Source: SAR324 cluster bacterium
GTDB lineage: Bacteria > SAR324 > NAC60-12
Assembly: GCA_015232315.1 (NCBI GenBank)
Contig: JADFZZ010000035.1
Coordinates: 1 to 53,577 of the forward strand
DNA: 53,577 nucleotides
Direction: 5' to 3'
The notes beneath the pieces were generated by a model, which saw nothing but the letters and a program-made list of their open reading frames with translations, had not been told where the DNA came from and ran no database searches. The position numbers and the translations under genes were made by a program. Positions 1 through 53,577 of the stretch are shown here, piece after piece. Numbering within the stretch: the first letter of the stretch is position 1; each line of letters begins with the position of its first letter.

Positions 1-1
1 C

Positions 2-151
2 TATCTGGATCTTGATTTCATAATTGGACATAGGATTCTCGCATCAAAAGGTTCTTTTTGGGGGAAAATAACGCAAAATCCAGTGTATTCCTGTTCTACA
101 ACATATTCAAATCACCTGCACAGCTCGCAAAGTTTTTCAGAGTTGATATAA
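2..151 (+). other. Possible 3' end of a coding region cut by the window edge
   Basis: The frame that begins at base 2 stays open for 49 codons and ends at TAA 149-151. It is short, has no recognisable motif and could be chance. The rest of 1-193 shows no other gene. The ribosome binding site of the next gene lies at 181-188. Confidence 0.15.
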
Positions 152-193
152 ACAAGACGCGTATATTTGATTAACCAAACAGGGGAGATGATT

Positions 194-2179
194 ATGAAAC
201 GATTATACTTATGGATGGCGTGTCTTTTGATTCCCACATTGATTTATGCTGTGGGTGGTGGGGATGACACAACACGGCCAACAGTAACCGCCATAGAACC
301 TGCCAGCAATGCATCCATTGATATTTTCACAGACACGATTCTTGTAAGGTTCAGTGAGTCCATGGATGTTGATTCGTTGAACACTAACACAATCCGCTTG
401 ATGCGTGGCACAAGTCAGGTGCCAGCTTCGCTCAGTTATAACGAGGCGGCCCCCTCCGTTGTGATCACATTAAACTCCGCTCTGGAGTTTTCTACGCAAT
501 ATTCTGTGATTGTCACCACAGGCGTGATGGATGAAGCCGGCAATTACATGGCGTCAAAGCACACCAGTTCGTTCACCACCGTGGCAAATCCTCAGGAAAG
601 AATTCCCAAAGTGTCACCTTACAGCAAACCCGGGGTGACAGATAACTATTGTCTGGCCGATGTGAAACGCGCGTTTCTCGGATTGCCGGATGATAAAGAG
701 GGAGTGCCTTATACCGTCAGACTGCAAATGACAGAAGACGAACTGGAACCCACTTCCTTTCACCATTTTCAGGGCTTTGGCAGAGTTCATTCCGCAGACA
801 ATCAATTCGCCTATTTTGTGGGAGCCCTGAGTCTGGATTATGACGGAGATCTGGTTCTATGGAAACACAGACATAATGGAACAACAGGAGCATTGGGTCA
901 ATCTGAAGGTCCTGAAAAGGACGACGCGGCAGTGTATTGGGGGGGATTTGTTCCTACCTATTCCAAACGAGGGATGGTCGGCGCACCCTATAATCATCCA
1001 AGCGGATTGCAGACGATCGGTAAATACGCACTGATCCCCGCTGACAACTGGTGCGGTCCGCATGCGCATCCGCCACTCACAGGGGGTTCTACGGTTGCCT
1101 GCTATGACACGGTTCCTCAAAATGTCCTGCATTTGTGGGATCTTGGCGATCCTTACCATCCAAGACTGGCAAAAACCCTCTGGACTGATCCCACATTGAA
1201 TGGCCTGGGAGGAGGAATCACTCGTATGAAAGATGGCCGTTACCTTGCCATGATGGGACTTCCCAATGATGATGGAAGAGTGATTTTCCTGAAGTCCAAA
1301 GGAACAGACCTTGAAGGCGAATGGTTGACAGCCCCCTATTGGAGTTGGAAAAATGGAGATCCCAATTTTGTTTCCGGGGGTGAGGGTGTTTGGAAGAAAA
1401 AACAGAATTTCAATCTGCTGTCTCAATGCGATGGCAAGACATTCCTGATGGTGTTTGATAACAACAATGCCATTGGTACCGGCAAGGATGAAATTTATCT
1501 GTATCAGGTTGATATGACCGATAATGATTCCAGCAGTGACACTGGAATCATCAAACTCACCGATGGGCAATATCGGCACATGAATTGTGGTGGAGATTTT
1601 TATACCAACAATGGCTACTGTAATTTCAAGGCCTCTGGAACCTCCTATGTCACCGACAATGGACAATTGCTCATTTATGGAACAGGTCATGACAATACGG
1701 GCAATCGTTATCCCGGCGATGAACAGGCAGGAATGAAATTTATGGAATGGGCCTCAACGACAGAAGGCTATGTTTCAGGAAATCGCTCTTGTGGAAAAGG
1801 CACAGGCCGAACGGCCTGGCTTGAACTTTATGAACATGATTCTTTTGGTGGAAAAATGGTGTTGCAAAACTATTCCGCGACCAAAGTCAACGCCTCAGCC
1901 CTTACAACCTTTGCCAGCAGTTCGTTTGGCAAAAACGCCAGTTCCCTGAAATGGTGCGCTCCGCTAAATTGCAAGATCAGGGTTTACAAAAAAAGCGAGG
2001 AAAGTAAAAACCGGGATCTGGAAGGGAATTCCTCATTTTCCAGTCTGGAGAATGTATTCTGGCTCAAGAACGGTCAACAGGCTTATGATTACATCCTGGG
2101 GGTTCAAAAAGGGACTGACTGGATGAATGATGATCTGGAAAATGTTGAATTTTTTGGTGAAAGCTGTGGCTTGAAATGA
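194..2179 (+). CDS. Secreted Ig-like (SbsA/Big_5) protein with C-terminal beta/gamma-crystallin-like domain
   Basis: The chosen start is ATG 194, preceded by AGGGGAGA at 181-188. It begins directly with a signal peptide (MKRLYLWMACLLIPTLIYA); an in-frame start at 167 would add nine unlikely residues. After the signal comes a bacterial Ig-like domain of about 100 residues with the typical 'DTTRPTVTAIEPASNA' opening and 'FTTV' ending. The long middle part, about residues 130-520, is Gly/Asp/Trp-rich and not recognised; it may be a beta-propeller or another all-beta fold. Near the C-terminus 'LYEHDSFGGKMV' resembles a beta/gamma-crystallin or I36-inhibitor motif. Several Cys residues suggest disulphides in the periplasm or outside the cell. 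The domain calls are from motifs only. The biological role is unknown, perhaps an extracellular binding protein. Confidence 0.7.
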   Translation: MKRLYLWMACLLIPTLIYAVGGGDDTTRPTVTAIEPASNASIDIFTDTILVRFSESMDVDSLNTNTIRLMRGTSQVPASLSYNEAAPSVVITLNSALEFSTQYSVIVTTGVMDEAGNYMASKHTSSFTTVANPQERIPKVSPYSKPGVTDNYCLADVKRAFLGLPDDKEGVPYTVRLQMTEDELEPTSFHHFQGFGRVHSADNQFAYFVGALSLDYDGDLVLWKHRHNGTTGALGQSEGPEKDDAAVYWGGFVPTYSKRGMVGAPYNHPSGLQTIGKYALIPADNWCGPHAHPPLTGGSTVACYDTVPQNVLHLWDLGDPYHPRLAKTLWTDPTLNGLGGGITRMKDGRYLAMMGLPNDDGRVIFLKSKGTDLEGEWLTAPYWSWKNGDPNFVSGGEGVWKKKQNFNLLSQCDGKTFLMVFDNNNAIGTGKDEIYLYQVDMTDNDSSSDTGIIKLTDGQYRHMNCGGDFYTNNGYCNFKASGTSYVTDNGQLLIYGTGHDNTGNRYPGDEQAGMKFMEWASTTEGYVSGNRSCGKGTGRTAWLELYEHDSFGGKMVLQNYSATKVNASALTTFASSSFGKNASSLKWCAPLNCKIRVYKKSEESKNRDLEGNSSFSSLENVFWLKNGQQAYDYILGVQKGTDWMNDDLENVEFFGESCGLK

Positions 2180-2465
2180 CAGCGTTTGTCTGTTGAAGCT
2201 GATGTGGATCATATACTGTTCACGTTGTTATGAGCTTTTAACGCCAATTCAAAAAATTTAAACTACCCATCATCTCCATATCAACATATTGTAATTATTA
2301 CATAATATTAAATCATATCCACTTTCAATACGTTTTTTTCGCAAATTTATCCATCCGGATGCCAACAAGAGTGCTGCGTCTCAACTTAGAATTGATTAGG
2401 TTTGTTTCAGATCACAACGATCTCGCACCAGCAAATATTCAACCACCCTCATTAAAGGAAACACC

Positions 2466-3080
2466 ATGGAAAAGTATGATGCAATCATTCAAAAAAGTTG
2501 GTCAGACAGCAGTTTCAAATCCCGTTTGATTGAAAACCCCAAGGCCACTTTCAGTGAAATGGGATATGATTTTGGCAAGATGGATGTTCGTGTATTCAAT
2601 GACACTACAGATACCGCGCATTATGTTTTGTTGAGTTCAGAACAGGCCGCGCTGGTGAATCTGGATAATGATCCGGTGATTGGAAAAGTGACCAAACGAG
2701 CCTTGACTGACGCTGACTATAAAAGCAGACTGCTGAGTGATGCATCCTCTGCGATCCGTGAAGTTCTTGGAGTTGAACCACCACAAAACATCATTGTGCA
2801 TGAAAACACCTCGGATATCCTGAATATTGTTCTGCCCAATGATCCAAATGGAGAATTGAGTGATTCCGATTTATCAATGGTGGCTGGAGGAAAAGGTCTC
2901 AACATCAATTGTGAAACCATAGGCAACGCGACTACAGGCGCTGGTAATCTGATGTCCAAAGTCGGCAGTTACTTGCCAGGTAATTTCGGTGGAATGTTCA
3001 GCTCACTTGGGCCAATTCTGACGGGTGGTGGTAGCATGGTCGGTAAAGCTTCAGGTTTCCTTGGCTTTATGGGCATGTAA
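2466..3080 (+). CDS. RiPP-type precursor with duplicated nitrile hydratase-like leader (NHLP family)
   Basis: The 204-residue protein has two consecutive copies of the nitrile-hydratase-alpha-like leader. Copy one spans about residues 1-62 (W12, 'RLIENPKATFSEMGYD'). Copy two spans about 70-142 ('RLLSDASSAIREVLGVE', then 'NIVLPNDPNGELSDSDLS'). The second copy ends in 'MVAGG' at 138-142, a classical double-glycine processing site. The remaining 62 residues (143-204) form a Gly/Ser/Met/Phe-rich hydrophobic stretch with a single Cys (C149). This is the layout of NHLP-family precursors, which are cleaved and exported by peptidase-ABC transporters. The RBS is AAAGGAAA at about 2454-2461. No transporter or modification enzyme of the usual kinds is nearby, so the product is unknown. 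The leader assignment is strong; bacteriocin activity would be speculation. Confidence 0.8.
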   Translation: MEKYDAIIQKSWSDSSFKSRLIENPKATFSEMGYDFGKMDVRVFNDTTDTAHYVLLSSEQAALVNLDNDPVIGKVTKRALTDADYKSRLLSDASSAIREVLGVEPPQNIIVHENTSDILNIVLPNDPNGELSDSDLSMVAGGKGLNINCETIGNATTGAGNLMSKVGSYLPGNFGGMFSSLGPILTGGGSMVGKASGFLGFMGM

Positions 3081-3111
3081 CATCATTTGAACAATTGCAT
3101 CCAACTGCTTG

Positions 3112-3148
3112 AAGGCGTTAATCTTGATGGAGGTTAACGCCTTTTTTT
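3112..3148 (+). terminator. Rho-independent terminator after the NHLP precursor
   Basis: A perfect 10-bp stem (AAGGCGTTAA at 3112-3121 with TTAACGCCTT at 3134-3143) encloses a 12-nt loop and is followed by a T-run to 3148. It lies 31 bp after the stop of the precursor and abuts the end of the convergent queE gene. On the minus strand no T-run follows, so it acts for the plus strand. Confidence 0.9.
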
Positions 3149-3842
3149 ATTCTGAATCCAGGTTCAGAGTCATGTGAATTCGAGGGGTGTAATTGAACCC
3201 CAGGGAGATACTCAGGCGGGATACTACAAACGAATTGTGAATCACTTCATCTGCGTTTTTACCTTCAGGCATCAACCAGATCTTGTGCCTGTCCAAAAAC
3301 GAATAATCCTTCAATATTTCATGGACATCGGCTTCGTTGTTGACGACAAACTTGAAATAGGCGTTTTCGTTAACATTCATATAGAACAGAACCTCTTCTT
3401 TGATCCTCCGATCCTGTCGTTCACCTGAATTTGATAACTTGGGAGAGCAGGAGTAAATGATCCGCATTTTTTTCATGTGTTCATTGGGCAAAATAGTCGC
3501 ATTGGTTTCCAGTGTCACACGTCTATAACGCCTGACGCAGATTGCTAAAAAATCCAGAAAATCATCATTGTTTTGCCAAAGCAGAGGCTCACCTCCTGAG
3601 ATCACACATCCCATCCAGCCCGAATTTTCTGGAATCATTTTAATCAATTGTCCCATGTCATAGGAAATCCATTGATCTTTGAATTGTGTGTTCCAGGAAT
3701 ATTCTGTGTCACAAAAGGCACATTGCAGATTGCACAGGGACATCCGGAAAAAGGAAGAGGGTTCCCCCAGATATTTTCCTTCCCCTTGCAACGTGTTGGG
3801 AATGATTTGACAGATTTTCATTTTGGCGTCTTTGGCTATCAA
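3147..3842 (-). CDS. queE: 7-carboxy-7-deazaguanine synthase (QueE), radical SAM
   Basis: QueE converts 6-carboxytetrahydropterin to 7-carboxy-7-deazaguanine, a step of the queuosine/7-deazaguanine pathway. The protein has the family opening 'QGEGKYLGEPSSFFRM', directly followed by the radical-SAM cluster motif CNLQCAFC (CX3CX2C), the 'SGGEPLLW' SAM-binding loop, and 'LETNAT'. A length of about 225-231 residues is usual for QueE. The start is uncertain. TTG at 3842 has a GAGG four bases upstream; ATG at 3821 gives a more typical N-terminus (MKICQII) but has no good ribosome site. It is the last gene of the minus-strand run starting with the acyl-CoA dehydrogenase, separated from the SDR by about 42 bp. 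The other queuosine genes (queC, queD, queF) are not in the window. Confidence 0.88.
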   Translation of the reverse strand: MIAKDAKMKICQIIPNTLQGEGKYLGEPSSFFRMSLCNLQCAFCDTEYSWNTQFKDQWISYDMGQLIKMIPENSGWMGCVISGGEPLLWQNNDDFLDFLAICVRRYRRVTLETNATILPNEHMKKMRIIYSCSPKLSNSGERQDRRIKEEVLFYMNVNENAYFKFVVNNEADVHEILKDYSFLDRHKIWLMPEGKNADEVIHNSFVVSRLSISLGFNYTPRIHMTLNLDSE

Positions 3843-3884
3843 TTTTCCTCGTTGATTTAGTATCTTGGCAATTCACATTTATAG

Positions 3885-4652
3885 TCACACCAGCAAAAAT
3901 CCGCCATCCACATTGAGCCAGGTTCCAGTGGTATAGGATGCGGCATCGGACACAAGATACAGGGCGGCACCAGCCATTTCTTCAGGTAGGGCAACTCTGC
4001 GCATCGGAATATGGGGCATGACCTGTTTGAGGATGGCCTCATTCTGAACCAGTGCGGACGCAAATTTTGTATCGGTCAAACCCGGCAGGATGGCGTTGAC
4101 TCTGATGTTGAACGCCGCACAATCCTTGGCAAAAGCTTTGGTCATGGAAAGAATGGCGGCCTTGGAAATGGAATAGATGCCCTGCATATCACCCGGAATC
4201 ACACCATTGATGGACGCAATATTCAGAATGCTCCCGCCTTTGCCTGATTTCATCAGTTTGGCGGCTTCAACAGACATGTAAAAATATCCGCGGATATTCA
4301 CTTCAAGTGTTTTTTGAAACGCATCAATCGGTGTGTCCAGAATGTGTCCGAAATACGGATTAGCGGCAGCATTATTGACCAGAATATCCAGTTTTCCATG
4401 CTTTGCGCTGATCGTCTGAAACACCTGCTGGATCTGCTCCATTTCCCCAATGTGACACGGCAATGCTTCTGCGGTTCCACCGTCTTTGATAATATCATCA
4501 ACAACTTTCTGGCATCCATCCAGTTTTCTGCTGGAGACAATCACATGCGCACCCTGTGAAGCCAGCAAATGAACAATGGCTTCTCCAATGCCACGGCTTC
4601 CTCCCGTAACCAGTGCGATTTTACCTGTCAGATCAAACGGATTTTTTTTCAT
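3885..4652 (-). CDS. Short-chain dehydrogenase/reductase (SDR)
   Basis: This is a classical SDR of 255 residues. It has the nucleotide-binding TGGSRGIG at 16-23, NNAA at 93-96, Ser147, and the catalytic YSISK with Tyr160 and Lys164. The C-terminal 'NVDGGF' is typical of FabG-like enzymes. AGGAG precedes the ATG. It lies 17 bp after the histidine phosphatase gene in what looks like one operon with an ACAD/APH pair. In the levulinate (Lva) pathway and around ACAD11 homologues, an SDR commonly accompanies these two enzymes and oxidises or reduces a hydroxyacyl intermediate. The exact substrate cannot be read from the sequence. Cofactor preference is also not certain; there is an Arg at 42 after the second strand. 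Confidence 0.85.
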   Translation of the reverse strand: MKKNPFDLTGKIALVTGGSRGIGEAIVHLLASQGAHVIVSSRKLDGCQKVVDDIIKDGGTAEALPCHIGEMEQIQQVFQTISAKHGKLDILVNNAAANPYFGHILDTPIDAFQKTLEVNIRGYFYMSVEAAKLMKSGKGGSILNIASINGVIPGDMQGIYSISKAAILSMTKAFAKDCAAFNIRVNAILPGLTDTKFASALVQNEAILKQVMPHIPMRRVALPEEMAGAALYLVSDAASYTTGTWLNVDGGFLLV

Positions 4653-4669
4653 AGTTTCAGCTCCTGTGA

Positions 4670-5377
4670 TTATCGGTAGGTCACCCGTTCAGGGTGATGT
4701 TCCAGATGAGAAAAATTGTTGAAATACCATAAACTGACTCGGTCTCTGCCAAATTTCACAGCGGTGACCGACGAATTCACAATAACCTGATTCATTTTAA
4801 AAGTTTCCGTGGCGGAAATATTCAATAACAAGCCGCACATCACACTGATCACACCGCCAGAGGTGAAGGCCAGAATATTTTTGGATGATCCTGAATTATC
4901 CATCATGGTAGTCAACGCGGTTCGGCACCGTTCCCTGAAAGTTTGCCATGATTCGGGATAATCAGCGTCGAATTCACCAGAGGCCCAGCGTTCCAACGCT
5001 TTTCCAAAAGCAGTTTCAAAACGTTGCGAAGTTGAACCCTGGGGATCACTCAAAATTGCTTCCCATTCGGCCCTTTTTTCAGAATCATTGTTCAGGTAAC
5101 ACTGGACCACTTTCCGATGATCAAATTCATTCAAGAGGGAATTTTCCTGCACATCAGGCCAGAACAGTCCTTTTTTGAGAAATTCGGCACCCAATTCACG
5201 GGCTGTCCCGGACTGTCGTTTCATGGTTCCTGAAAAAACCGTGTCCGCCTTCATGGCTTTTTCTGACAAGTGTCGGCCTAATTCACGAGCTTGCCATAAT
5301 CCCGTTTCTGAAAGTTTGTCATAATCAGGCTGTCCAAAAGAGGCCTGACCATGCCGGATCAAATATAAAACACTCAT
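4670..5377 (-). CDS. Histidine phosphatase family protein (phosphoglycerate mutase-like)
   Basis: The protein starts with the catalytic RHG motif (Arg8-His9-Gly10, 'LIRHGQASFGQPDYDKLSETG'), the hallmark of the histidine phosphatase superfamily, and has the usual length of about 235 residues. 'FTSGGVIS' near residue 180 corresponds to the second conserved region, although the usual His there is replaced by Ser/Gly. The gene is tightly packed, with 8 bp to the kinase gene upstream and 17 bp to the SDR downstream. The operon also encodes an APH-type kinase that probably phosphorylates a 4-hydroxyacyl-CoA, so removal of a phosphate group is a plausible function, but this is inference. Confidence 0.8.
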   Translation of the reverse strand: MSVLYLIRHGQASFGQPDYDKLSETGLWQARELGRHLSEKAMKADTVFSGTMKRQSGTARELGAEFLKKGLFWPDVQENSLLNEFDHRKVVQCYLNNDSEKRAEWEAILSDPQGSTSQRFETAFGKALERWASGEFDADYPESWQTFRERCRTALTTMMDNSGSSKNILAFTSGGVISVMCGLLLNISATETFKMNQVIVNSSVTAVKFGRDRVSLWYFNNFSHLEHHPERVTYR

Positions 5378-5385
5378 AAAAACTC

Positions 5386-6456
5386 TCAGTGACCAGCCTG
5401 CTCAATCAATCGCAGACATCGTTTTTCAAAATAATTAACAACCTGACCAAAGGATTGAAACCGGTTGTCTTTGGTTTGACCATGAAAAAACCGATAATAG
5501 ATCTGTTGCGCGATCACGGCCAGACGAAACAATCCATATATTTCATAAAAGAGGAAATTGCTGATATTAAATCCCATTTGCTGGCAATAATAGTCCACCA
5601 CTTCTCTGCGTGTCAGCATTCCGGGCAAATGAGTCGGTTGAAGTCTGAGGTTGTGATAAGCCTTGTCATCATCGGCCTGAACCCAATAAGCCAGACTGTT
5701 GCCGAGATCCATCAACGGATCACCAATCGTAGTCATTTCCCAATCCAGCACACCAATCACAGCCATCGGATTGTCAGGATTGAGGATCACATTATCAAAC
5801 CTGAAATCATTATGAATCACACATTGGCGTACCTCAGCGGGTTTATGCTCATCCAGCCATTGCATGACCTGTTTATAATCGGGAACATCTTCGGTTCTGG
5901 CATTGATATAACGCTGACTCCAGCCACTGATCTGCCGATCAATGTATCCGTCTCCACGACCCAGACTATCCAGCCCTGTTTCGACTGGATTTAATTTGTG
6001 CAGTTCAATCAGTTTATCCAGCACCTTGAGACAAAGCTGACGCACCTGAGCCTGTGAAAACTCCAGTTCGGCAGGCCAATCTTTTCTGAGAATAATTCCA
6101 TTGATACGTTCCATGACATAAAAATCACTTCCCATGATTTCTTGATCTTCACATAAACCAATCATTCCGGGCACACAGGGATAATATTTTTTCAGGGTGT
6201 TCATTACAGAATATTCCCGTTTCATGTCATGGGCGGATTTGGCCTTTTTTCCAAAGGGCGGTCTGCGCAACACCATTTCCCGATTATCATATTTGAGAAG
6301 ATACGTCAGATTGGACGCACCACCGGGAAACTGTTTGATTGTCAATTGTCCTTGAAGTCCTTCCACTTGCTGATTCAGCCAGTTGTCAATTTTTTCAAGA
6401 TCCAGTTCTTCACCTTCCCGAATTGAAACGGCCTGATCGTTCAGTGTCTCATTCAT
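5386..6456 (-). CDS. APH-type phosphotransferase, ACAD10/11 N-terminal-like
   Basis: The aminoglycoside-phosphotransferase-like fold is visible from the nucleotide loop 'FPGGASNLTYLL', the lysine-region equivalent 'MVLRRPPFG', the Brenner-type catalytic loop 'VIHNDFRFDN', and the metal-binding 'VLDWEMTTIGDP'. This combination, including 'LRRPPFG', is the signature of the kinase half of ACAD10/ACAD11 and of bacterial LvaA-like enzymes, which phosphorylate the 4-hydroxyl of 4-hydroxyacyl-CoAs. The start chosen is ATG 6456, with AGGAG eight bases upstream; a start at 6507 would overlap the preceding gene. The gene is 22 bp downstream of the acyl-CoA dehydrogenase, so the two halves that are fused in animals are separate here. 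It is unlikely to be a drug-resistance enzyme. Confidence 0.85.
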   Translation of the reverse strand: MNETLNDQAVSIREGEELDLEKIDNWLNQQVEGLQGQLTIKQFPGGASNLTYLLKYDNREMVLRRPPFGKKAKSAHDMKREYSVMNTLKKYYPCVPGMIGLCEDQEIMGSDFYVMERINGIILRKDWPAELEFSQAQVRQLCLKVLDKLIELHKLNPVETGLDSLGRGDGYIDRQISGWSQRYINARTEDVPDYKQVMQWLDEHKPAEVRQCVIHNDFRFDNVILNPDNPMAVIGVLDWEMTTIGDPLMDLGNSLAYWVQADDDKAYHNLRLQPTHLPGMLTRREVVDYYCQQMGFNISNFLFYEIYGLFRLAVIAQQIYYRFFHGQTKDNRFQSFGQVVNYFEKRCLRLIEQAGH

Positions 6457-6478
6457 GGTTTGAGCTCCTGTTGAAGGG

Positions 6479-7690
6479 TTATCGGGGAATATATTTTGCC
6501 AGTTCAATTTTAGCGATCAAATGACGATGGACCTCATCGGGGCCATCAGCCAGCCGTAGAGTTCGGATACCGGCAAACAGAGAGGCCAGAGGAAAATCAT
6601 CCGTCATACCGGCCCCACCATGAATCTGCATGGCCTGATCCAGAATCATCTGAGCAACATTCGGTGCGACGACCTTGATCTGTGAAATTTCACTCATGGC
6701 TCTTTTTGTGCCAACCGTATCAATCATCCATGCCGCTTTGAGCGTCAGCAATCGGGCCTGATCTATGGCCATGCGGGCGTTTGCCACAAGGTCTCGATTT
6801 CCCCCCAGGTCAATCAGATTCTTTTTGAAGGCGGTTCTTGATACACCACGTTTGCAAAGCAGTTCCAGCGCTTTTTCAGCGGTACCAATAGCTCGCATGC
6901 AATGATGAATTCGCCCTGGTCCAAGTCGGCCCTGAGCGATCTCAAATCCACGCCCCGGTCCTGCGATGATGTTTTCTACAGGAACCCTGACATTGGTGAA
7001 ACTAACTTCGCCATGACCAAAAGGAGGATGTACTTCGCCAAATACCGGCAACATCCGTTCTATTTTGACACCAGGTGCGTCTTTGGGAACCAGAATCATG
7101 GAATGTCTGGAATGCGCGGGTGCGTCCGGATTGCTCAAGCCCATGAATATCAGAATTTTACAGTTTGGATGTCCAATCCCGGTGCTCCACCATTTCCGGC
7201 CATCACACACCACTTCATTGCCTTCAATTCTTGCCGTTGCCTGCATATTGGTGGCATCTGACGAAGCAACTCCAGGTTCCGTCATACAAAATGCTGAGCG
7301 AATTTTGCCTTCCAGTAAGGGTTTGAGCCATTGTTCTTTCTGGGCTTCAGAACCATACTTCACCAGCACTTCCATGTTCCCGGTATCGGGTGCGTTACAA
7401 TTAAATATTTCAGGAGAAATCAGAGAGTGGCCGGTGATTTCCGCCAGCGGGGCGTATTCCACATTACTCAGCCCCGGGCCATATTCTTCTTCAGGTAAAA
7501 ACAGATTCCAGAGTCCGGCATCCCGGGCGCGTTCCTTGAGTTCCTCCATGATGGCAGGTTGTATCCAGGGACTTTCTCCGGCATACAATTGTTCAAAGTA
7601 GGTTTTTTCGTTAGGAAGTACCCATTCTTTCATGAATGAGGTCATTTTCTTGATGTATTCACTGGCTCGTTCTGAATGTCCAAAATCCAT
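6479..7690 (-). CDS. Acyl-CoA dehydrogenase, ACAD10/11-like
   Basis: This is an acyl-CoA dehydrogenase of about 403 residues with the FAD-binding signatures '[16 protein letters not shown]' and 'WWSTG', and the C-terminal '[15 protein letters not shown]' helix. The region that normally carries the catalytic Glu reads '[11 protein letters not shown]', the form found in ACAD10/ACAD11-type enzymes. In those enzymes the phosphorylated 4-hydroxyacyl-CoA is rearranged rather than simply desaturated. The start is ATG 7690 with GAGG at 7697-7700; the upstream in-frame 7702 start is less likely. It heads a five-gene minus-strand run. The neighbouring kinase, phosphatase and SDR support a hydroxy- or branched-acid catabolic pathway. 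The 7691-7866 interval upstream holds no gene. Confidence 0.88.
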
Positions 7691-7866
7691 ACATTTCCTC
7701 AAATTTGAAGGTTAAAGGTCAAGGTGAGTCAACCCCTTGTTCTTTGGAAGTGAACCTTGATCCCGGATGAGGACAACACTAAAACGGTATGAGGGATTAG
7801 TCAAATGAAGGGTTTTCATGACAAGTCATCAATTTGAAGCATAGTTAAATGAATGTTTTTATCATT

Positions 7867-8664
7867 TCACCATTTCCATTCACCAATCACAGGAACGTCT
7901 GAGGGTTCATAGTTTACAGCAGTCCATTTTTCTGAAAAATAATCATCCTGGGTCCAGTATGGGGGATGGTGATAAATCAAGCCGGTCAGTCCATAAAAAG
8001 TGACTGCCAGCAGGGAGCTGAACAAGGCCTGACTTTGATACCCGGTCCGGGATGCCTTGTTATCGGCTCTGAAGGACAGGGTATTGCTCTGCAATGCCAT
8101 TGCTGTGAACACAAATCCTAAGGCTCCTGTTCCTGCCATCATTGATATTTTGCAATCCATCGTGTTCAGTTCGTCCTCCGCTTTGACTGCGGACATTTCC
8201 AGTGGTCCCAGTTGCAGTTGCTCACCGGACGATTTTTCCGGAGTCCACCTCAACCGGAAACGCAACACATCCCCGTGAAATTCATAGGCCAGGGTCAGAG
8301 TTCCCTGTTTTGTGGGCTGAAGTTCTGCGGGATCAGGCTGTGGAGCATAACGCACTTTAAGATTGGACTTTGCGAATTCCTGCTGGAGATCCGGGAGAAC
8401 ATGAATCCTGACCAGATACTGCTCATTGGCAGAGGCTTTCGCGCAATACCAGGAAGTTGGCGCAAGGGGTTCAAGCCTCACAGTGAAGGGTTCCGATATT
8501 TGTTCTGATTGTTGTTTAATGTGAGTTGCCATGGTTTGCGCCATCCAGGAAATTTCCGGGACAGGTGCGGCTTCAAGGGTTGCCATCCTGAAAAAAAGGC
8601 AGGCTGACAGCAGTAGCATTGGCCCGGGAGAGATCGCTTGAAAGCGGTATTTATTCTTCATCAT
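7867..8664 (-). CDS. Unknown membrane-associated protein downstream of pelG
   Basis: I do not recognise this protein. ATG 8664 or 8661 is chosen because AGG lies just upstream and a signal-like hydrophobic segment follows (about residues 10-32). Cleavage after 'TLEA' would fit signal peptidase I; 'LLSAC' could alternatively be a lipobox. A soluble beta-rich region follows, then two hydrophobic segments ('AGTGALGFVFTAMAL' and 'LFSSLLAVTFYGLTGLIY'), and a Trp/Tyr-rich tail. It is co-oriented with the Pel operon and lies 148 bp after pelG, separated by a palindromic repeat. A role in Pel export in place of the missing PelB/PelC is possible but unsupported by motif. It could equally be an unrelated gene. 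Confidence 0.55.
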   Translation of the reverse strand: MMKNKYRFQAISPGPMLLLSACLFFRMATLEAAPVPEISWMAQTMATHIKQQSEQISEPFTVRLEPLAPTSWYCAKASANEQYLVRIHVLPDLQQEFAKSNLKVRYAPQPDPAELQPTKQGTLTLAYEFHGDVLRFRLRWTPEKSSGEQLQLGPLEMSAVKAEDELNTMDCKISMMAGTGALGFVFTAMALQSNTLSFRADNKASRTGYQSQALFSSLLAVTFYGLTGLIYHHPPYWTQDDYFSEKWTAVNYEPSDVPVIGEWKW

Positions 8665-8696
8665 CAGACCTGATTCGATAGGTTTTGTTCTTTGGT

Positions 8697-8761
8697 ATTG
8701 TAGGCGCAGACCTGTGTGTCTGCATGGGATGTGGGCGAACACACAGGTTCGCCCCTACAAT
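8697..8761. repeat. Compound palindromic repeat (REP-like) between pelG and the next gene
   Basis: The outer arms ATTGTAGG and CCTACAAT enclose two smaller hairpins: GCAGAC...GTCTGC, and GGGCGAAC...GTTCGCCC. A related GCAGAC(N6)GTCTGC hairpin is at 20519-20536, so this is a dispersed element, not a unique regulatory site. It could act as an mRNA stabiliser or attenuator after pelG. Confidence 0.75.
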
Positions 8762-8812
8762 TTGTGGCCTAAAATGTTAGCAACCCCATTTTGTCGTTTG
8801 ATGGGTCTGGAT

Positions 8813-10165
8813 TTATTGAACAAAGGTATAATACATCAGATATTTAATCCGGAACATCACGAGTCCGAAACTTGTCAGACTGCCAGCCAGTCCTGCCATC
8901 AGGTAGCCATAACCATAAAGCCAGGGATTATCAAGTGTCCAGAAGGTTCCCAATACATTCACGATCAGATAAACCAGTCCTGTCCAGAGCAGTTCCTTGC
9001 GGCAGTCAAAATAGGCCAGCACAATATTGAGCAGGGAAAACATCATGTGCAATATCGCCGCGACGAGACCGATTCGCATGACAGGCCACTGCTCCCAACT
9101 GAAATGAAACACGGGCACCAGCCAAGGTGATAAAAAAATCAGGCCTGAGGTCAGCGCCAATTGAAAGATCAGGGCACGTTTCCCGTTATTCAACAGATTC
9201 AATACCATGTCATTCCGGGCATGTTTCAACACCATGTAGGGAACTTTCCGGTCAATCAGATAATAAAATCGGCGATAACCGTCATAAAAATCCGTTTCAA
9301 TGATCATCACAAAAAACGCCATGACCGGTAGAACCGTCAGATAGGCGATAAACATGGAACCATCATAGATTGGAAACACTTTGAGATAGCCGAGGGTGTT
9401 GAAACCTTCATGGAACCAGAAAATCAGTTTGTCGATCCATAATCCCAGAATCATGACCAGACTGGCAAAAAAAAGAATTTTGTAGCGTGAATGCGCTTTT
9501 AGAATACTCCAGTCGGGTTTGAGGGAACTGTTGAATTCTACCAGGATGCTGAGAACCAGCATGAACACGATGATGCTGATGCCAAGACAAAGTCCGGTTA
9601 GAAAGCCATCACGGCCCAGAATTCCGCCAATATGCAGTGACAGCGGAATCGCCACCAGAAAGCCGATCAGAAACGCCCAGACAATGCGCATATATTCCTT
9701 GAGTGCGGAAATGAACAGCATGGTCATCCACATCTGCCCACACAGAACAAACAGGGCCAGACACAACATAGAGGAATATAACGGCAGGTGAAGCAAATAA
9801 ACCGCGGGAATCCCGGGGATCAGACACAACAGGAGGGTGAGCAGCATGGTCGCTGAAAAAATACCGGGGATTTTTTCCACTTCACCGCCATACAGACAGT
9901 CTGACACCAAACGGGTGATCACCCATTGGGAACCAGACGTGAAAATCATGGAAAACGCAAACGCGTACACCGCGACGCCCATGAACTCAATCATGACTTT
10001 TTCACTGGTCAGGATCTTGCCAAAGGAAGAAATCACAGAAAGCGAAATCACGGCAAACAACCAGGGACCTGAAGTCACCAGCGCAGTGTAGAAAAACGCT
10101 GAAACCTTGGATTGCGCGGAATCTTCATTCAGTAATTTTTTTAGATCAAACCCGATCCCTGCCAT
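8813..10165 (-). CDS. pelG: PelG, polytopic membrane subunit of Pel polysaccharide synthase
   Basis: The N-terminus 'MAGIGFDLKKLL' followed by 'SAFFYTALVTSGPWLFAVISLSV' is the PelG signature. The protein has about twelve hydrophobic segments over 450 residues and belongs to the polysaccharide-transporter (MOP-like) superfamily. PelG forms the inner-membrane synthase complex with PelD, PelE and PelF and is thought to carry the growing Pel chain across the inner membrane. It follows pelF by 14 bp and is the last canonical pel gene of the minus-strand operon. Full length; no frameshift seen. Confidence 0.95.
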   Translation of the reverse strand: MAGIGFDLKKLLNEDSAQSKVSAFFYTALVTSGPWLFAVISLSVISSFGKILTSEKVMIEFMGVAVYAFAFSMIFTSGSQWVITRLVSDCLYGGEVEKIPGIFSATMLLTLLLCLIPGIPAVYLLHLPLYSSMLCLALFVLCGQMWMTMLFISALKEYMRIVWAFLIGFLVAIPLSLHIGGILGRDGFLTGLCLGISIIVFMLVLSILVEFNSSLKPDWSILKAHSRYKILFFASLVMILGLWIDKLIFWFHEGFNTLGYLKVFPIYDGSMFIAYLTVLPVMAFFVMIIETDFYDGYRRFYYLIDRKVPYMVLKHARNDMVLNLLNNGKRALIFQLALTSGLIFLSPWLVPVFHFSWEQWPVMRIGLVAAILHMMFSLLNIVLAYFDCRKELLWTGLVYLIVNVLGTFWTLDNPWLYGYGYLMAGLAGSLTSFGLVMFRIKYLMYYTFVQ

Positions 10166-10179
10166 AGTTTGTCATTCAC

Positions 10180-11691
10180 TCAAGAGTTGGTAGTGGAAAG
10201 GTAAATTTTACGGTAATGATTGTAAAAAATTGGCATGTCATAATACTCTTTCATCCTCTGTTTGCCTGCCTCACCCAGCCTTTTAGCCAGAGATGGTTTC
10301 TGCAGGATCGACACGATAGCACTGGCGGTTGAGTCTGGAGACGCCAGGCCGGTGATGATCCCTCCGGGTCCCAGTGACTTGTCTTCATCACGTCCTTCCA
10401 GCAACTCCCGACAGGCGCCCACATCCGAGGCCACACAGGGAATTCCCAGACATTGGGCTTCGAGGATCACCAGGGGTTGTCCCTCACTCAGACTGGTCAG
10501 CACCATGACACTCAGTTTGGGATAGTATCTTTTCAGATCCACGTTCCCGGTATAGGTCAGAAGGTGATCAATTTTCAGACTTTTCGCCAGTTGTACACAT
10601 TCTTCATAATATTTTTTATCTTCTTCTGTGGGGCCCATGATCCAAACCTGAATTTCAGGAATCACCCGGACAACGAGAGCAATTGCTCTCAAAAAGGTCT
10701 TTACATCCTTGATTGGAACCACCCGGCCCACAAAGCCGATCACAGGGGGGGTCTGAGGATCAGGGGTCAATTGGCTCATTGTTGAATATTCCACACCATT
10801 GGGAATCACTTTCAGTTTTTCCACGGGCGCCCCGTCATCCATCTGCAAACGCTGATTTCCCGTAAACAGTGTGATGATCTGTTCAGCCTGATCGTAACAC
10901 ATACGGGACATCACTCTGAAGGAATCAATCCAGATTTGTTTGAAAGTGTCCATTTCCTGTTCCGCATTGAATCTGTTTTTGGATTTTTCAAAAATCCATG
11001 AGGCCCGCGAAATCTCGATTTTACGTTCCTTGCTGTAGATCCCATGTTCCGTCACAATCATTGGCCGTCCCGTGAGGATTCCTGCTCTGGCCGCCAGCAA
11101 GCCGGCATAGCCTGTAGAAACGGTGTGATACATCCGGCACAGGGGCACTTCTGCCGCTATCGTGGTCAAGATTCCTGCATGGAGATATTTCCAGGTCCAA
11201 TAATAATCCAGAAAAGAGGCTTCAGGATTGCGGATGTGATTCAGTTGTACAATGGAGTTCCATACCGCCTTGGAATGAAATACTGAGGGAATATTCCATT
11301 CTTTTTTATGAAATTGAGCCACCACTTGTTCAAATTCATCCTTTCCCAGAGTGGGATTGTCCGAATCAACGACAAACGGCATGTTCATGTGAAAATTCCA
11401 GGATGAGGACAGGGCCTCACGGGAAGGCGGTTGTTTCATCAGGGGTTTTTCAAACAGGGAGGGATCCTGAAGATACACTTCATGGATTCCTGTCACATTG
11501 GCTGGAATGGGGTATTTGGGTTTGCGTTCCTGTTTGTCAGGCAACAGCAGGACAATGCTGTAGGTGAACTCCTTCAGTCCATTGATCAGGGAATGCACCC
11601 AACTGCTCACACCACCGGGCACATAAGGATATGTTCCTTCAAGGATAAGACAGATATCCGCTTCATATTGCGGTTGTTCCCCGGTATGCAT
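10180..11691 (-). CDS. pelF: PelF, family GT4 glycosyltransferase
   Basis: The N-terminus 'DICLILEGTYPYVPGGVSSW' is diagnostic for PelF, the cytosolic UDP-sugar-dependent glycosyltransferase that polymerises Pel. The second Rossmann half contains 'IGFVGRVVPIKDVKTFLRA' and the retaining-GT4 EX7E motif in 'SEGQPLVILEAQCLGIP'. At 503 residues it matches the usual PelF length. It is 11 bp downstream of pelE and 14 bp upstream of pelG. No transmembrane segment is seen, as expected for a soluble subunit recruited by PelD/PelE/PelG. Confidence 0.96.
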   Translation of the reverse strand: MHTGEQPQYEADICLILEGTYPYVPGGVSSWVHSLINGLKEFTYSIVLLLPDKQERKPKYPIPANVTGIHEVYLQDPSLFEKPLMKQPPSREALSSSWNFHMNMPFVVDSDNPTLGKDEFEQVVAQFHKKEWNIPSVFHSKAVWNSIVQLNHIRNPEASFLDYYWTWKYLHAGILTTIAAEVPLCRMYHTVSTGYAGLLAARAGILTGRPMIVTEHGIYSKERKIEISRASWIFEKSKNRFNAEQEMDTFKQIWIDSFRVMSRMCYDQAEQIITLFTGNQRLQMDDGAPVEKLKVIPNGVEYSTMSQLTPDPQTPPVIGFVGRVVPIKDVKTFLRAIALVVRVIPEIQVWIMGPTEEDKKYYEECVQLAKSLKIDHLLTYTGNVDLKRYYPKLSVMVLTSLSEGQPLVILEAQCLGIPCVASDVGACRELLEGRDEDKSLGPGGIITGLASPDSTASAIVSILQKPSLAKRLGEAGKQRMKEYYDMPIFYNHYRKIYLSTTNS

Positions 11692-11702
11692 GCGATGTCC
11701 TG

Positions 11703-12740
11703 TTAAATCAATTGAAGATGTGCGCCTTGATCCGCCTCCAGAATCTGGCTTTCAAACGCCCAGAAATTGAGGGAATCCTGGAGTTGTGGAGTCCATTCTT
11801 CCACGTCCTGTTCAGTGACACAGGAAAAGGCAAAAGATTGCAGTTCCTCGTATTGCCGTGCGGCAAAATAGGCTTCCGCAATCCATGAAATAAGAAGATT
11901 CGATTGTGGATTATTTTGGTATCCCGCCAACAATACTTCCAGAGCGTCTTGTGTCTGTTTGTTCCGCAGGAGCAGACGTCCGAGTTTATAACTGGCGTCT
12001 TCATGTCCGGGCACATGCTTCAGAAATTTGCGATAGGTTTGTTCGGCTTCTTCCCTGAAATTGTGTGCCACATCCGCCGCGGGTAATTCCCAGAAATAAT
12101 ATTCATCCAGCATTTCTGCCAATTCCATGGTCAGTTCATGATTTTCAGGATCTTCACTTATTTTTTTCCGAATATCCTCGAAAGTTTTCTGAAACATATC
12201 ATTGAGTTGGATCAGTCCACTTGCCGAATAATACCGAATATCCGGATTACGGTCCAGGAGTCCGCCCTTGAGCAGTTTGACGGACATTTTACCTGGATGC
12301 TGGATCAATTTATCCACCACACTTTGCTTGAGGCGAACATTGTCGCCTTTCATGATATCCACAAACGGCAGAACCTGATAATCGCTGTCATCTTTCCAGA
12401 AATTTTCTGACAGTTTGTATTTGAATTTGTCTGTGGTTGTGATTTTAACTTCCAGAATATTTTTTTTATATTCCTCAACGCTTCCCGGTTTGCTTCTACC
12501 TAAAAAAATGACCGTACACAAGGCACCGACTGTGGCAAACACTCCGGTGAAAGGAACAATCAGCAGATAATATTGATAAAATCGATCTGTGAAATGAACA
12601 GGTTTCCACCGCCAGGCCAATATTCCCGGAAGCAAAGGCGGAAGCAGATGTGCCTGAATCAGATTCCATGGTTCAGGTAGAACCCATAAACCTGTGCCCT
12701 GCAGAATTCCTGTAACCAATAGCATCAAAAAACATCTCAT
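11703..12740 (-). CDS. pelE: PelE, membrane scaffold with TPR-like repeats
   Basis: Two hydrophobic stretches at the N-terminus (about residues 1-45 and 58-85) are followed by a soluble helical domain. The domain has TPR-like repeats around residues 215-320 ('AEQTYRKFLKHVPGHEDASYKLGRLLL', 'DALEVLLAGYQNNPQSNLLISWIAEAYF'). Position between pelD and pelF, with a 4-bp overlap with pelD, supports PelE, a poorly conserved scaffold of the synthase complex. Identification rests mostly on synteny and architecture, since PelE sequences diverge strongly. Confidence 0.88.
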   Translation of the reverse strand: MRCFLMLLVTGILQGTGLWVLPEPWNLIQAHLLPPLLPGILAWRWKPVHFTDRFYQYYLLIVPFTGVFATVGALCTVIFLGRSKPGSVEEYKKNILEVKITTTDKFKYKLSENFWKDDSDYQVLPFVDIMKGDNVRLKQSVVDKLIQHPGKMSVKLLKGGLLDRNPDIRYYSASGLIQLNDMFQKTFEDIRKKISEDPENHELTMELAEMLDEYYFWELPAADVAHNFREEAEQTYRKFLKHVPGHEDASYKLGRLLLRNKQTQDALEVLLAGYQNNPQSNLLISWIAEAYFAARQYEELQSFAFSCVTEQDVEEWTPQLQDSLNFWAFESQILEADQGAHLQLI

Positions 12741-14155
12741 TTTCCAGCCTGTTTTGCGATATTGGCAATCATGTCATTGAATCGGTCAGCACCAGTTCCC
12801 TGAATTTCCCAAACCAGGGGGTGGTTGAATAAAGATTGATCCTGACTTTCCAGTACATTCCATTCCAGGAGCAGGACTTCAAAGTCATTGTCTTCAAATG
12901 GTTTGAATTCAAAGCCGATCAATTCCCTGAGACAGCGCATGATGGCGACATTGGCACCTTGATGTTCTGTATACGGTTGAATGATGGCAAACTGATAATC
13001 CTCAAACTCTACACGTGCGACCAGATCCTCATCACGGAATTGAAACAGCAGAATACGCGCGACAATACTCAAAACAGTATTCTGAATGGTTTCAGTCATA
13101 TCCTGAAACCGGACAATCTTCACCAGGGTCAGAGCAGTCTTCAACTTATAGCGTTGTGTCAACCTGATTTCACGTTGCAGACGTTCCTTGAAATACGCAT
13201 AGGTAAACGTCTCCGTGAGTGGATCCCTGATCTGTCGTTCCTGACTCACACTGAAACGCCAGGCATTGTCAATGGCCCGCATCATCCAGTCGGCGAGGAT
13301 CTCCAGCATTTTGGCTGTCGAGGCATTCAGTTCCAGAAAAGACAGTTTTTCAATTTTGATCATCCCATACAGATGTTTGTTTTGATCAATGAGGGGCGAG
13401 ACCATGATAGAATTATCAATGTCCCTCAAATCCTGCGGCATCAGAATTCGCATTTGGCGTATGAGTTGTTGATACAGCGGACTGCTGGAATTGTAGTTAT
13501 CCGGATATTCCTGCAAACTATGCCAGCCGATTTGTGAAATGAACATCAATTGATCTTCCTGATGCAGATAAAAAGAACAGGCCTGTGCCCGTAAATATTC
13601 CTTGAGCAACACAGGGATTTTCTGAAAGATCTGTTCTTTCTGCAGACTGCCCAGACTTTTAGAAGCTTCATAGAGCGTCAAGATGGTATCTTCACGGGAA
13701 ACCACCTTTTTTTCCAGATTGAGGTTGGCTTCAATCAAACGCTGACGGTCGGTTTCAATGTCCTCAATCTGCTGATGAAGTGAATCCAGATCCTTGAAAT
13801 TATCAGAAATCAGGTTTTTTTGCCGGCGGTTGATAAAACCAAGCAGAGCGCCACCTGATACAAAGGCAAAGGGTGAAAACGCCAGCACCATCAGTTCCAT
13901 GGGTTGAATGTCTTTCAGCTCAGCCCAGTTCAGTGTCAATCCCCCAGCAATGATTCCCGTGACAATGCCTGCCACCGGACCATACATCAGCGCCAGACTG
14001 ATGACCACCAGCCAGTAGGGATGCGGAGACAATTCACCAAGACTCATGTGGAGACTGTGGAGATAAATTTCCACCAGTTCAAAGGCCAGAAAAAACAGGG
14101 GGATTTCCACCAGATAAATTTTTGCCACAGGAAATTTTTGAAAAAACGCTTTCAT
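12737..14155 (-). CDS. pelD: PelD, c-di-GMP receptor (GAF plus degenerate GGDEF)
   Basis: The protein has four N-terminal transmembrane helices (about residues 10-110), a short coiled coil at about 118-150, a GAF domain (about 155-305) and a GGDEF-like domain (about 315-470). The catalytic GGDEF is replaced by EFEDY at 383-387. The allosteric inhibitory-site motif RxxD is kept as Arg374-Asp-Glu-Asp377, exactly five residues upstream, as in active diguanylate cyclases. This is the known logic of PelD: it cannot make c-di-GMP but binds it at the I-site and switches on Pel synthesis. It overlaps pelA and pelE by 4 bp on either side, implying translational coupling. Confidence 0.94.
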   Translation of the reverse strand: MKAFFQKFPVAKIYLVEIPLFFLAFELVEIYLHSLHMSLGELSPHPYWLVVISLALMYGPVAGIVTGIIAGGLTLNWAELKDIQPMELMVLAFSPFAFVSGGALLGFINRRQKNLISDNFKDLDSLHQQIEDIETDRQRLIEANLNLEKKVVSREDTILTLYEASKSLGSLQKEQIFQKIPVLLKEYLRAQACSFYLHQEDQLMFISQIGWHSLQEYPDNYNSSSPLYQQLIRQMRILMPQDLRDIDNSIMVSPLIDQNKHLYGMIKIEKLSFLELNASTAKMLEILADWMMRAIDNAWRFSVSQERQIRDPLTETFTYAYFKERLQREIRLTQRYKLKTALTLVKIVRFQDMTETIQNTVLSIVARILLFQFRDEDLVARVEFEDYQFAIIQPYTEHQGANVAIMRCLRELIGFEFKPFEDNDFEVLLLEWNVLESQDQSLFNHPLVWEIQGTGADRFNDMIANIAKQAGK

Positions 14156-16038
14156 AAATCTTTATCCTGCTTGATGGCGATTTGCGGCACCGTCACATGG
14201 GGGTCGAGATCCACATACCAGCTATCATTCACTCGATTCACGGTGCGGACACCGATGGATCCGGACAAATCCACACTGCCGGAATCCAGACGGAAATTAT
14301 TGAGTGTTCCCCGCTCATGAATCGAAAACACACCAGGTTTGGATAACTCGATACGTGTACTGATAAAACCCCGGACAGTTTGCGCGTATTCTGACGGAAA
14401 CAGGTAACTCAGCGACTGTTGTTGAGTCCAGTCATAAACGGCCTGGAGCGACCCCAGCGAGGACACTTTGTCGGCAATGTATAGATGATAATACACGTTG
14501 ACCGGTTTGACACGCAGGGGTTTTTCAGTGTTTTCAAAGGTCTGGATCACTGCCCGGAATCCGAAAAAATTATCGGTCCAGTTTTTGGTATACAGGTTTT
14601 CATTGGAAGACCCGGTAAAGATCTGCCAGTAATGTCCCATGTTTCTCATGAGCGCCGAGACCGAGGTGTAAGAGGGAAACTGATAATCCTTTTTGGTATC
14701 GCCGCCATTGATATTATCGAGACCCAGGCGTTCGGCCCGTGCAAACGCTTCTTCAGGAGGTGTGGTGTTGCCACTCCAGTAAACCATCTTCACTTTTTTC
14801 CCGGGCGGCATCAGATGCTCATTCATCCATTCCACGCCGTCATCCAGTTCACGTTCCAGGCGCCAGGTTCCTTCCGGTGAATAGGCGGAGGTTCTCAGCG
14901 AACCCTTCCAGTTGAACGGATGTGTCAACAAATGCGTGGCGGCCTCCACATGCGGCATGTTGTAAATGGTTCGTGCCAATTCCTGTAGTTTCGGTGTTCC
15001 CCACCAGTCCGGATGCAGATCGCCCACAATCAGGGAAAAACCAAGGGGAATTTTGTCATACGGCTTCAGAATTTTTTCAATCAGCACTTCCACAGAATAT
15101 TTGTTTGAATCCACTTCACTGATATTCCTGAAACCATCACCGTCAATATGAAAAAAAGCGACCCGCTTTCCTGCGGATGTCGTGACATCCGGCACAGGAT
15201 AAGCCGGTTTCATCAGGGTTTTGATGAACAGAAACGGATTGATGAGCCATTGCTTGCGGAAAGGCGGATCCACTTCAGAATAAACAGCAAATCCAGTGGC
15301 GACATACCCACCTTTGGGAGCTATGGAAACAGCACTGCTTTCACTGGAATTATCCAGCAGATAGCCAAGTTTGAGATAGGTGCGGACCTGATCATTGAAA
15401 GGTATCAGTTGTTCATAATCAGGATAGGGTGGAACCAGTTTTCTTTCAAAATTGAGCATCTGAGGATCCGCTTCCAGAATCTTAACCCGTCCACCAGCAG
15501 GGAAATAGACATCCCTATAATCCAGATCAACGAGCGCGTACAATCGTTTTTTCAGTGCCAGCAATTTCTGTTGTTTCACGGGATCATCCTGTTCATGCCT
15601 GAATCCGGCACGTCCAATCAGAAGAATTTTTTTACCTGCTTCAACCTGAGCTTCCATCCAGTTCACATAGGCTTCCGGATCTGGCATTTCGTCAAAATCA
15701 CGAAACCAACTGATGATCAGCGCATACCCGGCCATGCTTTTCTGATCGGGCAGGGGATCCTGCTGAATGTCCAACTGCGTGAGCACAAAACCATAGTGAT
15801 TCAGAATCAGTGCCCAGAAAGTCTGAACAGGATTTGGTTCCCGAAAAACATCCTGCCGGGTGCCATCAGGAGCTTTCAAAATTGTCCTTGTTTTGTCCTC
15901 ACCGCTGTCATATATACCCAATACATGACGCAATACCATTTGTCCGGCATTGACGTTGGGAGCAATGCCCACAACAAGGAACAATGAGATGCAGACACGG
16001 ACAAAATATGTGTTCATGCGAGAATTACAGTGATTCAC
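14152..16038 (-). CDS. pelA: PelA-like polysaccharide deacetylase lacking the N-terminal hydrolase
   Basis: The protein is about 628 residues, much shorter than the roughly 950 of Pseudomonas PelA. After a signal peptide ('CISLFLVVGIAPNVNA') it begins with the Rossmann/reductase-like region. It then has the deacetylase motifs 'VAFFHIDGDGF' (metal and catalytic Asp) and 'ATHLLTHPFNW' (metal His pair), followed by a beta-rich C-terminal domain. The glycoside-hydrolase domain is absent. This equals the deacetylase-only PelA described in Gram-positive Pel operons. GTG 16038 is chosen because GAGG is five bases upstream; ATG 16017 lacks a ribosome site. It probably deacetylates GalNAc units of Pel in the periplasm. 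It is first in the operon and overlaps pelD by 4 bp. Confidence 0.9.
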   Translation of the reverse strand: MNHCNSRMNTYFVRVCISLFLVVGIAPNVNAGQMVLRHVLGIYDSGEDKTRTILKAPDGTRQDVFREPNPVQTFWALILNHYGFVLTQLDIQQDPLPDQKSMAGYALIISWFRDFDEMPDPEAYVNWMEAQVEAGKKILLIGRAGFRHEQDDPVKQQKLLALKKRLYALVDLDYRDVYFPAGGRVKILEADPQMLNFERKLVPPYPDYEQLIPFNDQVRTYLKLGYLLDNSSESSAVSIAPKGGYVATGFAVYSEVDPPFRKQWLINPFLFIKTLMKPAYPVPDVTTSAGKRVAFFHIDGDGFRNISEVDSNKYSVEVLIEKILKPYDKIPLGFSLIVGDLHPDWWGTPKLQELARTIYNMPHVEAATHLLTHPFNWKGSLRTSAYSPEGTWRLERELDDGVEWMNEHLMPPGKKVKMVYWSGNTTPPEEAFARAERLGLDNINGGDTKKDYQFPSYTSVSALMRNMGHYWQIFTGSSNENLYTKNWTDNFFGFRAVIQTFENTEKPLRVKPVNVYYHLYIADKVSSLGSLQAVYDWTQQQSLSYLFPSEYAQTVRGFISTRIELSKPGVFSIHERGTLNNFRLDSGSVDLSGSIGVRTVNRVNDSWYVDLDPHVTVPQIAIKQDKDL

Positions 16039-16054
16039 AATTTCCTCTGAAGAA

Positions 16055-16070
16055 GAATCGTAAACGATTC
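16055..16070. promoter_or_regulatory. Perfect palindrome in the pelA / SUMF1-gene divergent promoter region
   Basis: GAATCGT and ACGATTC form a perfect 7-bp inverted repeat with a 2-bp spacer, 17 bp upstream of the pelA start (16038) and 82 bp upstream of the divergent gene at 16153. Such symmetry in a divergent intergenic region suggests a dimeric regulator binding site. No clear -35/-10 pair was found by eye. Confidence 0.45.
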
Positions 16071-16152
16071 GGAAGGTCGTAAGCGTATCAATTAAAAGGC
16101 ATACTATCTGGATGCTTCTGAAGTTACCAATGCAAAAATAAAGATTAAACAA

Positions 16153-17004
16153 ATGACAAGTGTGTCCGTTAGTAAAATAATTATTACAACAATATTCCTC
16201 ATGATCACAGTGGCTGGCTGGGCCGCTGAGGACCGCATGGTGCTGATTCCATCCGGCGAGTTTATGATGGGTAGTCCCAAACCTGAAAAATCAGAATCCA
16301 GACCAATTCAACAGGTCTGGTATCTCACCCAACAGAAATCCATCCACAACTATCCTCAGCATCCGGTACGACTGAACGCTTACTATCTGGATCGTGTGGA
16401 AGTCAGTAATGCTCACTACAGAAAATTTATCGAAAAAAATCCGGAATGGAGCATTCCTGAAGCCAGAACTATTTCAGGCAAAGCGGATGCGAATTATCTG
16501 GTTCACTGGGACGATCCCCGATCCCGCCTATCACCAGCCGAAGATTTCCCTGTCATTTATGTATCGTGGTTTGCGGCCAACGCCTTTTGCAAATCGCAGG
16601 GAAAACGTCTCCCGACAGAAGCGGAATGGGAATATGCGGCAGCCAAAGCGTTTGCTCTTCAGAAGTTCCCCATGACACCTGAAGCACTGGAATCGCTGAG
16701 CTGGTTTTATGACAACGCGGAACTGTCCACGCATCCGGTGAGCAGTAAATCAGCGAATTCTCTGGGGATGTTTCATCTGTTGGGCAATGTGTGGGAATGG
16801 ACTGCGGACTGGTTCAGTGAAGACTATTATGCGGCTTCTCCCGAAAACAATCCCACCGGGCCGGAGTCAGGGGAGGCCAAAGTGATACGCGGTGGCGGAT
16901 GGAATGATTCACCCGCCAGACTCACCCCCAACATCCGTGAATTTGTACGCCCACATCATGCTGTGGAAGATTTGGGATTCCGTTGTGCGAAATCAGTGCC
17001 TTGA
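16153..17004 (+). CDS. SUMF1/FGE-sulfatase fold protein, secreted
   Basis: A signal peptide ('IIITTIFLMITVAGWAAE') precedes a full SUMF1-type domain: 'MVLIPSGEFMMGS', 'LDRVEVSNAHYRKFI', 'FPVIYVSWFAANAFCKSQGKR' region, 'RLPTEAEWEYAA', 'GNVWEWTADW', 'VIRGGGWNDSP', 'GFRCA'. The catalytic Cys pair of genuine formylglycine-generating enzymes is not present in the 'RGGGWNDS...NIREF' stretch, so this is likely a family member with another role. It is divergent from pelA with 114 bp between starts, so co-regulation with Pel is possible. SUMF1-fold proteins occur in many regulatory and carbohydrate contexts, so the function stays open. Confidence 0.85.
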   Translation: MTSVSVSKIIITTIFLMITVAGWAAEDRMVLIPSGEFMMGSPKPEKSESRPIQQVWYLTQQKSIHNYPQHPVRLNAYYLDRVEVSNAHYRKFIEKNPEWSIPEARTISGKADANYLVHWDDPRSRLSPAEDFPVIYVSWFAANAFCKSQGKRLPTEAEWEYAAAKAFALQKFPMTPEALESLSWFYDNAELSTHPVSSKSANSLGMFHLLGNVWEWTADWFSEDYYAASPENNPTGPESGEAKVIRGGGWNDSPARLTPNIREFVRPHHAVEDLGFRCAKSVP

Positions 17005-17063
17005 ATCCTGTTTAAATTTATCCACATAACCAATTTTCATGTTCATTGTGGATCGTTCAAAAT

Positions 17064-17100
17064 GGATAACATGCCCCACGAGACGTAGGGCACGAGCAAA
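17064..17100. repeat. Dispersed 37-bp palindromic repeat, copy 1
   Basis: This 37-bp stretch (start GGATAACATGCCCC, end GGGCACGAGCAAA) recurs at 32827-32863 with about five differences. Its core is an inverted repeat (TGCCC...GGGCA). It lies between the SUMF1 and DUF4442 genes. Confidence 0.6.
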
Positions 17101-17142
17101 CTTTTAATACTTATTCTTTTGTCATTCCTGTGAGTAAAACCC

Positions 17143-17613
17143 ATGAAATCCAGAAAGTTAATTGATAAAAGTCCCTTCAAGACAACCCTGTATCGTTGGG
17201 TCATCAACAGTTTCATGCCCTATGTCGGAGCTGGTATCAAAGTTGATTCCATTTCGGCTGATTTCCGGGCCATTGATGTATCCATGAAATTGCGCTGGTA
17301 TAATCGCAATTATGTTGGCACCCATTTTGGCGGAAGTCTCTATGCCATGACCGATCCTTTTCTCATGCTGATGGTTATCCAGAATCTCGGAAAGGATTAT
17401 ATTGTCTGGGACAAAGCCGCCTCCATCGAATTTGTCAAACCCGGTACAGGCAGGATGCAGGTTCAGTTCAGATTGAGCGAGACTGAACTCAACAACATTC
17501 GCCAATCCGCGGAGCAGGGAAAAGTGCTGCCGGAATTCAACCTTGAAATCAGGGATGAAATGCAGAATTTGGTCGCCATTGTTCACAAAACCTTGTATGT
17601 GAAAAAAAAGTAA
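17143..17613 (+). CDS. DUF4442 hotdog-fold protein (acyl-CoA thioesterase-like)
   Basis: The 156-residue protein has the DUF4442 hallmarks: 'LRWYNRNYVGTHFGGSLYAM' followed by 'DPFLMLM' and 'SIEFVKPGTG'. DUF4442 members adopt the hotdog fold of PaaI-type thioesterases. The active enzymes hydrolyse acyl-CoAs, but the substrate is generally unknown. The gene lies 33 bp upstream of a putative outer-membrane protein and may be cotranscribed with it. No signal peptide; cytosolic. Confidence 0.82.
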   Translation: MKSRKLIDKSPFKTTLYRWVINSFMPYVGAGIKVDSISADFRAIDVSMKLRWYNRNYVGTHFGGSLYAMTDPFLMLMVIQNLGKDYIVWDKAASIEFVKPGTGRMQVQFRLSETELNNIRQSAEQGKVLPEFNLEIRDEMQNLVAIVHKTLYVKKK

Positions 17614-17646
17614 CATCATGAACATAACCTTCAGAAAGGAATAATT

Positions 17647-18621
17647 TTGAAATTTTCCAGCAATAAATTCATCCAAACCATTTTTTATGATTTCCTCCTG
17701 TTCCTGTTCTGTCTGCCCCTGTCAGGACTCACTTTGCTTGCGGAAACTACGGAAAATAATACGGGTTACCTTCGCGTCACCACCGCATGGGAAGAACGGC
17801 TTGGCGGACAGATTGAAACTGAAAATGTAGTCGAAAGTATGCTGGAATTGATCCCACAGCTTTCGGGCCACCTCACACTTTCCAACTGGACCTATGAAAG
17901 TCCTTCAGGCATGACTGGGGATTTTACCAATGTCAGGGCAGGGATTAAAAAAAAATGGGATGAGGCTCAAAAGCTTTATATGTTTTTTGAAAATCAAAGT
18001 GATGAAACAGGTCTTGATTTGAGTTATCTGGATCAGCAATTATCCTGGAAATGGAAATGGAATCTGATTTACCAGATGCCCTGGAATGATTCCTCTGGAA
18101 CCCGCCGCCGCTTTGCACGCTATGACCGGTTCACCTGGATCGGTGAAAAAAACCTGGAAAGCTGGAAATTTCTGTTTGATCTGGAAGCCTCCCGCTATCA
18201 TTTGCGCAATGAAGAGGATTACAACACTTCCGATCATTATCTGAGTGTGATTTTTTCCAAAGACTGGACCGTACAGGATCATTTTTTTGAACTGTCCTAT
18301 ACGTGGGAACGAATTCTTGTACAAAATGTCAGTCCCCCGATTCCCTTGCCGGAACAACTGAATCATTTGCTTGATCTGGTCTGGGAATACGAATGGACCG
18401 GGTTTGAAGAAAAGGGCTATCAAATCTCCTCTGTGGTGGAACTCAATCACACCCGTTATGCCATTCAGGAAACCACAGAAACCTGGTTGCAGATTGAACC
18501 TCATTTCAATCCAACCCCCAATCAGGAATACTGGCTTACCTACAAATATCTGCATAGTCAGGAATCCGATGTCTGGGGCCTGGAGCATGAATGGCATCTT
18601 TCTGGAAAATGGCATTTTTGA
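17647..18621 (+). CDS. Putative outer-membrane beta-barrel protein
   Basis: The start is TTG 17647 with AAAGGA about 8 bases upstream; no better ATG gives the signal peptide. The signal is hydrophobic ('FYDFLLFLFCLPLSGLTLLA'). The mature part is rich in alternating aromatic and charged strands with many Trp and Tyr. It ends in 'GKWHF', a C-terminal Phe typical of BAM-inserted barrels. At about 300 mature residues it could form a 12-14 stranded barrel. It belongs to no family I can name. It is near but not within the pel operon, so a Pel export role is only a hypothesis; it is far smaller than PelB. Confidence 0.65.
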   Translation: MKFSSNKFIQTIFYDFLLFLFCLPLSGLTLLAETTENNTGYLRVTTAWEERLGGQIETENVVESMLELIPQLSGHLTLSNWTYESPSGMTGDFTNVRAGIKKKWDEAQKLYMFFENQSDETGLDLSYLDQQLSWKWKWNLIYQMPWNDSSGTRRRFARYDRFTWIGEKNLESWKFLFDLEASRYHLRNEEDYNTSDHYLSVIFSKDWTVQDHFFELSYTWERILVQNVSPPIPLPEQLNHLLDLVWEYEWTGFEEKGYQISSVVELNHTRYAIQETTETWLQIEPHFNPTPNQEYWLTYKYLHSQESDVWGLEHEWHLSGKWHF

Positions 18622-18733
18622 TGTTTTCAGGCATTGCCGGAAAAAAAATGCTTTTCATTGTAAATCAAAAGGGCTATGCAGAGAGTGTCTTAATTTTTAT
18701 TTGACAAACCCCTTGAACTTCTCCCGGTGCGTT

Positions 18734-19129
18734 ATGTTTTATTTCCAGCCACCCTTGATAAGAAAGCTATCCCTTGGAATGGCTTGGGTTCTGTTGTCTG
18801 GAATCATTCTTCTGTCAGTTTGTCAGAACAAACATTTGACCACTTCCACACCGGTGTTTGTCGAACAACAACAGCATCAACACCTTCCCCCTGTTGAAAA
18901 TACACACCCATCCCCCATGATGAAAGAATGTTGCCCGGAACAACACGCTGTTGAATTCACCGGTCGACTTCCTGATTTTGACAAGATCTTGCAGGTCCTG
19001 TTCATCCTCACCTTACTCAGCCTGTCTTTGGCTATCCCCGGAAATTTCACACTTGCGGTGAAGCCGCGCAACTTGCGCCAACTATCGCCCCCCACGTTGT
19101 TCCATCAGAAAACATCCCTTCAAATATGA
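18734..19129 (+). CDS. Small membrane protein with Cys/His centre (DUF2946-like?)
   Basis: ATG 18734 opens a 131-residue frame. It has an N-terminal hydrophobic segment ('LGMAWVLLSGIILLSVC'), a polar His/Gln/Pro middle containing 'MMKECCPEQHAVEF', and a second hydrophobic segment ('ILQVLFILTLLSLSLAIP'). This layout resembles small DUF2946/CzcI-like proteins encoded beside heavy-metal efflux operons, and a Cus-type system starts just downstream. No clear ribosome site is seen, so it may not be translated as drawn. The 19130-19346 interval after it holds no convincing gene. Confidence 0.45.
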   Translation: MFYFQPPLIRKLSLGMAWVLLSGIILLSVCQNKHLTTSTPVFVEQQQHQHLPPVENTHPSPMMKECCPEQHAVEFTGRLPDFDKILQVLFILTLLSLSLAIPGNFTLAVKPRNLRQLSPPTLFHQKTSLQI

Positions 19130-19346
19130 AAAGACACTTCTGATATGAATTCCGGATTCGTATGCCCGGAGTCTGTCAAAAGGTCATTATCTTCAATCGC
19201 AATCAACATAATAATTATACTTTGGTATCGTTCCACAGACCGGAATATTGAGGATAATGCCGCCTATGTGCCGCATTGCTGTAGTAAGCCATCAGGATTG
19301 ACGACAAATTCACATAACTATTGTTCACTCTTGCAAGAAACTATGT

Positions 19347-19877
19347 ATGGCAAAAAAACAAAAACATAAAACAATACACAAACCGGAAACAATAAATGAA
19401 CCCGTACATAAAATGGAACACAAACCACGTAAAAAGAAAGAACCCCTGGCATTGTGGGTCGGTCTGGTGGTTATAACTCTGGCTGGTGCGGGTGTCTATT
19501 TATATCAAAAAACACCAGCATCTTTGTCTGATCCACCGACCTCCACGCAGATTGAACAGGGAGAGCAACTGTTCACGCAAAATTGTGTAAGCTGTCATGG
19601 TCCGGGAGCCAGAGGTGAGAATCCCAACCAACCTATGGGGGGAGAAAAGCCGGAAGGTGGATACCTGGCACCAGCTCTCAATGGCAAGGGGCACGCATGG
19701 CATCATCCCAACGAAACCTTATTTGAGATCGTGAAGAAAGGGTCTATTGCCAGTGATTCCCCCATGCGTGGATTTGAAGGGAAATTGACCGATGACGAGA
19801 TTGTCTCTACAATCCAGTATTTTAAATCGTTATGGTCTGACGAAATCAAAATGCGACATGCCATGCGCACCCATTGA
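19347..19877 (+). CDS. Membrane-anchored monohaem cytochrome c
   Basis: A Lys/His-rich N-terminus (about residues 1-32) precedes one transmembrane helix ('LALWVGLVVITLAGAGVYLY'). A class I cytochrome c domain follows, with haem-binding CVSCH near residue 80 and a distal Met region 'DSPMRGF' near residue 140. It is the first of three small cytochromes in this gene group. The haem domain should face the periplasm. The gene precedes a soluble cytochrome and a CusB/CusA pump, suggesting a periplasmic redox function tied to metal handling, though no direct partner is shown. Confidence 0.88.
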   Translation: MAKKQKHKTIHKPETINEPVHKMEHKPRKKKEPLALWVGLVVITLAGAGVYLYQKTPASLSDPPTSTQIEQGEQLFTQNCVSCHGPGARGENPNQPMGGEKPEGGYLAPALNGKGHAWHHPNETLFEIVKKGSIASDSPMRGFEGKLTDDEIVSTIQYFKSLWSDEIKMRHAMRTH

Positions 19878-19894
19878 TTGATAGAAAACTTTCT

Positions 19895-19931
19895 GGTTAC
19901 GAATGTCCCGTTTGTAACCGTTACATTTTTT
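19895..19931 (+). terminator. Hairpin followed by T-run after the first cytochrome gene
   Basis: GGTTAC at 19895-19900 and GTAACC at 19914-19919 form the base of a stem of up to about 11 bp with one mismatch. T6 at 19926-19931 follows after a short spacer. The same palindrome family occurs at 32756-32776 without a T-run, so this may be a repeat that doubles as a weak terminator. Confidence 0.4.
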
Positions 19932-19951
19932 GAACCCAAGTTAGGAACACC

Positions 19952-20431
19952 ATGCAGACAATCAAATACACATCTACACCTGTTTTATTGATCGGAATCA
20001 CGATTGTGACCTTGTTCGCCTTTTCAGGAAACGTAAGGGCTGACGCGGAACATATGCACGGATCACCAGCGAAGGTGTCTAACAACAACGAAAATCCGCT
20101 ACACGGACATTGGATGGCACCCGGAAAAGAAGCGATTCGTCTGAATCCAGTTCCCCGTGACGCCGCATCGATTGAACGAGGAACAACATTATTCCAGACC
20201 AATTGTGTTTCCTGTCATGGCTCTGCCGCTAAAGGCGATGGCCCCGCAGGTAAAGCCTTGAATCCGCCACCTGCCGATTTAACTGTGATGGCTGGACTCC
20301 ATCCCGATGGAGACTTCGCCTGGAAAATCGCTAATGGCCGTAATGCCATGCCAGCCTGGAAAGGCATACTCCAGCAATCGCAAATCTGGGATCTGGTCAA
20401 TTATATCCAAAGCCTGAAACCATCAAAATAG
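19952..20431 (+). CDS. Periplasmic monohaem cytochrome c
   Basis: A cleavable signal ('VLLIGITIVTLFAFSGNVRA') is followed by a linker containing 'HMHGSP' and a cytochrome c domain. The haem motif CVSCH is followed by 'GSAAKGDGPAGKALNPPPADL', typical of the cbb3-type/cytochrome_CBB3 family. The distal Met is in 'GRNAMPAWKG'. The related gene at 28739 has the same 'GDGPA ... AMPAWK' pattern, indicating a duplication on either side of the efflux genes. Likely an electron carrier in the periplasm. The intergenic space downstream contains hairpins, so separate transcription of the pump genes is possible. Confidence 0.9.
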   Translation: MQTIKYTSTPVLLIGITIVTLFAFSGNVRADAEHMHGSPAKVSNNNENPLHGHWMAPGKEAIRLNPVPRDAASIERGTTLFQTNCVSCHGSAAKGDGPAGKALNPPPADLTVMAGLHPDGDFAWKIANGRNAMPAWKGILQQSQIWDLVNYIQSLKPSK

Positions 20432-20468
20432 TACATCTTGAGTATACAAGAATAGGGGGGATATCATC

Positions 20469-20536
20469 GTCTCAACCTCTCGAGGATAGAGAAGTTGAGA
20501 CCCCTGATTGCCTGGAGGGCAGACCCGTGTGTCTGC
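20469..20536. repeat. Two adjacent hairpins upstream of the metal-efflux adaptor gene
   Basis: Hairpin 1 pairs GTCTCAAC (20469-20476) with GTTGAGAC (20494-20501) and extends by TCTC/GAGA after one mismatch. Hairpin 2 (20519-20536) is GCAGAC(N6)GTCTGC, shared with the repeat at 8697-8761. Neither is followed by a T-run, so they look like dispersed repeats; a 5'UTR effect on the adaptor gene is possible. Confidence 0.6.
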
Positions 20537-20622
20537 TCATGATCAGTGTAAAGACAAAGGTTCGCAAACGTTTTGTGGACAAATTTGTCCCATTTTCACT
20601 TGTTTCAGAAAAGGAAAACTGT

Positions 20623-22101
20623 ATGCGGTATTTACATATTGCCATGTGTCTGGTTGTGTTTCTTATCAGTTTGTCCAGCGACATTCTGGCAGAGGAAACA
20701 ACACGATTTGAGAAGAACGGGTATATTCTGACCAGATTTGAATTGTCACCGAACCCTCCGGAGGTCGGCGATCAGGAGATTATCGTTGATCTAACCAATG
20801 CCGAAGGGAAACCTGTTACGGATGCCGAAGTGGAAATTGAGGCCTTCATGCCGGAAATGGGAACCATGCCCCGCATGTCCAGCAAAAGCCAGGCAACTTA
20901 TTTGGGCAATGGCCGCTATCAGGTTGAACTTGAAATCGCCATGGGTGGAAGCTGGGAATTGCCTGTCAGGGTCAAACGCCCGGGAGAAGCAACTGTGACT
21001 GAATTTCCATTCAGCATCACCATGGATCTGGAAGGGTATGTCTATAAAGGCAAAACCGGCGGCAGTGCAAAAAGCACAACGGCTAACAATGCCGCCCCAA
21101 CCGTCTATCTGTCAGAACCTCGCCAGCAATTGATCGGCGTGGAAATCGGCACGGTGGAACGAAAAGTCATTGCGCGTGAAATCAGAACAGTGGCCCGTCT
21201 TGATGTGGATGAATCACGGGTTTATGAAACTGTGCTCAAATACAATGGTTACATCGAAAAACTATATGCCGATCGGGAAGGTGATTTTATCAAAAAAGGC
21301 GATCCTCTGTTCGAAATTTATTCCCCTGAAATTTACAATGCTGAAACAGAATATTTACAGATATTTCAAAGTGTTGGTGGATCAAAAAGCAATCATGCCA
21401 TTCTGTTGAATTCCCGCGAAAAATTGATGTTATGGGATATCTCCATCCAGCAGATTGAAGATCTCGAACAAAAACAGAAACCCTCCAGAACGCACACCAT
21501 TTATAGTCCACTCTCTGGATATATTCTTAAAAAAAATGCCTATACCGGCAGTTATATCCGGGCGGGTCAGCCCATTTTTCAAATTGCGGATCTCAGCCAG
21601 TTGTGGGCACTGGCTGATATTTTTGAGAATGAAGCCATCATGGTCAGGGAACAGGATCAGGTCACATTGTATCTCTCCTATCTGGCAGGAAAAAAATATG
21701 AGGGTGTGATTTCCTACATTTATCCCACCGTGGACCGTCAAACCCGCACCATCAAGGTCAGAATCGAGTTGCCGAACACGGGCAATCTGTTGCGTCCCGG
21801 AATGTATGCGGAGGTGGTGATCAAAGTGAATCAGGGCACGCACCTGGTGCTTCCCCGTCGGGCCGTGATGTTCAGCGGCAAGCATAAATATGTGTTTGTC
21901 GCACTTGGTGATGGCTATTTTGAACCCCGTGAAATCCAGACGGGCTTGCAGACAGGCGAATGGTTTGAAGTGACTGAGGGGTTGAACGAAGGCGATAAAG
22001 TCAGTTTTTCCGCGAATTTTCTGATCAGCTCCGAAGCGCAACTCCGTAACACCTTGCCTCGTTGGGGTGCCCCCGGCAAAACAGGAGGTTCCAATGATTG
22101 A
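20623..22101 (+). CDS. cusB: RND efflux adaptor (CusB-like) with N-terminal YtkA/FixH-like domain
   Basis: ATG 20623 is preceded by AAGGAAAA and begins a signal peptide ('YLHIAMCLVVFLISLSSDILA'). The first domain (about residues 25-135) is Met-rich, with 'FMPEMGTMPRM' and 'GGSWELPVRV'. It resembles the YtkA/FixH-like domain also encoded alone at 25264. From about residue 160 a periplasmic adaptor follows: lipoyl-type 'YNGYIEKLYADREGDFIKKGDPLFEIYSPE', a helical hairpin, and 'VNQGTHLVLPRRAVM'. It should bridge the RND pump and TolC and probably hands over metal ions. It overlaps the pump gene by 8 bp. Confidence 0.88.
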   Translation: MRYLHIAMCLVVFLISLSSDILAEETTRFEKNGYILTRFELSPNPPEVGDQEIIVDLTNAEGKPVTDAEVEIEAFMPEMGTMPRMSSKSQATYLGNGRYQVELEIAMGGSWELPVRVKRPGEATVTEFPFSITMDLEGYVYKGKTGGSAKSTTANNAAPTVYLSEPRQQLIGVEIGTVERKVIAREIRTVARLDVDESRVYETVLKYNGYIEKLYADREGDFIKKGDPLFEIYSPEIYNAETEYLQIFQSVGGSKSNHAILLNSREKLMLWDISIQQIEDLEQKQKPSRTHTIYSPLSGYILKKNAYTGSYIRAGQPIFQIADLSQLWALADIFENEAIMVREQDQVTLYLSYLAGKKYEGVISYIYPTVDRQTRTIKVRIELPNTGNLLRPGMYAEVVIKVNQGTHLVLPRRAVMFSGKHKYVFVALGDGYFEPREIQTGLQTGEWFEVTEGLNEGDKVSFSANFLISSEAQLRNTLPRWGAPGKTGGSND

Positions 22102-25100
22102 AGCCATCATCAAAGGTTGTGTCAAACACTGGGTGATTATCCTTGTGGGCACCGTGGCAATCACCTTTTTAAGCATCCGTGCCGTCGAGCGGACTCCGCT
22201 GGATGCCATTCCGGATTTGTCGGACATTCAGGTGATTGTCTATACGGAATGGATGGGTAGAAGTCCTGATCTGATGGAAGATCAGGTGACGTATCCCATT
22301 GTCACGGCGTTGATGGGCGCACCCAAGGTTCGTTATGTCAGGGGACAATCCTTTTTGGGACTGTCGTTTGTGAATGTGATTTTTGAAGACGGTACCGATC
22401 TGTATTGGGCACGTTCAAGAGTCATGGAATATATGAATTCCGCACGAAGTCGACTGCCTGACGGGGTTTCTCCGGAACTGGGGCCTGACGCAACCGGTGT
22501 GGGCTGGGTTTATCAATATGCTCTGGAAGACACTACCGGCAAAAGGTCGCTGGCGGATTTGCGGAGTTTGCAGGACTGGGTGATCCAGTATGATCTGAAA
22601 TCCGTATCCGGTGTCGCTGAAGTGGCGTCTATCGGCGGCTATGTCAAACAATATCAGGTCAATCTCGACCCCAATAAACTCATGGCTTACAACATCAATA
22701 TCAAACAGGTGATGCAGGCTGTTCAGAAGTCCAACATTGACACCGGGGCGAGAGTGATTGAAGTCGCTGGAGCCGAACACTTCATCCGGGGGCGGGGATA
22801 CATCAAAAATCCCGCTGATCTGGAAATGGCCACTGTGGCGGAAGTTCAGGGCACCCCGATATTCATCAGGGATCTGGGAACGGTATCAATCGGGTCTGAC
22901 ATCCGCCGGGGGGCCGCAGATCTGGATGGTATGGGCGAAACCGTGGGCGGTATTGTGATCATCCGTTGGGGTGAAAACGCCTTGAAAGTGATTGAAAAAG
23001 TAAAGGCACGCCTTGAACAACTCCAGAAGTCCCTGCCTGAAGGTGTCAAAATTGTTCCGGTGTATGACCGTTCGGAATTGATTGACAAGGCCATTGAAAA
23101 CCTGATCGAAAAGCTTGCGGAAGAACTCATTGTGGTGAGTTTGGTGATTATGATTTTTCTGTGGCATTTTCGCAGTGCTTTGATTGCGGTCATTCCCTTA
23201 CCGATTGCCGTGCTGATTTCTTTCATTCCCATGGGGATGACCGGACTCACCGCCAATCTCATGTCTTTGAGCGGCATTGCCATCGCGATTGGTGCCATGG
23301 TGGATGCCTCCATCATCCTGGTGGAAAACGCGCACAAGCGTCTGGAAGAATGGGAAGAACAGGGAAAACCGGGCGACAGGCTCACGGTCATTGCCAACGC
23401 GATGGCCGAAATGGGACGACCTCTATTTTTCTCCCTGCTGGTCATCACCATCAGTTTTTTCCCGGTGTTCGCTCTGACAGGGCAGGAAGGCCGTCTGTTC
23501 AGACCGCTGGCGTTGACCAAAACTTTCAGCATGGCGGTCGCGGCGGTATTGGCAATCACATTGACTCCTGCACTGGCGGTTCCTTTACTCAAAGGCAAGA
23601 TCCACAGTGAAGCGCATCATCCCATCAGTCAGATTCTCCGTAAGATCTATGCGCCCTTCTGCCTGCTGGCGTTACGCTATCAGAAAATAACACTGGGAAT
23701 CGCCGGGGTGTTGATGCTGAGCGTGATTCCGGTTTTCATGCAACTTGGCTCAGAATTCATGCCTCCGCTAGATGAGGGCAGTCTGTTGTACATGCCGACC
23801 GCGGTTCCCGGAATGTCGGTGGACGCAGGCATTGATATCGCTCACCGGATTGGCAAAAAACTCAAGGAAACGCCGGAAGTAGAACATGTTTTCACCAAAG
23901 TGGGCCGTTCCCGCAGTCCTACAGACCCTGCGCCGCTGTCCATGATCGAATCCGTGATCAAGCTCAAACCACAGGAGCAATGGCGGGAAGGCATGACCAT
24001 GAAAAAACTCATCGGTGAGATGGATCGTGCCAGCCAGATTCCGGGAATGCCCAATATCTGGTGGATGCCCATTCAGACCCGGACTGAAATGCTGGCAACA
24101 GGCATCCGTTCCGCCCTGGGAATCAAGGTTCTGGGCACCGATCTGGCCAGTGTTGAAGCCGTGGGTCGGGAAATTGAAACCACTCTCTCTCAATTGACTG
24201 GAACCCGCAGTGCTTTTGCCGAAAGAGCCACCGGGGGGTATTTTATTGATTTTGAAATCAACCGGGAAGCCGTGTCCCGTTTCGGGATGAATGTGGAAGA
24301 TGTCCTGCAGAATCTATCTGTCGCCATTGGCGGAATGAATGTGTCCTACACCGTGGAAAAGCGGGAACGTTATTCCATCAATGTGCGTTATTTCAGCGAT
24401 TTCCGGCAAACCTTGCCCGATCTGGAGCGAATTCTGGTACCAACGCCGAAAGGCGCTCATATTCCCATCACCCAGCTTGTGTCCATTGTGGTCAAGACCG
24501 GCCCGCCCATGATTCGTGATGAAAACGGTAAACTCGCCAGTTTTGTGTTTGTCGATATTGATCAGGATAAAATTTCGTTGGGTGATTATGTGGAAAATGC
24601 TAAAATTCTGGTGAATGCTTCGGTCAAGCTCCCTACCGGGGTTTCGCTGGTCTGGGCGGGTCAATACGAACATCTGGCGCGCGCCAGGGAAACCTTCAAG
24701 GTGGTGGTGCCGCTGACGTTGATGCTAGTGCTGATTTTGATCTATATCAACACCGGCAATCTGACAGCAACGGTCATTGTGATGCTGGCGGTTCCCTTCA
24801 GCCTGGTGGGCGCTTTCTGGCTGATCTATCTGCTGGGTTACAACATGTCTGTCGCGGTCTGGGTCGGCATTATCGCCCTGGCCGGACTGGATGCGGAAAC
24901 AGGCGTGGTGATGCTACTCTATCTGCAAATGTCCTATAAAAAATGGCGGGAAGAGGGAAAAATTCATTCCATGCAGGATTTTCACGCATGCATCATGGAC
25001 GGTGCCGTTCATCGGATAAGGCCTAAAATGATGACGGCCGGTTCTACGCTGATCGGTTTGTTCCCCATCATGTGGGGGACTGGTGTGGGTGGCGATATTA

Positions 25101-25240
25101 TGAAACGTATCGCCGCTCCAATGGTCGGGGGCATGATCACCTCCGTAATTCTGGAACTGCTGGTGTATCCCGTGATTTTTTCACTGTGGAAAAGCCGGGA
25201 AGTTCTGAAAAACTCTCAAAACGCGGAAGGTTCCGCATAA
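22094..25240 (+). CDS. cusA: CusA-type heavy-metal RND transporter, Cu(I)/Ag(I) specific
   Basis: ATG 22094 follows AGGAGG at 22083-22088. The 1048-residue protein is a full RND pump of the HME family, with twelve TM helices and two periplasmic loops. The three metal-binding methionines of E. coli CusA (573, 623, 672) appear at 567 ('LLYMPTAVPG'), 617 ('APLSMIES') and 666 ('TEMLATGIRS'), each offset by exactly six. The TM4 motif 'GAMVDASIILVENAHKR' carries the proton-relay Asp. This argues for monovalent copper/silver rather than Zn/Co/Ni. It uses the proton gradient to expel metal from the periplasm or cytosol through the adaptor and a TolC-type channel. Confidence 0.95.
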   Translation: MIEAIIKGCVKHWVIILVGTVAITFLSIRAVERTPLDAIPDLSDIQVIVYTEWMGRSPDLMEDQVTYPIVTALMGAPKVRYVRGQSFLGLSFVNVIFEDGTDLYWARSRVMEYMNSARSRLPDGVSPELGPDATGVGWVYQYALEDTTGKRSLADLRSLQDWVIQYDLKSVSGVAEVASIGGYVKQYQVNLDPNKLMAYNINIKQVMQAVQKSNIDTGARVIEVAGAEHFIRGRGYIKNPADLEMATVAEVQGTPIFIRDLGTVSIGSDIRRGAADLDGMGETVGGIVIIRWGENALKVIEKVKARLEQLQKSLPEGVKIVPVYDRSELIDKAIENLIEKLAEELIVVSLVIMIFLWHFRSALIAVIPLPIAVLISFIPMGMTGLTANLMSLSGIAIAIGAMVDASIILVENAHKRLEEWEEQGKPGDRLTVIANAMAEMGRPLFFSLLVITISFFPVFALTGQEGRLFRPLALTKTFSMAVAAVLAITLTPALAVPLLKGKIHSEAHHPISQILRKIYAPFCLLALRYQKITLGIAGVLMLSVIPVFMQLGSEFMPPLDEGSLLYMPTAVPGMSVDAGIDIAHRIGKKLKETPEVEHVFTKVGRSRSPTDPAPLSMIESVIKLKPQEQWREGMTMKKLIGEMDRASQIPGMPNIWWMPIQTRTEMLATGIRSALGIKVLGTDLASVEAVGREIETTLSQLTGTRSAFAERATGGYFIDFEINREAVSRFGMNVEDVLQNLSVAIGGMNVSYTVEKRERYSINVRYFSDFRQTLPDLERILVPTPKGAHIPITQLVSIVVKTGPPMIRDENGKLASFVFVDIDQDKISLGDYVENAKILVNASVKLPTGVSLVWAGQYEHLARARETFKVVVPLTLMLVLILIYINTGNLTATVIVMLAVPFSLVGAFWLIYLLGYNMSVAVWVGIIALAGLDAETGVVMLLYLQMSYKKWREEGKIHSMQDFHACIMDGAVHRIRPKMMTAGSTLIGLFPIMWGTGVGGDIMKRIAAPMVGGMITSVILELLVYPVIFSLWKSREVLKNSQNAEGSA

Positions 25241-25263
25241 ACATAATTTCTAACAGGAGATTT

Positions 25264-25734
25264 ATGAAACTAAAAAAACACATGGCAGTTGGAATGATGG
25301 CGGGAATTATTTTTTCTTCCGGAAATGTCCTGGCACAAAGTGGACACAACATGGATCACGGCTCCATGTCCAGCGGTGAACATGACATGATGATGGCTCA
25401 ATTGGGACCCGGTAAAAAATCACAATTTCTGTCAAAAAATAAAAGCTTCATGGCAAACGCCGAGAAAGTTCCACTCACTTCGGGTTGGGCACAATTTCAG
25501 GTGAAATTGACAAATTCCGCTGATAAGCCCCTGAGTTCAAAAGCCATGATTGAGGGCAAGTATGAAATGCCCGGAATGACGATGGATGATTCGCATGTGG
25601 AAGTGAAACGGATTTCTGAGGAAATGTGGGAATTGGGACTTCCGCTGTCAATGGCAGGAATGTGGAAAATTTATTTGGATATCATGGACCAGGGCAGTCA
25701 GGACCAACTGGAAATCAAATTTGTCACCAAATAA
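25264..25734 (+). CDS. Met/His-rich periplasmic protein with YtkA/FixH-like domain
   Basis: ATG 25264 has CAGGAG just upstream; the longer frame from 25072 is only an overlap with the pump gene. A signal peptide ('MAVGMMAGIIFSSGNVLA') is followed by 'HNMDHGSMSSGEHDMMM', a potential copper-binding segment. A beta-sandwich-like region resembles YtkA/FixH, with 'KYEMPGMTMDD' and 'LPLSMAGMWKIYLD'. It matches the N-terminal domain of the adaptor at 20623, so it could be a chaperone delivering Cu(I) in the periplasm, similar in role to CusF but of a different fold. It follows the pump by 23 bp. Confidence 0.75.
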   Translation: MKLKKHMAVGMMAGIIFSSGNVLAQSGHNMDHGSMSSGEHDMMMAQLGPGKKSQFLSKNKSFMANAEKVPLTSGWAQFQVKLTNSADKPLSSKAMIEGKYEMPGMTMDDSHVEVKRISEEMWELGLPLSMAGMWKIYLDIMDQGSQDQLEIKFVTK

Positions 25735-25785
25735 TTGTTGCTGTAAATTTTCTGGTGAAGGCAACCGCTTCAAGCCATCGCGCGG

Positions 25786-25980
25786 TGTCATTCCGTGCTT
25801 GACACGGAATCCATCGGCGCACTCCTGGATCCCCGTTTTCACGGGGATGACATCGTGGCGGATCACAGGATTTCATCACCAAATTATTTACAGCAGAAAA
25901 TAATCTGTAGAGACGCACGGATCGTGCGTCTCCTCCGTGCGTCTGTCAACAGTATACACGGATCGAACGTCGTTCTACAG
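25786..25980. repeat. Two intergenic palindromic repeats
   Basis: The first (25786-25852) has arms beginning TGTCATTCC and ending GGGGATGACA, the very common proteobacterial 'GTCATTCC...' repeat type. The second (25905-25980) has CTGTAGA/TCTACAG ends and internal copies of AGACGCACG...CGTGCGTCT. Together they fill the 276-bp gap before the TolC gene; short open frames across them are not genes. Confidence 0.7.
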
Positions 25981-26010
25981 CAAATCTGGAATTTGGAAGG
26001 AGTGTAATTC

Positions 26011-27294
26011 ATGACCAACTGGTTATCTACGTTTCTGATCATCCTCTGTGTCATTCCGACTTTTCTTCAGGCAGAAACAGACCCGATTTTTTCTGGAACG
26101 GAAGTGACACTGCAACAAGTATTGGATTATGCGTTTGAACACAATCCCGGTTGGAAAGCTGGAAATTTGCGTGTGCTTCAGGCCCGGGAAAAAGTGAAGG
26201 AAGCTTCCGGGTGGGAAAATCTGAATCTCAGCATTTCTCAATTTGTCGACCCCCTTGAAACCCGTCTGGGACCCCAGGAAACCATCTTGAATTTTTCCCA
26301 GAAAATTCCCTTTTGGGGACAAACGGAATATGGTGAAAACGCCGCGAATGCCATGGTGGATTCCTCAAAATCAGGACTGGAACAGGAACGTCTCACCCTG
26401 ATCACAGATATTAAAAAAACCTGGTATGATTTGTGGGAACTCCAGCAAACCCGTGAAGTGCTCCTGGAAAATCAACAGTTGCTGGAACAGATTTCTTCTC
26501 TGGGAAGTGTGGACAATACCGGCGGTGGAGGCACCCTTCGTAGTGTGCTCAAGGCGCAGACCCAGATTGGCCAGAGTGCCTATGATCTGGTGCTGGTGGA
26601 AGACCGTCTGGCCAGCACCAACATTCGCCTCAACAGTTTGATGGGACGAACCGACATGAATTTCTTTCCTCGAATCGCCAAACCGGAAACTCCTGAATTT
26701 GACGCGACTTTAACCGCTGTGCTGGACCTGGTTCAACAACATAGTCCCGAACTGAAGCAACTGGACGCGAATATCAGTAAAAGCCGTTTTGAAGCTGAAC
26801 AGATGGATGCCCAAACCGCATTCCCCGGTGTCACGCTGGGAGTGAATTATTTTGTGATTGGTGAGCCTCTCAATCCGAATATGCTCGATGCGGGCAAGGA
26901 CGCCTGGAACATCATGCTGGGGATCAGCATCCCCTGGGGAAATTCCAAACTGTCTTCACGGGCATCACAAGCCGAACTCGAGGCTCAGCGAACCGCAATG
27001 CTTAAGGAACATCGAAGCAACATGCTCCGGGATCAAACCTCACGGGTGTATTACAAAATCATCAATGCCCAACGTTTGAATACCTTGTTTCAGCAAACAC
27101 TGTTGCCACATGCGCAAAACACACTGTCTCTTGCCGATCGAGCCTATCGAACAGGACAGGAAACATCCATGGCAGTACTGGAAGCCCGGAATGTCCTGCT
27201 CAATTTTCAGATCAGCGCCATTCGGGCGTTGGCCGATTGGCTGAGAGCGTTGGCTGAACTGGAACAACTCACAGGTAAATCACTGGCCTCTTGA
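26011..27294 (+). CDS. TolC-family outer-membrane efflux protein (CusC-like), copy 1
   Basis: GGAAGGAG precedes ATG 26011. A signal peptide ('WLSTFLIILCVIPTFLQAE') leads into a TolC-type outer membrane factor with two repeats of long helices: 'VLDYAFEHNPGWKAGNLRVLQAREKVKEASG' in the first half and 'VLDLVQQHSPELKQLDANISKSR' in the second. The 427-residue length is standard. No lipobox Cys follows the signal, unlike E. coli CusC. It should form the outer-membrane channel for the CusB/CusA pump encoded just upstream. Another TolC homologue follows immediately, an unusual duplication. Confidence 0.88.
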   Translation: MTNWLSTFLIILCVIPTFLQAETDPIFSGTEVTLQQVLDYAFEHNPGWKAGNLRVLQAREKVKEASGWENLNLSISQFVDPLETRLGPQETILNFSQKIPFWGQTEYGENAANAMVDSSKSGLEQERLTLITDIKKTWYDLWELQQTREVLLENQQLLEQISSLGSVDNTGGGGTLRSVLKAQTQIGQSAYDLVLVEDRLASTNIRLNSLMGRTDMNFFPRIAKPETPEFDATLTAVLDLVQQHSPELKQLDANISKSRFEAEQMDAQTAFPGVTLGVNYFVIGEPLNPNMLDAGKDAWNIMLGISIPWGNSKLSSRASQAELEAQRTAMLKEHRSNMLRDQTSRVYYKIINAQRLNTLFQQTLLPHAQNTLSLADRAYRTGQETSMAVLEARNVLLNFQISAIRALADWLRALAELEQLTGKSLAS

Positions 27295-27304
27295 AAGGGT
27301 GATT

Positions 27305-28663
27305 ATGACAAAACGAATTTCTTCAATTAAGCGCTTTGCCCAGGGGGTGATTCTGTGGGTACTTTTCCTGAATGTGGTGGCGGTGCAAGCTTCTACAGAA
27401 CAAAATTCACCCGTTTCCTTATTGACACCTGAAACCCAATGGAGCGAAGCCACGCGGAAAATCATCAACCTCCCGACAGAGCAACAGGCCTCTGCCATTG
27501 CAGAGAAACCGTTGTCCAGAGAATTGACGGTCGCGTTGATTGAGCGGCGTTCGCCTGAATTACAGGCCGCGAAAGCGCGTTGGCAGGCGACCCTTCAGCA
27601 ATCATCCCAACTGGACGCGCTGATGGACACACTCGGCGTTTATGGACAATATCTCAGCACCCCCACAGGCATGGGACAGAGTAAAGCCATGATTTCCCGA
27701 CAATTCCCCTATCCGGGTGTGATGACGTTGCAAAACAGGATTATTCAGGAACAGGTTCAGGTTTCGACCTGGCAATATGAGATCATGCGTCGGGATCTAT
27801 GGATCAAGGCTAAAAAACGCTATCATGAAGGACAATTTCTGAAAGAACGTCTGGGACTTTTGAACCAGACTCTGGATTTGCTGGAAAATCTGCATAAAAC
27901 GGTTCGTTCTTTTTACAGCACAGGAAAATCGCGTCTGATGGATTTGCTGAATGTTGAAATCCAGATTGCTCAACTCAAAGATGATGAACAGTCTGTGCAG
28001 GAAAATCTGGCTGTCTTGCAGGTCGAATTGAACGAAATGATGAATTTTCCCGCAAAATTACAATGGGAATGGATGCCGCATCCCGCCTTGAGTGAGTTTG
28101 ATTTGAAGGATCAGGACGTCCCTGAAATTTCACAGGAATATCCGGAATTGAAAATTATAAAATCCCAGTGGAATCAAATGGAATCGATGGTGATTCTGGA
28201 AACAGAAGCCATCACGCCCCAATTGTCTCCAGACTGGGCGCTTCAGTCCCACACGCAGGCAACGTCCATGGATAAAGCGGCCTTGCCAATTCCTACACCA
28301 TCGCCTGTTTTTGGCAACCGACAGGCCTATCTTGAAGAAATTAGTTACAAACGTGATGCCGGGAAACATGAAATTGAGGCACTGACCAACCAATTGACGG
28401 CCCAGCTTCACTCCACTGTCCGCTATCTGAATCAGGCCCGGCGGGATCTGAGAATCTTTCAGCAGACGGTTCTGCCCAAATCCCGGGAAATGGTAAAATC
28501 CGCCAATTCGGAATACGCTGTGGGAAAAATAGAATTACCCGGAGCCCTGCAATCCCAGACCAATCTGCTCAAGGTGGAAACAGAATGGTTCAAGTCCATC
28601 CAGATGCTGCGGGATCAGATCCTTGAGTATCAAAAACTGATGAATATCACACAAGCCGATTGA
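27305..28663 (+). CDS. TolC-family outer-membrane efflux protein, copy 2
   Basis: ATG 27305 is preferred over GTG 27299 because GAAAGGG lies about 7 bases upstream. The gene starts 10 bp after the previous stop. The signal ('FAQGVILWVLFLNVVAVQA') is followed by a TolC fold: 'LTVALIERRSPELQAAKARWQATLQQ' and a second helical repeat from about residue 320. It differs clearly from copy 1, so it is not a recent tandem duplication. It contains a Pro-rich insert near residue 330. Its partner could be the same CusBA pump or the second RND system. Confidence 0.82.
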   Translation: MTKRISSIKRFAQGVILWVLFLNVVAVQASTEQNSPVSLLTPETQWSEATRKIINLPTEQQASAIAEKPLSRELTVALIERRSPELQAAKARWQATLQQSSQLDALMDTLGVYGQYLSTPTGMGQSKAMISRQFPYPGVMTLQNRIIQEQVQVSTWQYEIMRRDLWIKAKKRYHEGQFLKERLGLLNQTLDLLENLHKTVRSFYSTGKSRLMDLLNVEIQIAQLKDDEQSVQENLAVLQVELNEMMNFPAKLQWEWMPHPALSEFDLKDQDVPEISQEYPELKIIKSQWNQMESMVILETEAITPQLSPDWALQSHTQATSMDKAALPIPTPSPVFGNRQAYLEEISYKRDAGKHEIEALTNQLTAQLHSTVRYLNQARRDLRIFQQTVLPKSREMVKSANSEYAVGKIELPGALQSQTNLLKVETEWFKSIQMLRDQILEYQKLMNITQAD

Positions 28664-28738
28664 TGGAAAATCGGAGATTAAAAACAAGAGAAAAAACCAC
28701 GGTATTTCCAACCATAATTTGCTTAATTAAGGAGACAT

Positions 28739-29236
28739 ATGCCAGTATTCGGGATTCTGATGATGGGAATGATGGTGTTCATGATGAGTATGCATTTCAG
28801 CCCAATGCTTCAACAGCAAGAAAATAAAGATGGCTCAGGACAACAGCACGCCTCTTCTCCTATGATGGGAATGGTTTCAGGAAGCGGTACTCATTGTATG
28901 TCGGCACCACCGGTTCCTGCAGAAATGGCCACTCGAACCAATCCACTTGCCAAAACTCCGGAATCCGTAGCCAGGGGGGGACTTATCTTTAATGAGAACT
29001 GTGCTTCGTGTCATGGAACAGATGGCCGGGGAGATGGACCCGCCGCATCGGGATTTTCGCCCCAGCCCGCTAATTTGCTGGAACTGGCAAAAGCTCGTTC
29101 AGAGGGAGAACTGGCGTGGAGGATCAGTAATGGTTTTGGTGCCATGCCCGCATGGAAATCCGTATTGCAGGATGAGGACATCTGGCATGTCGTGAATTTT
29201 ATCCAGACACTTCAGTCAATATCAGCGTCAAAGTAA
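28739..29236 (+). CDS. Membrane-anchored monohaem cytochrome c
   Basis: AAGGAG precedes ATG 28739. A Met-rich hydrophobic N-terminus ('VFGILMMGMMVFMMSMHF') acts as a signal or anchor. A flexible Met/His linker and a cytochrome c domain with CASCH follow ('GTDGRGDGPAASGFSPQPANL'), and a distal-Met region 'GFGAMPAWKS'. It is similar to the gene at 19952, so two related cytochromes bracket the Cus-like genes. The Met-rich stretch may bind copper. Likely a periplasmic electron carrier. Confidence 0.87.
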   Translation: MPVFGILMMGMMVFMMSMHFSPMLQQQENKDGSGQQHASSPMMGMVSGSGTHCMSAPPVPAEMATRTNPLAKTPESVARGGLIFNENCASCHGTDGRGDGPAASGFSPQPANLLELAKARSEGELAWRISNGFGAMPAWKSVLQDEDIWHVVNFIQTLQSISASK

Positions 29237-29428
29237 ATACCTGACTGAGAGCATGTTTAAAAGCCTTGATGACTTGTGGCAGGGTGTGTTAAGGACGGTC
29301 ATGCTGATGGAGTGGCATTTTCCTGAATTTATCTGGGGTTGTTCTTCTTCAACAATCATCACAACTGAACGCGCTGAGGGACACACCCGGCGTGTATTAT
29401 TTCGGTCACCCCCTGGAATTGGAATGAT

Positions 29429-29842
29429 ATGGATGTTGACTATAAAATTACAAAAGATGTATCCGCGGATGATGTGATTCAGTTACTGGCTGAAGAAGGC
29501 GTTTCGTGGCTTGGAACAGACACTAGCTGGGTGGAACCTTCGTTGAGAGGAGCCTATTGTTTTGTGGGCGCATACTGGAACGGGCGGCTGATCGGCATGG
29601 CTCAAGCTTTGTCGGATACGTCCTCCCATGCTTATGTGCATCAGGTGATTGTCTCAAAAAGCGTTCGAGGAAAAGGAGTGGGGAAAAAAATGGTCAGTAT
29701 GCTTCTTGATTATTTGCAGGAGCAGGGAATTGACTGGATCAGACTGATTTGTGATCCCGAACTTGAAGAATTTTATGGGGATCTCCGCTTCAAAAAAACG
29801 GAGGAACTGGTCATGATTTATGAGGCCCCTGAAAAATCCTGA
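29429..29842 (+). CDS. GNAT-family N-acetyltransferase
   Basis: The GNAT core is clear: 'FVGAYWNGRLIGMAQALSD', then 'AYVHQVIVSKSVRGKGVGKKMVSMLLDYL' with the acetyl-CoA loop R-G-K-G-V-G, and the C-terminal 'EEFYGDLRFKKTE'. At 137 residues it is a minimal single-domain member. The substrate is unknown. The ribosome site is weak. The 29237-29428 gap before it holds no gene. Confidence 0.85.
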   Translation: MDVDYKITKDVSADDVIQLLAEEGVSWLGTDTSWVEPSLRGAYCFVGAYWNGRLIGMAQALSDTSSHAYVHQVIVSKSVRGKGVGKKMVSMLLDYLQEQGIDWIRLICDPELEEFYGDLRFKKTEELVMIYEAPEKS

Positions 29843-29854
29843 ATTTTATTCCGC

Positions 29855-30283
29855 TCATTTCTGGGAGATCTGGGAATATTTTTTGTAAAACGTATTCCAG
29901 CGTTCAACCCTGCGGGCCGCTTCATTAACGGAGGTAATGATTTCACTGAGATCCAGTGGTTTTTCAAAATAATCATAGGCTCCGTTTTTCATGCATTGAA
30001 TCACATTGGGCAAATTGCTGTGTGCGGTGATGATAAAAATCTGCATGATGGAATTGAGTTCCTTGATTTCTTTCAGCAGTTCAATGCCGGTCATTTCCTC
30101 CATTTGAATATCTGTAATCACCACATTGAAATAACTGTGTTCCAGAGTCGCAAGTGCTTCTTCAGCACTTTTGGCCTGACTCACATGGTGTCCCAGTTTA
30201 GTGAGTGTTTTTTCCAGAATCATGCGGATGTTTTCATCATCATCCACAACCAGAATATTGAGTTTGTTGCCGGTAGTTTTCAT
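29855..30283 (-). CDS. Stand-alone receiver (CheY-like response regulator)
   Basis: The 142-residue single receiver domain has the acidic pocket 'VVDDDEN' at 12-18, phosphoacceptor Asp58 in 'VVITDIQM', Thr in 'IITAHS' and Lys in 'YFEKPLD'. A short helical tail replaces any DNA-binding output, so it signals by protein interaction. It is not next to a kinase; the nearest is the hybrid kinase 7 kb away. It is convergent with the GNAT gene and divergent from msrP. Confidence 0.92.
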   Translation of the reverse strand: MKTTGNKLNILVVDDDENIRMILEKTLTKLGHHVSQAKSAEEALATLEHSYFNVVITDIQMEEMTGIELLKEIKELNSIMQIFIITAHSNLPNVIQCMKNGAYDYFEKPLDLSEIITSVNEAARRVERWNTFYKKYSQISQK

Positions 30284-30386
30284 AATTGCCTTTTCGTCAG
30301 ATGTGTAGGAGCATACCTTTAATATTCATGCTTGAAAAAGAACTTCAAGAGCATCCTGAAAAATAAATAGCCATTTTGAGGTATCC

Positions 30387-31328
30387 ATGCACATCAAATG
30401 CCGAAAATCATGGGAAATTCCAGAATCAGAGATCACACCACATTCAGTGTACTGCAATCGTCGGACACTTCTCAAGGCCATGGGCTTTGCGGGGTCCGCA
30501 ACCCTCATGTCGTCAATCTTGCAGGCGGCCACCGCAGGTTTCCCGTCCAACCCCAACAAGTCTTTTGACGATCTGGAAACAACTTCTGAAGACCTGGCCA
30601 CCAGCTACAACAATTTTTATGAATTTTCCACGGACAAACAGGCAGTGAAATCGTTGTCCAGAAATTTTCAGACAGAACCATGGACCCTGGAAATTGGGGG
30701 ACTCTGTGGAAAACCACAAACACTCGATGTGAATCAACTCGCCTCCTCGATTGGACTTGAACAACGGATCTATCGTTTTCGCTGTGTGGAAACATGGTCC
30801 ATGGTGGTTCCGTGGGATGGCTTTCCTCTAAAAAAGATTCTGGCGCTTGCTGAACCTTCCAGTTCCGCAAAGTTTATCAAATTTTCCAGCTTCTACAGGC
30901 CTGATGAAGCCCCGGGACAAAAAAGCAAGTGGTATCCCTGGCCTTATGTGGAGGGACTCACCATGGAAGAAGCGGCCAATGAGCTGGCGTTTATTGCCAC
31001 GGGAATGTATGGCAAACCCCTTCCGCCACAGAATGGCGCACCGTTGCGTCTGGTGGTTCCATGGAAATATGGCTTCAAAAGCATCAAAGCCATCACAAAA
31101 ATTGAGTTTGTGGACACGATGCCGACCAGCCTGTGGATGGCACTTGCTCCTGATGAATATGGTTTTTATGCCAATGTGAACCCTGAAGTTTCCCATCCAA
31201 GATGGTCTCAGGCACAGGAAAAACCGTTAGGATCCTGGTTTGGTAAGGTTCCAACCAAAATGTTCAATGGCTATGAGCATGAAGTGGGGGGATTGTATAA
31301 GAATCTGGATCTGCGTAAGTGGTATTAG
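30387..31328 (+). CDS. msrP: MsrP-like periplasmic molybdopterin methionine-sulfoxide reductase
   Basis: The protein carries a twin-arginine signal (Arg25-Arg26 in 'CNRRTLLKAMGFAG') and the MsrP/YedY core. The molybdenum-ligand Cys133 lies in 'FRCVETWSMVVPWDGFPL', followed by 'PWPYVEGL' and 'YGKPLPPQNGAPLRLVVPWKYGFK'. Its 313-residue length matches the family. MsrP repairs oxidised Met residues in periplasmic proteins. GAGG lies five bases before the ATG. The usual membrane partner MsrQ is not downstream: the next gene is convergent and unrelated. A separate electron donor is therefore needed; the nearby cytochromes c are one possibility. Confidence 0.93.
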   Translation: MHIKCRKSWEIPESEITPHSVYCNRRTLLKAMGFAGSATLMSSILQAATAGFPSNPNKSFDDLETTSEDLATSYNNFYEFSTDKQAVKSLSRNFQTEPWTLEIGGLCGKPQTLDVNQLASSIGLEQRIYRFRCVETWSMVVPWDGFPLKKILALAEPSSSAKFIKFSSFYRPDEAPGQKSKWYPWPYVEGLTMEEAANELAFIATGMYGKPLPPQNGAPLRLVVPWKYGFKSIKAITKIEFVDTMPTSLWMALAPDEYGFYANVNPEVSHPRWSQAQEKPLGSWFGKVPTKMFNGYEHEVGGLYKNLDLRKWY

Positions 31329-31348
31329 GAGCAACAAAAAAATAACTT

Positions 31349-31399
31349 CCTGAAGTTTTTTCAGCCTTCAGGTAAAAGGTAGCTTTTTCCTTTTACCTG
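31349..31399. terminator. Overlapping inverted repeats between msrP and the MamF-like gene
   Basis: CCTGAAG/CTTCAGG (31349-31372, with an internal T6 loop) overlaps an 11-bp perfect stem CAGGTAAAAGG/CCTTTTACCTG (31369-31399). Placed between convergent genes, it probably ends transcription from both sides, although the T-runs are inside the loops rather than downstream. Confidence 0.55.
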
Positions 31400-31414
31400 A
31401 CACCGTTCTGCTCG

Positions 31415-31741
31415 TTATATGCCTTCGGCCCAATCGCCAACAAAAGGAAGTTTCCACGCTCTTGCGAGCAATACTGAAAACATCCCCGCAAAGGAAAATA
31501 TTAAAACGAGAAACGCGGATAAGCCGAAGAAAAATTGTCCAAGAACAGGAATATAGAGCGCAAATATCGCGATAACTGTCCAAAGCCACAATACGACACC
31601 TTGACGTGCGTGAAAATGAACATATTCATCATCCTTGTTCAGCAGGATTGGAATCAAACAAAAAATACCCAGATAACTTATGAACGCCAATATATACGTT
31701 CTAATTGAAAATTCGCTTTCCAAAACTTTTGTCTCAGCCAT
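31415..31741 (-). CDS. MamF/MmsF-like magnetosome membrane protein (DUF4870-type)
   Basis: The 108-residue protein has three hydrophobic segments. The conserved block 'SYLGIFCLIPILL' then 'DDEYVHFHARQGVVLW' is followed by 'WTVIAIFALYIPVLGQFFFG' and a C-terminal 'AWKLPFVGDWAEGI'. Length, order and wording match the MamF/MmsF family of magnetosome proteins as I recall them ('SYLGILCFVP..', 'DDEYVYFHAKQG..W'). Members influence crystal size and shape. More distant DUF4870 proteins occur in non-magnetic bacteria, so function is not proven by similarity alone. The next gene upstream is Mms6/MamD-like, which strengthens the reading. Confidence 0.72.
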   Translation of the reverse strand: MAETKVLESEFSIRTYILAFISYLGIFCLIPILLNKDDEYVHFHARQGVVLWLWTVIAIFALYIPVLGQFFFGLSAFLVLIFSFAGMFSVLLARAWKLPFVGDWAEGI

Positions 31742-31808
31742 ATCATCTCTTTCAATTCAAGGTTAATCATTATGCCCGGAGGGCTTTGTTTGGAAGAAGA
31801 ATTATGCT

Positions 31809-32327
31809 CTATTCGGCCTTACTTTGACGGCTTTTCTGGTACCATAACAAAGCACCCGCAATCAAGATTATAAGTACCATAACAGGCCCCAAAGTAGCTA
31901 AACCTACTCCTGTGCCCGCAACCGCGCCCGCACCTTTGGCCGTGGATAAAGCCATCGTGCCTTTGCCTGCGGCCGCGCCTTTACCGGCCACCATGCCTTT
32001 GCCTGCGGCAACGCCTTTACCGGCCACTACGCCTTTGCCTGTGGCGGCCGCTCCGTTTCCCACTGCGCCTTTGCCTGCGATCGTGCCAGCGGCTTTTCCG
32101 GTTCCTGCGCCTTTAGCCATGGCCGTTCCACCTTTAGCGGCGGCACCATTCATTGTTTGAAACTCGATGGTACCATTCGTAGGTGGAAGTGCGCCTTTAG
32201 CCATCTCAAATTCAACAGTTCCTCTAACGGCACCGGCTTTAGCGGCACCACCTCTTGCCACATCAAATTCCAGTCCAGTGATATTTTCAACACCAGTTCC
32301 CTTAAGTATTAACGTTTGTTTGGGCAT
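31809..32327 (-). CDS. Mms6/MamD/MamG-like Gly-Ala-Lys-rich magnetosome-type protein
   Basis: The start ATG 32327 has a perfect GAAGGAGG seven bases upstream; a longer frame from 32417 is unlikely. The 172-residue protein has an N-terminal part with 'LEFDVARGGAAKAG' and 'VEFEMAKGA' repeats. A Gly/Ala-rich middle follows with a six-residue period (xxAGKG repeated, about residues 93-123). One C-terminal transmembrane helix follows, opened by 'GLATLGPVMVLIILIAGALLWYQKSRQS'-type sequence. In Mms6, MamD and MamG the same order occurs: Gly/Ala region, 'LGxWGP', helix, 'YxxxKSR'. The acidic iron-binding tail of Mms6 is missing here; the tail is basic. Crystal binding is inferred only. Confidence 0.6.
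   Translation of the reverse strand: MPKQTLILKGTGVENITGLEFDVARGGAAKAGAVRGTVEFEMAKGALPPTNGTIEFQTMNGAAAKGGTAMAKGAGTGKAAGTIAGKGAVGNGAAATGKGVVAGKGVAAGKGMVAGKGAAAGKGTMALSTAKGAGAVAGTGVGLATLGPVMVLIILIAGALLWYQKSRQSKAE
31960..32049. repeat. 18-bp tandem repeats coding for xxAGKG units
   Basis: Five consecutive 18-bp units alternate between two variants (CCTTTGCCTGCGGCNNCG and CCTTTACCGGCCACNANG), giving a 36-bp higher-order period. This suggests growth by tandem duplication inside the Mms6-like gene. Confidence 0.85.
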
Positions 32328-32363
32328 ATTGCCTCCTTCAATATTTTGGTTCACCCTGGAAGA

Positions 32364-32381
32364 TTCCGATCGAAATCGGAA
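32364..32381. promoter_or_regulatory. Hairpin upstream of the Mms6-like gene
   Basis: TTCCGAT (32364-32370) and ATCGGAA (32375-32381) form a 7-bp stem with a 4-nt loop, 37 bp before the start codon at 32327. It may be an operator or mRNA leader hairpin. Confidence 0.35.
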
Positions 32382-32755
32382 ACCTGATCTATTCCTGTTC
32401 AAATGACAGGAAATCACTTCTTCAAAAAGAATATATTGAGGTGATAACGATTTATAGCAAATTGAAAAAAAAAAAAAATAGAATTCTTGCTTTGAAAAAA
32501 TAATTCTTGATGGGGTGGGAGAGAAACTGTCTGTCCGTCTGAAAAACTTCTTGTTGTGAGGCTTCTTTTACTTCCGTAACCTGAAGCGAATTCTGAATTA
32601 CTCAACATCCGGGATCATTGAGTTGTCCTTTTATCGGACAGGATTTTTCTAGAGCAAAAGTCACAAAAAATCAAAATCCTTAAAAGTTGTTTTTTATTAC
32701 GAATTCGTTAAAAATTTTTACGGGCTGTTATGTCTTCGGCCACAATATTTTCTGG

Positions 32756-33011
32756 TTACGAACGTCCCGTTCGTAAGCGTTCCATGACCCACCCTCGGGT
32801 GGGTGCGAAGCTCTGCTTCGCCTGGTGGATAACGTGCCCCTTGGGACGTTGGGCACGAGCAAAATACCCTTTCGAAGACGGTAGCATCGGGTTACGTCCC
32901 GATGAAATTCCACGGTTTGTCACCTTCCCCGGGACGTAACCCGGGGCTACCGTTCCAGGCATCGTCCTGTCCGGTTTGCGCTACTCACTGGCGAAACGAT
33001 GACTATAGCCG
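32756..33011. repeat. Cluster of dispersed repeats in the 32328-33104 gap
   Basis: The 777-bp gap has no convincing gene; short frames across it are repeat-derived. It contains a palindrome TTACGAACG/CGTTCGTAA (32756-32776, related to 19895-19919) and the second copy of the 37-bp repeat (32827-32863). It also holds a 76-bp element with 24-bp terminal inverted repeats (32878-32953), and a 22-bp sequence at 32990-33011 found again exactly at 52904-52925. A long A-tract lies near 32465. Confidence 0.8.
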
Positions 33012-33104
33012 CCTAAATAATTTTTCAATTGAGTATCCATGATGAAACTTGATACAAACAGATATTCCCGGGTTTCGTCAAACTATCTTTGAGAAATATA
33101 TTTT

Positions 33105-35141
33105 ATGTCTGATCAGGAAAAACAGCGCGAAGAGCAATTATTACGACAGTTCAAACGGTTGGATTCATTTCTTCATGACAATACCCTCAGGTTTGAAGAA
33201 GAATTTGATACGCACAACAAGGCTCTCAAAAAAGCCCGCGATGACATCCGTGAACAGGAAGATGAGCAGGAAAACAAGCTCGTTTCCAGGGAATTACGGC
33301 ATCTCAATTCCATTCGAAATAGCACTGAGGCCATGAAATCAGCCAGAGAAATTGACGCCGAGGATGGCATCACCAACCGGATCCACATGATGACCATTGT
33401 TCTTGCACGGATGTCCAACCCGAAACTGTTTCAGTTGCTGATTCAAAAACGATTGAATATCACAGATCTCGAGCATCTGACCTTTGTTCAAATGCCCCAT
33501 GAAGTGGATGCCATCCTGTTCATCACGAATCCGTTGTTGATCTTTGAATTGCTGGTGGATCTGATGAAGTTCAGGGAAAAACACAAAGGCTTTATTTTCA
33601 TGTATCTTTCCAATCGCATCGCCCGCTGGTTGTTCTGCTTCACACGTTTTCTGATAGACTATGATGAACTGGAACGAATGGTTCGCCTGACGTTTCTGCA
33701 TGAAAAAAGGTTCACACCCTTCAAACAACAATTTTTGAAGGTGGTTCAACAACTATGTGAAGACACCCGCAAACAGGTTGAAAGTCGGCAAAAGCCACTA
33801 TTTCACAATGATTTACGTCGACTGTATATGTTGCTGACCCATGCGCTGTTTATTGCCTGCCGGGAAGGAATTGCCGTTCAAACTGAGATTAAATCAGCTT
33901 TGACTGAACTGGTTCCCCGCTTGAATTTTGACAACAAGGCGCTGACCGATGATGGGGAATATCATGAATTTTCTATCCATCACCTGGGGATTCCAACGCT
34001 CAAGGATTCCTTTCTGGAACAGTTTGAACGTCTCAAACAACAGGATATGGTCTACACGCTGGAGTTTCTTGGTTATCTGCATCCTGCGGATCGACAACTG
34101 ATCCTGAGTTTTCAATACCGACAGTCCAGATCTTATATTTTGCGGTTGCTTGCGCGGTTGAAACAGGAATATCAGCAACATCAGGGCACCCCGCCTGTGC
34201 ATTATCATCAGATCACTGAAACCCTTCATCAACTGATCAATTATCAGGAACTGCTCTCTGATCCTGAAGTCGATCAGTCCCTGGTCAAAGTTATGTTTCC
34301 GGAGGGACAACTGGCTATGGGTGGAACAATTCCGTTGGGAAGCAATCTCAACATTCCCCAATCCCCCCTGCCTGAGTTTATTCCGTCCAAAGAAATTTTT
34401 GACGCGTTTTATTTTGACCCCGCAGATGCCCTGAGGAATGACTTCCTGGTCGAACTTGCGGCGATCCCGTTCAAGTATGTGCTGTCTCAACGGGATATTC
34501 CGGGATTTTATCTGCTCACCCTCGGAGAGTTTTTCCTGATGGAATCAGAACCTGAAGCCTTTGAGGCTGTTCTGGATTATATGCTTTATTCCGGACAAAT
34601 GACTTCCATGGAAATTCTGGTAGCAAAGGACTGTGCCGCCAATCTGCGGCGGATGGCTGACAAACTCTTGAAACAGATCGGAACCGTACGTCCTGAAGTG
34701 GCGTTTTTTAATGGTTTGAATCAATTGCAGTGGACCAACGCCTGCCTGGCCGTTTCAAGACTACGCACGCCACTTGAAAAGAAATTTCCCCGTATTTTGA
34801 ATCGTGTCCAGCATCAAACCATGCTCATGACTTTTTTACTGGAAATAGAAAAATGGCTGGCCGACAGAAAAAAAATCAAACCGCATCAATTGAAAGCCAC
34901 CGAGATTCCACACGTGCTGACCAGTTATCAGGCCAAAACAATTTATCAGCATCTGGAACGAATTCCAGCCTGCGCACCATGGAAACCACAACTGGATTAT
35001 TATCTTTCCCATGAAAAACATTTCGTGCATGAAATTCTCACAGTTCATAAACAACACGTCCAATTGCTGGCTTACGATAAAATCAGATTCCGGTCGCGGG
35101 AACCGATGGATGATAATTTCAATGAAAATGGAGATTTATGA
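33105..35141 (+). CDS. Unknown large helical cytoplasmic protein
   Basis: I do not recognise the family. The 678-residue protein has no signal peptide or transmembrane segment. Residues 3-60 are strongly charged and likely a coiled coil ('EEQLLRQFKRL', 'HNKALKKARDDIREQEDEQENK'). The rest is a helical, Leu/Phe/His-rich region without metal or nucleotide motifs. Its stop codon overlaps the start of the fused binding-protein gene by 4 bp (ATGA), so the two are translationally coupled. A role as an intracellular partner in the same signalling or uptake system is inferred from this context only. Confidence 0.78.
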   Translation: MSDQEKQREEQLLRQFKRLDSFLHDNTLRFEEEFDTHNKALKKARDDIREQEDEQENKLVSRELRHLNSIRNSTEAMKSAREIDAEDGITNRIHMMTIVLARMSNPKLFQLLIQKRLNITDLEHLTFVQMPHEVDAILFITNPLLIFELLVDLMKFREKHKGFIFMYLSNRIARWLFCFTRFLIDYDELERMVRLTFLHEKRFTPFKQQFLKVVQQLCEDTRKQVESRQKPLFHNDLRRLYMLLTHALFIACREGIAVQTEIKSALTELVPRLNFDNKALTDDGEYHEFSIHHLGIPTLKDSFLEQFERLKQQDMVYTLEFLGYLHPADRQLILSFQYRQSRSYILRLLARLKQEYQQHQGTPPVHYHQITETLHQLINYQELLSDPEVDQSLVKVMFPEGQLAMGGTIPLGSNLNIPQSPLPEFIPSKEIFDAFYFDPADALRNDFLVELAAIPFKYVLSQRDIPGFYLLTLGEFFLMESEPEAFEAVLDYMLYSGQMTSMEILVAKDCAANLRRMADKLLKQIGTVRPEVAFFNGLNQLQWTNACLAVSRLRTPLEKKFPRILNRVQHQTMLMTFLLEIEKWLADRKKIKPHQLKATEIPHVLTSYQAKTIYQHLERIPACAPWKPQLDYYLSHEKHFVHEILTVHKQHVQLLAYDKIRFRSREPMDDNFNENGDL

Positions 35142-37279
35142 AAATAAAATATTTATCAGGTGTGTTGGGAATCATTGCGATTCTGGTGCTGATATTTTTT
35201 ATGAACCGGAATCCCGTAAAGAATATTGCTGAGATGCCCAAACCGGAATCACAAACCATCCAACTGCAATTTGGACATAACATGCCTGTTGATTCAGCCA
35301 TTCATCAGGCCTCGCTCAAATTCGCCGAACTGGTGAAGACCGGCACGTCAGGCAAAATCACGATTCAGGTTTCGTCTGGTCATGAATTGGGTTCCGATGA
35401 ACAAATGCTGGAAAAACTTTTAATGGGAGAATTACCGATCCTGGTGATTCCTACCGCAAAAATGGCCACCCTCTATCCGCCTTCACAATTTCTTGATCTG
35501 CCGTTTTTATTTGAAAATGAACAAGAAGTTTATGCCCTCATGGATGGACCGGTTGGAAAACAATATTTGAAAGGACTCGAATCCAAGGGGTTGCAGTGTG
35601 TCACTTTTTGGGGCAATGGGTTCAAACAGTTCATTGGCAATAAATCACTGAACGAACCTGAAGCGTTTAAGGATCTGAGAGTGCGAACCATGAAAAGCAA
35701 TCTGATCATGGATCAATTCCGTCAATTTGGCGCAAATCCGATTCCATTGGAATTTTCCAGGGTTTATGAGGCCCTCCGTGATGGTGTTGTGGATGCCCAG
35801 GAAAATCCATTGGCGGCAGTCAAAGCTATGAAATTTTATGAGGTGGAGAAACATATCACCCTGAGCAATCACGCCTATCTGGCCTATGCGTTTTGTTTTA
35901 ATCAGAAAAAATTAAAAGAGTTAGCGCCTGAAGCACAAAGTGCCCTGATTTTTTCAGCGCAGGATACAACGCCTCTGCAACGTCAGTGGATTGAAGCCGG
36001 AAATCAGGAAGACATGAAAGACCTCGAACAACTTGGTGTGATTTTTCATGAGTTAGATGAGGCCAATAAAATGAAATTCCGGAAACTGGCAAAACCCTTG
36101 TGGGATTCCTATCAGAATGTGATTGGAGAAACGCTGTGGCAGGGACTTATCCCTCTCATGAAAAATAAACACGAAACCGGGGATCAATGGATCATCGCCT
36201 TGAACGCGGATCTCAGTTCTTTTGCCGCCAGTGCGGGTCTGGCGATCAAACGGGGAATGGAACTCGCCATTGATGAGATCAACGACCGTGGCGGTGTGCT
36301 GGGAAAAAAACTGGGGTTGCTTGAATTGGATCATGTCGGTATCCCCGCACGGGGACAGGCTAATGTTCAACAGGCCTCGGTAACCCCCAATGTTGTCGCA
36401 ATCATGGGCGGACTTCACAGTGGAGTGATTTATTCAGAATTGCCATTGATTCACGAATTAAAGATTCCCTACCTGGTTCCCTGGGGAGCCAGCAATCTCA
36501 TCACTGACACAAATTATAAGCCCTCCTATGTTTTCAGATTGTCCGCCCGTGATGAATATGTCGCTCAATTCATGGCATCCTACGCCATGAAACATTATAA
36601 CAGAATCGGATTGATCCTGGAAAATACGGATTGGGGACGGAGCAACCATGAATCCATTCTGGCCGTTATGAAAAAAAGCGGAAACAGTCCTGCCTCCATC
36701 GAATGGTTTGACCGGGGAAACAGCAACCTTGAAGTGCAGATCAGCCGCTCGGCTGTTGCCAATGTGGATGTTCTGATCATGGTTGCCAATGTGGTAGAAG
36801 GCGCGGCCATTATCAATGAAATCGCACGAAGGGAAAACTCGATTCCAGTCCTGTCTCATTGGGGAATCAGTGGGGGTGACTTTTTTATAAAAACACGTGA
36901 ATCATTGAAAAAAGTCTCCCTTAAATTTATCCAGACTTATTCTTTTGTGGGTCCGTTGAAACCTGAAGGTGAAAAGCTTCGGGAACATTATCTCAAAAAA
37001 TACAATATCCTGAATCCCGGTCAAATCCCCTCGCCCGTGGGAACCGCCCATGCTTATGATCTTATCTGGTTGCTCAAACAGGCCATGGAACAAGCAGGTT
37101 CAGCGGAGCCTGAAAAAATCCGGCAGGCTCTGGAATCAATGCCTGCTTTTGAAGGAGTAACCACCACCTTTCAACCACCCTTCACCCCCGAACGCCATGA
37201 AGCTCTTGATTCACAAAGCTATATCTGGACTGTCTATGATGCTGAGGGAAACATGGTACCTGCGATACAGCAGGAATAA
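35138..37279 (+). CDS. Fusion of TRAP (DctP) and ABC LivJ-type solute-binding domains
   Basis: After one N-terminal hydrophobic segment (about residues 8-22, signal or anchor) comes a complete DctP domain (about 40-340). It has 'LQFGHNMPVDSAIHQASLKFAELV', the ligand-binding Arg region 'FKDLRVRTMKSN', and 'GVVDAQENPL'. A second periplasmic domain (about 349-705) is of the branched-chain amino-acid receptor type: 'GLAIKRGMELAIDEINDRGG', 'ELKIPYLVPWGAS', 'YVFRLSARDEYVAQFMASYAM'. The two domains normally belong to separate transport systems. No TRAP membrane subunits (DctQ/M) or Liv permeases are adjacent. The next genes encode a hybrid kinase and a phosphatase, so a sensory receptor role is more likely than transport. 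Confidence 0.92.
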   Translation: MKIKYLSGVLGIIAILVLIFFMNRNPVKNIAEMPKPESQTIQLQFGHNMPVDSAIHQASLKFAELVKTGTSGKITIQVSSGHELGSDEQMLEKLLMGELPILVIPTAKMATLYPPSQFLDLPFLFENEQEVYALMDGPVGKQYLKGLESKGLQCVTFWGNGFKQFIGNKSLNEPEAFKDLRVRTMKSNLIMDQFRQFGANPIPLEFSRVYEALRDGVVDAQENPLAAVKAMKFYEVEKHITLSNHAYLAYAFCFNQKKLKELAPEAQSALIFSAQDTTPLQRQWIEAGNQEDMKDLEQLGVIFHELDEANKMKFRKLAKPLWDSYQNVIGETLWQGLIPLMKNKHETGDQWIIALNADLSSFAASAGLAIKRGMELAIDEINDRGGVLGKKLGLLELDHVGIPARGQANVQQASVTPNVVAIMGGLHSGVIYSELPLIHELKIPYLVPWGASNLITDTNYKPSYVFRLSARDEYVAQFMASYAMKHYNRIGLILENTDWGRSNHESILAVMKKSGNSPASIEWFDRGNSNLEVQISRSAVANVDVLIMVANVVEGAAIINEIARRENSIPVLSHWGISGGDFFIKTRESLKKVSLKFIQTYSFVGPLKPEGEKLREHYLKKYNILNPGQIPSPVGTAHAYDLIWLLKQAMEQAGSAEPEKIRQALESMPAFEGVTTTFQPPFTPERHEALDSQSYIWTVYDAEGNMVPAIQQE

Positions 37280-37280
37280 C

Positions 37281-37562
37281 CGATTCCCCCTTAGTTTAAG
37301 GGGGTTAAGGGCAATGTCATCAACTTAAGCATTCTGAATGGTGCAGAGTATTAATTCCCCCTTGGTTTAAGGGGGATAGGGGGATGTAATTCTGAGTGTT
37401 AAATCCCCCATACCCCCTTTGTAAAGGGGGATTATCCAGCGAAGAATTTTTTAAGTTGACGACATTGGGGTTAAGGGGATGTAATTCTGAGCCTTAAATC
37501 CCCCAACCCCCTTTTGAAAAGGTGGCTTTTATCGCAGGTAATTCCGAAAGTTTACGACATTG
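37281..37562. repeat. Older MITE copy interrupted by copy A
   Basis: Fragments at 37281-37311 and 37468-37562 have the same internal sequence as the MITE (CCCCCTTAGTTTAAGGGGG, ATGTAATTCTGAG...) and together form an older, left-truncated copy. A younger copy is inserted inside it. Its right end is TTTACGACATTG at 37551-37562. Confidence 0.75.
37312..37467. mobile_element. 156-bp MITE, copy A
   Basis: The left end CAATGTCATCAACTTAA and the right end TTAAGTTGACGACATTG are 17-bp terminal inverted repeats with one mismatch. The interior contains two hairpins built of CCCCC/GGGGG arms. The flanks GGGTTAAGGG on both sides look like a 10-bp target duplication. No coding capacity. It separates the fused binding-protein gene from the kinase gene. 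Confidence 0.85.
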
Positions 37563-37575
37563 AGGACATGGCACT

Positions 37576-40182
37576 ATGAACAGAAGCACTCACAGTATTA
37601 AAAACAGACTGGTAGGATGGATACTGGTATTGGTCACCGGAGCTATATTGCTGGTGACTGTCGCAGGATCTCTGGTGGTGATGTTGACCATCCGGAATGC
37701 CATGGAAGAATCCCTGAGTCTGAATGCCAAACGCATCATTCAGGCTCTGGAATACCGGTTACGGTTTCTGGAAGAAAATGTGCACAATCTCAGTAAGAAT
37801 CACTTGATCGTCAACAGTCTGATTGATCCACAGGCCAAGGAACTTTACCTGCCGAAACTGATTGAGGATTTCAATAAAACCTCAGGCATTGTTTCGACAT
37901 CCATTCTCGGGTTTGATGGACGGGACATTTATTCAAGTTCGGAACATTCTGATTATAAAAATGATCCCTCGTTGCGCCCTGTGTTGCAATTGGGGCAGTC
38001 CCTTGTCAAAATTGAAATTAATCAGGGGACCCGCCATGTTGTCATGGTTGAACCCATTGTGTTTTATGACACTCCCCAGGGCGCATTGATGGTGCATTTG
38101 AACGTCAGCAATCTGGCTGAATATGTCTTGCTGGAAGATCCGGAACTGTCCTATCGACTGCTGGTTGCTGATGAACCTTTGCTTTCAATCAATTACAGGA
38201 AGGATGTATCTTACGTGAAACGTGTTGAAACCATTGGCGCGGAGTTTTCTGAACTCCATCGGTTGAAGGCTGAACTGGAATTGAATCTCCCCACCAGCAA
38301 GTATAATCAACCATTGATGTCACTGATCATACAACTGGGCCTGGTGATTCTGCTACTGATGATCGTTTCGGTTTTAGTTGCCCGCCGCATGGGAAATAAA
38401 CTGGTTCAGCCTATTTTGAAACTGTATGACACCGTCAAATCTGAAGATCAGTCTCTGCGTTGCAGTCCGACAGGAACCCACGATGAACTGGAGGCTCTCG
38501 CCCGTGCGTTTGACCAGAAAACAGATCTTCTGTTGTCTGCCAACGCCGAGTTGGAGCAGTATAAAGAAAATCTGGAATTGCAGGTGGCTCAACGGACCCG
38601 TGATTTACAGCAGACGAATCAGGAACTGTTGCAAGCCAAGGATGAAGCTGAAAAGGCGGCTCAAATCAAAGCTGAATTTCTGGCTACCATGAGCCATGAA
38701 ATCAGGACACCCATGAATGGTGTTTTGGGAATGAGTCGGTTGCTGGAGCAAACAACCCTGAATCCGGAACAACAGGACTATGTGGAAACCATACTGTTGA
38801 GCGGAGAGGGCTTGCTGGCCATCATCAATGACATTCTCGATTTTTCAAAAATTGACTCCGGCAAACTTGAACTGGAGTCACGTCCATTTTCAGTGAGAAA
38901 ATGTATCCAGCAGGCCCTGCATCTCATGGAACCTGTGGCCACAGAAAAAAATCTGGAACTGCGTTACTGGATTGAAGAAGAGGTCGACCACTGGATTCTG
39001 GGGGATATCATCCGTTTAAGACAGATTCTGATCAATCTGATCAGCAATGCCATCAAATTTACCGAACAGGGAGGAATTACCATCAGGGTTTCAGCCCTTT
39101 CATCCATCAAGAATCAGGAGCAAATCACACTGTTGTTCTCAGTGCAGGATACAGGCATTGGCATTGGCAGAGAAACCATTGACAAACTGTTTAAACCATT
39201 TTCACAAGGAGACTCCTCCACCACCCGAAAATATGGAGGAACCGGTCTTGGCCTGGTGATTTCCGAACGTCTGGTGGAACAGATGGGTGGCGACATTTGT
39301 GTCGAAAGCGAAGAGGGGGAAGGCTCCATTTTCTTTTTTTCCATTGATACCGCGTTTACTCAACCGGGAGATACGGATAAGGAACAACAAACTGGTTCCG
39401 CGGAAGTTGCCGCACAGATCAACTCAGAAACCGTCCCAGCCAATATTCTGATTGCGGAAGACAATCACATCAATCAGAAATTACTGGTGAAAATTCTCAA
39501 TCAGCGTGGTTTTCAGCCCCAGGTGGCCGAAAATGGTTTAAAAGCACTGGAAAAGATTCGTGACCAGACTTTTGATCTGGTATTTATGGACATGCAGATG
39601 CCGGAAATGGATGGTTTGGAGGCGACCCGTCAAATCGTCAGCAACTATGCACCGGCGAAACGTCCCAGGATAGTTGCCATGACCGCCAATGCAATGCCTG
39701 AAGACCGGGAACGCTGTCTACAGGCTGGAATGGATGATTATCTCAGCAAACCCGTTCTTGACAGCGATGTGTGGCTCATGATCCAAAAATGGTGTTCTTC
39801 ACAGGCAACCTCCGATGTAACCTCCGATGAAGTCTCTATCGCCGAGGCATCGCTGATTGATATGTCTTTTCTGAATGAGTGGCTTGAACGTGACCCCGAA
39901 TTTGCCAAAATGCTCGGAGAGGAATTCATTGATCAGGGACACACATTGATTGGTGAAATGGAGGCCTTTATTGTATCAGAAAACTGGGATCAACTTCGCC
40001 GTCACGCTCATAAATTCAAAGGCAGTGCCCTCGCCTTGAAAGCGGGCGGCCTGGCGGCCCAGTGTCTGGATATTGAACAGAAGGCCCTGTTGGGAGATAA
40101 AGCACAGTTGCGCCTGTTGTGGCAAAATATGAGTCAGGATTATGTGAAACTTGAGAATCTGCTGACCCGTGTGTTGACATGA
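37576..40182 (+). CDS. Hybrid sensor histidine kinase with receiver and Hpt domains
   Basis: Domain order: TM1 (about 13-38), periplasmic sensor region (about 40-247), TM2 (about 248-270), HAMP (270-325), coiled coil. HisKA follows with His374 in '[11 protein letters not shown]', then HATPase with N-box '[13 protein letters not shown]', 'DTGIGIG' and '[13 protein letters not shown]'. A receiver (about 620-735) has phosphoacceptor Asp672 in '[11 protein letters not shown]'. A C-terminal Hpt has His812 in '[10 protein letters not shown]'. This is a complete phosphorelay in one chain. The gene follows the dual binding-protein gene across a MITE and precedes a receiver-PP2C gene by 29 bp, its probable output. 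Confidence 0.95.
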
Positions 40183-40211
40183 TTTTTTTTAACTGATTTC
40201 CGAGAATCTTT

Positions 40212-41351
40212 ATGAGTGCTCAACCCAGAATCCTGATCGTTGATGATGAGGTCATCAACCGTAGAATTATTCAACGAATGCTGGAAAAAAAATATCAGGT
40301 GTTTACCGCGGAAAACGGCAGGCAGGCACTTGAAATGATGCCGCAGGTGGAACCTGACCTGATTTTACTCGACATCCTGATGCCTGATCTGGATGGATTT
40401 CAGGTGTGTGAAATGATCAAGGAACACAAAATCTGGCGGTTCATCCCTATCATTTTCCTGACAGCACTGGGCGCCAAAGAAAATACTGATGTGGCAAGTG
40501 CGGCAGGCGCTGACGGATTTCTGGAAAAACCTGTGGATGAAGCCACGTTGCTACCACTACTCGATTTTAACCTGAAAATGAAATTCAGGGTTGATCACAT
40601 TCGGGAACTTTACTACGAATTGGAAAATGATCAGAAAATCGCGCGAACTTCTCAGGACCGGCTGTTATCAAGGATTCCACAAATTCCATGGGCCAACATC
40701 AGCACCATTTACCAACCCTATGGCGATGATCGTGGTTTGAACTTTGTTTGTGGCGATTTTTATGATTTCCGTGTTTCAGAAAATCAATTGCACGTTTTTC
40801 TCGGTGATGCCACAGGGCATGGAACGCTGGCAAGCTTTGTAACCTTCATGGCCAGAATCGCCCTGCAGCAGGGGGTGATGGAAAATAAAAGTCCGTCCGG
40901 AGTGATCTGTCACATGAATGAGATGTTGATGAAAGTCTTGCCCGATGACTGTTTTATGACAGCCTGTTACATGGTGTTTGACTTTGATAATAACCAGATC
41001 ATTCAATGCAATGCAGGACATCCGGGTCCAATCTGTTTCTCAGCCGCTGGTTCAGCCATTACTGTGACCACTTCAGGACTCCCCCTGGGAATCATGCCCT
41101 TTGCTTATGACGAAGAAAAACTGCCCTTGGGACAGGGCGATCGCATGTTGCTTTATACGGATGGCCTTGTTGAAGTTGCCAACGCAGAGGATCAACTCTG
41201 GGGACATGAGGGTTTGAAAAACTCACTTTCAACAGCCCTCAATCTGCCCTTGTCACAATGGATTCATCACGCACTTGCCACTTCCAGATCATTCAATGCC
41301 CAGTCCTTTTTTAATGACGATGTCACTGTGATTGCCATTGAACGTGCATGA
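40212..41351 (+). CDS. Response regulator with PP2C (SpoIIE/RsbU-type) phosphatase output
   Basis: The receiver domain (residues 4-125) has Asp10-Asp11-Glu and phosphoacceptor Asp54 in 'LILLDILMPDLDG', Thr in 'FLTAL' and Lys in 'FLEKPVDE'. A short linker leads to a SpoIIE/PP2C domain (about 165-378) with metal-binding 'CGDFYDF' near 181, 'GDATGHG' at 198-204 and 'NDDVTVIAI' near 368. Such proteins dephosphorylate anti-sigma-factor antagonists (RsbV/SpoIIAA-like) or related STAS proteins. No STAS or RsbW gene is in the window. It most likely receives phosphate from the kinase encoded 29 bp upstream. Confidence 0.94.
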   Translation: MSAQPRILIVDDEVINRRIIQRMLEKKYQVFTAENGRQALEMMPQVEPDLILLDILMPDLDGFQVCEMIKEHKIWRFIPIIFLTALGAKENTDVASAAGADGFLEKPVDEATLLPLLDFNLKMKFRVDHIRELYYELENDQKIARTSQDRLLSRIPQIPWANISTIYQPYGDDRGLNFVCGDFYDFRVSENQLHVFLGDATGHGTLASFVTFMARIALQQGVMENKSPSGVICHMNEMLMKVLPDDCFMTACYMVFDFDNNQIIQCNAGHPGPICFSAAGSAITVTTSGLPLGIMPFAYDEEKLPLGQGDRMLLYTDGLVEVANAEDQLWGHEGLKNSLSTALNLPLSQWIHHALATSRSFNAQSFFNDDVTVIAIERA

Positions 41352-41378
41352 TTGAGTTTGTTTTGCCCAACACCTTGG

Positions 41379-41441
41379 ACGGTAGCATCGGGTTACGTCC
41401 CGATAAATGCCACGGTTTGTAGCCCTCTCCGGGACGCAACC
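41379..41441 (+). repeat. Element 2 copy 2 (right end replaced by MITE copy B)
   Basis: Starts ACGGTAGCATCGGGTTACG like the complete element at 32878-32953 and runs to CCGGGACGCAACC, where MITE copy B begins. The remaining right arm is missing. Confidence 0.75.
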
Positions 41442-41595
41442 CAATGTCGTCAACTTAGAAATTCTTCGCTGGATAATCCCCCTTTACAAAGGGGGCATGG
41501 GGGATTTAACACTCAGAATCACATCCCCCGATCCCCTTAAACCAAGGGGGAATTGATTCACAGTACCATTCAGAAGGCTTAAGTTGATGACATTG
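41442..41595 (-). mobile_element. 154-bp MITE, copy B (inverted orientation)
   Basis: Same ends (CAATGTCGTCAACTTA ... TTAAGTTGATGACATTG) and interior as copies A and C, in reverse orientation. The rest of the 41352-41747 gap holds element 2 at its left and a short hairpin (GATTCCCGCCTGCGCGGGAA region, near 41620) at its right, with no gene. Confidence 0.85.
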
Positions 41596-41747
41596 GTCCG
41601 TTGCCCGGGAGATGGACTGGATTCCCGCCTGCGCGGGAACGACAACAAAGTGTCAACTACTTTTGAAAGGTGCCCAAGATTTTAATCAGTTTCTGACTGC
41701 AAAAAGCATCGTGTTTTAAACCAGAATTATTCAATCAGACTGTATCC

Positions 41748-44700
41748 ATGCAATTCCATTTTGATTTATTCATTCCCTATGGCATTCCTCCACTGCTGAG
41801 TGTGATTGTTGCCCTGTTTCTGGCATCTTTGACGATCAAAGCCGGAAAATACAACAGGGAAAATCAGTTATTCACTCTGTTCTGCCTGTTTCAAATGTTG
41901 GACAATCTTATGGGATTGCTCAACACGGTTCAGGTTTCATCGTCAGAATCTCTTGTGACCACCAGACTCGTTAGTCTGTTCTATATCTTCATCATTCCTG
42001 TCAGCATTCATCTCTTCCACACCATGCTACAAATTCAGAAACGAAAATGGCTGTTGCGGGGAAGTTATCTGCTCATTGGGGCAATGGCCCCCTTGACGCA
42101 AACGGCATGGTATATTCAGGAAAAACAAAAAGTATTTTATGGCTTTGTCGTTAAAACAGGCTTGGTCTATCAGATCATCTCCCTACTGGGGTTGATGACG
42201 CTGATATATTGTGGCTTGTTGCTGACCAGTGCGTTGCGGGCTGAGCAAAGCCCTGTGCAACGGAAAAAAATCCGGTTTATTTTCTGGGGGTTGTTCCTGA
42301 GCGGAATGCTCACGGTGATTGACGCCTTGTTAGACATTTCCGGTCATACGGTTTATCCGTTGGCAAATTTTGGTTTCATCCCACTGGGATTGATGGCCTA
42401 TGGACTACTGCGGCATGACCTGATGGAGATTGCCACCGAATGGTTTTCTCAGGGCTATCTTTCCAGAATTCTGGGTATTTTTGTCTGGTGGCCTCCCGTC
42501 GTCGCCTTCCTGTTTTATTGGCTGTCACCACCGGGAATTTTTTATCCGGACCTCATCGAACAGATCGTTCCCTATGGAATTCCTCAGATTATTTCTCTGT
42601 TGGTCTGCTATAGCCTGGCATCGTTCTGTTTTTTTCAGGGAAATTACCGGATGGACACCCTGCTGTTTGGCGCGCTTTGCTGGCTCTGGGGTGGCTTGAG
42701 TCTGGAGGTCACGCTGATACCACTGCTCGCAGACCCGCAATGGGCCTTGACTGTCAGTAGAATCGACCACTTTTTTCTGGTCAATCAATTGGGGATCTAT
42801 GCCGGATTTTTATATTACTTTGCGGGTGTGAATAAAAAATGGGTTTACCTGTTCACGATGGCAGGCCTCCTGTTCATGCCGTTCACCCTCACGGATTGGT
42901 ATTATCAGGGGGTCTATTCCTATGACTGGGGATTCTTTCCTGAAAAAAACATTCTGTTTGAGGTGTTCATTTTTGTGGCACTGTTTGAAGTGTTGTGGAC
43001 GATCCACACATTACTATCAAAAATCCTTGCCACCCAAGACCTTCAACAACGCAAATCATTCCTGTATTTTCTTGCTGGTGGAATCTTTTCGGCCGTGCTG
43101 AGTCTGACGGATGTTCCAGCCGTGTATGGTTGGGATTTTTATCCCCTCGGAAATTTCATGTTCCTGCCCACCCTGATCATGGCTGTTGGAATCTTCAGAT
43201 ACGATCTGATCAGGATCAGCCCCTACAGGAAAGAGCTGGCACTGCGTAAACTGGCACTGGTGATGCTGGCTCTGGTCTATGGCGCGTTGCTGTTGCTGGC
43301 ATGGAAAGGACTTGCCGGCCATTCCCTGAAGGAGATCCTGAAGGAAATTATTCCTTACAGGATGTTTTCGGTCCTGTCTCTGGGAATCTGCCTGTTTCTT
43401 TCCTTTGCGGCTCTTCGTGTGGGGCGACTTAAACAGGAACTGCTGTTATTCAGTTTATCCTGTGTATTATTAGCCCTGCTCTCGCTGGACCTGTTGCTTC
43501 TCGGCCTGGTCAATACGCCTGAACAAGCCCTGAAAATCATGCGAATTGATCATTTGTTCGTGGTGTTTATTCCATCGGTTTCATTGCATCTGACGCTCGT
43601 TCTGTCAGAGGTTTCCCGCCCCAAAACCCTGTTGCTGGCATACATGGTCAGCCTGTTGTTGTTGCCCTGGACCCAAACCGATTATTATTTTCAGGGGGTT
43701 CTGCATTATTACTGGGGGTTTATTGCTGAAAAAAATGTGGTCTTTGATGTTTTCGGAATTTTTATTGTGCTGGTTGGCGCACTGGACATTTATATTGTCT
43801 ATACCGGTTATCATCGCCTGACGGAGGCCTATAAAAAACGGCAATTGGGCTATTTCGGCTGGAGTCTCATCATCTTACTCCTTCTCAATCTGGGAAACAT
43901 GCCCGCAATGTATGGAATAGCCCTGTATCCTTTGGGCAATTTTACTTTTCTACCCATCCTCCTTCAGGGCTATGCACTGCTTCAACGCTATCAGGCGTCG
44001 GTCGTTCAGCTTTTAAGGAAGAGCCTTCACTTTGGAATTTTGCTGGGATTTGTTTCCGGTATCGCGGTTTTTCTTGGAAACTATTCGATTCCTGAACCGG
44101 TTATTATCATTGGACTCGTTTTCGGGTTTCGCATCCTGGATCGAATAGCCTTTCAATTGTTGAATCTTGTATTTCCCACGGAACGTCATTACTGGAAAAA
44201 AGTTTTGCAGGATATCAACATCAAGCTGTCGATTGCGCTGAATCAGCAAAGTGTGGAACAGACGGTGATCCCACACCTGCTTCATACGATGGAAAGCCGG
44301 AAATGCCGCCTGTTTTTTTCTGATAAACACGCGCTGTTTTTTCAGGGTACCAGCTACCTTCCGTTGAGCAGGGATCAGGATTATCGGCAGACAGGTTATT
44401 TCCCGGAGGATTCACTCAAAATCAATGCGGATCACCCGCTGGTGCAAATGCTGTATGAAGCCCAGGATCAAATCTCTTCAGATCAAATGGATGAATGGTG
44501 CAGGTCCCATGGCATTGTGCTGAATCCGGATGAAGGATTTTCAGCCAGTGTTCTGCTTCAACCTGTCTTTTTTCATGGCGCACTGATCTGTTTCATCACG
44601 CTTGAAGAAAAACAGAATGAACAACTCTATGCGGTAGAGGAGCAGGAATTTGTCAGAAATCTGGCCTCAAGTCTGGGTCCTGTCATTGAAAACATCCGCT

Positions 44701-47700
44701 TGATCGTGTCTTTGGAAGAACGGGTCCATGAACGCACCCAAAACCTGCAAAAGGCAAGGGACCAGTTGAGTCTGATCAATTCCATCAGCCAGAAAGTCGG
44801 ACTTGCTCTGAATTTAAAAGAAGCGTTCCATATTTTCATCACGGATGTGGTCCGTAGCCTGGAACGCGAGGCTTCCGGTTCCATTTTTCTGTATGACGAA
44901 GCTTCAGGAAAACTGGTTTATCTGGACAGCTATCAACTGGTGGCGGAAGTGGCCAAAACTTTTTCGATCAAGGTCAATCCGGAATCCTCCTATGCCTGGT
45001 TTGTTTTCCAGACGCAACAACCCGCACTAGTCCAGCAAAAACAGATTGTCAAATTTTTGACAGATGATTTTTTAAAAATGCATTGTGGCAAAATGCCTCT
45101 TGAGCAACTGATACTTCCCCTGGTTTCCTCTGGAAAAGTCGCAGGTCTCATCAATATTTCCCATTATGATTCGAATCGCCTGCTACAAATGGATGAGCAG
45201 TATTTTTTGCAGGGACTCGCCCGTAACCTGTCCCATCATTTTGACATGATCCTGCATGTGGAGGAACTTCAGGAACGGGAGCAGGAAATCGCTCACATCA
45301 ATCAGATCGCTCAAGCCGTCAATTCAACCCTGGCCCTGGATGAGGTTGTGCAGGTGGTATCAGAAGCACTGCAAAGTATTTTTGAGTTCAATCAGATTGG
45401 TATCTGGTTGGAAAATGAGGACCGTACCGCTTTGAAAGTGGCGTTCCATTATGGCGAAGCGCTCTCCAGAGAGACCTTTGATCAACTGCGGGAAATTGAA
45501 ATGCCACTGAAACCGTTTGCCAGCTACATTTGTGAAGTCTATCTGAAACGTTCGCCGGAATATTTTCCACAGATCACGGAGGAATTTCTGGGATATTTCT
45601 TTCCCAAAGACACACAAATCCAGAAAATCACCCAATCCATTGCCTATTTGCTCTATCCGCTGGAAGTTCACAACAAGGTGATTGGTGTGATTGCATTTGG
45701 TCATACCCATCAATTTTTCAATCTGAAAGAAGATGAAATTTATAAAATTCAACGCTATGTCACCCAGATCGCGACCGCGATTCACAATGCAAGACTTTAT
45801 GAAGAAACCCTTGAACATGAACGGCAAATTCAGATCGCACATCAGGAAATGAGTCATCTGAATGAAGTGCTGCAAACCGTCAATTCCACGCTGGATCTGA
45901 ATCAGGTTGAGCAAACCACACTCAAGGCGTTGGACGATCTGTTTGGTTTTGGCGCGCTTTGTATCAGTTTGATTGATTCGACGGCCACCAATCTTGTGTT
46001 TCTCAGACCTTATGGAAACAGGGTTCCCGAAGCCACCAAAGCCAGGTGGGAATCCATTAAAATTCCGTTGAATTCTGATAGCTTTGTCGCAAAAACCGTT
46101 CAATACAACAGTCCGAACTATATCCAGAACATCACACCGGAGTTGACTGAATTTTTCGATGTTCATGACCGCCAGCTTTATGACATTTACCCCTTTTGCT
46201 GGGTCTTGCTCATGCCCCTGGAGACACAACAGAAAGTGATCGGAACCATAGTGTTTGGTGATAATGAAAAACTCATTGAAATTTCCGAACAGGATTTGAA
46301 AAAAATCGGCTGGTATGTGGCCCAGATCGCCAATGCTTTGCAGAATGCCAGAATTTATGAAGACTCGCTCGAAAAACAATCCCAGATTGAAGCGGCCCGT
46401 CAGGAAATCCAGCACATGAATCAAGTGATTCAAATCGTCAATTCCACGCTGGATCTGGATGTGATCGTCAAACAAGTCATGAATATTTTACAGGAAATTT
46501 TTGAGTTCAATGGACTGGGAATTTCGCTGATGGACGATACCGGGGAAAATCTGGTGTTTCACGCGGCGTATCATGATGGCAGTTGGTCTGGTTTTGATGA
46601 AGAAAAATGGAAATCCGTTGTGATCCCGGTTACGTGCGAAAACAGTTTTTTTGTAAAAACCCTGTTCTACAATGATCCAAACTATATTTCCCCCATTACG
46701 CATGAACTTGTTGACTATTTTGAAGACCATGATCGTCAGCTCCAGGCTATTTTTCCCACAAAATCTGTTCTGTTTTGTCCTTTGAGTTTTCAGGGAAAAG
46801 CCATTGGTGTCATCAATTTTGGAAATGTGCACAAAACCTTTGATCTGACTGATGCGGATATTATGAGGATCCAGCAATATGTGAATCAAATCAGTAACGC
46901 GGTGCATAACGCGCAACAGTATGAAGCCCTGAAAACCACCAAAATCCAGTTGGTGGAAAGCGAAAAAATCGCGGCCATGACCCATACTTTTGAGAAATTT
47001 GTTCCGAAACAGTTTTTAAACCGTATTGCCCATGAAGGTCTGGAATCCATTGAATTGGGGAGAGCCGAAAGCGATACCATCACCATTCTGTTTTCTGATA
47101 TTCGAGCCTTCACTGAAATGTCTGAAACCATGAGCGCTCAGGAATTGATGAATTTTCTGAATGCTTATTTACAGCGCATGAGCGAACCCATTCATCAATA
47201 TGGCGGCTTTGTCGATAAATTTATCGGCGATGCCATCATGGCTCTGTTTGACTTTCCGGACAAAACAGACGCTGAGGAAGCTGAATGTGCGGTCAAGGCC
47301 GCCATTGCCATGCAGGAAACATTAAAAATCTATAATCAACATCGACAACAGTCCGGATACCCCCCTGTCGCTTCCGGTATTGGAATTCATTGTGGACCAG
47401 TCGTGATCGGAACGGTGGGTTCCAGAGACCGGATGGATTCGACCGTGATTGGCGATAATGTCAATCTGGCATCCCGTCTGGAAGGATTGACCAAATTTTA
47501 TGGAGTGGACATATTGATCAGCTCCGATGTTCTGGAATTGATCAGCGATCGAAATTTCATGCAATACAGGGAACTGGATTATGTGCGGGTGAAAGGCCGT
47601 AAAAATCCTGTCTCAATCTTTGAGGTTTACAACCACAATCAACCTCAGATTCAGTCCTTAAAGCGTGCTTCCGGCAAATATATCCTTCGAAGCCTGATTT

Positions 47701-47867
47701 CCCGGCAATTAAGCGACTGGAACAACACCGAACAACATTTAAGGAGAGCCCTTGAAGTCTACCCCGAAGACAGTGCCGCCCGATTTCTGCTGAAACAAAC
47801 TCATCTGTTGCAACAAAAAAATCTACCCGCAGATTGGGATGGCGCCATCAATCTGGATGAAAAGTAA
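41748..47867 (+). CDS. Giant sensor: three 7TM-like units, five GAF-like domains, class III adenylate cyclase
   Basis: The 2039-residue protein starts with three related membrane units at about 8-228, 273-495 and 534-745. Each begins 'I(V/I)PYxxP'-like and ends with 'YPLxNFxFxP', resembling the 7TM N-terminal region of some histidine kinases. Two more TM helices follow, to about 805. Five GAF-like domains come next, starting near 815, 1005, 1183, 1370 and 1556. The last three are close repeats with a period near 187 ('HINQ..', 'VNSTL' openings). A class III cyclase domain (about 1770-1965) has metal Asp in 'FSDIRAF' and 'KFIGDAIM', and 'VIGDNVNLASRLEG'. The Lys before FIGD favours ATP. A TPR-like tail ends the protein. 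Probable product: cAMP. Confidence 0.93.
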   Translation: MQFHFDLFIPYGIPPLLSVIVALFLASLTIKAGKYNRENQLFTLFCLFQMLDNLMGLLNTVQVSSSESLVTTRLVSLFYIFIIPVSIHLFHTMLQIQKRKWLLRGSYLLIGAMAPLTQTAWYIQEKQKVFYGFVVKTGLVYQIISLLGLMTLIYCGLLLTSALRAEQSPVQRKKIRFIFWGLFLSGMLTVIDALLDISGHTVYPLANFGFIPLGLMAYGLLRHDLMEIATEWFSQGYLSRILGIFVWWPPVVAFLFYWLSPPGIFYPDLIEQIVPYGIPQIISLLVCYSLASFCFFQGNYRMDTLLFGALCWLWGGLSLEVTLIPLLADPQWALTVSRIDHFFLVNQLGIYAGFLYYFAGVNKKWVYLFTMAGLLFMPFTLTDWYYQGVYSYDWGFFPEKNILFEVFIFVALFEVLWTIHTLLSKILATQDLQQRKSFLYFLAGGIFSAVLSLTDVPAVYGWDFYPLGNFMFLPTLIMAVGIFRYDLIRISPYRKELALRKLALVMLALVYGALLLLAWKGLAGHSLKEILKEIIPYRMFSVLSLGICLFLSFAALRVGRLKQELLLFSLSCVLLALLSLDLLLLGLVNTPEQALKIMRIDHLFVVFIPSVSLHLTLVLSEVSRPKTLLLAYMVSLLLLPWTQTDYYFQGVLHYYWGFIAEKNVVFDVFGIFIVLVGALDIYIVYTGYHRLTEAYKKRQLGYFGWSLIILLLLNLGNMPAMYGIALYPLGNFTFLPILLQGYALLQRYQASVVQLLRKSLHFGILLGFVSGIAVFLGNYSIPEPVIIIGLVFGFRILDRIAFQLLNLVFPTERHYWKKVLQDINIKLSIALNQQSVEQTVIPHLLHTMESRKCRLFFSDKHALFFQGTSYLPLSRDQDYRQTGYFPEDSLKINADHPLVQMLYEAQDQISSDQMDEWCRSHGIVLNPDEGFSASVLLQPVFFHGALICFITLEEKQNEQLYAVEEQEFVRNLASSLGPVIENIRLIVSLEERVHERTQNLQKARDQLSLINSISQKVGLALNLKEAFHIFITDVVRSLEREASGSIFLYDEASGKLVYLDSYQLVAEVAKTFSIKVNPESSYAWFVFQTQQPALVQQKQIVKFLTDDFLKMHCGKMPLEQLILPLVSSGKVAGLINISHYDSNRLLQMDEQYFLQGLARNLSHHFDMILHVEELQEREQEIAHINQIAQAVNSTLALDEVVQVVSEALQSIFEFNQIGIWLENEDRTALKVAFHYGEALSRETFDQLREIEMPLKPFASYICEVYLKRSPEYFPQITEEFLGYFFPKDTQIQKITQSIAYLLYPLEVHNKVIGVIAFGHTHQFFNLKEDEIYKIQRYVTQIATAIHNARLYEETLEHERQIQIAHQEMSHLNEVLQTVNSTLDLNQVEQTTLKALDDLFGFGALCISLIDSTATNLVFLRPYGNRVPEATKARWESIKIPLNSDSFVAKTVQYNSPNYIQNITPELTEFFDVHDRQLYDIYPFCWVLLMPLETQQKVIGTIVFGDNEKLIEISEQDLKKIGWYVAQIANALQNARIYEDSLEKQSQIEAARQEIQHMNQVIQIVNSTLDLDVIVKQVMNILQEIFEFNGLGISLMDDTGENLVFHAAYHDGSWSGFDEEKWKSVVIPVTCENSFFVKTLFYNDPNYISPITHELVDYFEDHDRQLQAIFPTKSVLFCPLSFQGKAIGVINFGNVHKTFDLTDADIMRIQQYVNQISNAVHNAQQYEALKTTKIQLVESEKIAAMTHTFEKFVPKQFLNRIAHEGLESIELGRAESDTITILFSDIRAFTEMSETMSAQELMNFLNAYLQRMSEPIHQYGGFVDKFIGDAIMALFDFPDKTDAEEAECAVKAAIAMQETLKIYNQHRQQSGYPPVASGIGIHCGPVVIGTVGSRDRMDSTVIGDNVNLASRLEGLTKFYGVDILISSDVLELISDRNFMQYRELDYVRVKGRKNPVSIFEVYNHNQPQIQSLKRASGKYILRSLISRQLSDWNNTEQHLRRALEVYPEDSAARFLLKQTHLLQQKNLPADWDGAINLDEK

Positions 47868-47991
47868 AGAACTCCATCAAAAAATTCTTTCCAAAATTCT
47901 TGTGACCCGTTACAGAAAATAAAATGAAAGCTGAAAGAACGCTTCTTTTTTTTCTGGTTCCCTACCTCTTGTGGGGAACCATCCTTAGCCC

Positions 47992-48208
47992 CAATGTCAT
48001 CAACTTAAGCATTCTGAATGGTGCTGAGTATTAATTCCCCCTTGGTTCAAGGGGGTTAGGGGGATGTAATTCTGAGCGTTAAATCCCCCATGCCCCCTTT
48101 GAAAAGGGGGATTCCCCGGCGAAGAACGCATTAAGTTGACGCCATTGGGTTACGTCCCGGGGGTGAAACAATCCGTGGAATGTCATCGGGACGTAACCCG
48201 ATGCTACC
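47992..48208. mobile_element. 156-bp MITE copy C joined to element 2 copy 3
   Basis: MITE copy C (47992-48147) has the same ends as copies A and B. It is directly joined at 48148 to an inverted copy of element 2 running to 48208 (ATGCTACC end). The junction is the same as at copy B. The 47868-48238 gap otherwise shows no gene. Confidence 0.85.
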
Positions 48209-48238
48209 ATCTTCGGACAAGTTGATTTTGGAGATTAT

Positions 48239-49666
48239 ATGGAAACCATCAAAAAATTTTTTCCGAAAAACATGTTATGGTTACCCGCTGTTCTGGTGGG
48301 AATTGTGGTTCTGGTTGTTCTGGTTAAAACAAAATCGGTTCCTGAACCAACGGCCACGCAGGAACGTGTCTGGAATGTACGGGTTTTCCCGGTTCCAGCG
48401 GTGTCGCTGATTCCCAAAGCAGTGGTTTATGGCATTGTAAAACCCGGAACCGTATGGAATGCGATTCCTGAGGTGAGCGGAAAAATAATAGAAAAAAATC
48501 CTGATTTGAAACAAGGCGCCTTCATCCCTAAAGATGAAGTGCTGATCAAGATTGACCCCACCCCTTACGAATTGCAGATCCGACAACGAAACGCGGATCT
48601 GCGAAACCTGGAAGCGCAACTCAAGGAATTGAATATTAACGAGGAAAACAGGAAAATTTCCCTTAAAATTGAACAACGTTCTCAGGAACTGGCTGAAAAA
48701 GACCTCACTCGTCTGCAAAGTCTGGCTAAAAAAGGTGTCAATAACCAGCAACAGGTGGATCAGCAGGAACGAAGCACACTGGCCCAAAGGCAGGTTGTAC
48801 AAAATCTGGTCAACACGCTGAGTACCATACCCACCCAGCGTGAATTGCTCCAGGCCAGAATTGATGCCTCGCAGGCGCAACTCGAAAGTGCCGAACGTGA
48901 TCTGAAACACACCGTAATGCGGATGCCGTTTCCCGGAAGAATCGCAACCGTCAAAGCCGAGTTGTTTCAATTTGTGGCTCAAGGTCAGTCCATTGCCACC
49001 ATTGACAGCATTGATATCGCGGAAATTGAAGCGCAACTTCCTATTGAAAAAGGCAGGTTCCTGATTCCACCCCAACAAATCACCAATCAAGCCCTCATGG
49101 CGCAAGACGCCCTTGAACAGAATTCAACTCAAACCCTCATGGCTCAAGACGCCCTTGAACAAAAGTCAACCATCAGCCCTCAACGTGCCGGACCTCAGGA
49201 ATTTGGCTGGACGGTGACAGTGAGTACCAAAAATGGCAATGCTCTGACTTCCTGGACCGGTCGGGTGGTGAGGGCCAGTGACGCACTGGATGCGCAGGCC
49301 CGAACGCTGGGACTCATCGTCGCGGTTGATAATCCTTATAAACCCAATGGTGGCCCGCCTTTATTTAAAAATGCCTTTGTTGAAGTGACCATCCTTGGCA
49401 AAGTCCGCCCGGATTCACTGGTGATTCCAAGATCCGCTCTCCATGGGGATACCGTCTATGTCATGAATCAGGAACAGCGCCTGGAAATCCGCAAGGTTCG
49501 ATTTGTGATCGCGCCCGATGATCTGGTGATTGTGGAAGAGGGACTCACGGCTGGCGAAATCATTGTGGCCTCTGCCCTTGGCTATGGTGTGGAAGGCATG
49601 AAACTCAATCCTGTCGAAGACACGGAACTTCTCACCAATCTGATCGCTCAGGCTGAAGGAAAGTGA
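48239..49666 (+). CDS. RND efflux adaptor (HlyD/MFP family)
   Basis: GGAG precedes ATG 48239. An N-terminal TM/signal ('MLWLPAVLVGIVVLVVLVK') is followed by an adaptor fold. The lipoyl half is 'VSGKIIEKNPDLKQGAFIPKDEVLIKIDP', then a long helical hairpin (about 100-215), the second lipoyl half 'RMPFPGRIATVKAELFQFVAQGQ', and a beta-barrel with 'SLVIPRSALHGD'. A 14-residue segment 'ALMAQDALEQ(N/K)ST' is repeated twice in tandem near residue 290. It is 7 bp from the RND pump gene. The tripartite partner TolC may be one of the two upstream genes. Substrate not known. Confidence 0.9.
   Translation: METIKKFFPKNMLWLPAVLVGIVVLVVLVKTKSVPEPTATQERVWNVRVFPVPAVSLIPKAVVYGIVKPGTVWNAIPEVSGKIIEKNPDLKQGAFIPKDEVLIKIDPTPYELQIRQRNADLRNLEAQLKELNINEENRKISLKIEQRSQELAEKDLTRLQSLAKKGVNNQQQVDQQERSTLAQRQVVQNLVNTLSTIPTQRELLQARIDASQAQLESAERDLKHTVMRMPFPGRIATVKAELFQFVAQGQSIATIDSIDIAEIEAQLPIEKGRFLIPPQQITNQALMAQDALEQNSTQTLMAQDALEQKSTISPQRAGPQEFGWTVTVSTKNGNALTSWTGRVVRASDALDAQARTLGLIVAVDNPYKPNGGPPLFKNAFVEVTILGKVRPDSLVIPRSALHGDTVYVMNQEQRLEIRKVRFVIAPDDLVIVEEGLTAGEIIVASALGYGVEGMKLNPVEDTELLTNLIAQAEGK
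49092..49170 (+). repeat. 42-bp tandem duplication inside the adaptor gene
   Basis: Near-identical units begin at 49092 and 49134 (CCCTCATGGC(G/T)CAAGACGCC...). The shift is exactly 42 bp, so the frame is kept and 14 residues are added. Confidence 0.85.
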
Positions 49667-49673
49667 GGCAACC

Positions 49674-52600
49674 ATGAAAACAGGATTGATTGAATTTTTC
49701 ACCAGACATCCGACAGCCGCCAATCTGTTGATGATTTTTTTTCTGCTACTGGGCGCGATGGCACTGCCTGAAATGAGGCGGGAAACGTTCCCTGATTTCA
49801 CGGTCGGGATAGTTCAGGTTTCAGTCGTGTATCCCGGAGCTTCGGCTGAAGATGTCGAAGCCGGCATCTGTCAACCGATTCAGGATGCGATTGATGGCAT
49901 CCGCAATGTTGCTGAATTGAAATGTGAATCACAGGAAAACATCGGCATTGCCCGTATTGAATGGAATGAATCCGGTAAATTTGATGAATTTGTGGAAGAC
50001 ATCAACACTGAAATAAATGCCCTTCAATCCTTTCCTGCCAACGCTGAAGATCCTGTCATCAAACGGCTCAACCGAACCGACCGGGTTGCCTCTCTGGCCT
50101 TGACAGGTCCCATGCCGCCGGCATCCCTGAAAGCCTATGCCGAAGACCTCAAGGATCGGTTGCAGCAAACAGGCATTTCACTGGTAGAGATTGACGGATT
50201 TTCTGACCATCAACTCAGAATTGAACTGTCACAGGATATGTTACAGAAACATAAATTGACGGTTGCCGATGTCGCCGGTGTGATCCAGCGACAAAGTGTG
50301 GATCTGCCTGTTGGCGGTCTTGAAACACGGGATCAGGAAATCACAGTCCGGTTTGCCGATCAACGTATGACTCCCGCTGAATTTGAATCACTCATCATTC
50401 TTGGCCGGGAATCAGGAGCGGAAATTCATCTCGGCGATTTGGCCACCATCACTGACCGCTTTGAGAAAGATGAAGTGAAGATCACTTTTGACGGCAAACG
50501 TGCCGCTTTGCTGCACATCAATAAAACCAAATCACAGGACTCTCTGGATATTGGCAATCAGTTGCTCCGGTTTTTAGAGGCAGAACGAAAGGTTTCTCCA
50601 CCGGGAATTGAATTACACATCACCGGGAATATGTTTTCAGTCGTGCAAGACCGGTTGAACATGCTGGTGAGCAATGGCTTTCAAGGGTTCCTTCTGGTGC
50701 TGTTGACGCTCTGGCTGTTTTTCAGTCTGCGGTTTGCGTTCTGGGTGGCCATGGGGTTGCCGGTTTCTTTCATGGGCACCTTCTTTGTGATGCAGGCCAT
50801 GGACATGAGCCTGAATATGTTCACCATGGTTGGATTGCTGATTGCGCTGGGTTTGCTGATGGATGATGCGATTGTGATTTCAGAAAACATCGCGTCCAGG
50901 CTGAAACAGGGAAAATCTGCCATCAATGCCGCAGTGGAAGGAGCGCGGGAAATGGGAATCGGCGTGTTTTCATCATTTTTAACCACTGTGAGTATTTTCG
51001 GGCCATTGATTTTTCTGGAAGGCAATATCGGAAAAGTGCTCAAAGTGATGCCGGTTGTTCTCATTGTCACCTTGCTGGTGAGTCTGATTGAAGGTTTTTT
51101 TATCCTGCCCAATCATTTGAGTCATTCCCTGGCACACATGGAAAATTTCACTCCGGGACGCTTCCGCGTGAAATTTGATGAAATGCTCGATAAGACACGT
51201 GAAGGCTTCGGGCGCTGGGTCGATGTTGTGATTGAATGGCGTTACCTGTTTCTGGGGGGAATGGTGGGAATTTTTTTAATTTCCATCGGCTTGCTGGCCG
51301 GGGGCATTGTAAAATTTACGGTGTTTCCTGATATGGAAGGCGACATCATGGAAGCCCGCATTCTGTTACCGCCGGGAACACCACTCACGCGCACAGAAAA
51401 AGTAGTGGATCAACTGGTGGTTGCCATGCATGAAATTGATAAAGAATTCACACCGCAACAACCCGAAGGACAATCCCTGGTGAAACACATCAGGGTGGAT
51501 TATAACCGGAATGCTGACGCCAACGAATCCGGTCCGCATGTGGCCACGGTCATTGTGGATTTGCTCAGTACCGACAGGCGAAACGCCCGATTGGATGATT
51601 TGTTCAAGGAATGGCGCGCCAGAACATCCTCGATCACCGATGTTTCCATCATCCAGTTCAAGGAAGCCAGCATTGGTCCCGCCGGATTGCCGATTGATAT
51701 TCAGCTCAAAGGCAATGACTACCAGCTTCTGAAACAGGCCTCACAGGCTGTGCAGGAATGGTTTCGGCAGTATGATGGCGTCGTGGACCTGACCGATGAT
51801 CTGCGACCGGGCAAACAGGAAATGCGGCTCAAACTCAAGGAAGGGGCTTTGGCGATGGGCTTTGATGCCAATACGATTGCCGGTCAGTTGCGAGCGTCGT
51901 TTCTTAATGCAAACGTGGGCAATGTTTATACCGGAGAAGAATCCTTTGAAATTGATGTTCGACTCCAACAATCCGACAAGGATAGTTTAAACGATCTGGA
52001 ATATTTCAATCTGATCAATCGGGCTGGCCAGTCGATTCCGTTACAAACGGTGGTGGAGATTCAATACCACCAGGGGTTTTCCAGACTGCAACGCGTGGAT
52101 CGTGTAAGAACGGTAACGATTCAGGGCGATCTGGATCTTTCAAAATTGAATACCGCGGAATTGCTGGGGCGTTTCCAGAAAGAATTTTTGCCTGAATTCC
52201 ATAAAAAATTCCCGGAAGTTTCAGTGCAGTTGGGTGGGGAATCCAAAGAAGGCGCCAAAACCCAAAAATCGATGCTACGAGCGTTCCTGATAGGTATTGC
52301 GGGAATTTTTATTATTCTCAGTTTCCAGTTCAAGAGCTATGTGGAACCGTTGATTGTGATGCTGGCGATTCCAATGGCCATGATTGGCGTGATTTTCGGA
52401 CACCTGCTCATGGGACTCAATATCGGCATGACCAGTCTGATGGGATTTGTGTCTCTGGCCGGAGTTGTCGTCAATGATTCCATTTTACTGGTGGAATTCC
52501 TGAAAATGCATATCGGCAACGGAGAACGGGTCTTTGATGCCGCAAGACAAGCCAGTAGGGATCGCTTTCGGGCCATCATGCTGACATCGCTCACCACCAT

Positions 52601-52793
52601 TGCCGGCGCTATGCCCTTGTTGTTTGAAACCAGCACCCAGGCCATGACCCTGATCCCTATGGTCACAAGTATTATTTTTGGACTGCTGGCCTCAACCGTT
52701 TCTGTTCTGCTGATGGTTCCCGCATTTTACGTGGTGTTGGAGGATCTTGGTCAATTCAAAAAAGTTACACCTGAACTGCTAGAGAAGTTTTGA
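49674..52793 (+). CDS. HAE1-type RND efflux transporter
   Basis: The full-length 1039-residue RND pump has two halves, each with a TM helix, a periplasmic porter and a bundle of five or six TM helices. The TM4 motif 'GLLMDDAIVISENIASRL' has the Asp pair of hydrophobe/amphiphile pumps, and the second half has 'GVVVNDSILLVEFLK'. The Met residues typical of CusA-type metal pumps are not seen, so an organic substrate is more likely than copper. Start ATG 49674 follows the adaptor stop by 7 bp, forming a two-gene operon. No regulator gene is adjacent. Confidence 0.93.
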   Translation: MKTGLIEFFTRHPTAANLLMIFFLLLGAMALPEMRRETFPDFTVGIVQVSVVYPGASAEDVEAGICQPIQDAIDGIRNVAELKCESQENIGIARIEWNESGKFDEFVEDINTEINALQSFPANAEDPVIKRLNRTDRVASLALTGPMPPASLKAYAEDLKDRLQQTGISLVEIDGFSDHQLRIELSQDMLQKHKLTVADVAGVIQRQSVDLPVGGLETRDQEITVRFADQRMTPAEFESLIILGRESGAEIHLGDLATITDRFEKDEVKITFDGKRAALLHINKTKSQDSLDIGNQLLRFLEAERKVSPPGIELHITGNMFSVVQDRLNMLVSNGFQGFLLVLLTLWLFFSLRFAFWVAMGLPVSFMGTFFVMQAMDMSLNMFTMVGLLIALGLLMDDAIVISENIASRLKQGKSAINAAVEGAREMGIGVFSSFLTTVSIFGPLIFLEGNIGKVLKVMPVVLIVTLLVSLIEGFFILPNHLSHSLAHMENFTPGRFRVKFDEMLDKTREGFGRWVDVVIEWRYLFLGGMVGIFLISIGLLAGGIVKFTVFPDMEGDIMEARILLPPGTPLTRTEKVVDQLVVAMHEIDKEFTPQQPEGQSLVKHIRVDYNRNADANESGPHVATVIVDLLSTDRRNARLDDLFKEWRARTSSITDVSIIQFKEASIGPAGLPIDIQLKGNDYQLLKQASQAVQEWFRQYDGVVDLTDDLRPGKQEMRLKLKEGALAMGFDANTIAGQLRASFLNANVGNVYTGEESFEIDVRLQQSDKDSLNDLEYFNLINRAGQSIPLQTVVEIQYHQGFSRLQRVDRVRTVTIQGDLDLSKLNTAELLGRFQKEFLPEFHKKFPEVSVQLGGESKEGAKTQKSMLRAFLIGIAGIFIILSFQFKSYVEPLIVMLAIPMAMIGVIFGHLLMGLNIGMTSLMGFVSLAGVVVNDSILLVEFLKMHIGNGERVFDAARQASRDRFRAIMLTSLTTIAGAMPLLFETSTQAMTLIPMVTSIIFGLLASTVSVLLMVPAFYVVLEDLGQFKKVTPELLEKF

Positions 52794-52903
52794 TTTTATG
52801 ATTTTAAGCTGTTAGAGGACATTTGACTTAACTCCAGAAAATGGCAGAGAACATCCATTCCACAATGCTCATTTTGTGAAAAACATTGGAAGGCCTCCAT
52901 TTT

Positions 52904-52925
52904 GGCGAAACGATGACTATAGCCG
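52904..52925 (+). repeat. 22-bp dispersed repeat, second copy
   Basis: GGCGAAACGATGACTATAGC plus CG is identical to 32990-33011. Here it directly precedes the 3' end of the Rpn-like gene. Confidence 0.7.
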
Positions 52926-52938
52926 TTGGTGCCGGTGG

Positions 52939-53493
52939 TCATATTTCAAACAGTTCTTCCAGGGTTTTGGCGGTCAGAATTTTTTCCGCCAGGGATTCCA
53001 GTTGTGGAATGGTCATGCTTTCCAAACGGGAAATGTATTCACTCGGAATTGTGCGGAATTTGATTTTCATCTGTTTCTGGATTACTGAACGTAGACTTTC
53101 AATCTTACCTTCAATCTTACCTTCCGCTTTGCCTTCAATCTTACCTTCAATCTTACCTTCCGCTTTACCTTCAATCTTACCTTCCGCTTTACCTTCGTCA
53201 ATCCATTGCTGTGCTAATGTGGGCATGATGATCTCCTCTAAAATTTCGGGGTTGGGGAGTTTGTGAAATTCCTCCATGAATGATTCTTTCTCCAGATTCG
53301 GAGCGGCTTTAGCCAGATAATACAACAACGTTTCCAGATATTCCAGTCCGGTTTTGCTGCGGGAAAATTCCCAGAGCATGGGAAACAGCGTGCCAAACAG
53401 TAACCGGGGTAAATCAGGATCATCAATGTGTTTCATCATCAACATCGCGGTGTGGTGGTCAAGACAAAATGGAGTTACTTCCTTCCCGATCAT
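52939..53493 (-). CDS. Rpn-family (PD-(D/E)XK transposase-like) protein, C-terminal part
   Basis: The 184-residue frame matches the C-terminal half of Rpn/YhgA-like recombination-promoting nucleases. It has the helical 'FEMIGKEVTPF'-type region, 'LLYYLAKAAPNLEKESF', a low-complexity stretch of about seven 'G(K)(A/I)EGK' units (about residues 101-133), and the 'LESLAEKILTAKTLEELFE' end. The nuclease motifs are missing. The frame stays open through ATG 53493 to the window edge, but the preceding bases look like repeat sequence, not protein. The gene is therefore either longer than the window or truncated by an insertion. Confidence 0.7.
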   Translation of the reverse strand: MIGKEVTPFCLDHHTAMLMMKHIDDPDLPRLLFGTLFPMLWEFSRSKTGLEYLETLLYYLAKAAPNLEKESFMEEFHKLPNPEILEEIIMPTLAQQWIDEGKAEGKIEGKAEGKIEGKIEGKAEGKIEGKIESLRSVIQKQMKIKFRTIPSEYISRLESMTIPQLESLAEKILTAKTLEELFEI

Positions 53494-53577
53494 TTCAAAC
53501 GTACCCAGAGTCCAGAACCGTGAGGGTTCTGGCCGCCGGAGGCAACAAGATCCCCCTTTGGGGAGATCAACTGGCGG

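Follow-up and report, generated by a model that had tools for sequence, protein, structure and literature searches.

Gene and domain layout of the protein

The window analysed here, that is, the whole stretch of 53,577 nucleotides from a SAR324 cluster bacterium, carries on its forward strand an uninterrupted open reading frame (41748..47867, +) encoding 2039 amino acid residues, and its start site agrees with the starts of its relatives. The gene is that of a class III cyclase with three 7TM units and five GAF-type domains, and all the features described below lie on the + strand. The first 7TM unit (residues 3–236, 41754..42455) is followed by a linker transmembrane segment at about residues 237–261 (42456..42530, hydropathy 1.87), which is helical in the model of the triple membrane part and hydrophobic in all paralogs. 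The second unit (residues 268–498, 42549..43241) is likewise followed by a linker transmembrane segment, at about residues 499–522 (43242..43313, hydropathy 2.18; helix 492–522 in the model), and the third unit occupies residues 529–760 (43332..44027). Each unit was delimited by self-alignment and profile match, together with an AlphaFold model of the single unit (pLDDT 94, pTM 0.89) for unit 1 and the triple model for units 2 and 3. Two extra transmembrane helices then lead toward the cytoplasm (about residues 759–808, 44022..44171, by hydropathy); they run to residue 777 and from 783 to 808 in the triple model, and the same helix pair stands behind the single unit of the relatives L055 and L056. 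When the whole protein was compared with Pfam and NCBIfam, the membrane part received no family name.

The initial annotation had proposed three membrane units within the N-terminal 800 residues, sharing an opening and an ending and starting about 260 residues apart, as a tandem triplication of a 7TM-type sensor. All of this held, by landmarks, self-alignment, profiles, structure prediction and charge topology. The openings PYG, PYG and PYR lie at residues 10, 275 and 536, and the endings YPLxNFxFxP at residues 203, 465 and 727, with a spacing of exactly 262 residues, which is the period of the repeat. A unit profile search of the protein found exactly three units, whose pairwise identities are 24%, 24% and 30%. 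Smith-Waterman scores between the units were 215 (1–2), 228 (1–3) and 327 (2–3), while the best score was 64 in 300 full composition shuffles and 93 in 300 shuffles that kept hydropathy within 10-residue windows. The repeat therefore far exceeds the effect of shared membrane composition, and the first of two outcomes named beforehand as refuting the triplication, units that fail to align above background, did not occur. Nor did the second, a topology at odds with repeated units, since the charge distribution fits repeated parallel units, as follows.

A seven-helix fold is confidently predicted for the unit by the AlphaFold model, which was built on 25 aligned units drawn from the window and from public loci (mean pLDDT 94, pTM 0.89) and has a beta-hairpin between helices 4 and 5. 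Lysine and arginine together average 2.2–3.2 per unit in loops 1, 3, 5 and 7 and 0.16–1.56 in loops 0, 2, 4 and 6, which places the N-terminus of the unit outside and its C-terminus inside. Moreover, a hydrophobic segment stands behind units 1 and 2 in all paralogs, and because this linker helix returns the chain to the outside, all three units are inferred to be parallel. The helix count is thus 7+1+7+1+7+2 = 25 (24–25 in total), and the GAF part lies inside. In a model of the whole membrane part (815 residues), the seven helices and the hairpin appear three times over; since its confidence is moderate (pLDDT 75.7, pTM 0.65), it does not fix how the units pack against one another. The periplasmic side holds 17 of the 25 most conserved unit positions, a bias that is modest over all positions (Mann-Whitney p 0.04).

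Behind the membrane part, Pfam detects GAF domains 2 (44838..45233, PF13185, E 3e-6), 3 (45336..45788, PF13492, E 2.7e-9), 4 (45891..46343, PF13185, E 4.8e-5) and 5 (46449..46907, PF01590, E 2.4e-7). The region before them, at about residues 835–1010 (44250..44777), has no Pfam match, but a profile of it from ten relatives matched the other GAFs of the protein (hhalign E 4e-5, probability 69%), and a PDB profile search returned PDE6, DevS and other GAF structures (E 1e-4 to 5e-3); we therefore count it as a divergent first GAF-like domain. Both the five GAF-like domains proposed initially and the tandem duplication of the last three, with a period of about 187, were thus upheld: GAFs 3–5, the first of which opens the tandem triplet, score 292–350 among themselves against a shuffle maximum of 63, with 37–44% identity, and carry NSTL[DA]L repeats at residues 1192, 1379 and 1565, spaced by 186–187 residues.

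The class III adenylate cyclase catalytic domain follows (residues 1774–1954, 47067..47609, PF00211, E 3.8e-26), with a metal Asp in FSDIR (FSDIRAF), the Lys/Asp in DKFIGD and the Thr/Asn/Arg in TVIGDNVNLASR. The class III criterion of two metal Asp, a substrate Lys/Thr pair and transition-state Asn/Arg is thus met in full, and in the alignment with CyaB of P. aeruginosa (3r5g, E 1.5e-35) the metal, substrate and transition-state residues are all in place. The Lys/Thr pair is that of the ATP-using class IIIb cyclases. The enzyme is predicted to make cAMP; the earlier statement that the cyclase motifs are intact was confirmed by the motif check and the alignment, while its being probably active rests on the motifs only. 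A helical, TPR-like tail ends the protein (47610..47864), with a weak TPR_19 match (E 0.2); the TPR_2 matches in paralogs L028 and L030 are clearer. A search of a plasmid collection gave only partial matches, to the GAF and cyclase parts.

Paralogs, distribution and history of the triple unit

The source genome is a draft assembly of 88 contigs and 5.25 Mb. A search of it with the N-terminus found 12 intact triple-unit proteins, the window's included, with exactly 36 units, and they lie at separate loci. Their outputs are of four kinds: Guanylate_cyc in seven (the window's protein, L024, L026:5705, L027, L028, L030 and L032), GGDEF in three (L026:13501, L031 and L033), a HATPase/histidine kinase in L025 and a SpoIIE phosphatase in L034. 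In addition, there is one decayed copy, in which window residues 1–183 are fused directly to 1523–1734 and the cyclase is lost. The genome abounds in cAMP machinery, with 45 cyclase matches and 48 cNMP-binding matches, which counts in favour of the receptor-cyclase reading given below. The cyclase paralog in L027 has as neighbours two histidine kinases that carry cNMP-binding domains.

Among 52 genomes of the class, strong matches were found only in the source genome and in G005, a SAR324 MAG (JANQJU010000083.1) of the same family as the source organism, and two further genomes gave one weak partial match each. The G005 protein consists of a Ser/Thr kinase, WD40 repeats, two units and then GAF domains and a cyclase. 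A search of genome contigs with the whole protein gave no match. A scan of 84,980 species genomes with a sequence pattern found at least ten loci with relatives; the pattern came from a six-member unit-1 alignment and favours unit-1-like sequences, so that these counts are lower bounds, and an alignment of 27 units was too diverse to yield patterns. Five of the loci (L048–L052) have three units in one frame: L048, L050, L051 and L052 encode hybrid histidine kinases, and in L049 unknown bases interrupt the sequence after the three units. L054 has three units across a frame break, plus a cyclase, and L055–L057 have one unit each. Over about 800 amino acid residues, L049 is 38% and L052 35% identical to the window's protein. 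Of 389 genomes from the class to which L048 belongs, at least 120 hold one or more units, nearly all in single-unit proteins, and at least seven hold triples (G058, G059, G060, G061, G062, G079 and G167); these numbers are minima too, as few candidates were scored per genome. In 284 genomes of the phylum of L054, only the genome of L054, with three multi-unit loci, and one other gave a match. Triple-unit relatives, mostly hybrid histidine kinases, are present in Desulfobacterota-type MAGs, where single-unit relatives are common.

In a tree of 38 units, the first units, that of G005 included, form one clade with support of 100/100, and this clade is kept (100/99) in a tree of 87 units from all lineages, where the second and third units fall into separate groups with weaker support. 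Since the first units cluster together whatever their lineage, the triplication is old, and we infer a single tripling before the paralogs arose and before the separation of, or transfer between, the SAR324 and Desulfobacterota-type lineages. The initial annotation, which treated the triplication as striking in one protein, must be qualified accordingly: it is old, conserved and common to 12 proteins and to other lineages. The second unit of L032 branches within the unit-1 clade, a sign that a unit may have been copied within the protein. In the 87-unit tree, single-unit proteins are found both in the company of unit 3 and next to unit 1, and therefore it is likely that some descend from single-unit ancestors and that others lost units later. 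Two double-unit proteins combine types 2 and 3 (L061) or types 1 and 3 (L053). Across 19 triple proteins the mean identities of units 1, 2 and 3 are 0.37, 0.38 and 0.37, that is, the three are equally conserved; the identity between units within one protein (0.27–0.30) lies below these values, and each unit type keeps conserved residues of its own.

Proposed mechanism and alternative explanations

We consider it likely that the protein is a one-component, multi-input receptor cyclase, although its ligands, its cyclase activity and the cooperation of its units are inferred without biochemical data. In this reading, three parallel, periplasm-facing 7TM modules would feed a single cytoplasmic chain in which five GAF domains precede a class III cyclase. 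Each unit would bind or sense something periplasmic, for which no ligand is at hand; this sensor role is inferred from the four signalling outputs, the relatedness to HisKA_7TM and the conserved residues on the outer face. The units may do different jobs, as suggested by their unit-specific conserved signatures, and joint sensing by all three is inferred from these signatures together with the equal constraint. Changes would travel by way of unit 3 and the two helices behind it into a GAF/coiled-coil rod of the dimer, and the rod would set the cyclase dimer; this coupling is inferred from the established mechanism of class III cyclases. The cAMP made would then report the combination of up to three external inputs and of whatever the GAF domains bind inside. 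Besides the lack of a ligand and of biochemical data, several points count against this reading: the doubles and singles in the wider family speak against a strict need for three units, the triple model is of moderate confidence only, the periplasmic bias of conservation is modest, and the PDB profile search found no solved homolog.

A bolder version remains possible, in which the proteins form a bacterial family of GPCR-like receptors strung together: each chain would hold three 7TM receptors that have diverged and that make up a hetero-oligomer of fixed stoichiometry with a joint output. Under the same claim, one genome would have expanded the family to twelve, with cAMP, c-di-GMP, phosphorelay and phosphatase outputs.

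Among the rivals, the one that survives best holds that only one unit senses, most probably unit 3, and that units 1 and 2 are scaffolds that keep the receptor in an array or attach it to partner membrane proteins. In its favour, in the single-unit relatives a lone 7TM unit leads through the same pair of extra helices to an output, which shows that one unit can suffice; some of these singles group with unit 3, and the doubles L061 and L053 exist. However, units 1 and 2 are conserved as much as unit 3 and share the same invariant core, and other singles group beside unit 1. Equal conservation, together with conserved residues proper to each unit, argues against idle scaffold copies, and we regard this explanation as unlikely. 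It is less likely still that the membrane part of 24–25 helices works as a transporter or channel and regulates the cyclase through its state of transport. Its very large size and the even 8-helix repeat, as in some transporters, would fit; but no transporter is among the 50 listed Foldseek matches of the unit, all of which are receptors (GPCRs), some relatives match a histidine-kinase sensor family, and the module sits on four signalling outputs. Finally, the triplication might be a recent, neutral duplication inside the gene or an error in the assembly of a single draft contig, for which the 88-contig draft assembly and the one decayed deletion copy could be cited; this explanation is all but excluded. 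Recent local duplication is rejected because the units are only 24–30% identical within the protein and are shared with other lineages, and an artefact because 12 proteins encoded at separate loci have the triple layout, as do independent MAGs from other lineages.

The triple chain fixes the stoichiometry and the order of the receptors, and a triple unit that is conserved, and whose copies are all under the same constraint, lends itself to testing whether membrane receptors compute jointly. The four outputs on one triple module offer ready-made domain swaps. SAR324 is a widespread, largely uncultured lineage, and the triple receptors provide a way into its signalling.

Comparison with known receptors and cyclases

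In the open-licence literature searched, we found no account of 7TM receptors arranged like these, whether as tandem, duplicated or multiple domains, nor of a triple-receptor architecture in the open-licence papers on HisKA_7TM and on SAR324 cyclases. A match to the N-terminal 7TM domain of histidine kinases had been suggested at the outset as a check. At the curated cut-off, HisKA_7TM (PF16927) matched neither the whole protein nor its N-terminus nor unit 1, and the window's units are not among the six HisKA_7TM matches in a scan of their own genome. The link runs through relatives: HisKA_7TM is matched by 12 of the 38 family units (best E 7.6e-11) and by all three units of L049 and L052. By way of these relatives, we therefore class the units as a divergent relative of HisKA_7TM and not as a direct Pfam member. 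As in HisKA_7TM, seven helices make up the N-terminal module of a signalling protein, as judged from the model and the charge topology; unlike there, the module occurs three times in a row, and cyclases, GGDEF and SpoIIE are among the outputs. Papers on archaeal histidine kinases name HisKA_7TM merely as one of several sensor domains (PMC5847659, PMC6944256).

On the enzyme side, the cyclase domain shares its catalytic residues with P. aeruginosa CyaB, and cyanobacterial cyclases likewise carry GAF domains upstream. Compared with class III cyclases that have a membrane sensor, no MASE domain was found in the protein, and there are 24–25 helices instead of one small membrane domain.

The likeness to GPCRs is one of predicted fold and is tentative. 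When the unit model was compared with solved structures by Foldseek, all 50 listed matches were GPCRs, class C first (best E 5.4e-4; TM-score by query 0.39–0.65), and the triple model agrees weakly; in a viral library, the structural matches were GPCRs mixed with other 7TM proteins. The predicted outside N-terminus and the ECL2-like beta-hairpin would be further points of likeness, whereas bacterial output domains on the same chain set the protein apart. A sequence profile of the units matched no PDB chain, GPCRs included, and among 87 units the TM3–ECL2 cysteine pair was found in none, NPxxY in none and a DRY-like motif in one. Membership of the GPCRs is rejected, as the class motifs are absent; should a solved structure bear out the predicted GPCR-like fold, this would be relevant to the open question of whether bacteria have GPCR-fold receptors.

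The units gave no significant Pfam match to the 7TMR-DISM, 7TMR-HD or LytS-type families; 7TMR-DISM (PF07695) is absent from the window's protein and has one marginal match (E 0.008) in the 38 units. Receptors of these types (e.g. BtsS, PMC10653868) resemble the present protein in being bacterial 7TM receptors fused to cytoplasmic signalling domains. Bacterial 7TM receptors are usually described with one unit per chain, and these known receptors have one 7TM unit, in contrast to the three found here.

Paralogs and a two-unit relative

The second 7TM unit (8656-9357, minus strand; a seven-helix module, repeated about every 262 residues in the window protein) of the paralog at locus L032 of the same genome falls in the unit trees within the unit-1 clade, which holds the first units of all lineages, and internal copying is therefore likely in this paralog. 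The nearest paralog to the window protein (67–69% identity) is a decayed copy at L029 (4302-5491), where 1339 residues are deleted and residues 1-183 of the window protein are fused to 1523-1734. By eye, a divergent TRAP transporter operon adjoins this copy. At another SAR324 locus, L053 (5163-12221), a single chain of 2352 aa has a Ser/Thr kinase and WD40 repeats ahead of its two 7TM units, with GAF domains and a cyclase after them.

cAMP machinery of the genome

The 5.25-Mb genome gave 45 class III cyclase and 48 cNMP-binding matches, counts that seem unusually high. At L027 (338-4865), two adjacent histidine kinases, both with cNMP-binding domains, neighbour a triple-7TM cyclase; together they could form a cAMP-controlled phosphorelay.

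Other genes of the window

A DctP (TRAP-type) binding protein is fused to a Peripla_BP_6/ANF_receptor-type binding protein (713 aa; 35138-37279, plus strand), shortly upstream of a Cache histidine kinase-REC-Hpt protein (37576-40182) and a REC-SpoIIE protein (40212-41351). This fusion is a possible periplasmic ligand sensor serving the adjoining signalling cluster. TPR repeats are present in 11703-12740, inside a gene group (8813-14155, minus strand) that, judged by eye only, perhaps resembles an exopolysaccharide (PelF/PelG-type) cluster.
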